Shown: in pieces, positions 1-64,000 of the stretch
How the letters are laid out: every line of letters starts with the position of its first letter
Position numbering within the stretch: position 1 is the stretch's first letter
NCBI GenBank assembly: GCA_964019135.1
Contig: OZ025256.1
Coordinates: forward strand, 17,801,911 to 17,865,910
Direction: 5' to 3'
Length of the DNA: 64,000 bases
Source: Arenicola marina
Taxonomy: Eukaryota > Annelida > Polychaeta > Arenicolidae
Made by a program: the position numbers and the translations under genes
The notes under the pieces: model-generated
Databases searched by the model: none
Seen by the model: the letters and a program-made list of their open reading frames with translations, nothing else
What the model was told of the DNA's origin: nothing

Positions 1-819
1 GACTCTTACCAATATACATACGAGCATTTTACAGACGGCAAACCCGCTTTTCGATCCCCCCCCCTCCCTCCCCGGTGGCAAGTAAAAATATCCGCTCTAT
101 ACGGGTACTTTATTTATCATAAATGGAACGTCGTGAAAAATCGCACTGAGATTTTTTTTAAATCGATACTGAACACTGGACCCCCTCCCCCCCCCCCCCC
201 CCCGCCCCCCCTTCCAGACCCCTCTCATTGTATGAAATTTAAAAAGTCGATTTCGTTACACCTTTAGCTCAATGTATTAGTATGAAAATGACGTTTGAAC
301 ATTAAACATGCACGACAGTAACGTCCTTGACACACTAAGTACCGATTATAGGGGTCGAAAGTTTGACCCATAAAAGCGTTGTCTGCAAAAAAACCTCCAA
401 ACTCAGATTATTATTGTTCACCATTATTTCTTATAGATATTGTTATTTGTGGATTTCAGGTAGCCTACAATAAGCCCAATGGTCACGATAAGAGCACCAT
501 GCAGCAAACAGCTGACCGGCAGAGGATCGGCCACCAGTACATAAGGTACAGGTTTAGGGAGTGGGTGGAGGGGTGTGCGCCAGCGTAGCGGGTCACAGCT
601 TGCATGCGAGTGTGTATTGGTGGGCAGGGAGGGGTCGGTTGGGGGGTGGGGGGGGGGAGTGTTGCGACAGGAGAAGGGGGAAGCCATACAGCTCACCATT
701 GCAATGATTCTTTAGTCGATTTACACAGAAGTGTTAACAGGGCGAATTTTAACTATTTTCTAACGGGCAATACAATTCCACATTGTCCAGGACAAGTTTG
801 GTGCGCAGATATTGTCTAG
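1..819. other. Non-coding flank with homopolymer tracts
   Basis: No supportable gene here. The stretch holds C-rich tracts near 55-75 and 180-215 and a G-rich tract near 625-660, separated by ordinary AT-rich sequence. Short open frames exist on both strands but have no splice context or recognisable motif. Confidence 0.5.
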
Positions 820-1475
820 TTTTTGAGCTACAGCCGAACACTTGACATTTACAATAGTCAAGGTCACGACCTTGATCTTTGACCGAGGTTGCTGAAAGAC
901 GGTCACTTTTGAGATATTATATTGTGTAATATTTGTACTAAGGTGAGTGGCGTGGCTTATAGGTTTCTAAATTTTTTGGCACAGGGTAAACTTGAAAAAT
1001 GTCTTTCAGCATGGATCAAATTGTAAATTTGAACAGAAAAATTCCTGTGACGTCATTTTGGAGTCGAATGGAATCTTTGCTGGGTACCTTCTCACACCAC
1101 GTAAATTATTCTGGGACTGTCTGAAGAAGGCACTTTTGAAATATTCGAGAAAATGTCGCCGTAATGATGAAAGATTGGCGTTTTTAGCATGGAGCGTCCC
1201 GTAAGGAAGAGACCCCATTTGCCACATAATGATGACATTTGCGCATTTTTTTTCCAATATATAAAAGATGCCAAAAAAATCATTAGATAAATGCGTTCTA
1301 CATTTTTTTTTCAGAAAATCCCTGTGACCTTGACCTTTGACCGATTTCGCCCGTTAACAAACTTAGCTTCATTTTTATCCTTCGTGTATCAGGAGACGAA
1401 GTCTGACAGCGATATCTGTAAGCTTTCGAGATTATCGTGTAGACAACACAGACCCAGACACACCGACTAACCGAA
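820..1475. repeat. Dispersed GACCTTTGACC-type repeat copy
   Basis: Contains CAAGGTCACGACCTTGA followed by TCTTTGACCGAGG, and later TGACCTTGACCTTTGACCGA. A tail speaks of a spent copy: a GAGATTATCGTG motif followed by ACACAGACCCAGACACACCGAC. I know this combination (a GGTCA/TGACC core plus a CAGACAGACA-like tail) as a very abundant family in mollusc and echinoderm genomes. The copy looks old, and its ends cannot be set exactly. Confidence 0.5.
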
Positions 1476-2134
1476 CTGAGTGATATATGACGATATGATC
1501 AGCCCTTTCAAAGTTGTGTACCTCAAGTATATGAAATACACGCAGAGAATACATAGTATGAGGAATACTGCATGGATATTCTTCGTTCGATCGTTACTCC
1601 CGCAAGTCGGCGTTACGGTTGGTGGATATAACGCGAGTACTATATGTCGGGAGAAGAGTTATGCTGTGGTGCCACATGGTGACCGTGAACCAACGAGAAA
1701 CCAGGTTCGATTAAGTGTTGCAGGCGGTAGAAATGGGGGCTGATTTCACGATATATTTATTCCGAGTACGAGGCTCGGTAAATTATATGAATAACGTTCA
1801 TTCGACTACACACTACTGCTTTCTATGACCCGGGCACCAGAGGCAAAAACTAACACAAAGATATTTATGTATGTGATTCAAACTAACGATCGAGACATTT
1901 ATTCGACACATGTATATATATATAGCAAGCCGACGTGGAATTTAATAGTGCATATATATACACATAGTCGCGTATGTGTCCAAATAAATTATAGATGTAT
2001 GTGTAATTCAATTTGACATAGACCAAAATGAATTAAAGATATATATGTTCAAATACTCCTACTTGTACATATATATATGCTATGTACAAATGACTTGTCC
2101 AAATGATCCTTTTATTTATTTTATTATTAAATAT
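1476..2134. other. AT-rich flank, no gene seen
   Basis: Rich in TA-type dinucleotide runs (around 1910-1930, 1950-1965 and 2060-2080). No exon with splice sites and no repeat structure that I can name. It ends at the TA dinucleotide (2135-2136) that borders the inverted-end element starting at 2137. Confidence 0.45.
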
Positions 2135-2136
2135 TA

Positions 2137-2945
2137 CCCAGCAGGCACACAACGTCGTGACGACGTCGGGTGTTTGTTGAACTTCGACGTCGAGTTTTGG
2201 TCGGCAGATGGTTGCTTTTGCACCATGGTCTGACGTCATATTCGCGACGTCGTAACGACATCTTGTACCAGACGTCGCATTTTGGTCGGTAGGTGGTTGT
2301 ATTTGCACCATGGCCTGACGTCATATTCGCGACGTCATAACGACGTCTTGAACCAGACGTCGCATTTTGGTCGGTAGGTGGTTGTATTTGCACCATGGTC
2401 TGACGTCAGATTCGCGACGTCGTAACGACGTCTTGTACCAGACGTCGGATTTTAGTCGGCATATGGTTGTATTAGTGCCATGTTCAGACGTCAGATTCGC
2501 GACGACGTAACGACGTCTTGTACCAGACGTCGCATTTTGGTCGGTAGGTGATTGTATTTGCATCATGGCCTGACGTCAGATTCGCGACGTCGTAACGACG
2601 TCTTGTACCAGACGTCGCATTTTGGTCGGTAGGTGGTTGTATTAGTGCAATAATCTGACGTCAGATTCGCGACGTCGTAACGACGTCTTGTACCAGACGT
2701 CGGATTTTAGTCGGCAGATGGTTGTATTAGGGCCATGTTCAGACGTCAGATTCGCGACGTCGTAACGACGTCTTGTACCAGACGTCGGATTTTAGTCGGC
2801 AGATGGTTGTACTTGCACCATGGTCGGACGTCAGATTCGCGACTTCGTAACGACGTCTTGTACCAGACGTCGGGTTTTAGTCGGTAGTTGGTTGTATTAG
2901 TACCATGCTTCGACGTCAGATTCGCGGCATCATGACGACGTTTTC
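2137..2945. repeat. 85-bp GACGTC tandem array (left subterminal)
   Basis: About nine units. The anchor GACGTCTTG (first copy GACATCTTG) recurs at 2257, 2342, 2427, 2512, 2597, 2682, 2767 and 2852, always 85 bases apart. Most units contain the perfect palindrome TGACGTCA, the consensus CRE site bound by CREB/ATF factors, together with several further GACGTC words and a TTTTGGTCGG segment. The array fades out around 2945. Short open frames on the minus strand come only from the period and are not genes. Confidence 0.85.
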
Positions 2946-3046
2946 AGGAAGTAACAGCGTTACATAGACCTTGTATTACACGAATCATTTATTATCTTCA
3001 ATATAACATGGATCTTGCTGGTAGGTGGTCTTTATGGTAGTCTACT

Positions 3047-3185
3047 ATATACTACGGCTATATACTCAGCCATTGGAGGCTCCGATCGCCTGGGCCGGGT
3101 ATTCAAGCCCATCATGCGACAACGTTTTCAGTCACTCGTATGACGGAACCATGAGCCCGTTTTGGCCTCCACCTGATGCTTAAAT
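3047..3185. mobile_element. 139-bp insertion flanked by a 10-bp direct repeat
   Basis: GTAGTCTACT occurs at 3037-3046 and again at 3186-3195, directly bordering the segment. Inside is GGGTATTCAAGCCC, which resembles an RNA polymerase III B box, so a tRNA-derived SINE fragment is possible. No clear A box or poly(A) tail was seen. The direct repeats are the firmest evidence for insertion. Confidence 0.45.
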
Positions 3186-3195
3186 GTAGTCTACT

Positions 3196-4117
3196 TCTTG
3201 CGTCCCCCGCCGCCGCTTCTGTCCGGGGCATACTTCAAATGCTGCGACATCGCAGTACAAATTTCGGCCTCTGTGGCCGAAACTTGACTGATCATTGTGC
3301 TGTCTGAAACAGTTGAAAATAACCCTATATATATACAATATGGTCTACAGTATACTGCAGAGATTTGTCAGCAATTACGCTTTATCAAATATTTCACAAA
3401 ACCCCTAAAAGTACTAGTAATAGGTCAAATCTGTTTCATTCTGGTATTCCCTAAAACTTCTTATTGTCACAATGTCTTCTTTAATGTTCAACTCCTGGAC
3501 TTTAAACTCTTCACTTCAAGACATGAATCCCCATACCCTTTGCCAACAAAGTAAAATACCAGTTAATTTCTTTCTGGACCAATATTAGTATATATTAACC
3601 ATTATCCCAAATTACTATATTATAATTTGGCACTTGGAACATCTCTTTTGTAAAAGAATCACATTGATCTGAATATTTAGATAAATTCTTCGCGTGACAA
3701 ATTCAAGCATCCAACGTCATTTTGCACGAATTTACAACGTCGATCGTTTGATGCCTGATTTTTTTCAAATTTCGTGATTTGAAATTGCTTTAGATACCAA
3801 ACTATGCGCCACATATTCTATCTACAGCTACATGTTGCTTGCTTCGATATCAGTTCTTCAGTGGTAAATGCTCTTCAATCAGTATATTAAACTTTATGAA
3901 ATAATTTACCAATACGCTGATCTTTAACACTGGTCAATAACGTGCAAACAAACATTTAAGTAAATACAAAGTTATATAGCAGTTGTAAAATTTAGAATAA
4001 GAATGGAACAAAAAGAAAATGGATGACATAAACCTCACATTTTCTGAAATTTCTTGCCTTCATGTTTCTCTTGTAAAGTATATCAATACAAAGGCAAGCA
4101 AGGCATTTTCCACTTAC
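3196..4117. other. AT-rich sequence, no gene resolved
   Basis: Contains a plus-strand open frame of 85 codons at 3297-3554, but it has low-complexity composition and no splice signals that I trust. If the minus-strand exons at 4118-4583 are real, this stretch holds the next intron or the 3' end of that transcript. Confidence 0.3.
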
Positions 4118-4254
4118 CGCGGACAACTTTGAATAGGGCTGTCCCCATGAAGGCCCTCTTGCCATTGCAGCCTTTTAGATTGAAGGTTGCCATGCGAGGA
4201 AAGGTGTTCGAAAGCCTCATAATGTTGCCTTTACAAACTTTACATGAATGTTTC
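4118..4254 (-). CDS. Candidate internal exon of an unrecognised minus-strand gene
   Basis: Read on the minus strand, an acceptor (CTTCCATACACAG) at 4255-4267 and a donor GTAAGTG ending at 4117 bound 137 bases that are open in one frame. The translation contains HSCKVCKGNIMRLSNTF and then FNLKGCNGKRAFMGTALF. It joins in phase to the exon at 4519-4583: that exon ends with two bases of a codon and this one supplies the third. A C-x2-C pair is visible, but I do not recognise the family. It lies inside the inverted-end element, so it could belong to a gene the element carries or to an interrupted host gene. Confidence 0.5.
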
Positions 4255-4518
4255 CTGTGTATGGAAGATGGGAGTTACTTTGTTTAATTTATCGAAAATT
4301 GCCGACATTTAATTATAAACATAATCATTAAGAAATAAAGATGGAGTAGTGATGACTTGACTGGCAATAGAGCAAACTTAACAACTTTGCCACAGTACAG
4401 ACACATAGATATCACATACGTTGTGTAGATTCTGGCAGCAACGGTTTTTAAGCTTGCGTACAACCACTTGTATCTTACAAACCCTTTATGAAACCACGAA
4501 GCTTGAGTTAGCATTCAC

Positions 4519-4583
4519 CTTTTCATGATCTCCTGGGCCGTGTTGGAAACCTGTTTTCCTCTTATTAGTGACAGCCTCTGCAC
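4519..4583 (-). CDS. Candidate internal exon, partner of the exon at 4118-4254
   Basis: Minus-strand 65-base exon with acceptor AAATTCCAG (4584-4592) and donor GTGAAT. It encodes VQRLSLIRGKQVSNTAQEIM followed by Lys and a split Arg codon completed by the next exon. The phase agreement between two independently bounded exons is the main argument. Product unknown. Confidence 0.45.
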
Positions 4584-4749
4584 CTGGAATTTATCATTAA
4601 AGATGCGATACATTAACAAAAACAATGAAATAAACCCATCCATGCTGCAATTATGTTTTTTTTAACCTTTTCAAAACACATTATATAGGTATTTTACTTG
4701 TACTATTCGATCGTGAGCACACAAAACGCAACTAAAAATGGAAAGAGGA

Positions 4750-5335
4750 ATCAGACAGCTCCGTCAAACAGCTGAGTGCGGCCTTAGGTAGCAAAATACG
4801 ATTCTCTGATGCACAATCGAATCGAATGTCAAATTTCACTTCGTGACCCGGGAAACAGTTCAAAACGGCCTGAGTACGGTACACTGTAATTTTGTAACGC
4901 AATTAAATATACTCATATCCTAATTCTCATATCAAATGAAACTGTATGATCAGCAAAACAGCCCACTGTGGCATCAGTAAAATATAATTCTTTAACACAT
5001 ACAATCAAATATCATTCGTTTCACCGAAAAAACGCGGACTGCAGCCTTGCAAGCAACACATAATTCTAAGCTTACACAATTAAATATTACATCGTGACCC
5101 ATAAAACAGTTGACTGCAACCTAGTACGGAACATCGGACACAGCTGACTACAGTCTAGTGAGCAAAATATAATTATGCAACACAATTATATTATATGCCT
5201 CACGGTAACCCGTAATACAGGCTACCCCGGCCGGACACAAGGAAATTCTCTTATACTTATAAAATCAAATAACACTGTGAACCGTACAACAGCTGACTGC
5301 GGCCTAAGCACCATACAATAATGTGATATTCACAG
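4750..5335. repeat. Degenerate tandem repeat with CAGCTGACTGCGGCCT motif
   Basis: A motif close to ACAGCTGACTGCGGCCT recurs near 4767, 4854, 4956, 5030, 5106, 5140, 5214 and 5288. It is followed by an ACAAT(C)AAATATCA-type segment and GTGACCC. Spacing is irregular (roughly 35-100 bases) and units are strongly diverged, so this looks like an old tandem array. Confidence 0.5.
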
Positions 5336-5534
5336 CTTTGTTAAACGATTAAAGCCCGAGTGGATGCAGGGAAGCAGTGCCTTTCAGCTCGGTGTTTGTA
5401 TCATGTCACCAGGTGACAGTGAGTGATATGTTATATCATCCTTTTCAAACGTTGATATCAAATGGAATTAACAGTCAATAATTATTGAGACCAAAGTGGT
5501 AGCTTGTCAGCGTACAAATTTGAACTAAGCAGCC

Positions 5535-6470
5535 AGTAAAAGGAGCAACCCATATGCAATGTTACTATGGTATGACCATGGTATATACACCATGGAAAAT
5601 GTACCATGGGGTTTTTGACACATTTACCATGGTATATGGTTAATGTGAATCACAAAGATACCATGGTACATTTACCATGGATAGACCATGATACATTTAC
5701 CACGGATAGACCATGATACATTTACCACGGAACATGTACCATGGATATACCATGGTACATTTACCATGTTTATACTATGGTACATTTACCATAGTATATG
5801 GTAATGTATACAATGAAGATACATTAATGCATTTACCATAGTAATACCATAATGTAATACCATAATGTATTTAACATTGAAATACCATGGTAGAATTATC
5901 ATAGTAAATGCATCATGGTAAATTACTATAGTGTATTCTAGGTAAACATACCACGGTAAATTTACCATGGTATATTTACTATATGCCTACTGTAAATTTA
6001 CTGTGGCCATGGTAAATTTACCACAGTAAAAGTACCATGGTAAATTTACTATAGTAGGCATTTACCATGCCCATGGTAAATTTACCATAGTAGGAGTGGT
6101 AATAACTTACCATGGTACATTTACTATGCCTTCTATGTTAAATTTACCATGGGCATGGTAAATTTACTATAGTAGGCATAATAAATGTATCATGGTAAAT
6201 TAATATGGTATTCAAGGTAAACATACCATGCTAAATGTACAATGGTGATACATTGATAAACATAGGTATATATGGGTGGTCCATTTGCCATATATAAAAA
6301 TACAACGACATAGTTGTTCATGGAACCAATACATTATAACAATTGTTCGATCACAGCTACCAAATGTATCCGGTATAGCATGGTAATTTACCATGGTATA
6401 CCAAGTACCAGGGTATGCTAATTTACCATGGTACTTTATTACATGGATACCATGGTACACTATGGTACTA
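5535..6470. repeat. Palindromic TACCATGGTA repeat tract
   Basis: Dozens of copies and near-copies of TACCATGGTA, often extended to TTTACCATGGTAAATTTACC. They lie at irregular spacing and in a symmetrical arrangement, so both strands read alike. No coding sense. Single strands could fold into many competing hairpins. Variants (TACTATAGTA, TACCACGGTA) keep the dyad, which suggests symmetrical conversion or dyad-preserving change. Confidence 0.8.
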
Positions 6471-6479
6471 ATCACCATT

Positions 6480-6924
6480 ACGTATAGCAATATATATATA
6501 ATGCTATGATATATATATATATAATACCAGTCTGTAAAATACAAAAATAAAGAGATTCACAATCCCCTTTCATATATATGTATTACTATTAAAAAGTCCA
6601 GTATGTCAACATGTGATGTATGCGCATTATATACACATAACTAACTCAAGGTTACATGACACAAATTCCAAAATATTTATATAATATACATATTCTAGTC
6701 ATATAGATATATTAGAGAAACATGATACCATTATGTGAAAAAATTTTCATTGCTTCTATGTATACTGACATCAAATTAAACAAATACTATTAATATACAC
6801 TATATAGCAGCATCATAGTTACATACCTTCAAATTTATATTTCAGATTAAATTTCAAAACAATGCATACATTTCAATTTGTAAAACAAGTAAATCCTTCA
6901 GTTTTTCTTCTTATTATCTAGCCT
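6480..6924. other. AT-rich spacer
   Basis: TA-type microsatellite around 6488-6525 followed by AT-rich sequence. Nothing else recognised. Confidence 0.4.
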
Positions 6925-7010
6925 TTACAACATTGCTGATGCTCTCTCGCATTGCATTAACATGCAAATTTCTTTTACATCTTTGCCAGGGAATCCTCTC
7001 CGGACTTGAT
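6925..7010 (-). CDS. Possible small minus-strand exon
   Basis: On the minus strand a good acceptor (CCTTTGTTACAG) ends at 7011. It is followed by an open frame encoding QVRRGFPGKDVKEICMLMQC and ending in a stop at 6925-6927. Either it is a terminal exon, or a weak donor (GTAAAA at 6978) makes a 32-base exon (6979-7010) that would join in phase 0 to the exon at 4519-4583. Unrecognised product. Short length makes chance a real possibility. Confidence 0.3.
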
Positions 7011-7364
7011 CTGTAACAAAGGATACACTTATCGTCTTAGTAAATTACCCTTCACCAATGCTGTTTAACATTGTAAGACATGGGTACTAATATGTTGGAA
7101 GGCTATCTTATGAAACTTTGTACCACATTTATTATTACATTATGCAGGAAGCAAATTAAATACCAAAGAGAATGTTGTAGACAGTATAGCCTGAAAACAA
7201 GCCTATACTGTGGTACAGTTTCCACATAAAATATAAAAACAATTCAGTGATTTTTCCCTAAGCCATTAAAAGTTTCCCTGAGAAACAGAAACACCACTAA
7301 ATATTTGGGGGGAGGCATGCAACAGGGCTGTACCCTAAGATAGGGTTGAGGCACTCGCAGACAC
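7011..7364. other. Intervening sequence without features
   Basis: Ordinary AT-rich sequence upstream (minus sense) of the possible exon at 6925-7010. No repeat, exon or RNA gene recognised. Confidence 0.35.
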
Positions 7365-7375
7365 ATGTACAAAGC

Positions 7376-7462
7376 GAGGTGAGGTGAGCATTCGCATGTT
7401 TTGTACGTTGTTGCAAACCTCTATAAAGAAATAAAGCTTATATAAAAAAAAAAAAAAAAAAA
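7376..7462 (+). mobile_element. Tiny poly(A)-tailed retroinsertion with 11-bp target duplication
   Basis: ATGTACAAAGC at 7365-7375 is repeated at 7463-7473. Between them lie about 66 bases that end in AATAAAGCTTATAT and a run of about 20 A. An AATAAA signal about ten bases before an A-tail, together with exact flanking duplications, is the signature of LINE-mediated reinsertion of an RNA 3' end. It could be a severely 5'-truncated processed pseudogene or the end of a LINE or SINE. Confidence 0.75.
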
Positions 7463-7800
7463 ATGTACAAAGCCAAAGGAACCAATAAAGTATGTTAACA
7501 AGGTGTTAACAAGAGGAATGCACAGGACATACATGTCACAATCTTTGTACGAAGGTTTATACACATAAGAACAGACAAAGGGTTTCATGAAACTGGCTTC
7601 AGGCTAGTGCGGTAGTGGCAGTACCATAGCCTATGGCATAGGGAGGCACGTACAGGAACCACACAAACTCCAGAGAGAGGGTGGGGAAAAGGGGGGGATG
7701 GTGGGCAGGTTGACCCCTACTCCCCCTGGCGTTTGGGGTTACTTTAGTGTAGATGGTTCCCGCTGTGCCAGTGGCTGCACAGGCGCCGTAAATCAAGGCT

Positions 7801-8453
7801 GAAGGTAAATCACTGATGTACTTCCGATCTGCCGATCCCCTTCCAATCTAAACTTTACGGTGGGGTGATGTTAAAAAGAGTGGTTTATATAGATAGTGTA
7901 TGTTAATTGCTATTCTGGGCTCGCGCTAGGATATTTTTTTCATTAGCCAATTTGGCTAATTCCGTGGAAAAACATTAGCCAAAATTAGCCAAATATAATG
8001 GTTATAAATTGGTTATGTGTTTGTAGTTAAAATTTTATATTCGCCATGTTGGCGAGTGTCAAGGAAGTTCTTATCGCCAAATCCTGAATTTTCTCGCCAA
8101 ATGGCTATTGGCGAATGCTAATACGAGCCCAGCTATTATACTCTATTTTCAAGATGATATGGTGTATGCATTTAATAAATATTATAACCATTTTTATTCA
8201 AAGAGGTCACGCGCAGCAAGATTTGAGCAGTGTCATGGCGGATGCATCGGCACAAAAACATCTGGCTGGTTGTAAAAAGGCTCTAATATTCAATAATTCA
8301 TTTTGGATACACAATATCATCCTGAAAACGGAGTCTGATGGCAATCAACATGCACTTTATCCATATAAAGCACTCTTTTTAACATTGCCCCACTGTAAAC
8401 TGTAGATCGGAAGAAGATCGGAAGGATCGGAAGTACATCGGGCATTTACCCTC
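7801..8453. mobile_element. MITE with about 110-bp imperfect terminal inverted repeats
   Basis: The left arm (7801-7911) contains GATGTACTTCCGATC, then GGTGGGG, GTTAAAAAGAGTG, TTTATAT and TGTTAATTGC. The reverse complement of 8339-8453 gives the same order with few mismatches and small indels. The central part has GGCTAATT/TTAGCCAAA words and a 96-codon open frame with no recognised motif. No clear target duplication was found. A non-autonomous DNA transposon is the best reading. Confidence 0.7.
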
Positions 8454-9030
8454 ACCCGTGAATCAACTGACAGAGGGACAGGCCGGGGGGGGGGGGGGGG
8501 CGGAGCGAGTGGTGTAACAACACTAGCAACAAGTTTCAATTTATAAAGGCTTATGTTCACCTCATGTTATGGTGTCACGCTTGAACCTTGGTGTCTTCAG
8601 GTTCCATACAGTATAGTATTTATAAATTCTTACCTTTCATTTATATACATAAGCAAATATTCGTGAATATAAGCTAATCGTATTCATATGCCGTAGGACT
8701 CCTCTCGCCTTTCCGCAACATTTTTCAAACTTCGCGCATGCGCCTTGCGATCTCCGCTGCACTTCTCCGCTAGGTGGCAGCTGCCACCTGGTGGCGCACT
8801 ACTCACTTTGTCTATGTAGTTGGTGTTTTAGGGCGGGGTAAAGCCAGCCCTACTTCACCGCCAAAATACGCTCGTAAGGGGCATTTCACCTTGAAAATCG
8901 GCTCGAACGTTAGAACGCGAAAATATGCACTCGGAAGGGAAATTTACCTTGGACCCGCTCGCTTCATTATTTTCCCCGGCAAACCCCGCCTATTAAAGCA
9001 TATTTTCAGAAGCCCGCGACCGAGTTTGGT
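8454..9030. other. Spacer with G-tract
   Basis: A run of 15 or more G near 8486-8501, then ordinary sequence. An open frame at 8774-9076 runs into the GACGTC array and has no supporting features. Confidence 0.35.
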
Positions 9031-10346
9031 GGTGCATAAATGGCGTTTTGACGTCGTAGTTTCGACATTGTTCTGACGTCGTATTTCAGTCGTGGTTTGT
9101 CGTGACCAAAGTCCGACGTCGTCATGACGTTGGTTACCGCTGTCGTTTTGACGTCGTAGTCTCGACTTTGTTTTGACGTCGTATTTCTGTCGTGATATGT
9201 CGTGACCAAAGTCCGACGTCGTCATGACGTCGGTTACCGCTGTCGTTTTGACGTCGTAGTCTCGACTTTGTTTTGACGTCGTCTTTCTGTCGTGATATAT
9301 CGTGACCAAAGCCCGACGTCGTGATGACGTCGGTTACCGCTGTCGCTTTGACGTCGTAGTCTCGACTTTGTTTTGACGTCGTCTTTCTGTCGTGATATGT
9401 CGTGACCAAAGTCCGACGTCGTCATGACGTCGGTTACCGCTGTCGTTTTGACGTCGTAGTCTCGAATTTGTTTTGACGTCGTCTTTCTGTCGTGATATGT
9501 CGTGAACAAAGTCCGACGTCGTGATGACGTCGGTTACCGCTGTCGTGTTGACGTCGTAGTCTCGACTTTGTTTTGACGTCGTATTTCAGTCGTGCTATGT
9601 CGTGACCAAAGTCCGACGTCGTCATGACGTCGGTTACCGCTGTTGTGTTGACGTCGTAGTTTCGACTGTGTTTTGACGTCGTATTTCAGTCGTGCTATGT
9701 CGTGACCAAGGTCCGACGTCGTCATGACGTCGGTTACCGCTGTCGTTTTGACGTCGTAGTCTAGACTTTGTTTTGACGTCGTATTTCAGTCGTGAGATGT
9801 CGTGACCAAAGTCCGACGTCGTCATGACGTCGGTTACCGCTGTTGTGTTGACGTCGTAGTTTCGACTGTGTTTTGACGTCGTATTTCAGTCGTGCTATGT
9901 CGTGACCAAGGTCCGACGTCGTCATGACGTCGGTTACCGCTGTCGTTTTGACGTCGTAGTCTCGACTTTGTTTTGACGTCGTATTTCAGTCGTGAGATGT
10001 CGTGACCAAAGTCCGACGTCGTCATGACGTCGATTACCGCTGTCGTGTTGACGTCGTAGTTTCGACTGTGTTTTGACGTCGTATTTCAGTCGTGCTATGT
10101 CGTGACCAAGGTCCGACGTCGTCATGACGTCGGTTACCGCTGTCGTGTTGACGTCGTAAATTCGACGTCGTGTCTAAGTCAGCTTTCTGTCATGACCAAA
10201 TTCCGACGCCGCACTGACGTCGATTTCCCGTGTCCATGTTGACGTCGTGGTTGCGACGTCGCGTTGACGTGGGATTTCAGTTGTCGACGTTGTGACTCAA
10301 GGCCGACGTCATAGCGACGTCATACCGACGTCGTGTGCCCGCTGGG
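9031..10346. repeat. 100-bp GACGTC tandem array (right subterminal)
   Basis: About eleven regular units followed by degenerate ones. GGTTACCGCTGTCG recurs at 9132, 9232, 9332 and so on, exactly every 100 bases. Each unit has several TGACGTC half-sites and a CGTGACCAAAGTCCGACGTC segment. Units at about 9634-9825 and 9834-10025 give identical translations, so a 200-bp dimer has been duplicated. Because 100 is not a multiple of three, the many 63-codon minus-strand frames are by-products. The array ends at the GTGTGCCCGCTGGG terminus. Confidence 0.85.
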
Positions 10347-10348
10347 TA

Positions 10349-11281
10349 GCTTCGCGCTGCCCCCCCCCCCCCCCCCCCTAACAACCCTCCCTTCTGTGTC
10401 CGTCGATCGATTTACTGTACACGTGCCCATATATATGGCAATGACCTACAACAGAGACGCAGCCCCTAGCACTGTGAGTCGTCAGCGGAGAGTGGTTTTG
10501 GGCTTTATGCCAGAAGTGACGTCACGCGCAGGCAACCTTCTGACCGCTTTGGAAAACATGACTCTTAAACCACTCTTGTCCGAATTTAGGTCTTTGGCTG
10601 TGCTATTTGGGTTATCGAACGAAGGAAAATACCCAGGCACGGACAGCGCGGCGTTATGGCGCATTCCCGGGTGGTGGCAGGGTGGGGCCCGTAGGGGGAC
10701 GGGGGAGAAGGAGGGGTGGGCACGGCATTAGGGCCTACTAAAAGCCGGGGTTGGGGGTGTGTCGCCCGTGGGGGCATATAGAGAACGAGGGAAAAGTGCG
10801 AGAATACACTTTCTATGTCAACAGGAATATATGGTCAAGAGCTGCAGGTTTGGAAAAAAACTTTAGTCTCAGATGGACACATCGACCGAAATTGGAGATT
10901 TCTGCTCCGGGGATTGAGAGAAAAAGTCGGAAAAAAATCTCAGTGAGCCAGGTTGGTCCGCAGCGTTACAATATTTCACCGGATAAAGTTACTTGTATAA
11001 ATCTCAGCGTGCGTCATGTCGGCGAGGATCAGTCGGGCGAGGGCACTTGCTTTCCATGTTGAAAAAATTAATTTATTATCCGTAAAACGGATCAAATTTG
11101 CATTTGATCCTTTTCATGAACATGCCCGATCGATAAGGTAGATTTACAACGAAACTAATTGTCTTGGTCAACTGTGATTGTGTGTTATTCAGTGGGCGAT
11201 AATATAAGGATGTAGTCGATCGCTTCGCTCTCCTTGTCACCGGGCGGAGGCGGAGCTCTTGGAATTCAATGACTTCATGTC
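10349..11281. other. No confident gene; open frames on both strands
   Basis: A C-tract near 10362-10378 and a 132-codon plus-strand frame (10333-10731) that begins inside the repeat end and the C-tract. A 103-codon frame lies at 10751-11062. Neither shows domain motifs or convincing splice sites. I regard both as unproven. Confidence 0.35.
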
Positions 11282-11840
11282 CAGTGGCGGATCTAGGGGG
11301 AGGGGGGGAAGGATGTGTTAGAGGGGTTGCACCCCCCCCCCTCCCTTGGGAACGAGAACATACAACATACATGTTAACATACATGTTAAAGTCCCAAGTC
11401 TTTGAGCAATTCCCCCTTGGGCCTTGGGAAACTAAACATACACCTGTGGCCTATTTCACGTACATAGTTTAGCCGGCTACGGGGCTTAGTTGACTAAAAT
11501 CGCCCATCGTTTCCTTGGTCACTTTAGCCGACTAAGCCCCGTAGCCGGCTAAACTATGTAGTGAAATCCGCCACTGTTAAAGTCGGGTTCTCCACGTCCA
11601 AGCCCCCCCCCCCCGGTCACAAGTCTTCAGAGCAGCCCCCCCCCCCCTCCCCAGTCGCAAATTTTCAGAGAGAGAGAGCAACGCCCTCCTTGGGAACCTG
11701 AACATATACAGTTAAAGTCAGCGTCTCTGAGCACGACCTCTTTCCTCCCCGGTCGCAAGAGTTTTAGTGAAAAAAAACCTCAGAAGTCGGAAGTTAACAG
11801 AGACAACCCACCCCTTCGCAAATTCATAGATCCGCCCCTG
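11282..11840. mobile_element. CAGTGGCGGATC-ended MITE cluster, nested
   Basis: Starts CAGTGGCGGATCTAG. Matching inverted ends occur at 11567-11576 (TCCGCCACTG) and at about 11826-11840 (TAGATCCGCCCCTG), so either of two right ends may pair with the left end, or two copies are fused. The interior has long C-tracts typical of this family in marine invertebrates. The same end type is seen near 30589, 52219 and 60822 in this window. No target duplication is visible for this copy. Confidence 0.55.
11453..11567. mobile_element. Hairpin MITE (45-bp arms)
   Basis: Left arm 11453-11497 and right arm 11523-11567 are nearly perfect reverse complements around TTTAGCCGGCTACGGGGC, with a loop of about 25 bases. 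It sits inside the CAGTGGCGGATC element and is either a separate insertion or the core of that element. Confidence 0.7.
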
Positions 11841-13525
11841 ATATTAGTATTATTGAAATGTTATTATTATTGACATATTATATTATTGATATGTTATTAT
11901 TCTTTCAAATCTATTTTTAGCGTTTAGTCAGGTATAGTGCCTTAGTGTATATTTTATACCAAAGATAATATATAATTAGACCAAGGATAGTATATATTTA
12001 TAACAAAGATATATATTTATATACTATCCTTGGTTTGGTCCTAGGTTTCTTGTTGAGACAGAAATGATATGCACTTCTGTTACGATACAATAGGATATAT
12101 ATCGCGATATGTGACAAGTGCGCCCTTGCCTAGGTGGCAGGGTATTGCCTAACCTGAAAATCTGACATTAATGTCATGAGACAGTCTTAGGGACCGACAT
12201 TACCATGGATTCCTCAGATTGTCTTACAACATTAACATCTGATTTTTAGGCTAGGTAAGATTATTGCCTATTTAGATGGTTGGTTATTCTTAATTAATCA
12301 GTTTAAAATCATTTGCGGATACTAATTTACCATTTCTACCCATGCCAGCTATGTGTATTCTATGGTATTGTATGCAAGACTACTTTTGTAGCTGCATTAC
12401 TTTTTTCAGTAATTGTATAGTTTTCAATGATATCATCAATAGTTTAAAATATATTATCCTTATCATATATGCTTGTCTCTTGAAATAAGATAGAGATGAG
12501 GTCGAAAACTAAGCAATTACCCCTTTTTTTATGTCATCTGGTGACACCCCTATAGTCCTCTACTCTGTACTTCAAGTAAGGTTGCCACTATAAATTAAAG
12601 CTATTTAAAGATATCGTCGCTGCACATATTTATATTCTTCATAAGATACAGAAAGAAAAATTTGTAATTCATGTTTAGGCCTAGCAGAACTGTAACATGT
12701 CTTTAAACTTGTCATTGCAAACTTTGCCAGAAAAGGTATTTTTTGCATGACTGTAATTTTGCATCACCCTATGTTGGAAGCTACATGCACTACATCACAG
12801 ATTTGTGTATAGTTTTTTTTTATACCATTTTAAGGATGTTATGGCAGTTCCAGGCAATGAATTTCAGTAAAATGAAAAGATCATAGCATCCTAGTATATG
12901 ATTGTACTGTGTGATTTACTGTGACATGTTGTACAAGTGTCCTGTGTCTTTGTTTTGTCACATGATTGACTGGCTTGATCAATGAGAAGGTAAACATGTG
13001 ACTGGTTATGGTTATGTTCACATGATGATAGTCTGCAGGGTTTGAGGGTCAGTTGCTCTATGAGCATGAGGAGCACAATCTATGGTTCTGAATTTTGATT
13101 TACACCATGTTTCAAGCTTTAAAGACTCCTGTTTACTCTCCATGTAATGCGTACATCTGCAGCTACTCTGGTATCCTGGGGTGATCGGGGAGACTACATA
13201 TATACAGCTTCATATATTAGCTATTCACTGACACCTGAAAGCCATTGTGTTAGTGATACTACAGTACTGGTGGTTCAACCAATTTGAAAGAAACTTATTA
13301 TCTCAGATCATTATGTACATGATGATGACTTCCAATTAGTCAGTTCAAAATTCATAGTAATCTATACCTTTGCTTAACATGATTACAGTAATTATACTTG
13401 CTTAGCTGTGTGGTATACAAGTAGGTATGTGATTTCGTTATCCGGCCTGTACACACTACATTAGACATACATACATGTTCACATATTGATTGGTAAATGA
13501 TGTCTTTCTGTCTTTTATCTGGCAG
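11841..13525. other. AT-rich sequence, probably intron or upstream region
   Basis: Precedes the exon at 13526-13638 and so may be intron. One further exon-like piece is possible at about 13036-13090 (acceptor TAGTCTGCAG, then FEGQLLYEHEEHNLW), but it lacks a normal donor and I do not call it. Otherwise AT-rich with no repeat that I can name. Confidence 0.35.
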
Positions 13526-13638
13526 GGATATGGTATTTCAAGTTTCTCCTCCAAAAAGAAGGGCAACAAACTATAATTGTGGCATCAAGGTCGATGTGCA
13601 ATCTAACAGAAGTGATCCCTGGATGGAAGTACGTTTTG
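13526..13638 (+). CDS. Internal exon of an unrecognised gene
   Basis: A strong acceptor (TGTCTTTTATCTGGCAG) and the donor GTATGT bound 113 bases open in one frame. The reading is IWYFKFLLQKEGQQTIIVAS, then RSMCNLTEVIPGWKYVL. Hydrophobic and charged residues alternate as in a beta-rich domain. The family is not recognised. The exon enters at phase 1 and ends in phase 0. The terminal exon at 14980-15098 needs phase 1, so at least one exon between them has not been found. A pogo/Tigger fragment starts 32 bases after the donor. Confidence 0.55.
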
Positions 13639-13670
13639 GTATGTACCGATATACTTTTTACCTTCAGATA

Positions 13671-14110
13671 CAGTGCTCCCTGCATTATACAGTCCCTCCA
13701 TTATACGACTCCTTCCGTTATCCGGTCTTTTCGCCGTACACGGAATACTTTCACATGTTAAAGCGCCTTGATTATGCGACTCCCTTGCTAACACGACTTA
13801 TGGCCGACATTTCTGTTTGTTATAGGACCGGTACACAATGTAATTCCTTTGTTAACTCGCTGTCGACTCGATTGGCTCTGAACAAACAACACATTGCCAT
13901 AACCTGACTGGTTCTTCAGGAGCAGATGTCTATGTGTGCATTATTGTTATTATCACCTTTTTGTGTACATGTACGCAATGACCTGGAAGACGCAAGCAGA
14001 ATGTTTTAACTTTGGAGCAGCGTGTCGATACAGTTTCACGGCACAGAGACGGAGAAGCCATAATTAGCACAGCAGCTTTGACAGCAGCTTTGACTTTGAC
14101 GGCAGATTGA
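13671..14110 (+). mobile_element. Pogo/Tigger-like DNA transposon fragment
   Basis: Begins at a TA dinucleotide with CAGTGCTCCCTGCATTATAC. This is followed by TTATACGACTCC and CCGTTATCCGG, the style of terminus seen in Tigger elements. At 13985-14107 a frame reads GRRKQNVLTLEQRVDTVSRH and then RDGEAI. This matches the N-terminal CENP-B-type helix-turn-helix of pogo-family transposases, which has a K-R-K-x-LTL-x-x-K/R-V pattern. The frame stops after about 40 residues and no catalytic DDE part follows, so it is a dead 5' fragment. It lies in an intron of the neighbouring gene. Confidence 0.65.
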
Positions 14111-14979
14111 ATGCTGATGCTATCATGGATAAGTGAGAAAGTGCTCTGAAGCATAGGAAAATATTTGTACGAGGAGCTTAACAGACTGACGTTTGATTTG
14201 TTTAGCAGCACGGTCCAAAAACATTACTATTACTATTTTACTATAATATTACTATTCTCACTGGACCTAGGCTAGTGCATATATATCCAAGATTTTGTTC
14301 ATAGAAAACAGCAGATGCTTCGCATGACAACTATTTGGACATGCATTTATGCATATTGTAAACAATGGCTGGTATCTCTCCCATGATATTACCGGTAGAT
14401 GTGTATAAAAATGTTACTTGTTGGTTAGTGTATCATTTAAATAGAGGAACTGTTGTCTAAGTTGACGAAAGTACTTTTACATAGAGGCGCCCTGGCTTAA
14501 TGTGTCCTTTAAAAATGGCGCTCTAGAGGAATATTCCATGTAAGTAATGGTGCACTTGTTCAATATTTATTTTAATCTATTGGCGCCTGTTTAATATATC
14601 ATTTCAAGACAGAGAACGTAGTTTAGTGCATAGTAACCTTGATATAGGGCTGGCTTTGAAGTCTTTAAGGGTCCTGTGAATAGAGGCACATTACTTGAGT
14701 GTATCCTTTTCAGAAGTGACGTCTAAGTTTAAGTATCATTTACAAAATGGTGCCTTGATAATATACAGTGTATTATTTAAAGAAATATCTTATACTGTTT
14801 TCCAAGATTTGAAAGAATAATAACATGTGGTATATAAATATTGTTTATACGACAATGTTGGGGTTGTCTACTTGAAACTGAACGAATGGTTGAGTGGTAT
14901 TTTGGCTAAATGTGGTCCCAAATTGCCTCAGACAGTAATTCATCCATCGTTTCATCCATCTGCCCTCGTGTCTTTCCAG
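14111..14979. other. Intron-like sequence
   Basis: Contains repeated AGAGGCGCC- and AGAGGCACA-like words near 14483, 14580 and 14685, possibly further remains of the pogo-type element. No exon recognised, though one is needed to reconcile the phases of the exons at 13526-13638 and 14980-15098. Confidence 0.35.
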
Positions 14980-15098
14980 GGGACGGTCATACAGCACTGT
15001 TCAAGACTGCCAACTTGACGACGCTGGACATAGTGAAGCAGTTTAATACCCTCTGCGAGCAGCACCATCCCACAACGAAATCGTCCAACAGGAAATGA
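14980..15098 (+). CDS. Terminal exon of an unrecognised gene
   Basis: Follows the acceptor CTCGTGTCTTTCCAG. The frame entered with one carried-over base gives DGHTALFKTANLTTLDIVKQ, then FNTLCEQHHPTTKSSNRK and a TGA stop at 15096-15098. The amphipathic helix-like composition and the clean polypyrimidine tract make it a credible last coding exon. I do not recognise the protein. The other two frames close quickly. Confidence 0.55.
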
Positions 15099-15555
15099 CG
15101 TTGGCCTTGCCAAAGCTTTCAAGAAATGATGTTCGCCCAGTGATTGGGTCGGGTGCGCCCTGCGGCTGCGCACCGCGTTGTACATAGGGATAAAGACGAT
15201 TTGACGGACGCTGGATAGATACGCATCGAACGAATGATTAGATGAAAGGTTGTATGTCCAGGATAAGCCGTGTTACTGGCCTGGTTTGTCTCTGTGCGGA
15301 TGTGATGAATTCTCTGCTGAGATCCCTCTGTGAATCCTACATTAAAACAATATGTTTACAAAAGAAGATCGTTGGTTTTTTGTTGGTTCATACTTTTTGC
15401 TTGCTTGATTCGATTGGTTATTGGGCCCAATTAACCCTGATAGTTGGCTGGGATATTAATGCAGGTAATGCTGGCAAAGGGAAATGGCCGAGACACCGGG
15501 AGAATGAAGGGTCACGGCCGCCGATAAACCTAGAGACGAGTTATGAGACTGACTG
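15099..15555. other. 3' flank of the gene, up to the satellite
   Basis: A 111-codon frame (15242-15577) overlaps the start of the satellite and has no recognised motif. Otherwise unremarkable. Confidence 0.35.
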
Positions 15556-18500
15556 TGTAAAGGGGAATGGGACATGACCCACCCAGATGAGTCACAGACT
15601 GGGTAAAGGGGAGCGGGACATGACCCAACCCAGATGAGTCACAGACTGGGTAAAGGGGAATGGGACATGACCCCACCAAGATGAGTCACAGACTGGGTAA
15701 AGGGGAATGGGACATGACCCCACCAAGATGAGTCACCAGACTGGTTCAAGGGGAATGGGACATGAACCCACCCAGATGAGTCACAGACAGGGTAAAGGGG
15801 AATGGGACATGACCCAACCCAGATGAGTCACAGACGGGTAAAGGGGAATGGGACATGACTCTACCCAGATGAGTCACAGACGGGTAAAGGGGAATGGGAC
15901 ATGACCCACCCAGATGAGTCACAGACGGGTAAAGGGGAATGGGACATGACCCTACCCAGATGAGTCACAGACAGGGTAAAGGGGAATGGGACATGACCCA
16001 CCCAGATGAGTCACACACTGGGTAAAGGGGAATGGGACATGACCCCACCAAGATGAGTCACCAGACTGGTTCAAGGGGAATGGGACATGAACCCACCCAG
16101 ATGAGTCACAGACAGGGTAAAGGGGAATGGGACATGACCCAACCCAGATGAGTCACAGACGGGTAAAGGGGAATGGGACATGACTCTACCCAGATGAGTC
16201 ACAGACGGGTAAAGGGGAATGGGACATGACCCACCCAGATGAGTCACAGACGGGTAAAGGGGAATGGGACATGACCCTACCCAGATGAGTCACAGACAGG
16301 GTAAAGGGGAATGGGACATGACCCACCCAGATGAGTCACAGACTGGGTAAAGGGGAATGGGACATGACCCACCCAGATGAGTCACAGACTGGGTAAAGGA
16401 GAATGGGACATGACCCCACCCAGATGAGTCACAGACAGGGTAAAGGGGAATGGAACATGACCCAACCCAGATGAGTCACAGACGGGTAAAGGGGAATGGG
16501 ACCTGACCCAACTCAGATGAGTCACAGACGGGTAAGGGGGAATGGGACATGACCCAACCCAGATAAGTCACAGACTGGGTAAAGGGTAATGGGACATGAC
16601 CCCACCCAGATGAGTCACAGACTGGGTAAAGGGGGATGGGACATGACCCAACCCAGATGATTCACAGACGAGGTAAAGGGGGATGGGACATGACCCAACC
16701 CAGATGAGTCACAGACTGGGTAAAGGGGGATGGGACATGACCCACCCAGAGGAGTCCCAGACTGGGTAAAGGGGGATGGGACATGACCCCACAAAGATGA
16801 TTCACAGACAGGGTAAAGGGGGATGGGACATGACCCCACCAACATAATTCACAGACAGGGTAAAGGGGGATGGAACATAACCCACCCAGATGAGTCCCAG
16901 ACTGATTCAAGGGGAATGGGACAAGACCCAACCCACATGAGTCACAGACTGGTAAAGGGGAAGGGGACATGACCCACCCAGATGAGTCCCAGACTGGGTA
17001 AAGGAGAATGGGACATGACCCCACCCAGATGAGTCAAAGACAGGGTAAAGGGGAATGGGACATGACCCCACCCAGATGAGTCACAGACAGGGTAAAGGGG
17101 AATGGAACATGACCCAACCCAGATGAGTCACAGACGGGTAAAGGGGAATGGGACATGACCCAACCCAGATAAGTCACAGACTGGGTAAAGGGTAATGGGA
17201 CATGACCCCACCCAGATGAGTCACAGACAGCGTAAAGGGGAATGGGACATGACCCCACCCAGATGAGTCACAGACAGGGTAAAGGGGAATGGAACATGAC
17301 CCAACCCAGATGAGTCACAGACGGGTAAAGGGGAATGGGACCTACCCCAACTCAGATGAGTCACAGACGGGTAAGGGGGAATGGGACATGACCCAACCCA
17401 GATAAGTCACAGACGGGGTAAAGGGTAATGGGACATGACCCCACCCAGATGAGTCACAGACTGGGTAAAGGGGGATGGGACATGACCCAACCCAGATGAT
17501 TCACAGACGAGGTAAAGGGGGATGGGACATGACCCAACCCAGATGAGTCACAGACTGGGTAAAGGGGGATGGGACATGACCCACCCAGATGAGTCCCAGA
17601 CTGGGTAAAGGGGGATGGGACATGACCCCACAAAGATGATTCACAGACAGGGTAAAGGGGGATGGGACATGACCTCACCAACATGGTTCACAGACAGGGT
17701 AAAGGGGGATGGGACATGACCCCACCCAGATGAATCACAGACTGGGTAAAGGGGAATGGGACATGACCCAACCCAGATGATTCACAGACAGGGTAAAGGG
17801 GGATGGGACACGACCCAACCCAGTGAGATTCACAGACAGGGTAAAGGGGGATGGGACATGACCCAACCCAGATGAGTCACAGACTGGGTAAAGGGGAATG
17901 GGACATGACCCAACCCAGATGATTCACAGACAGCGTAAAGGGGGATGGGACATGACCCAACCCAGATGATTCACAGACAGGGTAAAGGGGGATGGGACAT
18001 GACCCAACCCCGATGAGTCACAGACTGGTTAAGGGGGATGGGACATGACCCGCCCAGATGAGTCCCAGACTGGGTAAAGGGGGATGGGACATGACCCCAC
18101 CAAGATGATTCACAGACTGGGTAAAGGGGAATGGGATATGACCCAACCCGGACGAGTCACAGACTGGGTAAAGGGGGATGGGACATGACCCACCCAGATG
18201 AGTCCCAGACTGGGTAAAGGGGAATGCGACATGACTCCACTCAGATGATTCACAGACTGGGTAAAGGGGAATGGGACAAGACCCAACCCACATGAGTCAC
18301 AGACTGGGTAAAGGGGAATGGGACATGACCCAACCCAGATGAGTCACAGACTGGGTAAAGGGGGGATGGGACATGACCCCACCAAGATGATACACAGACT
18401 GGGTAAAGGGGAATGGGACAAGACCCCACCCAGATGAGTCCCAGACTGGGTAAAGGGGAATGGGACATGACCCAACCGAGATGAGTCCCAGACTGGTTCA

Positions 18501-21500
18501 AGGAGAATGGGACAAGACCCAACCCAGATGAGTCACAGACTGGGTAAAGGGGAATGGGACATGACCCCACCCAGATGAGTCACAGACTGGGAAAAGGGGA
18601 ATGGGACATGACCCCACCCAGATGAGTCACAAACTGGGTAAAGGGGAATGGGACATGACCCAACCCAGATGAGTCAGAGACTGGGTAAGTGGGAATGGGA
18701 CATGACCCCACCCAGATGAGTCACAGACTGGGTAAAGGGGAATGGGACATGACCCAACCCAGATGAGTCAGAGACTGGGTAAAGGGGAATGGGACACGAC
18801 CCCACCCAGATGAGTCACAGACTGGGTAAAGGGGAATGGGACATGACCCAACCCAGATGAGTCAGAGACTGGGTAAAGGGGAATGGGAAATGACCCCACC
18901 CAGATGAGTCACAGACTGGGTAAAGGGGAATGGGACATGACCCCACCCAGATGAGTCACAGACTGGGTAAAGGGGAATGGGACATGACCCAACCCAGATG
19001 AGTCAGAGACTGGGTAAAGGGGAATGGGACATGACCCCACCCAGATGAGTCACAGACTGGGTAAAGGGGAATGGGACATGACCCAACCCAGATGAGTCAC
19101 AGACTGGGTAAAGGGGGATGGGACATGACCCACCCAGATGAGTCACAGACTGGGTAAAGGGGGATGGGACATGACCCCACCAAGATGATTCACAGACAGG
19201 GTAAAGGGGGATGGGACATGACCCCACCAAGATGATTCACAGACAGGGTAAAGGGGGATGGGACATGACCCCACCAAGATGATTCACAGACAGGGTAAAG
19301 GGGGATGGGACATGACCCCACCAAGATGATTCACAGACAGGGTAAAGAGGGATGGGACATGACACACCCAGATGAGTCCCAGACTGGGTAAAGGGGAATG
19401 GGACATGACTCCACTCAGATGATTCACAGACTGGGTAAAGGGGAATGGGACATGACCCAACCCAGATGAGTCACAGACTGGTTAAAGGGGGATGGGACAT
19501 GACCCACCCAGATGTGTCCCAGACTGGTTCAAGGGGAATGGGACAAGACCCAACCCACATGAGTCACAGACTGGTAAAGGGGAATGGGACATGACCCACC
19601 CAGATGAGTCCCAGACTGGGTAAAGGGGAATGGGACATGACTCCACTCAGATGATTCACAGACTGGGTAAAGGGGAATGGGACATGACCCCACCCAGATG
19701 AGTAACAGACTGGGTAAAGGGGAATGGGACATGACCCAACCCAGATGAGTCAGAGACTGGGTAAAGGGGAATGGGACATGACCCCGCCCAGATGAGTCAC
19801 AGACTGGGTAAAGGGGAATGGGACATGACCCCACCCAGATGAGTCACAGACTGGGTAAAGGGAGATGGGACATAACCCACCCAGATGAGTCACAGACTGG
19901 GTAAAGGGGGATGGGACATGACCCCACCAAGATGATTCACAGACAGGGTGAAGGGGGATGGGACATGACCCCACCAAGATGATTCACAGACAGGGTAAAG
20001 GGGGATGGGACATGACCCCACCAAGATGATTCACAGACAGGGTAAAGAGGGATGGGACATGACACACCCAGATGAGTCCCAGACTGGGTAAAGGGGAATG
20101 GGACATGACTCCACTCAGATGATTCACAGACTGGGTAAAGGGGAATGGGACATGACCCAATCCAGATGAGTCCCAGACTGGGTAAAGGGGGATGGGACAT
20201 GACCCACCCAGATGTGTCCCAGACTGGTTCAAGGGGAATGGGACAAGACCCAACCCACATGAGTCACAGACTGGTAAAGGGGAATGGGACATGACCCACC
20301 CAGATGAGTCCCAATCTGGGTAAAGGGGAATGGGACATGACTCCACTCAGATGATTCACAGACTAGGTAAAGGGGAATGGGACATGACCCCACCCAGATG
20401 AGTCACAGCCTGGGTAAAGGGGAATGGGACATGACCCAACCCAGATGAGTCAGAGACTGGGTAAAGGGGAATGGGACATGACCCCGCCCAGATGAGTCAC
20501 AGACTGGGTAAAGGGGAATGGGACATGACCCCACCCAGATGAGTCACAGACTGGGTAAAGGGAGATGGGACATGACCCACCCAGATGAGTCACAGACTGG
20601 GTAAAGGGGGATGGGACATGACCCCACCAAGATGATTCACAGACAGGGTGAAGGGAGATGGGACATGACCCCACCAAGATGATTCACAGACAGGGTAAAG
20701 AGGGATGGGACATGACCCACCCAGATGAGTCCCAGACTGGGTAAAGGGGAATGGGACATGACTCCACTCAGATGATTCACAGACTGGGTAAAGGGGAATG
20801 GGACATGACCCAACCCAGATGAGTCACAGACTGGGTAAAGGGGGATGGGACATGACCCACCCAGATGAGTCCCAGACTGGTTCAAGGGGAATGGGACAAG
20901 ACCCAACCCACATGAGTCAGAGACTGGTAAAGGGGAATGGGACATGACCCACCCAGATGAGTCCCAGACTGGGTAAAGGGGAATGGGACATGACTCCACT
21001 CAGATGATTCACAGACTGGGTAAAGGGGAATGGGACATGACCCAACCCAGATGAGTCACAGACTGGGTAAAGGGGAATGGGACATGACCCAACCCAGATG
21101 AGTCCCAGACTGGTTCAAGGGGAATGGGACAAGACCCAACCCACATGAGTCACAGACTGGGTAAAGGGGAATGGGACATGACCCAACCCAAATGAGTCAC
21201 AGACTGGGTAAAGGGGGATGGGACATGACCCACCCAGATGAGTCCCAGACTGGTTCAAGGGGAATGGGACAAGACCCAACCCAGATGAATCCCAGACTGG
21301 GTAAAGGGGAATGGGACATGATCCCACCAAGATGATTCACAGACTGGGTAAAGGGGAATGGGACAAGACCCCACCCAGATGAGTCCCAGACTGGGTAAAG
21401 GGGAATGGGACATGACCCAACCCAGATGAGTCCCAGACTGGTTCAAGGGGAATGGGACAAGACCCAACCCAGATGAGTCACAGACTGGTAAAGGGGAATG

Positions 21501-24500
21501 GGACATGATCCCACCCAGATGAGTCACATACTGGCTAAAAGGAAATGGGACATGACCCACCCAGATAAGTCACAGACTGGGTAAAGGGGAATGGGACATG
21601 ACCCCACCCAGATGAATCACAGACTGGGTAAAGGGGAATGGGACATGACCCCACCCAGATGAGTCAGAGACTGGGTAAAAGGGAATGGGACATGACCCAA
21701 CCCAGATGAGTCAGAGACTGGGTAAGTGGGAATGGGACATGACCCCACCCAGATGAGTCACAGACTGGGTAAAGGGGAATGGGACATGACCCAACCCAGA
21801 TGAGTCCCAGACTGGTTCAAGGGGAATGGGACAAGACCCAACCCAGATGAGTCACAGACTGGTAAAGGGGAATGGGACATGACCCCACCCAGATGAGTCA
21901 CAGACTGGGTAAAGGGGAATGGGACATGACCCAACCCAGATGAGTCAGAGACTGGGTAAAGGGGAATGGGACATGACCCCACCCAGATGAGTCACAGACT
22001 GGGTAAAGGGGAATGGGACATAACCCAACCCAGATGAGTCACAGACTGGGTAAAGGGGAATGGGACATGACCCAACCCAGATGAGTCACAGACTGGGTAA
22101 AGGGGAATCGGACATGACCCAACCCAGATGAGTCAGAGACTGGGTAAAGGGGAATGGGACATGACCCCACCCAGATGAGTCACAGACTGGGTAAAGGGGA
22201 ATGGGACATGACCCAACCCAGATGAGTCAGAGACTGGGCAAAGGGGGATGGGACATGACCCACCCAGATGAGTCACAGACTGGGTAAAGGGGAATGGCAC
22301 ATGACCCCACCCAGATGAGTCACAGACTGGGTAAAGGGGAATGGGACATGACCCAACCCAGATGAGTCAGAGACTGGGTAAAGGGGAATGGAACATGACC
22401 CAACCCAGATGAGTCACAGACTGGGTAAAGGGGAATGGGACATGACCCAACCCAGATGAGTCAGAGACTGGGTAATAGGGAATGGGACATGACCTCACCC
22501 AGATGAGTCACAGACTGGGTAAAGGGGAATGGGACATGACCCAACCCAGATGAGTCAGAGACTGGGTAAAGGGGAATGGGACATGACCCCACCCAGATGA
22601 GTCACAGACTGGGTAAAGGGGAATGGGACATGACCCCACCCAGATGAGTCAGAGACTGGGTAAAGGGGAATGGGACATGACCCCACCCAGATGAGTCACA
22701 GACTGGGTAAAGGGGAATGGGACATGACCCCACCCAGATGAGTCACACACTGGGTAAAGGGGAATGGGACATGACCTCACCCAGATGAGTCACAGACTGG
22801 GTAAAGGGGAATGGGACATGACCCCACCCAGATGAGTCACACACTGGGTAAAGGGGAATGGGACATGACCCCACCCAGATAAGTCACAGACTGGGTAAAG
22901 GGGAATGGGACATGACCCAACCCAGATGAGTCAGAGACTGGGTAAAGGGGAATGGGACATGACCTCACCCAGATGAGTCACAGACTGGGTAAAGGGGAAT
23001 GGGACATGACCCAACCCAGATGAGTCAGAGACTGGGTAAAGGGGAATGGGACATGACCCAACCCAGATGAGTCACAGACTGGGTAAAGGGGAATGGGACA
23101 TGACCCAACCCAGATGAGTCACAGACTGGGTAAAGGGGAATGGGACATGACCCCACCCAGATGAGTCACAGACTGGGTAAAGGGGAATGGGACATGACCC
23201 AACCCAGATGAGTCAGAGACTGGGTAAAGGGGGGTGGGACATGACCCACCCAGATGAGTCACAGACTGGGTAAATGGGAATGGCACATGACCCCACCCAG
23301 ATGAGTCACAGACTGGGTAAAGGGGAATGGGACATGACCCAACCCAGATGAGTCAGAGACTGGGTAAAGGGGAATGAGACATGACCCAACCCAGATGAGT
23401 CACAGACTGGGTAAAGGGGAATGGGACATGACCCAACCCAGATGAGTCAGAGACTGGGTAAAGGGGAATGGGACATGACCCCACCCAGATGAGTCACAGA
23501 CTGGGTAAAGGGGAATGGGACATGACCCAACCCAGATGAGTCAGAGACTGGGTAAAGGGGGATGGGACATGATCCAACCCAGATGAGTCAGAGACTGGGT
23601 AAAGGGGAATGGGACATGACCCCACCCAGATGAGTCACAGACTGGGTAAAGGGGAATGGGACATGACCCAACCCAGATGAGTCAGAGACTGGGTAAAGGG
23701 GAATGGGACATGACCCCACCCAGATGAGTCACAGACTGGGTAAAGGGGAATGGGACATGACCCAACCCAGATGAGTCAGAGACTGGGTAAAGGGGAATGG
23801 GACATGACCCCACCCAGATGAGTCACAGACTGGGTAAAGGGGAATGGGACATGACCCCACCCAGATGAGTCAGAGACTGGGTAAGTGGGAATGGGACATG
23901 ACCCCACCCAGATGAGTCACAGACTGGGTAAAGGGGAATGGGACATGACCCAACCCAGATGAGTCCCAGACTGGTTCAAGGGGAATGGGACATGACCCCA
24001 CCCAGATGAGTCACAGACTGGGTAAAGGGGAATGGGACATGACCCAACCCAGATGAGTCAGAGACTGGGTAAAGGGGAATGGGACATGACCCCACCCAGA
24101 TGAGTCACAGACTGGGTAAAGGGGAATGGGACATGACCCAACCCAGATGAGTCAGAGACTGGGTAAAGGGGGATGGGACATGACCCAACCCAGATGAGTC
24201 AGAGACTGGGTAAAGGGGAATGGGACATGACCCCACCCAGATGAGTCACAGACTGGGTAAAGGGGAATGGGACATGACCCAACCCAGATGAGTCAGAGAC
24301 TGGGTAAAGGGGGATGGGACATGACCCAACCCAGATGAGTCAGAGACTGGGTAAAGGGGAATGGGACAGGACCCCACCCAGATGAGTCACAGACTGGGTA
24401 AAGGGGAATGGGAAATGACCCAACCCAGATGAGTCAGAGACTGGGTAAAGGGGAATGGGACATGACCCCACCCAGATGAGTCACAGACTGGGTATAGGGG

Positions 24501-24630
24501 AATGGGACATGACCCCACCCAGATGAGTCAGAGACTGGGTAAAGGGGAATGGGACATGACCCCACCCAGATGAATCACAGACTGGGTCAAGGGGAACAGG
24601 ACACTAAGTACCCCACCCAGATGTAGACAG
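15556..24630. repeat. 9-kb satellite of about 46-bp units carrying TGAGTCA
   Basis: Roughly 195 head-to-tail units close to GATGAGTCACAGACTGGG, then TAAAGGGGAATGGGACATGA and CCC(C/A)A-CCCA, with unit lengths of 45-47 set by the number of C/A in the last segment. Most units contain TGAGTCA, the AP-1 (Fos/Jun) consensus; a subset has TGATTCA. Subfamilies are zoned. A block of about seven units is repeated at about 15693 and 16016. A segment at 16571-16860 recurs 839 bases later. 650-700-bp blocks repeat between about 19.2 and 21.0 kb. From about 21.6 kb a two-unit alternation (GTCACAGACT and GTCAGAGACT) dominates. Minus-strand open frames of up to 120 codons are period artefacts. Confidence 0.95.
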
Positions 24631-25165
24631 GCGTGAGGTTTTGGTTTCAACTACGTCTTTCTAAAATATCTATGGTGTGACTTAATATTTTTCGACGTAT
24701 CTCCGCGCATCTTGTCTTATGATCATTTATGTTTAAAATAATTTTCGGTATAGATATATTCGTACTTGATACTTGTTGCACAGGACGCTGTGAGCATGCG
24801 GTACAGAAAATAAATACATGTTATTATATTCTGAGCAATAGTTGATATACGTTGATATAATTGGGTCATGATTTTATATTATGATGTAAGTACGACTAAT
24901 GAATTTCGACTGGAGTTTCTTGCGTTGATAGAATGGTGCCTTGTTTGTGCAGCTCATTACTTTTCAGGTGGGCTTCCCCTTTCGACTCTCTGGTGGGAAT
25001 CACCCATTTGGACGCCTTGGAGACTTAAAGCTTTGCTGGTGTTCACCGGAGAGGGTTCCATGCTATGTACGTGTTCTGGTCAGGCATCCACTGAAGTCTT
25101 ATCGATTCACCGTAACCCCCGTTATTTATAGCCCCGGCAAGAGTGACCTCTCCCACCTAAATATA
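24631..25165. other. Spacer; possible plus-strand terminal exon at 24968-25171
   Basis: After an acceptor-like GCTCATTACTTTTCAG a frame reads VGFPFRLSGGNHPFGRLGD, then KLCWCSPERVPCYVRVLV, and continues to a TAA stop at 25169-25171. It would converge on, and slightly overlap, the minus-strand ORF at 25166-25735. Two frames are open here, so coding status is undecided. Confidence 0.25.
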
Positions 25166-25735
25166 CTATAACTTAGGCATAACGGGGAGATGGAGAGTCT
25201 CCCCGCTCTTCATCGACAAGTTAATGTGCATATCCCTCACGTCTGAAAAATCGAACGTCTGCTCATTGGGCGGAAATGTCACCTTGACGACTCCATTATG
25301 TTTTAGCGGAAACATGGAGACAGTCTTCAGAGTATTGCTTGACATCTGAACTTCAATATTCTCAATGTCTGGGAGGTGCAGGACACGTTTTCTGGTGTTT
25401 TCCACATAATTGTAGCCCCTCTGATTTGGTAGTAAATAATTCTGATTCAGGTTCCTATCATCATCAATCCTTTTAGCAGGTTTGATCGCCGAGACGCCAT
25501 TTTGAATTGGCGGAAGCCTCGCGTGGCTGGTCCTATCCGCTTGTGAGTCATTCTCTGCGCAGGGGGCGCCCCAGTGAGATTTGTAGAAGAAGCCATACTC
25601 CGCGCTTGTTGTGGATAGATCACGCATTAGGGTTTCCCGCTCTTTCGCTCTCTGGGCAGACAGCAGGCGAGTCAAGGAAGTCCTGTTTGGCGGTGTGAGG
25701 GACCCGTACGTCTCTGTCATGGTGTGCCACTGCAT
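25166..25735 (-). CDS. Hypothetical protein, possibly a ciliary microtubule-associated protein
   Basis: A 189-codon minus-strand frame, the longest in this half of the window, with even composition and no low-complexity bias. The N-terminal half reads TETYGSLTPPNRTSL, then STTSAEYGFFYKSHWGAP. Short Tyr-Gly, Pro and Lys-Ser-His motifs of this kind remind me of small ciliary microtubule inner proteins, but I cannot name a family. The C-terminal half (VVKVTFPPNEQTFDFSDV, then MHINLSMKSGETLHLP) looks beta-rich. Translation could start at the second Met (MTETYG), because the first ATG overlaps a plausible acceptor (TTTTCTATCCGGACATGCAG) and the frame stays open upstream. It may therefore be a last exon, not a single-exon gene. 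No AATAAA close to the stop. Confidence 0.5.
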   Translation of the reverse strand: MQWHTMTETYGSLTPPNRTSLTRLLSAQRAKERETLMRDLSTTSAEYGFFYKSHWGAPCAENDSQADRTSHARLPPIQNGVSAIKPAKRIDDDRNLNQNYLLPNQRGYNYVENTRKRVLHLPDIENIEVQMSSNTLKTVSMFPLKHNGVVKVTFPPNEQTFDFSDVRDMHINLSMKSGETLHLPVMPKL

Positions 25736-25799
25736 GTCCGGATAGAAAATACTGTCAACACTTATCAGCGTATTAATAGGGCCCCTGAGGGCGGGTAGC

Positions 25800-27000
25800 C
25801 ATGTCGCATGTCGATTTTAAGAAGAGGTCCATGTCGCTTGGATGGGGGAGGGTGGGGGGGGCGATCGGGATTGGGCTTTTCATTCCACCGTAAACTTCGT
25901 AAACGGGGAATGGGGTATTAGCCGACCGCCGTGATCAAGATTTATCAATAATCGTGAACTGGGAATTTTAATATTAAACAACTGTGAATCGGGAAATCGT
26001 CAACTTAGTATCAGGTATCGGCCCTTACATTGCATGCGGAGAGTTCTGCTTTTAATTCATCGTGTCGTGACCTGGGAATAAAGAAATTTATTCTTCGTGA
26101 TCTGGGAACCCGACCTCCCCCCCCCCCCCCTCCTCGCTTGTGTCGCTAAATCTTTTGGCGCATGTCGATTTTAAGGCAGCCCCAATGTCACGTTGTCGAT
26201 TTTAAAACTGGCCGTGTTGCCGTGTCAAAAAGGCCCTCTGGGACCCGAATGATAACACCAAGGATGAACAAATGATCATTTACATTGATTGAGGTTATAA
26301 CACACCAATGTCGCGCGAAGAAGAGCATACATATATGGTGTCAAATAGTGCGTAATAGCATATCACAGTTATATGCTTATTAGTTCAGTTCAGAGTACAA
26401 ACTTCTATTGCTATTACATGGGCAGAATGACTTCTGATCTGATTCAGCAAAGTTGTGACGTATTTGATTCTTTGTGGTAATATTGTGTGTTTCGTGCGGC
26501 GCACAGACCCCCATACGGATCTGCTCGTGGATGTAAATTCTAACCTGCCCTAATTGACAATTAGTCTGATTCGATAGACTCCGTATATAATACAAAATAT
26601 TACATCCTTTTTCCGAGCACTCAGTTGCAATTCTTCTTCACTGACACATCTACTAGCCTAATAATGTATCGTTAACTCGTAATCTGATGTAGCTTAGTGC
26701 TAATTTAACTAGATGCGTGTAGAGACACAATAAATAGTGTTTGTGAAAATCATCGATCCCTATTTCCGTTCCTCGGGAAAAGGCTTTTAATTTCACCGTG
26801 AACTGGGAATGAGGAAAATAATTCTTCGCGAACTGGGAATGGGGTATTAGCCGACCGCCGTGATCAAGGATTTCCACTAATCGTCAACTGGGAATTTCAA
26901 TATTAAAAAGCCATGAATCGGGAAATCGTCAATGTAGTATCATGTATCCGCCCTTTCTTCATAGGCGAGGAGTTTTCTCTTTAATTTAAAAAGAGATACT
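25800..27000. repeat. Dispersed CGTGAACTGGGAAT repeat with two direct copies
   Basis: Copy A (about 25905-26060) and copy B (about 26830-26995) share GGGGAATGGGGTATTAGCCG, then ACCGCCGTGATCAAG, ATCGGGAAATCGTCAA and a CATGCGGAGAGTT-like end, by eye at about 85-90 percent identity. Between and around them lie further CGTGA(A/C/T)CTGGGAA words and ATGTCGATTTT words; the latter recur near 56070-56170. This looks like a composite of an unnamed dispersed family. Confidence 0.6.
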
Positions 27001-27852
27001 CAAACTTGGTTGCTAATTTTCCTCGGCCATGGGGTACGTAATTAATATTATTCGGGTTATTGCATTAACGTTACTTATCACAATGATTCGACCATTTGTT
27101 GCGCAATCTTGATATTTTTCCATCGTCATCTAGTAATACAAATTTAAGTGTGGTAGAGTATATATTAACCAGATATATCTGCATTCAACGTTTGCTAAAA
27201 CGATAAACAAAGTCTGAATTTTATGACAGTCCCTGCCCCAGTTATGCATTTTGTTTGCAATATATCTGGATATATCAGTCTTTTCTGTCCTTTCGAAAGA
27301 TTAACTTAATGAACGCACTAAAACTGAACTTAATAACTGAGTAGGCCTATTCGTTATCGTACTCAACGCGTAAAATATTTGACTGGGATCTAATTTTGCG
27401 GGCCATATGGCATATGTTATACAGAGATAGCTTGCTCTAACCGTCTGTAGTTAACTGATCACTCACCCGTTTGTCTTGTGAGCGAGAGGAATCCATTTCT
27501 ATTCAATACATGAGAGAAGGACTATTGCTCTATATCTGTCCATTCATACCAGGCAGGGGATGGTATGCAAATCAGGCCCCACAACATTGGTCAATTTTAA
27601 GAGGCATCTGGAATCAGGCACACTTCTGTTTCGAGGAATCTTATACACATGTGAGGCAATATGCTACGTCATTTGTTTATGACGTCACGCCTTTGTTGTC
27701 CTTTGTTGCTTAGCTTATGTCATATGGTTGGCATCCGCTGTACCTAAGAAAACGTCGCAGACTTACTTCTGTCACACGCCCCCCCCCCACCCCCTCCCGC
27801 CCCCCAATCCACTGGAGGAGGGGGGTTTAAGGGTTTTCGAGCAATCCAATTT
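27001..27852. other. No gene recognised
   Basis: AT-rich, with a C-tract near 27779-27805. The 80-codon frame at 27471-27713 has no supporting context. Confidence 0.35.
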
Positions 27853-28266
27853 TTGATCATATATGGCCATGGATACAAAATGAAACGGTTTGCTGGGACA
27901 AAACAATTTTCACCGGTACGTTTCTTTCAGCTTAGCATGCATCTATTTAATTGCGACTGCTACAGAACGGTAATAATACGGCTAGATACATATATACAGA
28001 TAAAGTCAATCGGTCCTGGGGGTAACGCTAGCCTGTCTACATGTGATAAGAACATTCTGTCTGGTGCAGAGTTTAACCACCATGAGACCATATACTACTT
28101 GGCAGATCTACAAAAACATTCTCCTCTTTTTACAAAATCTACAAAAAAATTTTTTGACGAATTTGTAGAACTCGCACTAAAAAATTATTGGGGATCTTGG
28201 CCAGAGACCGAAACCGGATTTGACGTCTTGTACTGGAGTGCGTTCAAGGGCCATTGTATACAGTGA
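27853..28266 (+). CDS. Unrecognised 137-codon open frame
   Basis: The C-terminal part has protein-like composition (ETIYYLADLQKHSPLFTKST, then KKFFDEFVELALKNYWGSWP and ETETGFDVLYWSAFKGHCIQ). The first third is less convincing, so a shorter exon starting near 28004 is possible. No family recognised. It could be a fragment of a mobile-element gene or a host exon. Confidence 0.3.
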   Translation: MIIYGHGYKMKRFAGTKQFSPVRFFQLSMHLFNCDCYRTVIIRLDTYIQIKSIGPGGNASLSTCDKNILSGAEFNHHETIYYLADLQKHSPLFTKSTKKFFDEFVELALKNYWGSWPETETGFDVLYWSAFKGHCIQ

Positions 28267-29309
28267 CAACCGGAGTTGTCTCGACGATTGTCAGTGATTC
28301 AATTGCCCTCTAGGATCGTTCATGGGCCTTGGACCTTATTATCATTATAACAATGATAAACTAATGCTAATTGAAACCCAAGTGACCAGGTGACGGTGTC
28401 AGTTCGTACTCGCCAAGCGCGGAGCAGACTGTGCAACGGTGTCGGTGAACGACCGGACCGCAACTTTTCGGACAAAGTGGAATGGTCAGGGAAATATTAA
28501 TTTTTAACTGTAAAGGTCATGTAGTTAACATTTCAATCTCAGTCAATGTTCTGTCCGCCCTCAACTCAAAGACAACGAGGATTGTCAATCAGCGCAAATG
28601 TAATTGTCTGCACAGCAAACAGTTCGGCCGGAGGCTGAGGGTCGAAGCGTTTAACGGCCCAAGCGAAAGAGAAAATATGACTTTCATTTGTTTGCAAACC
28701 AATAGAACAGTTTAGGGTAGGCCTAACTGACTGGTTAATTTTCTGTGTTATTAATATAGGGAAGGACCATAAATATATGGGTCATTCTACAGAAACGGCA
28801 TTAAAAATTAAAGTATGTTCAAATCACATTATATTTTCGATGTGCAACCTCTAGGTATCCATGTTTCTGAAAACAAACAGAGCCGAGCTTACGCGTTGAT
28901 AGGTACTTCGCAAATAAACAGGAAAGAGATGACGTCTCTCACATTTCGTCAACTCTGTTACCGGACAATTATAAAAAAAACTTTTTCATAAATACTATTT
29001 CACGAATAATTCGCGTTACATGGTATGGGGTCAATATGCCTAAGACTTCGCTATGAAATTAACTGTTGAAAGCCGATAAAGTTTGATATTAATATGCACC
29101 AAATAATTGTTACGCCCAAACATCACAGTTCGGCGCCAGATTTGTTACTGCTAATGTGCAGAAAGATCATTGTATTATTACAAAAAAACCTTAACTTTGC
29201 CTACCGATATGAGGGCTATCATTAAGAGTATAAATGCCATCAACAGTCTATCATTTAAGTAATATATATATTAATATTTATTTATATAAGAAATATTTAT
29301 ATTCGTGTT
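28267..29309. other. No gene; fragment related to the 30.2-kb MITE
   Basis: TTGAAACCCAAGTGACCAGG near 28371 matches the left end of the palindromic MITE at 30199, suggesting an old relative. TCAACTCTGTTACC at about 28949 belongs to the GGTAACAG motif group seen downstream. Otherwise AT-rich. Confidence 0.35.
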
Positions 29310-29620
29310 GTAACAGAGCTGACATCTGGTACCATTGGCTGACGTCTGGTAACAGAGCTGACATTCGTGATGGCAATTGCTGAAAATGCCCAACAGAGGT
29401 GCCTTTAATCCATCCACCTTTGCCTGCTTTACGTCAGCGACGGTCATTCCTAATTTATAAATGGTGTGAACCGTCAACCATTTAGAATGGGAAATATATA
29501 TGGTAACAGAGCGGACATCTGGTAACTGGGCATGCATACGCTGAAAAGGCCTAGCAGAGATGGCTATCATACATATCTGCGCGTGTTTGAAGTCGGTGAC
29601 GGCCATTTTTAGTATCCTTT
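29310..29620. repeat. Degenerate direct duplication with GGTAACAGAGCTGACAT
   Basis: Two diverged copies in direct order share GGTAACAGAGC(T/G)GACAT, then GCTGAAAA.GCC(C/T)A.CAGAG, and then GTC(A/G)G(C/T)GACGG(T/C)CATT. The motif GGTAACAGGGCTGACA reappears at 31280-31720. The 111-codon minus-strand frame here shows the same internal duplication. Confidence 0.55.
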
Positions 29621-30198
29621 CAACCTTCGCCCGTACAAATTAAGAGAGGTAGGCACCCGAGAGATAATATGTAGTTTTTTTTGGCGATGGATAAGTTAGA
29701 AGTTTAGAAGATGCACAGGACAATGAGTAAAAGACGGATACATGCGTAACTATATCTCCTTGCTGCAATTGTTTCAGGGCAATTATTATTATTGTTTATT
29801 TCGTACCAAAGGATCACGCAAAAGATGTTTGCTACACTAGAAACGTAAGCATGGCGTAAACATGGTTTAACACAATTGCCTATCATTATACGCAGTCGGT
29901 CATAAATAAGGCAACTTAGCCACCAGACAGCTGCCTTCTATAACGACATCTCCTCCTGATTTTATCCATAGATTATCATTTGAAAGTCGTTTGATAAAAC
30001 GTTTCGTACTTTAATAAGCGAACGATCGACGTGTCATATTGACGCCTTTTTGGCTTATCTGCAACTGAATTTGCCAAAACAATAAGTCATAAATAACGGC
30101 TTAAAAACGCTGGGTTCTTATTCTTTATTTCCAAAGGATATTCCAACTAAGGGCGAACAATAACGAAATCCGAAAGTTTTTAAGACCAGACTAATATC
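29621..30198. other. No feature recognised
   Basis: AT-rich sequence between the degenerate duplication and the palindromic MITE. No exon, repeat or RNA gene recognised. Confidence 0.35.
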
Positions 30199-30345
30199 AA
30201 CAGTGAAACCCAAGTGATACGGGTGAGTTGAGGGTGAGTACTTAAGGAAAGCAATTAGGCCATCTCAGATGTCCTAATTGCTTTCCTTAAGTACATCGTT
30301 TAGGGTTCAACTCGCACTCACACTCTCTACCAGGTTTCATTGACG
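30199..30345. mobile_element. Palindromic MITE, 147 bp
   Basis: The centre is a perfect stem: TACTTAAGGAAAGCAATTAG pairs with CTAATTGCTTTCCTTAAGTA across a short loop. Outer arms pair imperfectly, with GTGAAACC and GTGAGTTGAGGGT on the left against CAACTCGCACTCAC and GGTTTCAT on the right. No clear target duplication. Confidence 0.7.
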
Positions 30346-30587
30346 CTTTTTACTTTGCCCGTTTTATTACTTTCAGATCAATTCAGTCGTTTTCCATACA
30401 GCTTCTGCTGCAAAATGCAGACTGCCATTTTCTAAATGAAATAAGTTTCGAACTCTTGAAATGCTAAATGTTTACATTTAATGAATGTATTATTAGGTTT
30501 GTGAAATAAGAAAGGTATCGGAAACCAGGTAAGAACTGTACGTATTGGCGAAGGGAAGGAGAAGGGATCAGACACAGACCAGGAAGA

Positions 30588-31186
30588 CTGGGCGGATCTA
30601 GAAATTTAAAAAGGGGGCTGGGGGATGCCCGCACGTGTTCAAGCAAGTTTCCCCTGGCAGGCGGCACATAACTTGAAAAGGGGGGGGGGCACAGATATAT
30701 CCTAGAGTCTGAAAGGTGGGGGGGGGGGCAGGCGGCACGGCCTTGATGATGGCCTTGATGTTGCATGGAAAACGGCATTCTTCCCAATATAGGGGTCATT
30801 GAGAAATTGTTTACTTTATAACAGTCCTAGCTGGGGGAGGGAGTGGGGGGAGGTAGGGGTAAAGGGGAGACACCTGTCAGTGGGATCATGGATGTGCGCC
30901 TCCCTCCCCCCTGCCCCGCTCGTCTCCATGCCCCCCGCAACCGCTAAGAAACCTCCACCCGACCACAAGGTCCTCTATAGGTGACCTCAATTATACTTTG
31001 ACTATCTCCTCTCCACCTACACCCCAATTCCACTCTCACCCCCTCCCCCCTCCTCTTAAATCCCCCACTTCTTGGCACTTAGAGATATATTTCGTTGGAA
31101 GACCAGACTTTTACAGTGCATGGTCTAGTTCCCAAAGGTGGGGGGTGGGTCACCGCCTAACCCCCGCCCCCTAGATCTGCCCATGC
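30588..31186. mobile_element. TGGGCRGATCTAG-ended repeat with G- and C-tracts
   Basis: The left end reads CTGGGCGGATCTAGAAA. The reverse complement of the right end (31171-31186) reads ATGGGCAGATCTAGGGGG. The interior is G-rich and then C-rich, as in the copies at 11282, 52219 and 60822. No target duplication visible. Diverged copy. Confidence 0.5.
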
Positions 31187-34100
31187 TCGGTACTATAAGT
31201 TTATCGGGCGGTTTGATAAGGGTCCCTCATATTCCTGCTAGGAATTAGGTGGCTAACGTAGCTGTAATGGCAGAAACAGCTATTATATGATCTAGCGGTC
31301 AGCTCTGTGATACATGCTGTCAGCCCTGTTACCACAGACATGGTAACAGGGCTGACAGCATTGGTCACAGGGCTAACATTTTCGTCTGGATCGTGTCAGC
31401 CGTGATTATCGATCACATAAGATGTTCTCTTCTATGCTACTTAAGCTAATCAATAGGTCACAAGTTTTGTTCAGGGGAAATATTGGATCATCTATATAAT
31501 TTCTGTGTAACAGTGCTGACCACATGTTCTTTACCCTGTTCATAAATGACCTTTGATGTCGTAAAGAAGACGTTTCTCTCTCAGCGAGCGCCACACTTGT
31601 CTGTGGCACGAATTATTGTACAGTGTCGCCATCTGTTGGGCAAATTTGTTACCAACAGGGATAGAGCACTTAGCTTCTCAGCCCACATAATGTACTAGGT
31701 AACAGGGCTGACAGAAAATCATGAGACAGGCATACAACGTGACATATTTCTGGAAAGGTGAAAATAGCTGACATTAGACCACCCTTCACACATGCTCTAA
31801 TATCTATGTAATAAATTCAAATAGAAACCGTAGTGAAATAACGATATTTCCGTCCATGGAGACACCAAGGAATAACAAGACAGGCTTCTGGGACAGGTCA
31901 TTATTGGCGCTATATGACTCTTTCATTCCGAATAATATATAAACCGGTGATATCTGGCTAGAATAAAACACATGCTGTTGATGACCTTGATTTAATTGAC
32001 CAACCAAATGGAACTATCAGGCCGAAATACGATTTTTTATTATAGGACCTTAATTACTCACTTAGCGTAGAATGACCCATATATTCTTGCAAGCTTGTCT
32101 CCTACCCTTTTTTATTTCACTCGGATAAAAGAATAAATGCCAAAAATGGATTGACTCTAATGAACATATTGTTTACACTTGATAAATGTCTTTATAAAAC
32201 CAAGAATATATAAGCTTACATGGGGAATAATATAAGTACCGGTAAGTTTATATGGTCCCTATAGTTCAGGAGGAAATAGGGAGAATGACCCAAAGATATA
32301 ATTGCAGTGAAAACTGAGGTTCTAGACTTTTGGCCCTCAGGATTATTCACTTTCAGTCATTAATTTTAATCTCGCTTCATATGATTTGTTATAAACGGAA
32401 GGTATAAAAAAATGAAACAATGATTGGAGGAAAAATTTTGAATATCTAAACAAGGTTTTATTGTCAATATAAAAACGTCATCACAATTTAATAAATAAAA
32501 TTTGAATATAGATATTAAGATTATTATTAAATTATCCACAAAAGTAAAATAAATGTAGTATATATACAATGTCTGCAATTGACATTTATCATAATCAAAC
32601 AAATTTACAGTATAATGTAATTTATGTAATGAGTTATATAGCTAAGTTGTGTTAATTGATCAAACAAGTCTTTTGCTAAAACTTGGATTAAACAATAAAA
32701 CTTTCTATAGGAACATATACAATTAAATTATTTGTACAAAATACTTGTATTAATATAATAAGTTGTATGGCATTAATGATAATCTATTTAAAAAATAAAA
32801 CATTACCTGAAATATGTATGAAAAATAATAAATACATTTTAAATGAAATGGATAAATATTTATCTCTTGGTAAATCTTGTAGTTCTGCTTTCACATTTTT
32901 GCGATAAAATTTAGTAGCTTGAGCATTAAAACAATTTTTTTTCATTTATGTGTTTTTAGTCAAAATTCAGTTACCAAATAAAGTTTCTACATTAATTGGC
33001 AAAAGATTTGTTTAGCACAGGTATATATATTTATCACTCTGTGTACAAAATCATTTCATACATTTGATTGGTTTCACTTGCAGGTAATATTTGTAGATTT
33101 TAATAATAAAACAACTGAATACTGTTTGTGCTTCATTATTTTCAAATCAAAAACAACCCATAGAATCAGATATAATAGTATCAATACATTTTCTACATAC
33201 ATACATACATTGTAGAATGACATTTTTGCATGATATATTTAATTTTATATGTTAATGGAATATATTAGATTAAAAAAAAAGATCTTTATTTTAAATGTGA
33301 TCCAAATACCATGCTGTGTAAAAAGATATTTAACAAAAGGTTGATCTATCTTGCATTTCATCCAATAATTTTAAAAATAAATTCTTCTGTGAAATGTGAA
33401 TTGTTTATTCAACCTAAGAAAGGTGGCATAAAACATAATCATTCATATGTGTCATTCACTTTCGAAATACTCATTTATGATAATCAAGCAGAATATCATA
33501 TAATTAAGTAGGAAGGGAGGGGAGGGTAATGTTCTTAGATCACGAAGCAGAATTTTCTTTATTCCCAGGTCACTATCAATTAAAAAAAGAGAACTGCCCT
33601 CATACAAAGGAAGGGTGGCTGCATGTTGTAAGATGGCGATTTCCTGACTCATAGTTATTTAATATGGAAATCCTTGATTAAGAAGTTGACAAATAATTAT
33701 TTCCCTCATTGCCAGATCATGGTGAAATCAAAAGGTCATCCTGGGGAATGTAAATACCCCTTGCCACCCCCCTAAATAATCAAAGCTTAGTTATACTTAT
33801 AGATCAGTCAAACTATATAGGCCTAAGTTTCCATATAAGCTAATAAAAAATAATAAGCTTACATCAAATTTGAAAATAGAATAAGATCCATTGTTTTCAT
33901 TGTAAATATAGTACCGGTAGTTTACATTTTGTAACATATGTAGCGCTAATACTGAATATATACAGACATTTCATAGCTTTATCACTAAAAATAAATGAGG
34001 GAACTCCTATAAATATGAGATCTCAATCGACAATGCCATCAAGATAAATTGCAACAGGTCTAACTTTTCTATTTATTAATAAGCGCCTTAGTTTGTAATT

Positions 34101-34256
34101 AGTTTTCCTATATCGATCTATATATATATATATTCGGATAAATCTCTAGTTTTGGTTTAAACAATTAGACATTATTCCACGGATTTGATATGCTTTTCAA
34201 ATTCTGCAGAAGATAACTGTCAGTGAACAGTGAGCAGTAGGCCTGAAAACAAGACG
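31187..34256. other. AT-rich region with a GGTAACAGGGCTGACA hairpin
   Basis: At about 31314-31360 TGCTGTCAGCCCTGTTACC is followed after seven bases by its exact reverse complement, a 19-bp-arm hairpin. Further copies of the half-motif lie near 31360 and 31697. From 32 to 34.2 kb the sequence is strongly AT-rich with short open frames only. No gene is supported. Confidence 0.5.
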
Positions 34257-34259
34257 TTA

Positions 34260-34559
34260 GGGGCGCACCATTTCATATCTGGGGGGGGGCCTAGAAAATA
34301 AATTACCATGCAATTTTTTTATTTTTCACAAATTTATTGACATTTTATTTATTTTTTTGTATCTTTGTCATTAAATTATTTATTTCTTTAGACACCAATA
34401 AGGACATTTTACAAGGTATTTTTTTTTTGAATTATGAAAACAAGTTTTTTTTCAAGCATCTGAAAAGCAAACATTTTTTTCCCCCAAATAGTCACAACAA
34501 ACTATTTTTTTCAAATATTTTATAGGCTCCCCGCCCCCTGATATGAAATGGTGCGCCCC
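34260..34559. mobile_element. PIF/Harbinger-like MITE, 300 bp, TTA duplications
   Basis: The ends are GGGGCGCACCATTTCATATC and its reverse complement, continuing into G/C-rich inner arms. TTA flanks both sides (34257-34259 and 34560-34562), the 3-bp TWA target typical of PIF/Harbinger. The interior is T-rich and non-coding. Clean ends suggest a comparatively young insertion. Confidence 0.8.
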
Positions 34560-34562
34560 TTA

Positions 34563-36019
34563 GATCTACAGTCGTGAGTGACCGTGTCGATCTGTCATTC
34601 GCGGCCATGCGTTTAGCCTCAGCTTCGACTCAGTTTTCTTCACCATCTACGCGCTTCCACTCAAATCTATCAGGAAGAATTTCACCCGAACTGTCTCTAA
34701 AACAAAAGCATCAAATTCCACTTCGTTGTCACATCTATTGAACTCATTCGAACAAACTTCTCGCTCTAGCTCATCCCAAACTCAAATCACTCGTGGCCAT
34801 TTCACACGTTTGTTTATTTTGAGAGTCCAGTACAAAACGTCATTACCGGTATATTCAGGAGATATTCATGAGCTTGCGAAATCAGGGCTGGTCGTGCCGA
34901 AATATCGTGTTTTAAGTGGTGAAATGAAACACTCCGGTAAATAATTCGGCCATACAATATAATTTTAATTTAATTAGACCCCAAAATTATTATTTCTGGT
35001 ATTAATAGCGCGTGTAATTCCGTTCTCATGGGGTCTTGAATTGGTGGGTGGTTTTGTCCTTGCATAAACCACTCAGTCCACTGATCAACCTTACGAAAGG
35101 CCACTTCATCACTCGCAGGCTCGCACTAAAGTGGCAGCAGATACCAGCTTTTTCGCCGGTGAAACTCTCCTGGTCTTATAAAAAATTGCAATTTCACAAT
35201 AACATCTTTGCTGTTTTCACATTTCTTTAAAACTAACATAACTACAAATCATTCAACTTTTCATTTGTAACTTGCTTTTTCGCAAATAAATGTCTTCTGT
35301 GCGAATCGCTGGGCTTTATAATGAGAGCCCAACATCTACGCTGACCGCTTAGGCGCCATGTTGTTTTCAACGGTTGGTCAAAGTGACCTTTTTCGTGGGC
35401 CTGAAAGCAGGCAATTGAAGACCGCACGTGCTTCACGGATTGGGGCCACTAACATTTGCCACTTTGGACTTCAGAGCACAACGGCAATGGCGGCCGAAAA
35501 CAGTCTTTGCGACAGGGTGCTCTGACAAAAATGAGCGCTGAGTCTTTTACAAGAGTCACTGGGACTATTGGACAGATATTTTTGAATTATAAAAGGTTTT
35601 CAGTTAGGCAGGTATTCATATATAGGTGACAAACACATGACATAATTGAGCTTTTTGTGATTTTTTTACGAACTCTCACGATCACAGCTTGGCAGCTGGC
35701 TGCCCCCTCTGGCCTTTAGGCCAGCTGTGGTAATGATCGACCAGGCCTGGCGGACGGGTGGTGGCGGACGGAAGGGGGAGGAGGGGGGTAGCGGGGCAGG
35801 TAGAGGGGGGGGGCTGTTATGTTCAGGGTTAGTCTTAGCTTGGAGGGGTGGGGGGGGGGGGGTAGGCCCTATAGGCTCTATAATTGAGTCGGGACAATTA
35901 CTGGCCGAGGCACATTGGAATAGACGAGCGGCAAGAAGGGATGGGGGTGGTTATTGAATATGACCCACCTGTCATGTTGCTGTAAACCTGGGACCGCCGC
36001 CCACACCCCCTCTGCCTCA
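34563..36019. other. No confident gene; possible promoter-like GC island
   Basis: A 72-codon frame at 34726-34944 ends near a donor-like GGTAAAT and could be an exon, but nothing confirms it. Around 35330-35520 the sequence is less AT-rich with a GCACGTGC word and CCAAT on the minus strand, so a promoter is conceivable. G-tracts lie at 35760-35865. Confidence 0.25.
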
Positions 36020-36180
36020 GTCCCTATTCACGACTGCGAGTGGTTTTGGCTTGGCCTGACGTGCGAGTGGTTTTGGCTGTGATTGACGCGCGAGTGGTTT
36101 TGGCTGTGACTGACTGTGCGAGTGGTTTGGGCTAGCTGTGACTTGCGAGTGAAAAATTTTGGCTGCTGACTGATTTTACT
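36020..36180. repeat. GCGAGTGGTTTTGGCT minisatellite
   Basis: Four to five units of about 30-40 bases built on GCGAGTGGTTTTGGCTGTGA, diverging toward the right. Confidence 0.6.
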
Positions 36181-36280
36181 GGACGCTTTCCTCATTTCTC
36201 GTCCTTTCCTTGTTTTGTTTTTTTGCGACTGGGTGGTTACGTGCTGTGTATGCTGTCGGCAGGCTTCAGGAGAGCACAGA

Positions 36281-38270
36281 CTACCCTGGCCAGGATCAGG
36301 GTCGGCCACCATTACCAGGAATAGGATCGGCCAGCCTTAACAGGAACAGGGTCGGCTACCCTCAGCAGGAATTGGGTCGGCCAGCCTTAACAGGAATAGG
36401 GTCGGCCAATCTTAACAGGAATAGGGTCGGCCAGCCTTAACAGCAATAGGGTCGGCCACCCTTACCAGGAATGGGGTCGGCTACCATTGCCAGGAATAGG
36501 GTCGGCCACCATTACAAGGAATAGGGTTGGCCAGCCTTAACAGTAATAAGGTCGGCCACCATTACCAGGAATAGGGTCGGCCACCATTACAAGGAATAGG
36601 GTCGGCCACCATTACCAGGAATAGAGTCGGCCACCATTACTAGGAATAGGGTCGACCAGCCTTAACAGTAATAAGGTCGGCCACCATTACCAGGAATAGG
36701 GTCGGCCACCATTACAAGGAATAGGGTCGGCCACCATTACCAGGAATAGGGTCGGCAACCATTACTAGGAATAGGGTCGACCAGCCTTAACAGTAATAAG
36801 GTCGGCCACCATTACCACGAATAGGGTCGGCCACCATTACAAGGAATTGGGTCGGCCACCATTACCAGGAATAGGGTCGGCCACCATTACTAGGAATAGG
36901 GTCGACCAGCCTTAACAGTAATAAGGTCGGCCACCATTACCAGGAATAGGGTCGGCCACCATTACAAGGAATTGGGTCGGCCACCATTACCAGTAATAAG
37001 GTCGGCCACCATTACCAGGAATAGGGTCGGCCACCATTACAAGGAATAGGGTCGGCCACCATTACCAGGAATAGGGTCGACCAGCCTTAACAGTAATAAG
37101 GTCGGCCACCATTACCAGGAATAGGGTCGGCCACCATTACAAGGAATAGGGTCGGCCACCATTACCAGGAATAGGGTCGGCCAGCCTTAACAGTAATACG
37201 GTCGGCCACCATTACCAGGAATAGGGTCGGTCACCATTACAAGGAATAGGGTCGGCCACCATTACCAGGAATAAGGTCGGCCACCATTACTAGGAATAGG
37301 GTCGACCAGCCTTAACAGTAATAAGGTCGGCCACCATTACCAGGAATAGGGTCGGCCACCATTACAAGGAATTGGGTCGGCCACCATTACCAGTAATAAG
37401 GTCGGCCACCATTACCAGGAATAGGTCGGCCACCATTACAAGGAATAGGGTCGGCCACCATTACCAGGAATATGGTCGGCCACCATTACTAGGAATAGTG
37501 TCGACCAGCCTTAACAGTAATAAGGTCGGCCACCATTACCAGGAATAGGGTCGGCCACCATTACAAGGAATTGGGTCGGCCACCATTACCAGTAATAAGG
37601 TCGGCCACCATTACCATTAATAGGGTCGGCCACCATTACAAGGAATTGGGTCGGCCACCATTACCAGTAATAAGGTCGGCCACCATTACCAGGAATAGGG
37701 TCGGCCACCATTACAAGGAATAGGGTCGGCCACCATTACCAGGAATATGGTCGGCCACCATTACTAGGAATAGGGTCGACCAGCCTTAACAGTAATAAGG
37801 TCGGCCACCATTACCAGGAATAGGGTCGGCCACCGTTACAAGGAATTGGGTCGGCCACCATTACCAGTAATAAGGTCGGCCACCATTACCAGGAATAGGG
37901 TCGGCCACCATTACAAGGAATAGGGTCGGCCACCATTACCAGGAATAGGGTCGGCCAGCCCTAACAGTAATACGGTCGGCCACCATTACCAGGAATAGGG
38001 TCGGTCACCATTACAAGGAATAGGGTCGGCCACCATTACCAGGAATAGGGTCGGCCACCATTACCAGGAATAGGGTCGGCCTCCATTGACAGTAATGAGG
38101 TCGGCCACCATTACCAGTAATTGGGTCGGCCGCCATTACCAGTAATTGGGTCGGCCACCATTACCAGGAATAGGGTCGGCCACCATTACCAGGAATAGGG
38201 TCGACCAGCCTTGCCATGAATAAGGTCGGATACCCTTACCGGGAATAGGGTCGGCGGGCCCTTACCAGGA
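36281..38270. repeat. 25-bp satellite GGTCGGCCACCATTACC
   Basis: About 80 units of AGGAATAGGGTCGGCCACCA plus TTACC, with variants TTACA, TTACT and CAGCCTTAACAGTAATA. A higher-order block marked by GTCGACCAGCCTTAACAG recurs at 36651, 36776 and 36901 (125 bp, five units), then at 37076 and 37301 (seven and nine units), showing unequal exchange. Non-coding. Confidence 0.95.
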
Positions 38271-39591
38271 AAAGAACTGGAGTAAATGCTACAGGTAACG
38301 TTTTTTTTTCAGTATATGTCCGCAATATTGATGAACTGTGTGTCGACAACTAACGGCTTATTTGGCCGTTTGGTTTTACCATATATAGTCTATATAGCTA
38401 GCGTTCGTAGTAATAAGCGAAAGAAATAATAGTATGACAGTATTTTGTTTTATACGTCAAATAGTGGCAGGCAGAAGGTAGACATTGGACAGAAATAATA
38501 TCGATAATCATATTGACATAAATTGAGACCGGGAGCTACGGAGTAACGGGACATATATGTTAAGGATATTTAAACCCTGTGCAATTATTGTGCATCCAGT
38601 ACAGAATACTCAAATTGCGGCTAAAGCACGACATAAACTAATATCAGTCCAGTAAATCTAAGGCCCAAGCTCATACATTGATTGAGTAAAAACAAAGGGT
38701 TGATTGAGTTAAAAAAGGGGCTGTTTCCCGTCCGTTGTTCGTCATTTAACGTATTACTACTACCTTCAGTGGATAACATCTGCCTGACGTCCTGGTTGGT
38801 CTATAGAATTGACGTGTAGACCGCTTAACTATACTGTAAAATTGGATCAAAGATCAAAAAGATCAAATCAATTCAAATAGGCAAGGTTCCACGGGCACAG
38901 TTCGTTCTCTTGCTATTAATGGGAAGTTGTGGACGCGAGACAGTACGGGATTTGTTTGTTTTGATGACGGTTCGGGCGATAAGGCGTTAAGAGAAATATT
39001 ATTACTGTTGGCACCAAGACAGGTAGCCCGCCGCAGGCATGGTCACCATGCGCGATAAGCACCCGAAAGCGATATTATGCCGCGGGATAAGGTGATAAAC
39101 ACCCAGCGATTGTGTTGACACATGCGATAGCTTTGACACATCTAAGAGCGACGGCTGGATATTAATAGGTTCAAGGCGGCTGCTGTTGCCAATGGGCTCT
39201 TGCATGCCGCGGCATAGTGGGACAGACAGCGCATAGTGGGACAGACAGCTTCATTTTATTAGCATAGATATAGATCTACCCGGAATCTGTTACCCCCGTA
39301 AGGACTTTCCGGTAAAATGTGGGAAAATTAATTGAGTTTGGAGGATTGGGGGTGGGGGGGAGGGGCATTTTCTGGGTACACATCTGGTTTTTTCACGGTC
39401 TCAGGGCCTATGGCCAATATGCTTTGTACACTTATTAGTGTTTCGGAGGACTGTTGGGGGCTGGAATGGAGGGCCGGGGGTTAATTGATTCTGGTTGGCA
39501 TGGGGGTGGGGAGGGAGGGCGCTACTTTTGGATGGTGTGGTCTCACGGGGATCAATTCTTTCGTCGTATGTGGGAAGGGGGTGTTTCCCTT
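38271..39591. other. Spacer, no gene recognised
   Basis: Mixed composition. GATCAAA direct copies near 38850. Two tandem copies of GCATAGTGGGACAGACAGC at about 39212-39250. Nothing coding recognised. Confidence 0.35.
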
Positions 39592-40960
39592 TCATGGGGG
39601 TTCATAGGGTGTTACTGAGGCTAGTTGGACGATGTTAAATTGTTCATCTACCTCGCATAGAAAGTTGTTCCGGCCCCATTTATCCTTAAATAGTGTCCTC
39701 GCGTACATTGTATTACTAGTACAAAAATGCTCGTCCTTTATCTTCCTATGTAGGATATTATTGAATATAACCCATGTTGGGGACTCCCGACCTTCCGTTT
39801 CTAATTTGCGCGAGAGCCATACTGAATGTTTATATAAGTTTAAAAGGTATGTAACCACATTATGGGGTGCTAATGCATGTTCTGTGTTTGTAAAACCAAA
39901 ACACAGCGTAAATGAGTTCAGTGGATTTCTGATGTTAACGAGTTGTTTAAAAAACTACCTAAAAGGGGCTATCGACTTTAAAAAATGTTTGCACTTGGTA
40001 AAGCAGTGATAAATCGATTCTACTGAATCCTGGCAGAAAGGGCAATCGGGAGTATTGTTAATTCTACATCGCGTCAGGTATTTATTAGTGTTTATTGTTT
40101 GGTGACATATTTTCCATTGAAAGTCAGACAGTTTACGGTCTAAGGATTTTGGATAAATGGTCCCGAAGATTGCGTCCGGGTCCAATGTGGTGTGAAACAC
40201 CTTTTCCCATTGTAGTACCCCTGCTGGCACCTCACACTGGGGGGAGGTTTTGGTGTAAATTGCCCGTAGGCTAAAATGTGTGTCCTCTAGGGGACAGTCT
40301 TCTTGTCCCAGGAAAAATCGCGTCCTGTTGGCGGGGCCCTGGTATCGACGGTCCAGTGCCCGTATCCAAAACTTGGGAATCGCCTCCAGGAGGCGGCGAT
40401 GCGTCGCCCTACCCCACGCGGACATCCCCAAGTGCGGGCATGGCGTCCACCTCGTCCGGCCCCAGGAGGCTGACCCCGTCCCATAAATGGCCTATCGTTG
40501 ATACCCCTGCTTTTAAGTATTCAGGGTAGAAAAAACATCCCCCATGTTTTTGTCTGATCAGCGGGTCCAAGAATAACGGTTGCTTAAGGATATCTAGATA
40601 GGTTGAAGTTGGCATGTGCTTTTTAATGTTCAAAGTTTGCCATGCTTTCAGTATTTCTCTGTAAAAAACTGGTACCTTCTGAATGTTCTTATTGAGTAAT
40701 TTGTATTCCAATGTTAAAATGTCCTTACCCAGGTGGATATCCCGGTATTGCCCAATAAGGTGGTGTGCTAATATTTGCCAGTCTGTTTCTGGCAATGAGA
40801 GTAGACTCATACCGAAAGTAATGTTAGCCACGCTTAAGGCTTACCAGGACAGTGTATAGTCACCCTTTGGGCATACCACCCGGCTAACAAATAATGTCCA
40901 TGGAAAGTTAGGAGATCGTTTGCCCAGGGCTATAACGTTAAAACCGGTCTTTTTGTTACA
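39592..40960 (-). mobile_element. 5'-truncated LINE fragment, ORF2 C-terminal region
   Basis: Minus-strand frames, read from 40960 down, give FPWTLFVSRVVCPKGDYTLSW. Next comes a long stretch with YREILKAWQTLN and TYLDILKQPLFLDP, then SDFQWKICHQTINTNKYLTR and CPFCQDSVESIYHCFTKCKH. The last is the Cys/His zf-RVT motif at the C-terminus of L1/Tx1-type ORF2 proteins. A shift in frame near 39860-39950 leads into NLYKHSVWLSRKLE, the usual helical end. At least one in-frame stop (near 40847) and the shift show it is dead. The reverse transcriptase domain is absent. Confidence 0.8.
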
Positions 40961-41284
40961 CTAAAATTGTGCAACCTTCCTATCATCACTGATGTTGTTT
41001 TCGGATGGTTACACCATAGCACTAACATTGTTCGATGTCCAAATACGTTCTGGTGTGATGTATATAAAGCTTGGCATCATTATCGGTCTTTTAGCAATGA
41101 ACACCATGTCCGAAAATACCCAATTTGGAATACATGTAAAGGCTTGGTTGGCAAGAGACTGCAGATCCTGGCAAACAGAGTACATCTTCAAGTGCAGTGC
41201 AGTTTCGGAGCTGGACATCCACTGTTGACATGATATTGGCGTTGCGTCAATGCCAGGAGAAATGTAGAGAGCAGACAAGCCCCA

Positions 41285-41640
41285 ATCACCAAGGCGTTTG
41301 ATACTGTTAGCAGTTCTGGGTGGTACAAAATCTTGTTGTACAAAAACTATTGGCTGCCCCCGCAAACTATTTAACCTTATTCGCTCCGTTCATGAACACA
41401 CGTTTAGCACAGTACAGTTTGACGGATCAACATTCGAGAGCTTCCAAGTAAAAATCGGGGTACAGCAGGGATGTGTTCTAGCATCAATTTCATGTAGCAT
41501 ATTACTTGCATGCGAGATCGGATTGAAAGCAACAGCGGAGGCGCTTCCTAGTAAGAGAACTTCTATTCACTGACGACGCAGCGCCGATAGCGCTGTACAG
41601 TTCTCGCGGGTTCTATTCCGGTTTAACTCTTTTGGGGACC
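41285..41640 (+). mobile_element. LINE reverse transcriptase fragment
   Basis: TKAFDTVSSSGWYKIL (RT motif A style, KAFDTV) is followed in a second frame by RKLFNLIRSVHEHTFSTVQF and VKIGVQQGCVLASISCSI (the GV-x-QGCVLAP motif). A third piece reads LLFTDDAAPIAL, where FTDD corresponds to the catalytic FADD. The pieces are in different frames, so the copy is decayed. Similar to CR1/jockey-like elements common in marine invertebrates. Distinct from the LINE on the opposite strand next to it. Confidence 0.75.
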
Positions 41641-42029
41641 AACAAAAAAACACGTGCTCTTAGAACGAGTGCGTATCCCGCTGGTGCCTTGCTACAACTG
41701 CGTGACGCGCACTCATTGTAGTCAACGTTTGAGTGTTGGGAACCGGCCGGCTGCGCGGTTTGTGCGTGAAGAATCGAGTGGGTATGAAACTATTTTTTGT
41801 TTACTTTGGTCCAGGCATTGCTAACTATGAAATCATAATATAGTTTAAGATAATACAGTCCATAATGCATGTGGTCCGTTCGATGAGACTGTTGGAAGCG
41901 TTGTATTTTCAGGCAATTCATCGATGTTTACATTTCTGGACAAACGTAACACCATTTTCCTCACCTGGTCAGCCCATATAAGGAGCGTTGTTACGTAATC
42001 ATGGATACAGCGTACAGATATGCAAGTCT
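41641..42029. other. No feature recognised
   Basis: Mixed-composition sequence between the reverse transcriptase fragment and the 21-bp minisatellite. It may include more LINE remains, but none could be read. Confidence 0.3.
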
Positions 42030-42225
42030 TAATAAGTCGAGATCTCGAGATAATAATAAGTCGAGGTTTCTACTTAATAAGTCGAGGTTTCTACTTAATA
42101 AGTCGAGGTTTCTACTTAATAAGTCGAGTTTCTACTTAATAAGTCGAGGTCTCTACTTAATAAGTCGAGGTCTCTACTTAATAAGTCGAGGTCTCTACTT
42201 AATAAATCGAGGTCTCTCAAAAATA
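42030..42225. repeat. 21-bp minisatellite AATAAGTCGAGGTCTCTACT
   Basis: Nine units or so of AATAAGTCGAGG(T)TTCTACTT. The 21-base period keeps a frame open with repeating NKSRFLL or LISRGLY heptads, but there is no sign that it is a gene. Confidence 0.85.
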
Positions 42226-42789
42226 AAAACAAGTTCTTTGTGTGAAACAAATATCAAACTGTTGTACATAAATAAACAATTTTTAGTAAAAGTTATATCA
42301 TACAGAAAATTCACTAGGATACGGTATGACAAGGCCTGAATGTAAGCACCACTTAACAACATGGGTATGTTTCACATACACAATTGTCAGAAGATAGAAC
42401 AAGGTGTATAGAATACGAAAGCACTATGATTGTACGCGCACACATTATGAAAAAAGCTGCAGCAGTCGATTCCCGGCTGGGGTCTAAAGCACTTAGCATG
42501 GACACGATTGTGCCCCTAGAAAAGCGGGCTTGCCACAAAATTATACCAAGCCCTTAGCGGGGGGGGGGGGGGGGGGGTGGGCGTTAAGCTAAAATGTCGC
42601 GTTTGGACTTACACTCTGACGTCGACCAAAGATAAGACGATCTTTACTTCGACCGTTCGACCGAGGTACGCACATAGTCCGGAATCCATAGTCCTAGGCT
42701 CCGGCGGATTGTGACAGCTAGACGGTGAATCACATATCACTGTAGCATCACAATCTTTACGCGTCATGTTTACTTGTGTGTGATTCTTA
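42226..42789. other. No gene recognised; G-tract near 42558
   Basis: Short minus-strand frames only. The G-run at about 42558-42578 is of simple-sequence type. Confidence 0.35.
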
Positions 42790-43825
42790 AGGTAAGCTAC
42801 CCATATTAAGTCTTGGCGATTTTGAGCAGACCTCGGTAAACATCGGCAAACATCGGCGGGCTATAGCCCTAAGATTTTACGCAGTCTTCATGAAACAAAG
42901 CACGAATAAAACACAGCAAAAGAAGTGGTGACATGGGTAAAATGAATAGAGCATCGTATAATAAGCTTCGGCGATTTAGAAAAGATCTCGGTAAACATCG
43001 ACAAACATCGGCGGGTGTCAGTGGAAGGGGAATCCCTAACTCCTTACTTCATTCTCAGGGGAATCCCCAATTCGTGACGTCATTCACGTCATTCGTGATA
43101 AATTCGGAAAATTCAAGAAAAAGGCATCGAGAAAACTTGTAAATAGTTCAGAAAACATTTGTGCAGATCATGATTATATCGGAGACCATTATATATAACC
43201 AGATTTATTAAAATGTGAACACAAGGCGTAAATTACTGATAATTTGCGTGGCATAAGCTGCGCCAAAAAATATTTATGAAATAGCATTTTCAAGCTTCAG
43301 GACGTGTTTCTCGGGAAATTAGCGCGGCTACCTATATTTTTCATTATTTTTATTACAAGAACGATGTTTTTAGAATGTGTTAAAAGTGGTTTTGTGCCAA
43401 GATTTTCATTTTTGATGAAATTATAGTCAATTTTGTGAAGGTGGTGATTTCGAATTTGGGCAAAAACTGTCCAGATATTGCATAATTGCACCATATTATT
43501 ACCATTCTGTTATTTTTTGTGGCTACTATTTACATTTTTGAATATCAATCCGCTATTGCACTAGGTTTAAGCTTTCCAATGAGCTATTACTGATGATAAT
43601 GACGTAATATTGAGCTGAATTGTAGCAAAATTACATATTCGTGGTATGTGTCAAGTTTTGGTCATGTTGTGAAATGGGGGTATACTTGGAAAATGGAGAA
43701 TATTTTTTTAACGGGACGGTAAAGAATCCTAAAAATTCGTAAGAGGGTGTGTAATTGAGTATACCTTCATAAAATAATCACAGATACAGAGTTCATTTAC
43801 CTTGCTATTATGGGTAGCTTACCTC
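42790..43825. mobile_element. Candidate element with 16-bp inverted ends AGGTAAGCTACCCATA
   Basis: AGGTAAGCTACCCATA near 42790-42806 is matched by its reverse complement near 43808-43824. The interior has two direct copies of ATCTCGGTAAACATCG-type sequence (about 42830 and 42980) and is otherwise AT-rich and non-coding. No convincing target duplication, so the call is tentative. Confidence 0.4.
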
Positions 43826-44880
43826 AACAGAAAGTCATGGGATGGGCTGCGGGTTCCCTCATGTTTATAAGTATCTACACGCAAAACCCAGTTGCTCAGC
43901 CGGTGACCCATGGTGGCACTCTCTGCCTTCGACTGCCTCCGCTAAAGTTACGAAGAATGAACTTTGTCTTGTCATGATCAAAAAGTGATACGAAGACATC
44001 AAAACGGTCAGGCTTTACCTAGTCGTGTTGCGTAATGACGCATTAGTATGTTCTTACGCCATGCGCCATACAGCTTTACAGCGAAATGGTTATGTCGACC
44101 ACTTGCTCTCGCTATCTGTGTTGGTGAGATGCCGCGGAGGCTGATGGGATTTTTGTGACGTCACTGTACGTAATTCCGTACAGTGAATTTAGCCGTTTAC
44201 AGACCCAATCTGAGTGAGCGGGTCACTGTTATATGTGTGCTTCCAAACCAAGCGTTCAGTAGATTGACTGCAGCGATCTCTCGGCAGAGGGCGTTACGTT
44301 TGCGACATAGATGTGAGGAACGAGCTCCCTCTGACGGCAGAGCGTAACTGTAGTTTACTGATAAACCACCCGGAATGTGAGGCGCATGTACGGCGAGCGA
44401 TTTGTAAAATAAACTTACATTTATTGCAACGGTGAGACCAAAAATGCTGGTGAAGTAATAAGACCTCGAATACTGTTGCAGCTGTGCGACCACAAATATC
44501 ATCGACGAGGTGTATACGTACCGTGTAATAGCACCATCCCGTGCGACCAATTACAACCCCCTCCCCTTTGCCTTTTGGTTTAATTTACCAACCTACTTAA
44601 ATTAACGACTTTGCATGGGGAGTGCGGGGGTGAGGATGACGAATGCGAAAGGCAGAATTTCCTCATCTCGTTCAAATGATGCACGCGCGGCCCTGGTGTT
44701 CTCAACGCACCTGTTAATTTAATAGCTAACTTTAATATCTATAGTACTGGTATCGATATCACGGCCAAGGGTAGCCTGTGGTAGACACTGAGTGGCCCGA
44801 TCTCCCCAGGCTGTGGGTCAAAGGATGGAACAAGCCCACAGGCACAGGTGGGACCTGTTAGTCTAGGTTTCTCGCTGGAA
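43826..44880. other. Spacer with one exon-like minus-strand frame
   Basis: On the minus strand a frame ending at a GTAAGT donor (about 44420) reads SSMIFVVAQLQQYSRSYYF, then TSIFGLTVAIN. It could be a first exon with a hydrophobic start, but nothing else supports it. No other feature recognised. Confidence 0.25.
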
Positions 44881-45200
44881 CTATGGTTATGAGGCTAAAA
44901 ACTGGGGTTTTAACTCAGAATACTGGTTTCTTGGGGAGAAAAAGGGGGTTTGAGGCCAAGAAAACCGGTGTTTCTGACCAATAATGAGAGTTATAGGCAT
45001 TATGATACATTCGGCGCTGTACAATAAAGTAGGTTTAGTGCTAAAACTATGGTTACAGCTCTGGAAACCGGGTTTCTGACTATAACCTGACATTTTAGCC
45101 CTAAAAACCGACTTTCCCGCCTAGAATCCTAGTTTCCTGCCTTTATTTCCTAATAGAAACCGAGATTTTCGGTGAAGAAACCAGGTTTCTCGAGTTAGGA
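44881..45200. repeat. Degenerate short repeat based on AAACCGGGTTTCT
   Basis: Words close to AAA(A/C)C(T/C)GGGTTTCT recur about ten times at intervals of about 30 bases on both sides of a small non-repetitive gap. Strongly diverged. Confidence 0.45.
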
Positions 45201-45404
45201 ATCAAAAGGCTGCCATATACCACTCCTCTGTCCGCCCCCAGGTTTTATAACATCGGGGGGGGGGGGGGGGGCATGGCAGCTCTGATGTCAGCATTGTACT
45301 ATAGATAGTGAAAATTTCCTACTTTCTCTTTCAAGCCGGAAATTCCCAATAAGCTTCATCCATAGGCAGTAGGCCTGAGGCTATATATGCTTGGATACCG
45401 TAGG

Positions 45405-45594
45405 AAGGAAGGAATGTTGGTGTTTAGGCCACTTTTGTGCACATACAGGCTAAATTGGGCCAAGGAACCTCCCGAGACGATGAAGGATGAAGGAATGAAA
45501 CACGCCCCAGATTAGGTGCCCGAGCCCGGATTCGAACCCAGGACCTATTGATCTGCGGTCTAGTGCGCTAACCACTACACCAGGGAGGCCCCCC
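45405..45594 (-). mobile_element. tRNA-derived SINE with 12-bp target duplication
   Basis: GGATACCGTAGG at 45393-45404 is repeated at 45595-45606. Read on the minus strand, the head has an A box (TGGTGTAGTGGTTAGCGCAC) and a B box (GGGTTCGAATCCGGG). Then follow GGCACCTAATCTGGGGCGTG, GTTCCTTGGCCC and a CATTCCTTCCTT end. The intact duplications point to a recent insertion. A truncated relative lies on the plus strand at 53255-53340, inside an intron of the large gene. Confidence 0.9.
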
Positions 45595-45606
45595 GGATAC
45601 CGTAGG

Positions 45607-46115
45607 GCAGCTCGGTAGCAGTACGTTATAATTCCACGTGGAATGTCCATCACTGGCAGTATAACAGTTACATTATAGGTAGGCATATGAGTTTCTTGAT
45701 TGAATCGCTTCTCTGTTGCCATGCAAGTGTAACAGGGTGATACTGTTAATCATTATAAGTAAACATTTTACTTTACTAACATGTTCTTTAAAATTTACTT
45801 TTTTTCTCCTTGTTTGTAACGCTACGGTGACGTTATAAAAATGTGTAATAATCACGTGCAAATCGGTTTTTAATCGAATAATTCAATTCCATATCTTTAT
45901 ATATTTCATATGTACATGCTGTGTTATGCTAGAAAGGCGACATATATATCACACAAAAACTAGATTGTTTCATTCTATAAATTTAGAAACCTAATACACA
46001 TCGTTTTCTTTTGGATGACGACTTGACCGTCGCCTGACCTTTTGGTTCTGGGCCAACAGCGCACATGTGATTGGCATCCGTCTGTCTGCGAAAGACGATA
46101 CGATACATGTGCAGC
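45607..46115. other. No feature recognised
   Basis: AT-rich sequence between the SINE and the LINE zinc-finger tail. No exon or repeat recognised. Confidence 0.35.
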
Positions 46116-46400
46116 TTAAGTAGTAAGATTTGTTTTGCGGCACTTGCGCTTATGACTGAATAAGCCTATCTGTGATCGACAGAGCTTACCGCAGTCGTCG
46201 CATCGATGACCTGTCGATAGGTCTAGGTTTATACTCACTGAACGCCTAGATTGGCGATTCAAATCCAGTTTCTTAAACCAGTGCCCGTCGTGGTGGGCCA
46301 TTCCCTCTCGCGCGAGACGTGCCCATCCCCTTTTTTTGGGGGATGCCAGATCCTCCCTCTGACATGTAACAAACCACCATAAAAATATAATAAGCATTTT
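46116..46400 (-). mobile_element. LINE C-terminal zinc-finger tail (fragment)
   Basis: The minus-strand frame reads GWARLAREGMAHHDGHWF, then GHRCDDCGKLCRSQIGLFSH and KRKC. A C-x2-C-x-(R/K)-x-C-x-S-x-IGL-x-SH finger preceded by a Trp/Arg-rich stretch is what I know from the C-termini of several LINE ORF2 proteins of invertebrates. The usual alternative, a host C2H2 finger gene, would be expected to show more fingers. Confidence 0.5.
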
Positions 46401-46597
46401 TTTCTAAGCTATTTTGTCACAGTGGATACTTTGAAAAAACAAATATCCACCTCAACTATCACTTCGATATGACCAACTAAGTGACAAGTAAGATATTGTG
46501 TCAACTCATATTCGACTATTTTAGTGATCGAGGTTGTCTTCATAATTTGCCCAAAACATGCACGCAACCCACTTGTGTTATATGGTTCAGTGGGTGG

Positions 46598-47009
46598 GCT
46601 GACACGGCCGAAAACAAGAAATCGCGGACCGGTGACTCAAGTTGAAGTTCATAACAGAATAAATATGCAGTGCCTACCCGTCAAGTTGCTCCATTAGATT
46701 CCTGAAGCTTTCATGACTTTCGTCGGACAGTCATTTCTTTGGTCGGTGGTGTATTTTCTTGTAATCCGGGCGATTTGTGTCCTCTCTCGCTTCGTTTTGA
46801 ATGCTCCGCCGCTCGCCGGAAGTAAACAAACTTAGCGTGAGCACTCGCTGCCAGGCGGCGTTTGTTGACGTCCGGCAAATTGCGGAGCATTCAAAACGAA
46901 GCGAGAGGTGACAAAAATCGCCCGGATTACAAGGCACTGCATATTTATTCTGTTATGAACTTCAACTTGAGCCACCAGTCCGCGATTTCTTGTTTTCGGC
47001 CGTGTCAGC
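46598..47009. mobile_element. Foldback element with near-identical arms
   Basis: The outer arms start GCTGACACGGCCGAAAACAA and end with the exact reverse complement. The inner arms include CTCTCGCTTCGTTTTGAATG and its reverse complement. Arms are almost identical over about 130 bases, and the small centre also pairs (AAACAAAC with GTTTGTT). The left arm carries an extra segment of about 84 bases (about 46674-46757), between TGCAGTGCCT and TGTAATCCGG, that the right arm lacks. It lies about 0.7 kb upstream of the large gene's start codon. Confidence 0.85.
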
Positions 47010-47716
47010 GGCATGGCTCTCACCCTTGCTCCGTTTACGGGCGTGGTAAGAGCGGCATGTACCAGGGCTAGTTGCGGTGTAGCACCGGGGGTCGGAGGGG
47101 GGGGGGGGTGGCCTTTCGCTGCCTGTTTTTTTCGCTTTTTCGGAGTAGAAACCTACATTTACTCTCAATGTGCCCATCTGAGACCAAACATGCTCTATAT
47201 GTTCCCGTGTGCCGCATATTTCTCGTGATTCGCGTGCCGGGAGATCTCCGTCCCCTATACACGTTACATAACTGTCGGATTTGGACGGCATTGTTTCACC
47301 AGAATATTCTCTCTCGATGACCAAAATCGCGTATTTTTTTCTCTCTTCGTATGCCCTGTATGGCCCTGTATAGCGACACGTACGTCCCTATAACTGCAAT
47401 AAAGTAGTGCCCCCCCCCCCCCCCCCATGCTCAGGTCATTTAAAAAATGTTCCCGAGGCGTCCTCAGAAATCATCGGAGGATGTTTAAGCAAAAAGTTGC
47501 AAAAAGGGACGGGTTGTCAATAAACCTCCTGATTAGCATTGCTTATTAGCTTAGAAACTAGAGCTGTGGGTCCCCCGAGGCTACCAGGCAACCGGTTGCC
47601 ATATCCATCAGTCTGCAGACGAACGTTGGCAGTTGCCGTCGTTCAAACTCGAGAAAACCTGCGCGAAATGCGTTGCTCTAACTGGTTTAATTAATTTATT
47701 ATCGTACTATTTCCAG
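47010..47716 (+). promoter_or_regulatory. Upstream region of the CARD-Bcl-2-ankyrin gene
   Basis: Holds a G-tract near 47096-47108 and a C-tract near 47410-47425. At 47589-47598 is CAACCGGTTG, a perfect core (AACCGGTT) for Grainyhead/CP2-type factors, and nearby GGCAAC and GTTGCC words. A splice acceptor (TATTTCCAG) ends at 47716, so a 5' untranslated exon must lie upstream, possibly in this region. No TATA box could be assigned. Confidence 0.3.
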
Positions 47717-47741
47717 GTTTGGTGAACCGAGACCCATCGCC

Positions 47742-48036
47742 ATGGATTCCATCGACTCCGGCCTGGCACCCAACATCTTCCTGGAAGCGTTCCAGAGAGA
47801 GATGCCGAGTCTGGTGCAAGGCGTTGATCCCGTCAGACTTTGTGAGGCACTACGTGCAGAAGCTCTTCTAACGGATGAGATGATTAGCCGGGCGTTGGAC
47901 CTGTCGACTTCCCCAGAACGGAACAGATCCATGATGCTCTCCTTGCGTCGCGGTATGAACGAGGAGATATTTAATCGATTTATCTCCTGTTTGGCGTCCT
48001 CAGGGCATGAAAGCCTCGTCAGTAAATTGAAGAAAA
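47742..48036 (+). CDS. Exon with first CARD
   Basis: Encodes residues 1-98. The pattern VDPVRLCEALRAEALLTDEM, then LDLSTSPERNRSMMLSLRRG and EIFNRFISCLASSGHESLV, follows the six-helix CARD plan. A helix-2 L-x-x-x-LLT is followed by the R-N-R-S-x-x-LL...RG turn and the final F-x-x-x-L...G-x-x-x-L. The start is ATG in the context CATCGCCATGG. The donor is AAAAGTGAGT. Basic residues in helices 3-4 would suit homotypic CARD contact. Confidence 0.8.
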
Positions 48037-51000
48037 GTGAGTATTATACCGCAAAGGCGGCGGCCTAGTCCCCACATTTTTCAAGTTTTTATGGCTGCCA
48101 CTGTTTACAACGCGTTAAAGAAGCTATTGTTAGAAGCTATTGCCAAAAACAAATGTAAACTTACTTAAGTAACGAGAAGAAGACCTAATGTAGCACACAT
48201 GGCTTGCTTAAGTTACCCATCCAAGGTAAATTTGACTATTTATACCTGAAGATCTCCATGGCCCCTGGTAGCTTTGGTAACTAAAATATGACCCAGGCTC
48301 GGTACCTGCTACCCTATACAGGTAGATATAAGATATATTTGAGCTGGGTAGTGAGTGGATAAGTATGCACCATGGCGGGGGAGCACCACCCCTCCACCCC
48401 CCAACCAGTTCCGGACGCTCGCCAGACAACGGACCGAGAAGTCCCTATTACAGATACAGAGTTGATGCGACGTGTATGGGGTTTTAACCCAGTGCGTTAT
48501 TTTACAACGATATCGTGATAAGCAGGAACCAGAAATATAAGACTAAGAAATTATCCTTTGTATATTAGGTTTCAATTTATTAACCGAGAAATTATGTATT
48601 TTATTGGTTGTATGTGTCAGAATATTGCCTAGCACATGCAGACCCATGCATTTGCTCCTTCTAGGGTGGTGACACAAATAGAAAAAGTTGCACGTTTTTC
48701 TTGGAAGGCGATATCAGTATCCAGTATCCCAATGTCTCCTCCATTGCAGCTTACCTGGATGTTGACTCCGGCTTTGTGAGTGAGGAAGCAGGTAAGCAAC
48801 TTAACTTCTACTCGCCATTTCTTCGGTGCTCAGTTTTTTAAATAATAATTAATTAAAAAAAAAAAACTACTGTTACGTTTACTGCGCTACAGTTTTTATG
48901 TTTAATTTTTTCCAGGGCTTTACTTTTTTAGATTACACATATACATACATGTATATATATGGTCCGTAATCGTACAAGTCGTGACCTTAAGACATATTAA
49001 ATGCGAGGGTGTTATCGGCAGTCAGAACGTTATATCTTTATATAACATTATATATTTGCAACTGTCTTTCTGTAGCTGGCCCTTGGCAAGCGTCGTTGGT
49101 TGAACCAGGGCCGATAACAAACCTAGTCGTGCCTCGGGAAGAGCGGGACAAACGGGACTGGCTGGCCACTTCCTTCAGCAGGTAAACGGCATCTCTTCTC
49201 CAGACAGGAGTTAACACTTTGCTCCTTTTACAACAGAATTGTATAGAGAATAATAGAGAATACAAACTATGAATATGCTTGGCCAGGTGATGACAGGCCA
49301 CAGGTATGATGTCTGCACAAACGCGACCCCAATTCGTTCCATATAATTTCATTATCATATCTTCGTCAGATACAAGGCGAAGTGGCTGCGCTCTCTCCGG
49401 TTCAATGACGACTTCGCGGACATCTTGGAGGAGGAGGAGGTGCCTCCCTACATCCTGACGCGGGTGGAGGAGAAATCCCGTCGACGCCGGGTGGGAGTCC
49501 TTCTGGATCTGCTGCCGACCGCTGGACTCCAGACGTACGATGCCTTTAGGATCGCTCTGGAGAAGACTGGCCAGACTAAGCTGCTGGCCCTACTGGAGGA
49601 GAAGCCCTTCTCGGAGGGAGAACGACAACAAATAGGTATCTCTCCGTGGCATATTAATTGGTGTTGTATGCTATTGTATGGTGTATGATATTTTTAGATA
49701 GATAGATAGAGGCTCCTATGTAGTGGTTTAGACTTTTTTGCTCGACTGCATAGGTTTGTCTACTGCGGATCTTTGGGATCATTTGGCGATGATGATTGCA
49801 TTTCGACGATGAAGAAAAGATCAGAGTCAATAAACCGTGATTGAATTGTTTGGCTTAGCTTTGCCTTTAAAATCAAAGCTTGAAAGCTCTCCCGATAACC
49901 ACATAGGGCATTTATTCATAAGTTCTGGGTATTTCTACAGCACATATATGCTTCTCAAAAATCAATAATGCTGACTTGGGGTTACATTTCAGCACACAGA
50001 TGAAAAATTTCAAGTCTTCATCGTAGTTGATTGTAGATGGATTCAAGGGCTTATAGAATTAGTAGATGTCGCTTTGCGCTATATCATATTTGTCAACATT
50101 TGTGCTTCAAGATTCTTATGGACGGACCATTGGATACCCAGCAGGGGGAGGGGCGGAAGCGGGCTAATTGATAACAACATGGTTGCATGGGAAATACAGT
50201 AAAAACCGATAATAGTATCGGCAAAAACTGAGCCCAACAAAAAATAACATCCCCTTCCATGGCAATGGCATGGTCCGTCTATTACGCTTTGGTGACATAC
50301 TGGCAGCCACAAATATAGTTTGACAGAAAACTATGCCCTTTATTATACAGCTTTAAGCCTATGTGTCTGTTGTTTGGTGCCATAGTACGTTCAAATCAAA
50401 GTTAAAGATGGAAGGTTTCAAAAAGGAATTTTCTTTTTAGTTTCGAAAATGATGATATGATGTTATTGAATAAGGACGAAGTCGAACAGAATAGTTTTCT
50501 CGTGGGAATGCTAGTCACCGCGTATGTCAGCAAAGACAAAGCTAGAAGTGTGTGCATACACGTATATATACCAAACTGCTCACGTACTACTTACTTTACA
50601 TTGCGTTCAGCTTTGTGGTTTATAAGCGTTTGGACGTTTGCGAATCGTAGAACCGTTAACGCGCTGAGCATCCACCCAAGTGCCGTTAGTCGCAAGCCGC
50701 TTGAGTACCGTAGAACATCCAATGCGTGAGTATGCTAATTCGGAGTACCATGGCGCTTCGGGCTCCAGTGCGTACACACCGTTGTTGCGACGCACTGGCG
50801 GTTCTACGGTCCTCCAGCGGCTGGCCGGCCCGGGAGTTTCCACCATAAAGTCATGCAGCGGGTTACATGTTCTACTAGTCCCAACGCTTACAAAACATAA
50901 CCATGTTCCAAGGCAAAGCCGGTGGTCAGTAAGCTTTATGGTGCATGAGTTATCCGTTATTAAGAGGCATGTTAGATAAGTTGTGTCCTGTGGAACGTTG

Positions 51001-54000
51001 GATTTAATATTTGTAAAACCATCGACGAGAAGGCGCTTTGGTACAACCGAACGGAATCCAAGACATGGGGTCTTCTTCTGCGTGTGATAACAACACTATT
51101 TAACCCATAATTGATACTTTACAAATCTCATATTCCTTGTGTTGAGGGTGAAAGAGAATTTCTGGTCTCAGGGACGAAGCCATATTGGCGTAATTGGCAA
51201 CTATGGAAGTAATGTCATCGACGCAAACTGCGTCACATGGCACGAAACGAGAATTTTTTGGAAAACATCGATTAGGGCTCATAGTCGCTGTTTTCTAATA
51301 GACCGATCCAGGCTGCCAATCGGTCACTGGCGTCACTATGGCGTTTATTCAATCATGTGGTGGAGAAAGGTTTTCCACGTGCGTTATGTCGGACAAAGAA
51401 GTCGGACAGACAAAGCAGATAAGCTTTGTTTTGAGACTGTAAGAGATAAGTACTTATCACTTGGGCCTTGTATGATTGTCAATTTCGAATAAGGATAAGA
51501 CTCAAGCGTGGGCGGGGCCTAGTGTCCGACTATGGAATGGTCTATTATCACCCTCGACGCTTATGTTGGGACTGGGCACATGGCTTGTAATACAGGCGTA
51601 TGGGACTGAGGCAAACAGATGAAGATAACACAGAGAAGTTCATTCGAAGAGAAGCCAGGTGTAATAAGTAGCTTGGCAGTGTCGCACACATTTATTGCAT
51701 GCTCTTGGTACTGTGGGAAATACTTAAGGATCTTAATATGGTTTTATATTTCAAGGCCCAAAATTGTCTGGCGACAGCGCGAGTCCGATCATTTACCTTC
51801 AAATCAATTGAAGCTGATTTGATTTAATATATAAGTTTTCTATAATATACTTCTATTCGTTATTCAGTGATGCCGGCGAACAAGTCATTAAATAAAAGCA
51901 TAATTGCCTTCTATAAATGTTTCCAATTAGTGGTCAAACAGACCCAAAAGTTTAATTTCTCACAGTGCTTTGTCAGTGACAACAATGTCATTATGTCATT
52001 AGCATTTTAAAGGTTATTATGTCATTACCATTTTAATTGTCAATTTTATGATATCATTACCATATTAAACGTCCTTTCTCCTGTTCTTTGTAGAACAGAT
52101 CAAGGGAGAAATTGCCCACATTGTTCCCAGCTTCGCTATATGTATCGCAACTAGAGAACGCCCTGCCGATAAGATACATCTGAGTATACCTAGGTGTCCG
52201 GGTAAGTGATGACCATACCAAGGGCGGATCCAGATGGAGGGGGAGGGGGATTCCCGGGGGTCTGCCTCCCACCCCGCCTTTTTGAGGAAGAATGCCGTTT
52301 TTTAATGCAAAATTTAGGCCATCTGAGGCATGGACATCGCCCCCCCCCCACTCCTCCTCCCCAAATAATTTTCAAAAAAGAAGAGGCCGTTTTTAAAGGC
52401 GTGGACCCCCTCCCGACCCACTCGTCCGTGGACCCCCTCCCCTAAGTCGCAAGTTTTTCAGAGCCCCCCCCCCCCCCACCCCACCTCGCCCGGTCGTTTC
52501 CAGTGGACCCCTCCCTGATCCGATTCCTGGGTCCGCCCTGCATACCGCCTGAGTCGAATGACATGTTTATAAAAGCATTGCTTTGACAGCAGGATGCGTA
52601 TGAATTTGAATTGATAAAGATAAGTTGAACCGATAAATATAAACGACAGGATGTCATTATTGATGCAGCATCCCTACAACTTCTAAATGATCTGTTATTG
52701 CTGTTACTTAGATTTGGCGCTAAAAGCTCGGAAAGCAGCGTTAATGTGTTTGTTTTGCGAATAATTGATTACTCCTTTGTTATCAGTTGCAGCTTTGATA
52801 AGACTTAAATGTCTTATGTGCATAGGCACGACTATGGCATGCGTTAGGCGTGGGGTGGGCTAACTTTTCCTAAACTCCTTTATTTCCGTAGATGTGAGGT
52901 AGAAGGATATTTATTAAGTTGACCATGCTGCCTTGCGCTGTGATGGTATCATCCTTATATACTGTTTCAGTTTATAATAACAATATCATTTTGAAACTAA
53001 AACCCTTATATTACACAATAGTTCCTTCGACATGTGATACCCTTAGACCTGGTTAAGTCGATGTGTATTGCTCTGCCGTCCCAGACAGGCTTATTCAGTA
53101 AGAAACTCAAATGCCGCGAAACAAATCGGAATACATAGAGCACAACCAAAGCTGCTATCCCAGCGTCTTACTTAGACGGACGGATGCCAACCTCACCCAC
53201 TGGTATAAGGTGTCTAGTAAGACGCCCCCCCCCCCAAAAAAAATAATATCGATAGGTCCCTAGTTCGAATCTTGGTCTGAGCAATCTGATCTTGGGTATT
53301 TCATCCAAATCGTTCCTTGTCCCTGGACGTTCCTTGGCCTCAGTTAGCCCTCGTGGGCACAAAACGAGTCTAAAAACAACAGTCATTGCATTCTCTAGTC
53401 TTCGTGATCTTGCTCAATTACGCAGTTGAGACAGCAGGTCCTTTGTGGCCACTTTCTTCCACTGACTGTTATCTGTGCCAGAATGGCACGATATAGCCTT
53501 ACAGGCTGAAAGTGCCGTTAAGCCCCGATCAAATTAATTATCTCTGCCGGAGCCGCTGACTGCCAGAAGCTTCTTGAGAAGGCTCTATAGATAGACGTGT
53601 TTTTGTTTCCATATTTGCAGAAAAATCGGATGGCTTTACAATGAAAAACGTGATTCAAGAATTAACTAAGAGTTTCGATAATGAGAATGTTGCTGAGCTG
53701 TATGACCAGTAAGTATCTTTTTTCTGGAAACAAACTGAAAAAAATAAACGGATTTGAGTCGGCGATGACGCAATTTGATTATATGTAACTGTTAGTGTGA
53801 TTGAGGATATATGTACATATTTCGTTATATTTTGTATTTTATTGTACATTAATTTGCAATATAGCAAAGGTGTTTCGTTTCGAAAATGAAACCGTTTATC
53901 ACCTTTCATAAAACGATAGATAAGATCTGCTAACATAAATGCTGACTATACTATGTTAATATCCCATTTAAAAATAAGTCATTTCAATAATGTAAGTAAA

Positions 54001-57000
54001 TGTATTGCCTGGTATGTGTTATTATAATGAAATGAATATCGCCGTGATGCAAACCATAGAGCGACACATGTTCTTGTCCTTATAACAGGTTACGTCCTTC
54101 TCTGGATTTTGAGAATCCAAATAACGCTATTCAACAAGTAATACGTGAGCTATTTAATGACCGGACCGCCACGATGTCTAGTCTGGCACTCTTTCTGTGT
54201 GTCTCCACCAAGGTTGCCATTAAAGTAAGTCACTTACAGTCTCAAAACAAACTGCACATCGACATGCGACAAACAGCTAACGACTAATGGTGGGCAAAAT
54301 ACAAACAACTAACGACTAACGGTGGACATGAGACAAACAGCTAACGACTAACGGTGGCCATGAGACAAACAGTTAACGACTAACGGTGGACATGAGACAA
54401 ACAGTTAGCGACTAACGGTGGATATGAGGCAAAAAACTAACGACTATCGGTGAACATGAGACAAACAACTAACGACTAACGGCGGACATGAGGCAAAAAG
54501 CCAACGACTATCGGTGAACATGAGACAAACAGCTAGCGACCAATTGTGGCCATGAGACAAACAACTAGTTACTAACGGTGGATATGAATCAAACAGCTAA
54601 CGACTAACGTTGGCCATGAGACAATTTCCAGATTACAATTTCTGTATCTCAAGGAAACAAGTTCGTCGCGCAAAGGGTATAAATGTCCACGTTCATAATG
54701 TCAATAGACGCCTGTTGCGTAAAATGTTGGACTGTTCAACGCCGTCTGTTATCTGCAATTTAGCAGCTTATGTTTACCATGCTTTCAAAATAATTGGACA
54801 CCAGCACTGCCATTTAAATTAGTTTACATTGTGCACCATGGGCCTAAGCCTAAGGCCTTTTATGTACGAATACACATTTTTATGAAATGAAACGGCACTA
54901 CAGGCATTTAAAGCAAATACAACACTAGTAAAATGAGGCAAGCAATCTCTATAAAAATATACAATGCGTAAATCCACAAGCAAGATACTCATGGCGACAA
55001 AATTGGGAAGTGCAAATTGACACCTTAAAATAATTACAAAGTACAATGTACCTAACCTTTGCTACATTGTAGATCATCGTTACGACACCCAAAGACGTGG
55101 TTTCGCTCGTCAAGTCTGTGACCGACGGTCTCTGCCAGCGGTTTGCGTTCTGGTTAAATCAAGCCGGAGGATGGGTAAGTGTACCTTCTGACGATGAACT
55201 CTCCCTCCCACTCTCTCTCTCCCTTCTCTTTTTAGTCTATATCTCTCAACCTCTCTTCCTCTCTCTCAGTCTTTATCTCTCTCATAAGCCTTCAACCACT
55301 CTCGAGAAAATTGTATCACATAGTATTCTTGGCTTCTCGAACTACCTGAAATCTTCGATACTGGAGACACATATACATATGTATGCACCGTGGTTAATTT
55401 TTACACTTGTCTTGACTGAGGAATATATGAAACGTTGACATACCCTCTATAGCACTTGTTTGGCATATAAATTTGGTTGGAGGGGTACAAAAGAAGAAAA
55501 GGATAAAAAGATGGTTGCGTTATTTTCTTTCATGTATTGATTTTTGAGTGAAAGTTTGTGTTAAATTTAAACCTAAGTCTTCATGTTAGTTCGAGCCTGA
55601 TATCATTTCGTTTATTCCAAGCGTATGTTCCGCCTCTTCTAATTACGTCATACTCATTTCTAACCCTCAGGTGGTCCAGGCGACAGCGACCTCTGGTCCT
55701 AGCCTGGATCTCCTAACCTATACGATTATATCTTCCGGTCGTTTATCTGTATATTCTATGTCCTGTATTGGTTAAATAAATGAAATGAATCCTGAATCCT
55801 GAATCCTCAGTCTCTCTCTATCTCTCTGTCTCTGTCTCTTGTTGATCAGCAGGTTGTGGGTTCGCGCCCCGGCAACTGTATCTGGAGCATATACCATCCA
55901 AACTCATTTCATTATCCCGGACATTGTTTTTTGAACCCATTTCACCTTGATACATGGCGAAAACTGACATAAAGCGGCAAACATGTTAGTCCCCTTTCTC
56001 TCGCTTACTCTTTTCCGTTTATTATTTCCATTCCAGTTGCAAGGGTCTCGAAGGGGGGTTCCAGGGTTCAAAATTATGTGTCGAATGTCGATTTTTCACG
56101 ACGTTCCGTGTCGCTTTTTCAGATCGTCAGTGTCGGAATTTGGGGGTCAGTGTCGAATGTTGATTTTTCAAATATGCCTGTGTCGCGTGGCGTCATTTAC
56201 CCCATCCAGTACCCTAGTTACTATATATCTTTAGCTAGTCCTTGTAGGCCTACTATTCGTGTTCAGATCCAGTATAAGTGTCAGTTTTATCGAGCCACCC
56301 GCACTAAAGTGCTAATTATCTAAGCTCTTAGTTCGTACTTTAGGAACATGTGTGGGAAGATCAAGAACCTATCTGCGCTTGTCTGGCTATCATATCATAC
56401 CTCTATCCGCAGCCGGCTTTCGTGAAGGAAGCAAACCCAGGAATAGGCGTTGGCGTGAAAAGTATCACGTGGAAGCGGTTTCTCAGCAGCACGAAGAAGC
56501 AAGGTACTATAATTCTGGGTCCGGCGAGCCCAGCGAGCGATGAGCCCATACGACGTCTCTGTGGCCTCCTGAAAAACCGCCTGTCCATGAACGTTGTAAC
56601 GGCTTCAGAGATCTCCGATATGGTTACGCTATTTGACCCAGACGCCCAGCAACTGACGACCGCCTTCATCAGGAGTTCTTTTTGTGCGGTAGTCGTGGTA
56701 ACCACTCGCGAACCATGTGGCAGGAGCAAGGAGACGGATTGGTTGGTCGACCTCGTCGGTTCCTTGACCGCGGCCGACGAAATCAAACGTGTCATACCAA
56801 TTGGTCTCTTCGGTGCCAGGAAAGAAGACTTTTTACCATCTGTGAGGTCGCTCAAGGTCATTGATGTCTTCCCTGATAAAAAAAAATGGCAGCTTGAGAA
56901 CAATATCAGCACCGCGGTGAATAAGATAAAGGCAGAGTACGACTGTATCATGCAGGCGATCATCAACTCAGAACTGCATGGTAAGTGGCCGCCCGCAATG

Positions 57001-58023
57001 TCACTCCACTAAAGATCATTTCACTGAAGTCGCAGGCAGTTTTTTTTAGTAAAATGTAAAGCTGGTTTAGCCGGGCCGAAAGGAAACGCCAAATGTTGAA
57101 TCATTTCTCAGATTCCCGAACCTGTTAACATGTCTACATAATAGCCTACAACGAAAGATTAACATGAACAGGTAACGCAAGACATATTCGCTTCAAAATG
57201 TGATGATGAATATGAAAGAAAAAGCACGTTTGTTGCACAGCTATTGTGCTACCTGTACTACATTTGTTCATAATTATTGAGATGATAAACAAGCTCGTGA
57301 GTGAATGTTAGTGAAAGTTCATACTGTTTTAAATTTGACCCGACAGTACGTGGGCAGAAAAACTGTTTGCGTAGCTTTTAACAAACGTGTCTTTCAGTAT
57401 GGTTCATAAGCTTTGTGTGTTACACACGACAAGAGTTAGATGAGAAAGTAAATTAAAGGTAATAATATACATAATAGATTAGAGTGCGTAAAAGCTGAAA
57501 ACTTTATTGTTCATTCTGATGAGAACACGGAGGTCGAATACGAATTCACTCAGCATATTATTTAGGTGCCACATAGTGATGATGATTTCCATTTGTCTTT
57601 GGATTCTGGCAGGAGGCAGCGAGCTGGTCATCGAGCTACGACTGCACGTCAAGTTTCGGAACGCGGCCAACATGGTGGAGGGTCTCAAGAAAGCGCACGG
57701 CATACAAATTCGTTCTATCATAAAAAGTAATCTGGCGGAGGCGCTTTCAGACCTAAGGAAGTTTCTAACGGGCGGGTTTGAAATTTGCAACATTCGGGTT
57801 CCGGGGGACGATTTGGAAGACCCCATGATCGTGGAAGTTATTCCTTATAGCCGGAAAGTCCCACAGAAGATCCTGGACGGTATCTGTAACGGTAACCTTG
57901 GAAAGCTATTCAGGGAGAAGGTCGTATATCCAGACGAGACGCCGGAATGGTCGATGGAGGTGACGGTGGACGAAGGGCGGATGACGAGTGTCCGGGAAAA
58001 GCTGGAACGGCAGGCTCAGATGT

Positions 58024-58057
<34 letters not shown>

Positions 58058-61000
58058 GAGTGATAGCATGAACACCTCGTCTTCATCCTTCATGAGGTCC
58101 GGGGAGGGTCCTGTGTCGGGGGAGGCTGGTGAGGTGAGGCGCCGTGGAGCCCAGGGCGGCGCTGGACCAGAGGAATCTCCGTTAGGTGGCGCTGTCCGCA
58201 GCTCCGGCCGGGGCTCTTCGAATCCAGAAACTGGGGAGGTCGTTGTGAATAGGAGCGCTGTGACAAATGCCGCGAGGGGGCGTATCGTAGGCGACGTGTT
58301 CCAGCGCATTATCCAAGGAGACGAGTACAACGAGTACGACCTACTGACCCACTTGGAGATGTACCAATGCGACGTCGCTCTGGACAAAGTCAGGGATGGC
58401 GAGGGCCTCAACGTGTTGCACATGGCGGTGTTCTCGCAGGCCCTGGGCAACCTCCATAGCGTCTTCTACGCGAACCTGTGGGGCAGTCTCAGACAACAGG
58501 TCGTACAACCCGGGCGAAGATTTGCCAATCTCACGCCCAGAGGTCTAGCCGAGAGGCTGATGTTTAAGTCCAATGGACCCCTGGTGGCCGAGGAGTTCGA
58601 TTATTTGGAGGCCAGATTTTTCTCGATGAGTGACCTGAGCAAGGCGTGCCTGGCCGGCAAGAAGCAGTTCGTGGAACGGTTCTTACAGCACGATTCAAAC
58701 GGCGTGAACGCTGGAGACAGTAGCGGCAGCACCCCGCTGTTCTACGCCTCAGCCGGGGGTCACGTGGATCTGATGGAGCTGCTGATGAAGCACGGAGCCG
58801 ACGCGACGGTGGTCAATGAGAGGCGGGAGACGTGTTTGGACGTGGCCGCCGGCCTGGGCCGCGCGGAGGCCGTCGGCTTCTTGCTGCGCCTCGGCATCTC
58901 GGACACCAGCGCCTTGGACAACGCCAAAAAACGCCCAGTAGAGTACGCAGCTGTGAACGGAGACCTGACCACGCTGAATGTATTTAAGAACTACGGGGAA
59001 CCGCTGGACGATAAGCTGGTCAGTCTGGCGACCAAGCGCCAGCGCATGGCCATGGTGCGCTACCTGGTGGAGGAGTGTCACCTTGGAGTGGAGGGCCTGG
59101 ACGACAACCTGCGCACGCCGATCCACAACGCCGCCATTCAAGGTCACGTGGAGCTGTTACAATTCCTGGTGGAACAAGGCGCCAACCTCAGCCACAGGGA
59201 CAAGATGGGAAGGAACCTCCTGCACCACCTGGTCGAGCACTACAAGGACGACATAAAGCACCGCCAAGCCGTCAAGTACGTCATCCACTTGCTGAAGGAG
59301 CGCGGGGTGTTTGCCAACATGGTCAGAGCCCACGACAAGTTTGGCGGCAAGGAGCTGATGATGTTGGTGCGTGGCCGCGACAAGGGGCGGCGGGCCTGGC
59401 ACTATGTGGAGGTCAAGCGCCGCCTGGTGACGCAGTTTAAGACGAAACTGGCCAGCGGCTTTATCGACGTTCTCGAATTCGGCTCCGTCCGTCACTCCGG
59501 CTACGGCATGAATCCCGGCCAAGACGTCTTGGATGAGATCGACAAGCTGGTCAACGACCGCCTGTCCGGAGACTCGAAGGACTGCACCCCGCTACACTTG
59601 GCCGTGTTCAGGGACCACACGTCCCTGGTGACGGAGTTCATAGCGCTCGGCGCCGACGTGAACGCCAAGGACCACTTCGGCCTCACCCCGCTCCACCTGG
59701 TGGCCGTGACAGGCAACATGGAGGTGGCCAAGCTACTGGAAGAGAAAGGAGCCTCGTTCAACGCCAAAGAGGTCGACGGTAAGACGGCTAAAGACCTCGC
59801 CGAAGACAACAAGCAAGGGAAAGTCCTCAACTTCCTTCGAGGCCAAGAAACGTTCGCACTTGTGAAGGTATGATATTTCTTCTCATTCGAACCTGCATAC
59901 CTTAACTGAATAAGACACTTCGTTATTGGATAGTGATGAGTGTTTTATGACAAGACAGTTGTTCAAGCACGACAAGCCAGTTCTGCATTTCATTCATCCA
60001 GGTTTACTTCTGTAGAACTTTCTTGATCTTATTGACTCTGTTTAAGTTATTTCAGTACGACAGTTCATCTCTAGCTGCAATTGATTCATCCAGTTACGTT
60101 CTGCAAAATGTCCTTGTTGGTGAGGGCTGTTTTATAACAAGTTATCACAGTACACGGCATCTCTAGTTGCAATTTATTCATCCCGATTTTTGTTCTGCAG
60201 AATTTTGTACACGAAGTTGAAAAGCACATCACCAAACTGGATAAGAAAACTCTCGAGAAGATAAGATCTACGAATAGAGATGTCAAAGATTATGTCGTTG
60301 GAGTGTGTAAGTGATCTGACTGAGTATGAAAAATGGCTTTTAATCTTTCCGGTCTGTGAAATATTCCGTTAATTGATATCACTACTTCGCTCGGTGACAT
60401 ATATTCGGTGACATATATTTTCAAGCAGGGTCACCTGGTGGCATAGTGAGTAGGGCTTTCGGCTATGGTCGACGGTGCCCTGTCAGGCCAGCCCAAGCGG
60501 CCGGCACGCGGCTTGAATCCCAACTGTGCACACGTGTGTGCAGGAGCCTGGAAATATGCCTCATGTCTTTCTTCGTGATAAGTAGGGGGTTGTTCCCCGA
60601 TACGTGGCTCCTTTCTACCTTGGCCCTTTCTGTTGTCATGATATGACATACAGAGGTTAAAACGTTCTGACACCAAACAATTGATCTCAATGACACAATT
60701 TTCATTGACCGTTGATCTGTTGTGTATAGCCCTATGCTATCGCTAGCGTCATCCTAACCAAAGCCAAACCCATGTCGTCCTCTCATGAAAGAACTATCAG
60801 CGTCCGAAGCTATGCACCCATCAGAGGCAGATCCAGGAATTTACGAAAGGGGGTGTGGGGCACGAGTTACTTAAGTACTATCCAGGCGCCGATCCAGTCA
60901 GAAATTTGCGACCGGAAGAGGGGTGGGGGTGCTGGCGAGGTTATGCAGAAAGTATGGTGAATGTGTGCCCTTCTTCAGAGAAAGTGGGGGCTCGTGCCTT

Positions 61001-61230
61001 GGTCTTCGCCTATTTTCCCTGTGCCCCTCCACCCTTGGGTCCACCACTGCCCATCGTGCCTAGCGTGACCACACCACATTGCCTTCGTATCCACAAGCTG
61101 TTGAGTCGTCCCGCATTCTAAGCACTGTCCCTCTGTTTCAGTGCGCGACGTCCAGATTGACATCAACATTAGCCTCTTTGATCTGGGGTCCGGCCCCATC
61201 ATGGAGGCCAGTGAACCAGGACATGCTTGA
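47742..61230 (+). CDS. CARD-CARD-Bcl-2-TIR-like-ankyrin fusion protein (12 coding exons)
   Basis: Proposed exons: 47742-48036, 48750-48791, 49076-49181, 49370-49635, 52094-52201, 53621-53708, 54089-54224, 55073-55174, 56344-56980, 57613-59867, 60201-60306 and 61142-61230. All junctions are GT-AG and all phases agree, giving 4230 bases (1409 residues plus TGA). Order: CARD (about 10-98), CARD (about 148-236), Bcl-2-like (about 277-390), TIR/SEFIR-like (about 435-560), unrecognised alpha/beta region (594-730), Asp10 run (732-741) and Ser/Gly linker, ankyrin block (about 950-1337), tail. CARDs recruit caspases or NF-kB adaptors, Bcl-2 folds gate apoptosis, TIRs signal or cleave NAD, and ankyrins bind partners. 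A cytosolic scaffold joining immune sensing and cell death is my inference. No signal peptide, no NACHT/NB-ARC and no transmembrane helix seen. The ATG lies in GCCATGG, but the frame is open back to the acceptor at 47716, so an earlier start is possible. Confidence 0.8.
48750..49181 (+). CDS. Two short linker exons (48750-48791, 49076-49181)
   Basis: The first has 42 bases between CTCCATTGCAG and GGTAAGC and encodes YLDVDSGFVSEEA. The second has 106 bases between CTTTCTGTAG and GGTAAAC and encodes GPWQASLVEPGPITNLVVPR and EERDKRDWLATSFS. They connect the two CARDs. No domain is recognised. Phases 1-1-2 are consistent with both neighbours. Confidence 0.7.
49370..49635 (+). CDS. Exon with second CARD
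   Basis: Encodes residues 148-236. KWLRSLRFNDDFADILEEEE is followed by VPPYILTRVEEKSRRRRVGV, then LLDLLPTAGLQTYDAFRIAL and EKTGQTKLLALL. The LLDLLP...G...F...L...GQ...L..LL run is a textbook CARD helix 4-6 signature, as in RAIDD and caspase-9. The whole domain sits in one exon with phase 2 in and phase 1 out. Acceptor CTTCGTCAG, donor GGTATC. The following 2.46-kb intron carries a hairpin repeat. Confidence 0.9.
49636..52093. other. Intron 4 with hairpin repeat at about 50697-50825
   Basis: GCCGCTTGAGTACCGTAGAA near 50697 pairs with TTCTACGGTCCTCCAGCGGC near 50805, and inside these CCAATGCGT pairs with ACGCACTGG. This makes an imperfect foldback of about 128 bases. A third CGTAGAACCG copy lies at about 50646. 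A GATA microsatellite is at 49694-49707. No additional exon was recognised in the remaining sequence. Confidence 0.5.
52094..52201 (+). CDS. Exon between second CARD and Bcl-2 core
   Basis: 108 bases between TTCTTTGTAG and GGTAAGTG, encoding EQIKGEIAHIVPSFAICIAT, then RERPADKIHLSIPRCP. It may form the first helix region of the Bcl-2 fold or be linker. No strong motif. A MITE begins 18 bases after its donor. Confidence 0.65.
52219..52540. mobile_element. GGGCGGATCCAG-ended MITE with 5-bp duplication CATAC
   Basis: The left end is CAAGGGCGGATCCAG and the right end, reverse-complemented, is CAGGGCGGACCCAG. CATAC flanks both sides (52214-52218 and 52541-52545). The interior has long G- and C-tracts. 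Inserted in intron 5, 18 bases after the splice donor, apparently tolerated. Same family as 60822-61049, which also has a 5-bp duplication. Confidence 0.65.
52541..53620. other. Rest of intron 5, with truncated SINE at 53255-53340
   Basis: ATCGATAGGTCCCTAGTTCG, then AATCTTGG, GTATTTCATCC and GTTCCTTGGCC, follows the body of the SINE at 45405-45594 on the opposite strand. It keeps the B box and lacks the A box. An adjoining C/A tract at 53225-53246 is of simple-sequence type. Otherwise no feature. Confidence 0.55.
53621..55174 (+). CDS. Three exons encoding most of a Bcl-2-like domain
   Basis: Exons 53621-53708, 54089-54224 and 55073-55174 give residues 273-381. The order follows Bcl-2/Mcl-1: a weak BH3-like helix (VIQELTKSFDNE), VAELYDQLRP, then AIQQVIRELFNDRTATMSSL (BH1 region), LALFLCVSTKVAIKII, DVVSLVKSVTDGLCQRF and WLNQAGGW (BH2). 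The usual NWGR of BH1 is replaced by TATMSS, and the BH3-like helix lacks the Gly-Asp pair, so a canonical BH3-binding groove is doubtful. The last exon ends in phase 0 directly after the GGW codon, matching the BH2 intron position known from BCL2. A 32-bp minisatellite fills part of the intron before exon 8. Confidence 0.8.
54250..54625. repeat. 32-bp intronic minisatellite
   Basis: About eleven units of GACATGAGACAAACAGCTAA plus CGACTAACGGTG with scattered changes, in the intron between two Bcl-2-domain exons. It starts about 25 bases after a splice donor. Confidence 0.85.
55175..56343. other. Intron 8, with CT-rich tract and a dispersed repeat
   Basis: CT-type simple sequence at about 55200-55280 and 55808-55840. 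At 56060-56180 GTGTCGAATGTCGATTTTTC and GTGTCGAATGTTGATTTTTC match words of the dispersed repeat around 25800-26220. No extra exon recognised. Confidence 0.5.
56344..56980 (+). CDS. Exon with end of BH2 and a TIR/SEFIR-like domain
   Basis: Residues 382-593. Starts EHVWEDQEP, the second half of BH2. From residue 435 the order looks like a divergent TIR/SEFIR fold. GTIILGP is a first beta-strand, then comes helix PIRRLCGLLKNRL and strand MNVVTASE. Helix LTTAFIRSSFCAVVVVTT is the box-2-like 'I..S..VIVVLS' region, followed by W-x-x-x-LV and KRVIPIGLFG...DFLPSVRS (late strand). The F-x-SY box-1 motif is absent, and the NADase Glu cannot be assigned, so an adaptor role would be likelier than catalysis. 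After about residue 560 a helical stretch (NKIKAEYDCIMQAI) follows. Other flavodoxin-like folds cannot be excluded. Confidence 0.6.
57613..59867 (+). CDS. Large exon: unknown region, acidic linker, ankyrin block
   Basis: Enters at phase 1 after TTCTGGCAG (57604-57612); the open frame that extends further upstream is intron. Residues 594-730 (GLKKAHGIQIRSIIKSNLAE, DLRKFLTGGFEICNIRVPGD) are unrecognised. Ten GAT codons at 58026-58055 and a Ser/Gly/Arg linker follow. Ankyrin repeats from about residue 965 include STPLFYASAGGHVDLMELLM, RTPIHNAAIQGHVELLQFLV, CTPLHLAVFRDHTSLVTEFI and LTPLHLVAVTGNMEVAKLLE, about eight in all, some eroded. Between repeats, residues 1167-1247 form an insert with GRDKGRRAWHYVEV and FGSVRHSGYGMNP. 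Third-position GC is clearly higher than in neighbouring exons. Donor AAGGTATGA. Confidence 0.85.
60201..61230 (+). CDS. Two C-terminal exons (60201-60306, 61142-61230)
   Basis: The first, after TTTTTGTTCTGCAG, encodes NFVHEVEKHITKLDKKTLEK and IRSTNRDVKDYVVGV. It is helical and charged and ends in phase 1 at GTAAGTG. The second, after CCCTCTGTTTCAG, completes the codon and reads LRDVQIDINISLFDLGSGPI, then MEASEPGHA and TGA at 61228-61230. No domain recognised. If exon 10 is not spliced it would stop two residues after its donor, giving a shorter isoform. Confidence 0.7.
60427..60640 (+). mobile_element. Possible tRNA-derived SINE in intron 11
   Basis: GGTGGCATAGTGAGTAGG resembles an A box and GCGGCTTGAATCCCAACTG resembles a B box about 55 bases later. 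The body then runs to about 60640. It is a different family from the SINE at 45405. No flanking duplication found. Confidence 0.45.
60822..61049. mobile_element. MITE with 5-bp duplication CCCAT in intron 11
   Basis: The left end is CAGAGGCAGATCCAGG and the right end, reverse-complemented, is CAGTGGTGGACCCAAG. CCCAT lies on both sides (60817-60821 and 61050-61054). Belongs with the copies at 11282, 30588 and 52219. It lies 92 bases before the last splice acceptor. Confidence 0.7.
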
Positions 61231-61596
61231 AGACATGCTTGAGGACATGCTTCATTGTTGTCGAATATCGAAAGTAGCCAGGCCCATCCGTCATTGAATT
61301 GGAATGAATCGGAATATGTATATACATTTATTTCCGCGGGGCAGGCTCACACCCTATCTCTTGACTTGTACCCCAAATATAAAATATAATTTTAAAGCTT
61401 AAAGTATTCGTCTTAAAACAGGAACTTGGAATGGGAAGTTGGGTGTTTGCATGCTACACTTTGTGTATACCTTATGTATAACTATATTTCCACGTGTTGT
61501 ACACATGACCCCCCCCCCCGTTAAGCTTAATGTGCACATTGTGTTAACGCTGCATATCCCCATGGTACCCCTCTCTCCGCCCCCCTACCCATCACA
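61231..61596. other. 3' flank of the large gene
   Basis: Likely 3' untranslated region. CTTGAAGACATG/CTTGAGGACATG units repeat just around the stop codon. The only poly(A)-signal-like word is AATATA near 61377; no AATAAA. A C-tract lies at 61510-61520. Confidence 0.4.
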
Positions 61597-61601
61597 CCTG
61601 G

Positions 61602-61851
61602 GGCCCGTTTCACTAAGAGTTACGAGCTCGTAACCGCTACCTTTCCCATGCTAAATTTGCGATTGCTCGTAACTTTACGAGCAACATGAATATCAAATGC
61701 TAATAGTTATGCAATTGATTGCTAGCCAGACTGTTTCATATTGATATCTGTATATAATGTATGATAAAGACAAATATTCCCTTCATCACCGATCCCGCAG
61801 TATGGTTTTAAAAGTTACGAGGAAATTGACGAGATCTTAGTGAAACGATCC
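61602..61851. mobile_element. CGTTTCACTAAG-ended MITE, about 250 bp
   Basis: The left end has CCCGTTTCACTAAGAGTTAC. The right end, reverse-complemented, has ATCGTTTCACTAAGATCTCG. Inner words CTCGTAAC and GTTACGAG also pair. CCTGG occurs at both borders (61597-61601 and 61852-61856). A very common type of MITE terminus in marine invertebrates. Confidence 0.7.
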
Positions 61852-61904
61852 CCTGGTGTACAAATTGTGTAAAATTTGGTGTTGTACGCATCAACAGATT
61901 TGAT

Positions 61905-62640
61905 GGTATTTGTTGGGTTACGATATATATAGCCGTAGTATCTGATGGTATGTGTCCGGTTACGACATATATAGCTGTAGTATTTGATGGTATGTGTCCG
62001 GTTACGACATATATAGCCGTAATATCTGATGGTATGGGTCCGGTTACGACATATATAACCGTGGTATTTGATGGTATGTGTCCGGTTACGACATATATAG
62101 CCGTAATATCTGATGGTATGGGTCCGGTTACGATATATATAGCCGTAGTATCTGATGGTATGTGTCCGGTTACGACATATATAGCCGTAGTATCTGATGG
62201 TATGTGTCCGGTTACGACATATATAGCCGTAGTATATGATGGTATGTGTCCGGTTACGACATATATAGCCGTAGTATCTGATGGTATGTGTTGGGTTACG
62301 ACATATATAGCCGTAGTATCTGATGGTATGTGTCCGGTAACGACATATATTATAGCCATAGTATCTGATGGTATGTGTCCGGTAACGACATATGTAGCCG
62401 TAGTATCTGACGGTATGTGTCCGGTTACGACATATATAACCGCAGTATATGATGGTATGTGTTGGGTTACGACATATATAACCGTAGTATCTGATGGTAT
62501 GTGTCCGGTTACGACTTATATAGCCGTAGTATCTGATGGTATGTGTCCGGTAACGACATATGTAGCCGTAGTATCTGACGGTATGTGTTGGGTTACAACA
62601 TCTATAGCCGTAGTATTTGATGGTGTGTGTTGGGTTTTCC
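61905..62640. repeat. 42-bp minisatellite open in both strands
   Basis: About seventeen units of GGTTACGACATATATAGCCG plus TAGTATCTGATGGTATGTGTCC. Because 42 is divisible by three and the unit lacks stops in several frames, it yields a 231-codon plus-strand frame of MCPVTTYIAVVSDG repeats and a 295-codon minus-strand frame of RNRTHTIRYYGYIC repeats. I regard these as products of the period, not genes, since flanks show no start or splice context. Confidence 0.9.
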
Positions 62641-63435
62641 CCTAGTTGCATATCTAGCTGTTTTGCTATTTTTGAATGTGGAGTTTGCGTATAAGAACAC
62701 AAAACCTACGGCCTTAAGGTTCATAACAAATCATTACCTACCTTTAACACCTACCATATCCAGCCCCAATTATCTGCCCATGACCAAAACAATCTTGTTG
62801 AATTTTCCCTCCACAAAAGTGAAAACTTGTGCCTGTTGTGAAACGTCATAGACCGTGAGACATGAAAGATCGTGGATTTAATCAGGGAACTTTTTAATGC
62901 CCTATATATAATAATTGTCTGCAGGTGGCATCTCTGAGTTACTACTTGAAATATCGTTCATGGTATTACTAGTCCACCAGGACGCAGCACAGGACAAATT
63001 TGACACATATAATTCGACTTACGTGGTACATGTACTCCCAATTGTAAGGGTTTGTAACTGAACGATGTTTGTGCTGCATCTATTAAACAAAATGACAAAA
63101 AATAGAGGAATAACAAATGTGACAAAATGACACATTTTTCTATCGGTTTTGGCGGGGAAATTGATTCCTCAATACCATTGAGTACAATTCGACGTACTTG
63201 ATGTCTGCGACGTGAGACCGCTGTTTAGAAAATATGCAGCCAATTTTGAAATTTAGACATATAGTCACCTGATAGTTCAATCGTTTTGTTATTGTGCAAT
63301 TTGAATTATGATGCTTATCCGATCTAATTATGGACGTTCTGTATAGCGCTTTGTAACTAATTGATGTTCTGGCTAAATGAAAGGTGTTAAAAAAACGTAA
63401 CAAACTAAATGATACATAACCTCCACTGTCGATGA
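62641..63435. other. No gene recognised
   Basis: AT-rich spacer between the minisatellite and the LINE tail. Short frames only. Confidence 0.4.
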
Positions 63436-63439
63436 ACGA

Positions 63440-64000
63440 CTGAGGTGCGATGAGCGATTGAGGAGCTTCCAGTATCTAATACATCATAGAGCATTAGTAA
63501 CCAATACCTTTTTATATAGATGTAAATTTGTGAGCTCCGATATGTGTGGGTTTTGTGGAAATGAATCGGAAACTATTGACCATGTATTGTATAGTTGCAT
63601 ATTTGTCTGGCCTATATGGAGCAAAACAGCCAATTGGTTAAACGAGGCAGACCCAAATCTGGTACTCGAAGTGTCCATGCTATCCATCATACTGGGAGTA
63701 GTTACCTCGCTACATAGTAGATTATTAAATCATTTACTGTTAATAGTGAAGAAATATTTCTATAATTGTAAATGGGCCAAACAGATTCCAAATTATGAAG
63801 GTGCCATCAATAGTGTTAAATATTACTATGCGGTGGAAAAATCCGTGGTTGAGCAAAAGCCCTTTTTGTCTTTTATTTTTTATTTTTAAGAACAAATGGG
63901 AATCCATTATGTGCTATTTAATGAATATTTACACATGATTAAGTCATGCTTTAATAGTGGGTAAAAACGGGGTCTTTGTTGTACCAAGCAATGCACTGGA
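63440..64000 (+). mobile_element. 5'-truncated LINE, ORF2 C-terminus and 3' end
   Basis: The frame reads LRSFQYLIHHRALVTNTFLY, then CKFVSSDMCGFCGNESETID, then HVLYSCIFVWPIWS and a helical end to a stop at 63887-63889. C-x2-C...H-x4-C is the zf-RVT motif of L1/Tx1-type LINEs. The retained frame of about 145 codons is intact. The 3' untranslated part runs beyond the window. A related but different copy lies at 39592-40960 on the other strand. Confidence 0.8.

Follow-up and report, generated by a model that had tools for sequence, protein, structure and literature searches.

Can both sides of the cell-death switch be built into a single protein? Bcl-2 and CARD proteins form the two sides of the classical switch and are usually described as separate molecules, CED-9 and CED-4 in C. 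elegans and Bcl-2 and Apaf-1 in mammals. In a 64,000-nucleotide stretch of the Arenicola marina genome (the window), an original prediction made from the sequence alone placed one gene that joins two CARDs, a Bcl-2 domain, a TIR/SEFIR-like fold and ankyrin repeats, with no NACHT/NB-ARC engine. The explanation we favor, with moderate confidence, is that this locus (copy A) is a single member gene of an exon-shuffled annelid family and that its product would be a cytosolic CARD scaffold carrying a non-classical Bcl-2 module. The mitochondrial gene order of this genome is likewise that of an annelid.

Elsewhere in the genome, we found four further copies (B–E) with the same exon order as A and a fifth, more divergent copy (F), in which the order could be matched in part only. 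When rebuilt, the copy A model reproduced the predicted start, end and three splice junctions, giving 12 exons on the + strand that are joined in phase across 11 GT-AG introns and encode 1409 residues (Table 1). One border was shifted, as the acceptor of exon 9 lies most likely at 56413 instead of 56344. The AG at 56411–56412 has a homologous counterpart in every copy, and the matches in copies D and E start at residue 25 of the 56344 version, which is the corrected start. The 56344 version, on the other hand, runs into an in-frame TAG within four codons in copy B and has no AG at the corresponding place in copy C, and it was rejected. The refined coding sequence of 4161 bases specifies 1386 residues plus a stop and, judged by its sequence features, copy A is a real gene. 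Scanning the window for Rfam families and tRNAs gave no match.

Table 1. Exons of copy A (positions within the window) and the shorter CARD-Bcl-2 loci of the same genome.
Feature	Position	Strand	Description
Exon 1	47742..48036	+	GCCATGG start context; CARD 1; phase 0 in, 1 out
Exon 2	48750..48791	+	42-base linker exon; GT-AG, in phase
Exon 3	49076..49181	+	Linker; matched in copies B, C, D, E
Exon 4	49370..49635	+	CARD 2; 266 bases in A–E
Exon 5	52094..52201	+	N-terminal part of Bcl-2 region, before the Pfam match
Exon 6	53621..53708	+	Bcl-2 domain start; 88 bases in A–E
Exon 7	54089..54224	+	Bcl-2 domain, degenerate BH1; PF00452; 136 bases in A–E
Exon 8	55073..55174	+	Bcl-2 domain end at BH2 WLNQAGGW; PF00452 to position 100/100
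Exon 9	56413..56980	+	Alpha/beta domain, TIR-like at best; acceptor AG homologous in A–F
Exon 10	57613..59867	+	Domain X (57615–58025), acidic run, ankyrin repeats
Exon 11	60201..60306	+	Short tail exon; found in B–F
Exon 12	61142..61230	+	Terminal exon with stop; matches in copy E and ankyrin relative H
L004	C12:20559964-20560980		CARD-Bcl-2, single open frame
L052	C9:18943286-18944227		CARD-Bcl-2, single open frame
L053	C10:13765843-13766784		CARD-Bcl-2, single open frame

The exon borders recur among the copies. The ATG and donor of exon 1 are kept in B, C and E; exon 2 is identical in length and splice sites in D, with no clear match in B, C or E; exon 5 is present in B–E with AG and GT at its borders; and in B, C, D and F the short stretch examined downstream of exon 11 yielded no exon 12. 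When splice sites were projected from protein alignments onto copies B–F, GT was present at all 43 donors and AG at 33 of the 40 acceptors, the terminal exon 12 of E being left out as a donor. Two E borders (the end of exon 9 and the start of exon 10) were extrapolated from partial matches and carry their GT/AG by coincidence; the tally without them is 42/42 donors and 32/39 acceptors. Of the seven acceptors without AG, only exon 8 of E is neither a partial match nor the mis-set exon 9. Exon 6 of D and E was located by a phase-constrained exon search. Because several borders in the refined exon set were set manually with an eye to GT/AG (exon 3 of C, exon 9 of A–E, exons 2 and 6 of D, exon 6 of E), only the projected tally is unbiased. 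Furthermore, blastn aligned 2874 of 4161 exonic bases between A and D compared with 34 of 9439 other bases, 2163 exonic versus 36 other bases between A and E, and 1520 versus 0 between A and F; the short exons 5 and 6 stayed unaligned in the A–D and A–E comparisons. Splice sites were thus kept while the introns diverged.

Could the locus nevertheless be an adjacent gene pair, a CARD-CARD-Bcl-2 gene and a gene of exons 9–12 with its own promoter, duplicated together and perhaps read through? In D and E, a shared open stretch of ~37 codons, followed by a stop and then AATAAA, lies between exons 8 and 9, just where the last Bcl-2 exon would be expected; a hexamer resembling a polyadenylation signal occurs at 55775 in copy A; and the exon 8–9 join depends on both borders being phase 0, a match that could be due to chance in a single ancestor. 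However, the D/E stretch has no notable match in A, B, C or F, and it was dropped as a general last Bcl-2 exon. The conserved acceptor of exon 9, together with the lack of an in-frame ATG ahead of its conserved part in copy A, means that exon 9 must be spliced from upstream, where the nearest conserved exon is exon 8, with a fitting phase and separated by just 533 bases in copy C (973 in copy E). In A–E, the Bcl-2 exons, whose internal splice sites are conserved, are flanked by the CARD 2 exon and exon 9. That the locus holds more than one gene, the outcome that the original prediction had named as its own undoing, therefore appears unlikely from these genomic comparisons, and we give the gene pair only a small chance.

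We next consider the domains of the single copy A gene. Both CARDs were recovered by PF00619, whose two stretches in the 1409-residue model together scored 32.9 bits (cut-off 23.9, E 6.8e-8), although each alone fell below the cut-off (CARD 1, 22.8 bits, E 9.1e-5; CARD 2, 20.2 bits, E 6e-4). Residues 1–692 of the refined model scored 34.8 bits, and single CARDs of copies C, D and E 16.8–21.6 bits. Similarly, the ankyrin repeats were matched by several models, with Ank_2 reaching 120.3 bits (cut-off 27.3) over four stretches and a best E of 5.3e-35. As predicted, the 1409-residue model has no Pfam match to NB-ARC or NACHT, and the one to CED4_WHD (E 0.028) is below its cut-off and lies within the ankyrin part. 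Domain X, which is conserved in A–D and F, had no significant match in Pfam or PDB sequence searches, and its single-sequence AlphaFold model (pLDDT 45) was too poor to use.

The TIR/SEFIR-like fold assigned to exon 9 fared differently. A Pfam scan of five copies at E up to 10 returned neither TIR (PF01582) nor SEFIR. In the PDB, exon 9 of copy A matched MyD88 entries only (7/7), but weakly (E 0.17–0.22); copy D gave one match, by name no TIR, as did copy F; and the five-copy profile placed NTPase P4 (E 0.004) ahead of MyD88 (E 1.2 and worse). The best 150 of 204 TIR candidates in this genome score 53–88 bits, and a weak match would lie outside this set. The single-sequence AlphaFold model (mean pLDDT 39) was too poor to use, a Foldseek search with it gave no match at E up to 0.001, and an NCBIfam search yielded nothing useful. 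An exon 9 alignment searched against 5.8 billion proteins, a seemingly animal-poor collection, gave no match at E up to 10 among 6338 candidates. With neither a Pfam nor a PDB match that is solid, the TIR assignment was set aside as unproven. What stands of the predicted fusion is the CARD-CARD-Bcl-2-ankyrin order, which is repeated in the copies.

Is the domain between the CARDs and exon 9 a true Bcl-2 domain? PF00452 matched the whole model over profile positions 3–100 of 100 (26.3 bits, E 1.2e-5). The Bcl-2 region alone gave 30.4 bits (E 6e-7), another cut 31.0 bits (E 3.7e-7, positions 2–100 of 100) and a further one 27.5 bits, so that every cut tested stays below the curated cut-off of 31.4. 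The profile also matched in all five copies (E up to 1). In the PDB, the copy A region found BAX at E 2.4e-4; the five-copy profile found it only at E 0.045, weaker than the single sequence. The GT behind BH2 that ends exon 8 is common to nine of the ten other Bcl-2 open frames in the genome. Copy A also has a GT at its exon 7/8 border in common with locus L008, which we read as BAX-like. The profile and BAX matches taken together with the shared GT positions led us to judge the homology real, the sub-threshold score notwithstanding.

Such a domain could belong to an active Bcl-2-type death regulator that binds BH3/BAX-like proteins while its CARDs recruit a caspase or a homologue of Apaf-1, making the CED-9/CED-4 contact covalent. 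The match to the very end of the profile and the BH2 GGW kept in copy A would suit this role, as would the BH1 NWGR that L004, unlike copies A–E, has kept. But the BH1 Trp-Gly-Arg, which contacts BH3 ligands, is absent from all five aligned family copies (A–E) and present in 6/10 of the other Bcl-2 open frames. Moreover, no C-terminal membrane anchor, a feature not universal in the Bcl-2 family, is seen behind BH2, where exon 9 starts with PAFVKEANPG and shows no hydrophobic segment by eye. In exon 6, we read a degenerate BH3-like helix. Owing to the missing BH1 residues, which argue against a classical role, and the missing anchor, members of this family probably neither bind BH3 in the classical way nor form pores, and we regard the death-regulator role as improbable.

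Selection has acted on the family. Between A and the distant copies D and E, dN/dS is 0.25–0.40 for the CARD, Bcl-2, exon 9 and exon 10 regions (0.35–0.40 for the Bcl-2 exons, at dS near 1; 0.38 and 0.37 for exon 9 versus D and E), showing purifying selection. Constraint is weak among young pairs, with values of 0.67 (A–B), 0.69 (A–C), 0.85 (B–C) and 0.65 (D–E) for the Bcl-2 exons and up to 0.68 for exons 9 and 10. These are point values without errors from the simple Nei-Gojobori method with Jukes-Cantor correction, and exon 11 of A–D and A–E was saturated and left out. Exons 3, 5 and 6 were not found in copy F, and its exon 7 was identified by eye only. That the copies are decaying or young functionless duplicates with relic domains is the least probable reading. 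The stop-bearing fragment near C9:17.068 Mb, the losses in E (the AG at the expected exon 8 start and the initial portion of exon 10), the stop that the 56344 version of exon 9 meets in copy B and the high young-pair ratios would fit it, but the distant-copy ratios do not, and once exon 9 starts at 56413 the listed exons of A–E are free of premature stops.

We therefore return to the scaffold. A family of about six copies would have been built by exon shuffling, in which two CARDs became linked to a domain of the BAX/Bcl-2 type, and the alpha/beta domain, domain X and the ankyrins took the place of the last exon that Bcl-2 genes usually have behind the phase-0 BH2 intron. The ankyrin repeats may bind a cellular or foreign protein as the input, and the paired CARDs may recruit or nucleate CARD partners (a caspase, an Apaf-1-like protein or an adaptor). 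Between them, the Bcl-2 domain would work in a non-classical way, by docking or inhibition, rather than as a pore former. The protein might also couple death control to immune signaling within itself, as the original prediction proposed.

How does this layout compare with known systems? From the BAX/Bcl-2 family, to which its near-full profile match, BH2 and closest PDB relative tie it, copy A differs in its BH1 and anchor and in being embedded in a 1386-residue protein. In the sections of PMC2246300 consulted, CED-4/Apaf-1 proteins carry an N-terminal CARD, paired in Nematostella and amphioxus members; copy A shares this start but has a Bcl-2 domain instead of NB-ARC/NACHT. Domain-shuffled amphioxus genes (PMC2575513) likewise join immune and apoptosis domains directly in one protein (e.g., TIR-NB-ARC-WD40 and TNFR-caspase), although no Bcl-2 fusion is named there, the main text being without the term Bcl-2. 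Amphimedon proteins share the layout of one to three N-terminal death-fold domains, a small alpha/beta domain (TRADD-N, an RRM-like fold with a conserved motif) and often C-terminal ankyrin repeats (PMC8195603); copy A, however, has a Bcl-2 domain in between, and domain X gave no TRADD-N match in Pfam or PDB sequence searches.

Our literature search, which took in few subscription journals and no domain-architecture databases, found no CARD-Bcl-2 fusion named in the titles, abstract openings and passages covered. A CARD plus Bcl-2 architecture may already be catalogued in domain databases for some invertebrate. Against the 5.8 billion proteins, neither residues 1–600 (7993 candidates scored) nor L004 (827 scored) had a match at E up to 0.001. 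As even L004, a strong Bcl-2 protein, found none, the collection seems poor in animals, and these negatives say little on novelty.

The same genome encodes three further CARD-Bcl-2 proteins, L004, L052 and L053, so that three of its ten Bcl-2 matches share an open frame with a CARD. Together with the multi-exon family, which adds ankyrins, they suggest that natural CARD-Bcl-2 fusions are a recurrent feature of this animal. By fusion logic, placement on one chain points to direct functional contact between the modules. It is possible, though we hold it tentatively, that this annelid has made a protein class of the point where CARD and Bcl-2 meet in apoptosis, and that CARD assemblies serving death or immune signaling are gated directly by the Bcl-2 modules of the short and the five or six large (CARD-CARD-Bcl-2-X-ankyrin) proteins; if so, part of the mitochondria-caspase switch would run inside single proteins in such animals. 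The control of caspase activation is unsettled there, and in molluscs no CARD-bearing Apaf-1 homologue had been identified according to the excerpt of PMC5550854 consulted. The fusions make the question testable with recombinant proteins. Like copy A, the three short proteins have an N-terminal CARD and a C-terminal Bcl-2 domain on one polypeptide, but each has a single, strongly scoring CARD (44–62 bits) and an open frame without ankyrins or an exon 9 domain. The GT at the BH2 position, lacking in L052, is common to L004, L053 and copy A.

We searched the whole genome (867,369,267 bases in 762 contigs, with the window at C9:17801911-17865910), whose mitochondrial contig carries COX1, tRNA-Asn, COX2, tRNA-Asp and then tRNA-Tyr and tRNA-Gly in a single orientation, which we take to be the annelid order. 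Rebuilt from splice sites and reading frames, the window gene has 12 exons and 11 GT-AG introns with agreeing phases and encodes 1409 residues; this model fits all coordinates of the original prediction and bears out its exon structure. Pfam detected the two predicted CARDs as two stretches scoring 32.9 bits in total against a cut-off of 23.9, either one alone falling just below it. The ankyrin repeats were also recovered, and neither NB-ARC nor NACHT was found by Pfam in the protein, as had been proposed.

The Bcl-2 assignment held in part. The Pfam match spans profile positions 3-100 of 100, but its score, which varies with the segment chosen, stays under the curated cut-off of 31.4 bits throughout: 26.3 bits for the whole model (E 1.2e-5), 27.5 bits for residues 1-692 of the refined model, 30.4 bits for the Bcl-2 region by itself (E 6e-7) and 31.0 bits for exons 5-8 (E 3.7e-7). 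Against the PDB, the region matched BAX entries best (E 2.4e-4 to 1.1e-3), and the hits behind them, much weaker, were mostly to Mcl-1; a five-copy profile reached BAX at E 0.045 only.

Is this arrangement carried by other genes of the same genome? Searches with pieces of the window-gene protein (copy A) uncovered a family (copies B-F; see table), four members of which, B-E, keep the exon order, their Bcl-2 exons following the CARD 2 exon and preceding exon 9. Compared with copy A at the protein level, B is 80-95% identical per segment, and identity falls to ~50% for D and E across their Bcl-2 and exon 9 portions. In copy F, exons 1, 4, 8, 9, 10 and 11 were matched and an exon-7-like stretch was recognized by eye; exons 3, 5 and 6 were not found there. 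In copy E the opening part of exon 10 is gone, and no AG is present where exon 8 should begin.

When exon borders were projected from protein alignments onto copies B-F, all 43 donors fell on GT and 33 of 40 acceptors on AG, a tally in which one donor and one acceptor are extrapolated and meet GT/AG by coincidence. By blastn, copy A aligned to D over 2874 of 4161 exonic and 34 of 9439 other bases, to E over 2163 and 36, and to F over 1520 and 0. Small exons, 5 and 6 among them, stayed unaligned at this level. The dN/dS values were 0.30 (CARD 2), 0.40 (Bcl-2), 0.38 (exon 9) and 0.28 (exon 10) for A-D, and 0.28 (CARD 1), 0.25 (CARD 2), 0.35 (Bcl-2), 0.37 (exon 9) and 0.31 (exon 10) for A-E. On the other hand, the Bcl-2 exons of young pairs are weakly constrained (dN/dS 0.65 to 0.85), which counts against the model. 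Judged from sequence, we regard this as a real gene family with the architecture CARD-CARD-Bcl-2-(putative alpha/beta)-X-ankyrin, where X denotes a domain opening exon 10 for which neither Pfam nor the PDB gave a significant match. Furthermore, among 10 Bcl-2 and 26 CARD matches in the genome, three CARD and Bcl-2 pairs lie in a single open frame (L004, L052 and L053). No splicing model is needed for them, and these predicted proteins show CARD-Bcl-2 fusion independently of the window gene.

The copies did not bear out the original start of exon 9 at 56344, which we set aside: its extra 23 codons contain a stop in copy B, its AG is missing in copy C, yet part of that stretch resembles A's, and the matches of D and E to exon 9 begin only at 56413. 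At that position an AG lies directly ahead of the A/P/D-A-F codons in copies A-F. For these reasons we prefer an exon 9 of 56413-56980, giving a predicted protein of 1386 residues; the apparent extension of BH2 into exon 9 in the original model is then probably intron. Between exons 8 and 9, copies D and E share an open stretch of ~37 codons that ends in a stop followed by AATAAA, and for which A, B, C and F show no notable counterpart; it may be an alternative last exon yielding a short CARD-CARD-Bcl-2 form.

Could the exon 9 domain be a TIR or SEFIR-like fold, as first proposed? Its PDB search gave a collinear but weak MyD88 match for copy A (E 0.17) and nothing named TIR for copies D and F, Pfam detected no TIR in five copies, and the predicted model alternates strands and helices at low confidence. 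The genome's TIR matches score 53 bits or more among the 150 listed (150 of 204 candidates scored). Since its support is the copy A match and the low-confidence strand/helix pattern, we grade the domain TIR-like at best; of the profiles proposed as a check, CARD and ankyrin were recovered, Bcl-2 fell below its cut-off and TIR was not found.

Where might the Bcl-2 part have come from? The codon behind the BH2 Gly-Trp starts with GT in nine of the 10 other Bcl-2 ORFs of this genome (read directly from the DNA in four, deduced from a valine codon in five), L052 being the exception, and exon 8 ends exactly at this GT in phase 0. The exon 7/8 border coincides with a GT in L008, a locus that we read as BAX-like. 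On these grounds, an ordinary BAX or Bcl-2 gene appears to have supplied the Bcl-2 part, and its last exon would have been swapped for exon 9 onward. Outside the family, the fused domain is most similar to a Bcl-2 gene at C12:22383459 (E 3.9e-4), which lies ~28 kb away from copy E; this gene, L001, may be the donor.

The BH1 Trp-Gly-Arg and the membrane anchor have roles in BH3 binding and pore formation. Because the former is missing in all five aligned family copies (it is kept in six of 10 other Bcl-2 ORFs) and no anchor is visible by eye behind BH2, the sequence speaks against the usual BH3 binding and pore formation by the fused domain. The two N-terminal CARDs and C-terminal ankyrin repeats suggest a scaffold, in which the repeats would provide a protein-binding input and the CARDs the output. 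Among the published parallels considered, the nearest are the immune and death domains fused in single proteins of amphioxus (PMC2575513) and proteins of the sponge Amphimedon that combine death-fold, TRADD-N and ankyrin parts (PMC8195603). The family would represent a further form of the already known domain-shuffled death and immunity proteins.

Family copies, other Bcl-2 loci and further features of the window and genome
Feature	Location	Strand	Remark
Copy B	C9:17.11-17.14 Mb	-	genome search with protein pieces
Copy C	C9:17.88-17.91 Mb	-	next gene copy past window's end
Copy D	C12:14.84-14.86 Mb	-	genome search with protein pieces
Copy E	C12:22.41-22.42 Mb (C12:22412119-22422023)	+	genome search with protein pieces
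Copy F	C9:1.17-1.18 Mb	+	fifth copy, more divergent
Family fragments	near C9:17.07 and 17.97 Mb		genome search with protein pieces
L004	C12:20559964-20560980		CARD 47.8, Bcl-2 76.3 bits; BH1 NWGR kept
L052			CARD 61.9, Bcl-2 31.6 bits; BH1 NWGR not kept
L053			CARD 44.4, Bcl-2 30.3 bits; BH1 NWGR not kept
L001	C12:22383510-22383806		genome's best Bcl-2 match; ~28 kb from copy E
Tandem array	window 9044-10158		100-base unit
Possible mitochondrial ribosomal protein L53 exon	window 13497-13904	+	PF10780 E 0.0015, under cut-off
Satellite	window 15551-24623		47-base units, ~194 copies, strong AT skew
216-codon open frame	window 25169-25816	-	no Pfam match above cut-off
Tandem array	window 36290-38271		25-base unit
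Reverse transcriptase element remnant	window 39958-40491	-	zf-RVT
Tandem array	window 61901-62630		42-base unit
Reverse transcriptase element remnant	window 63413-63886	+	zf-RVT

Elsewhere in the genome, relatives of the ankyrin part are clustered at C9:4.19-5.27 Mb, with 33-39% identity over the long matches; searches with the family's CARD and Bcl-2 parts found no match there, and one of these relatives also carries the exon 12 motif. The TIR matches number at least 150 (150 of 204 candidates scored), many of them clustered, at C7:26.48-28.18 Mb and on C3, C9, C11, C12, C13 and C19, in what appears to be a large TIR or Toll-like expansion.
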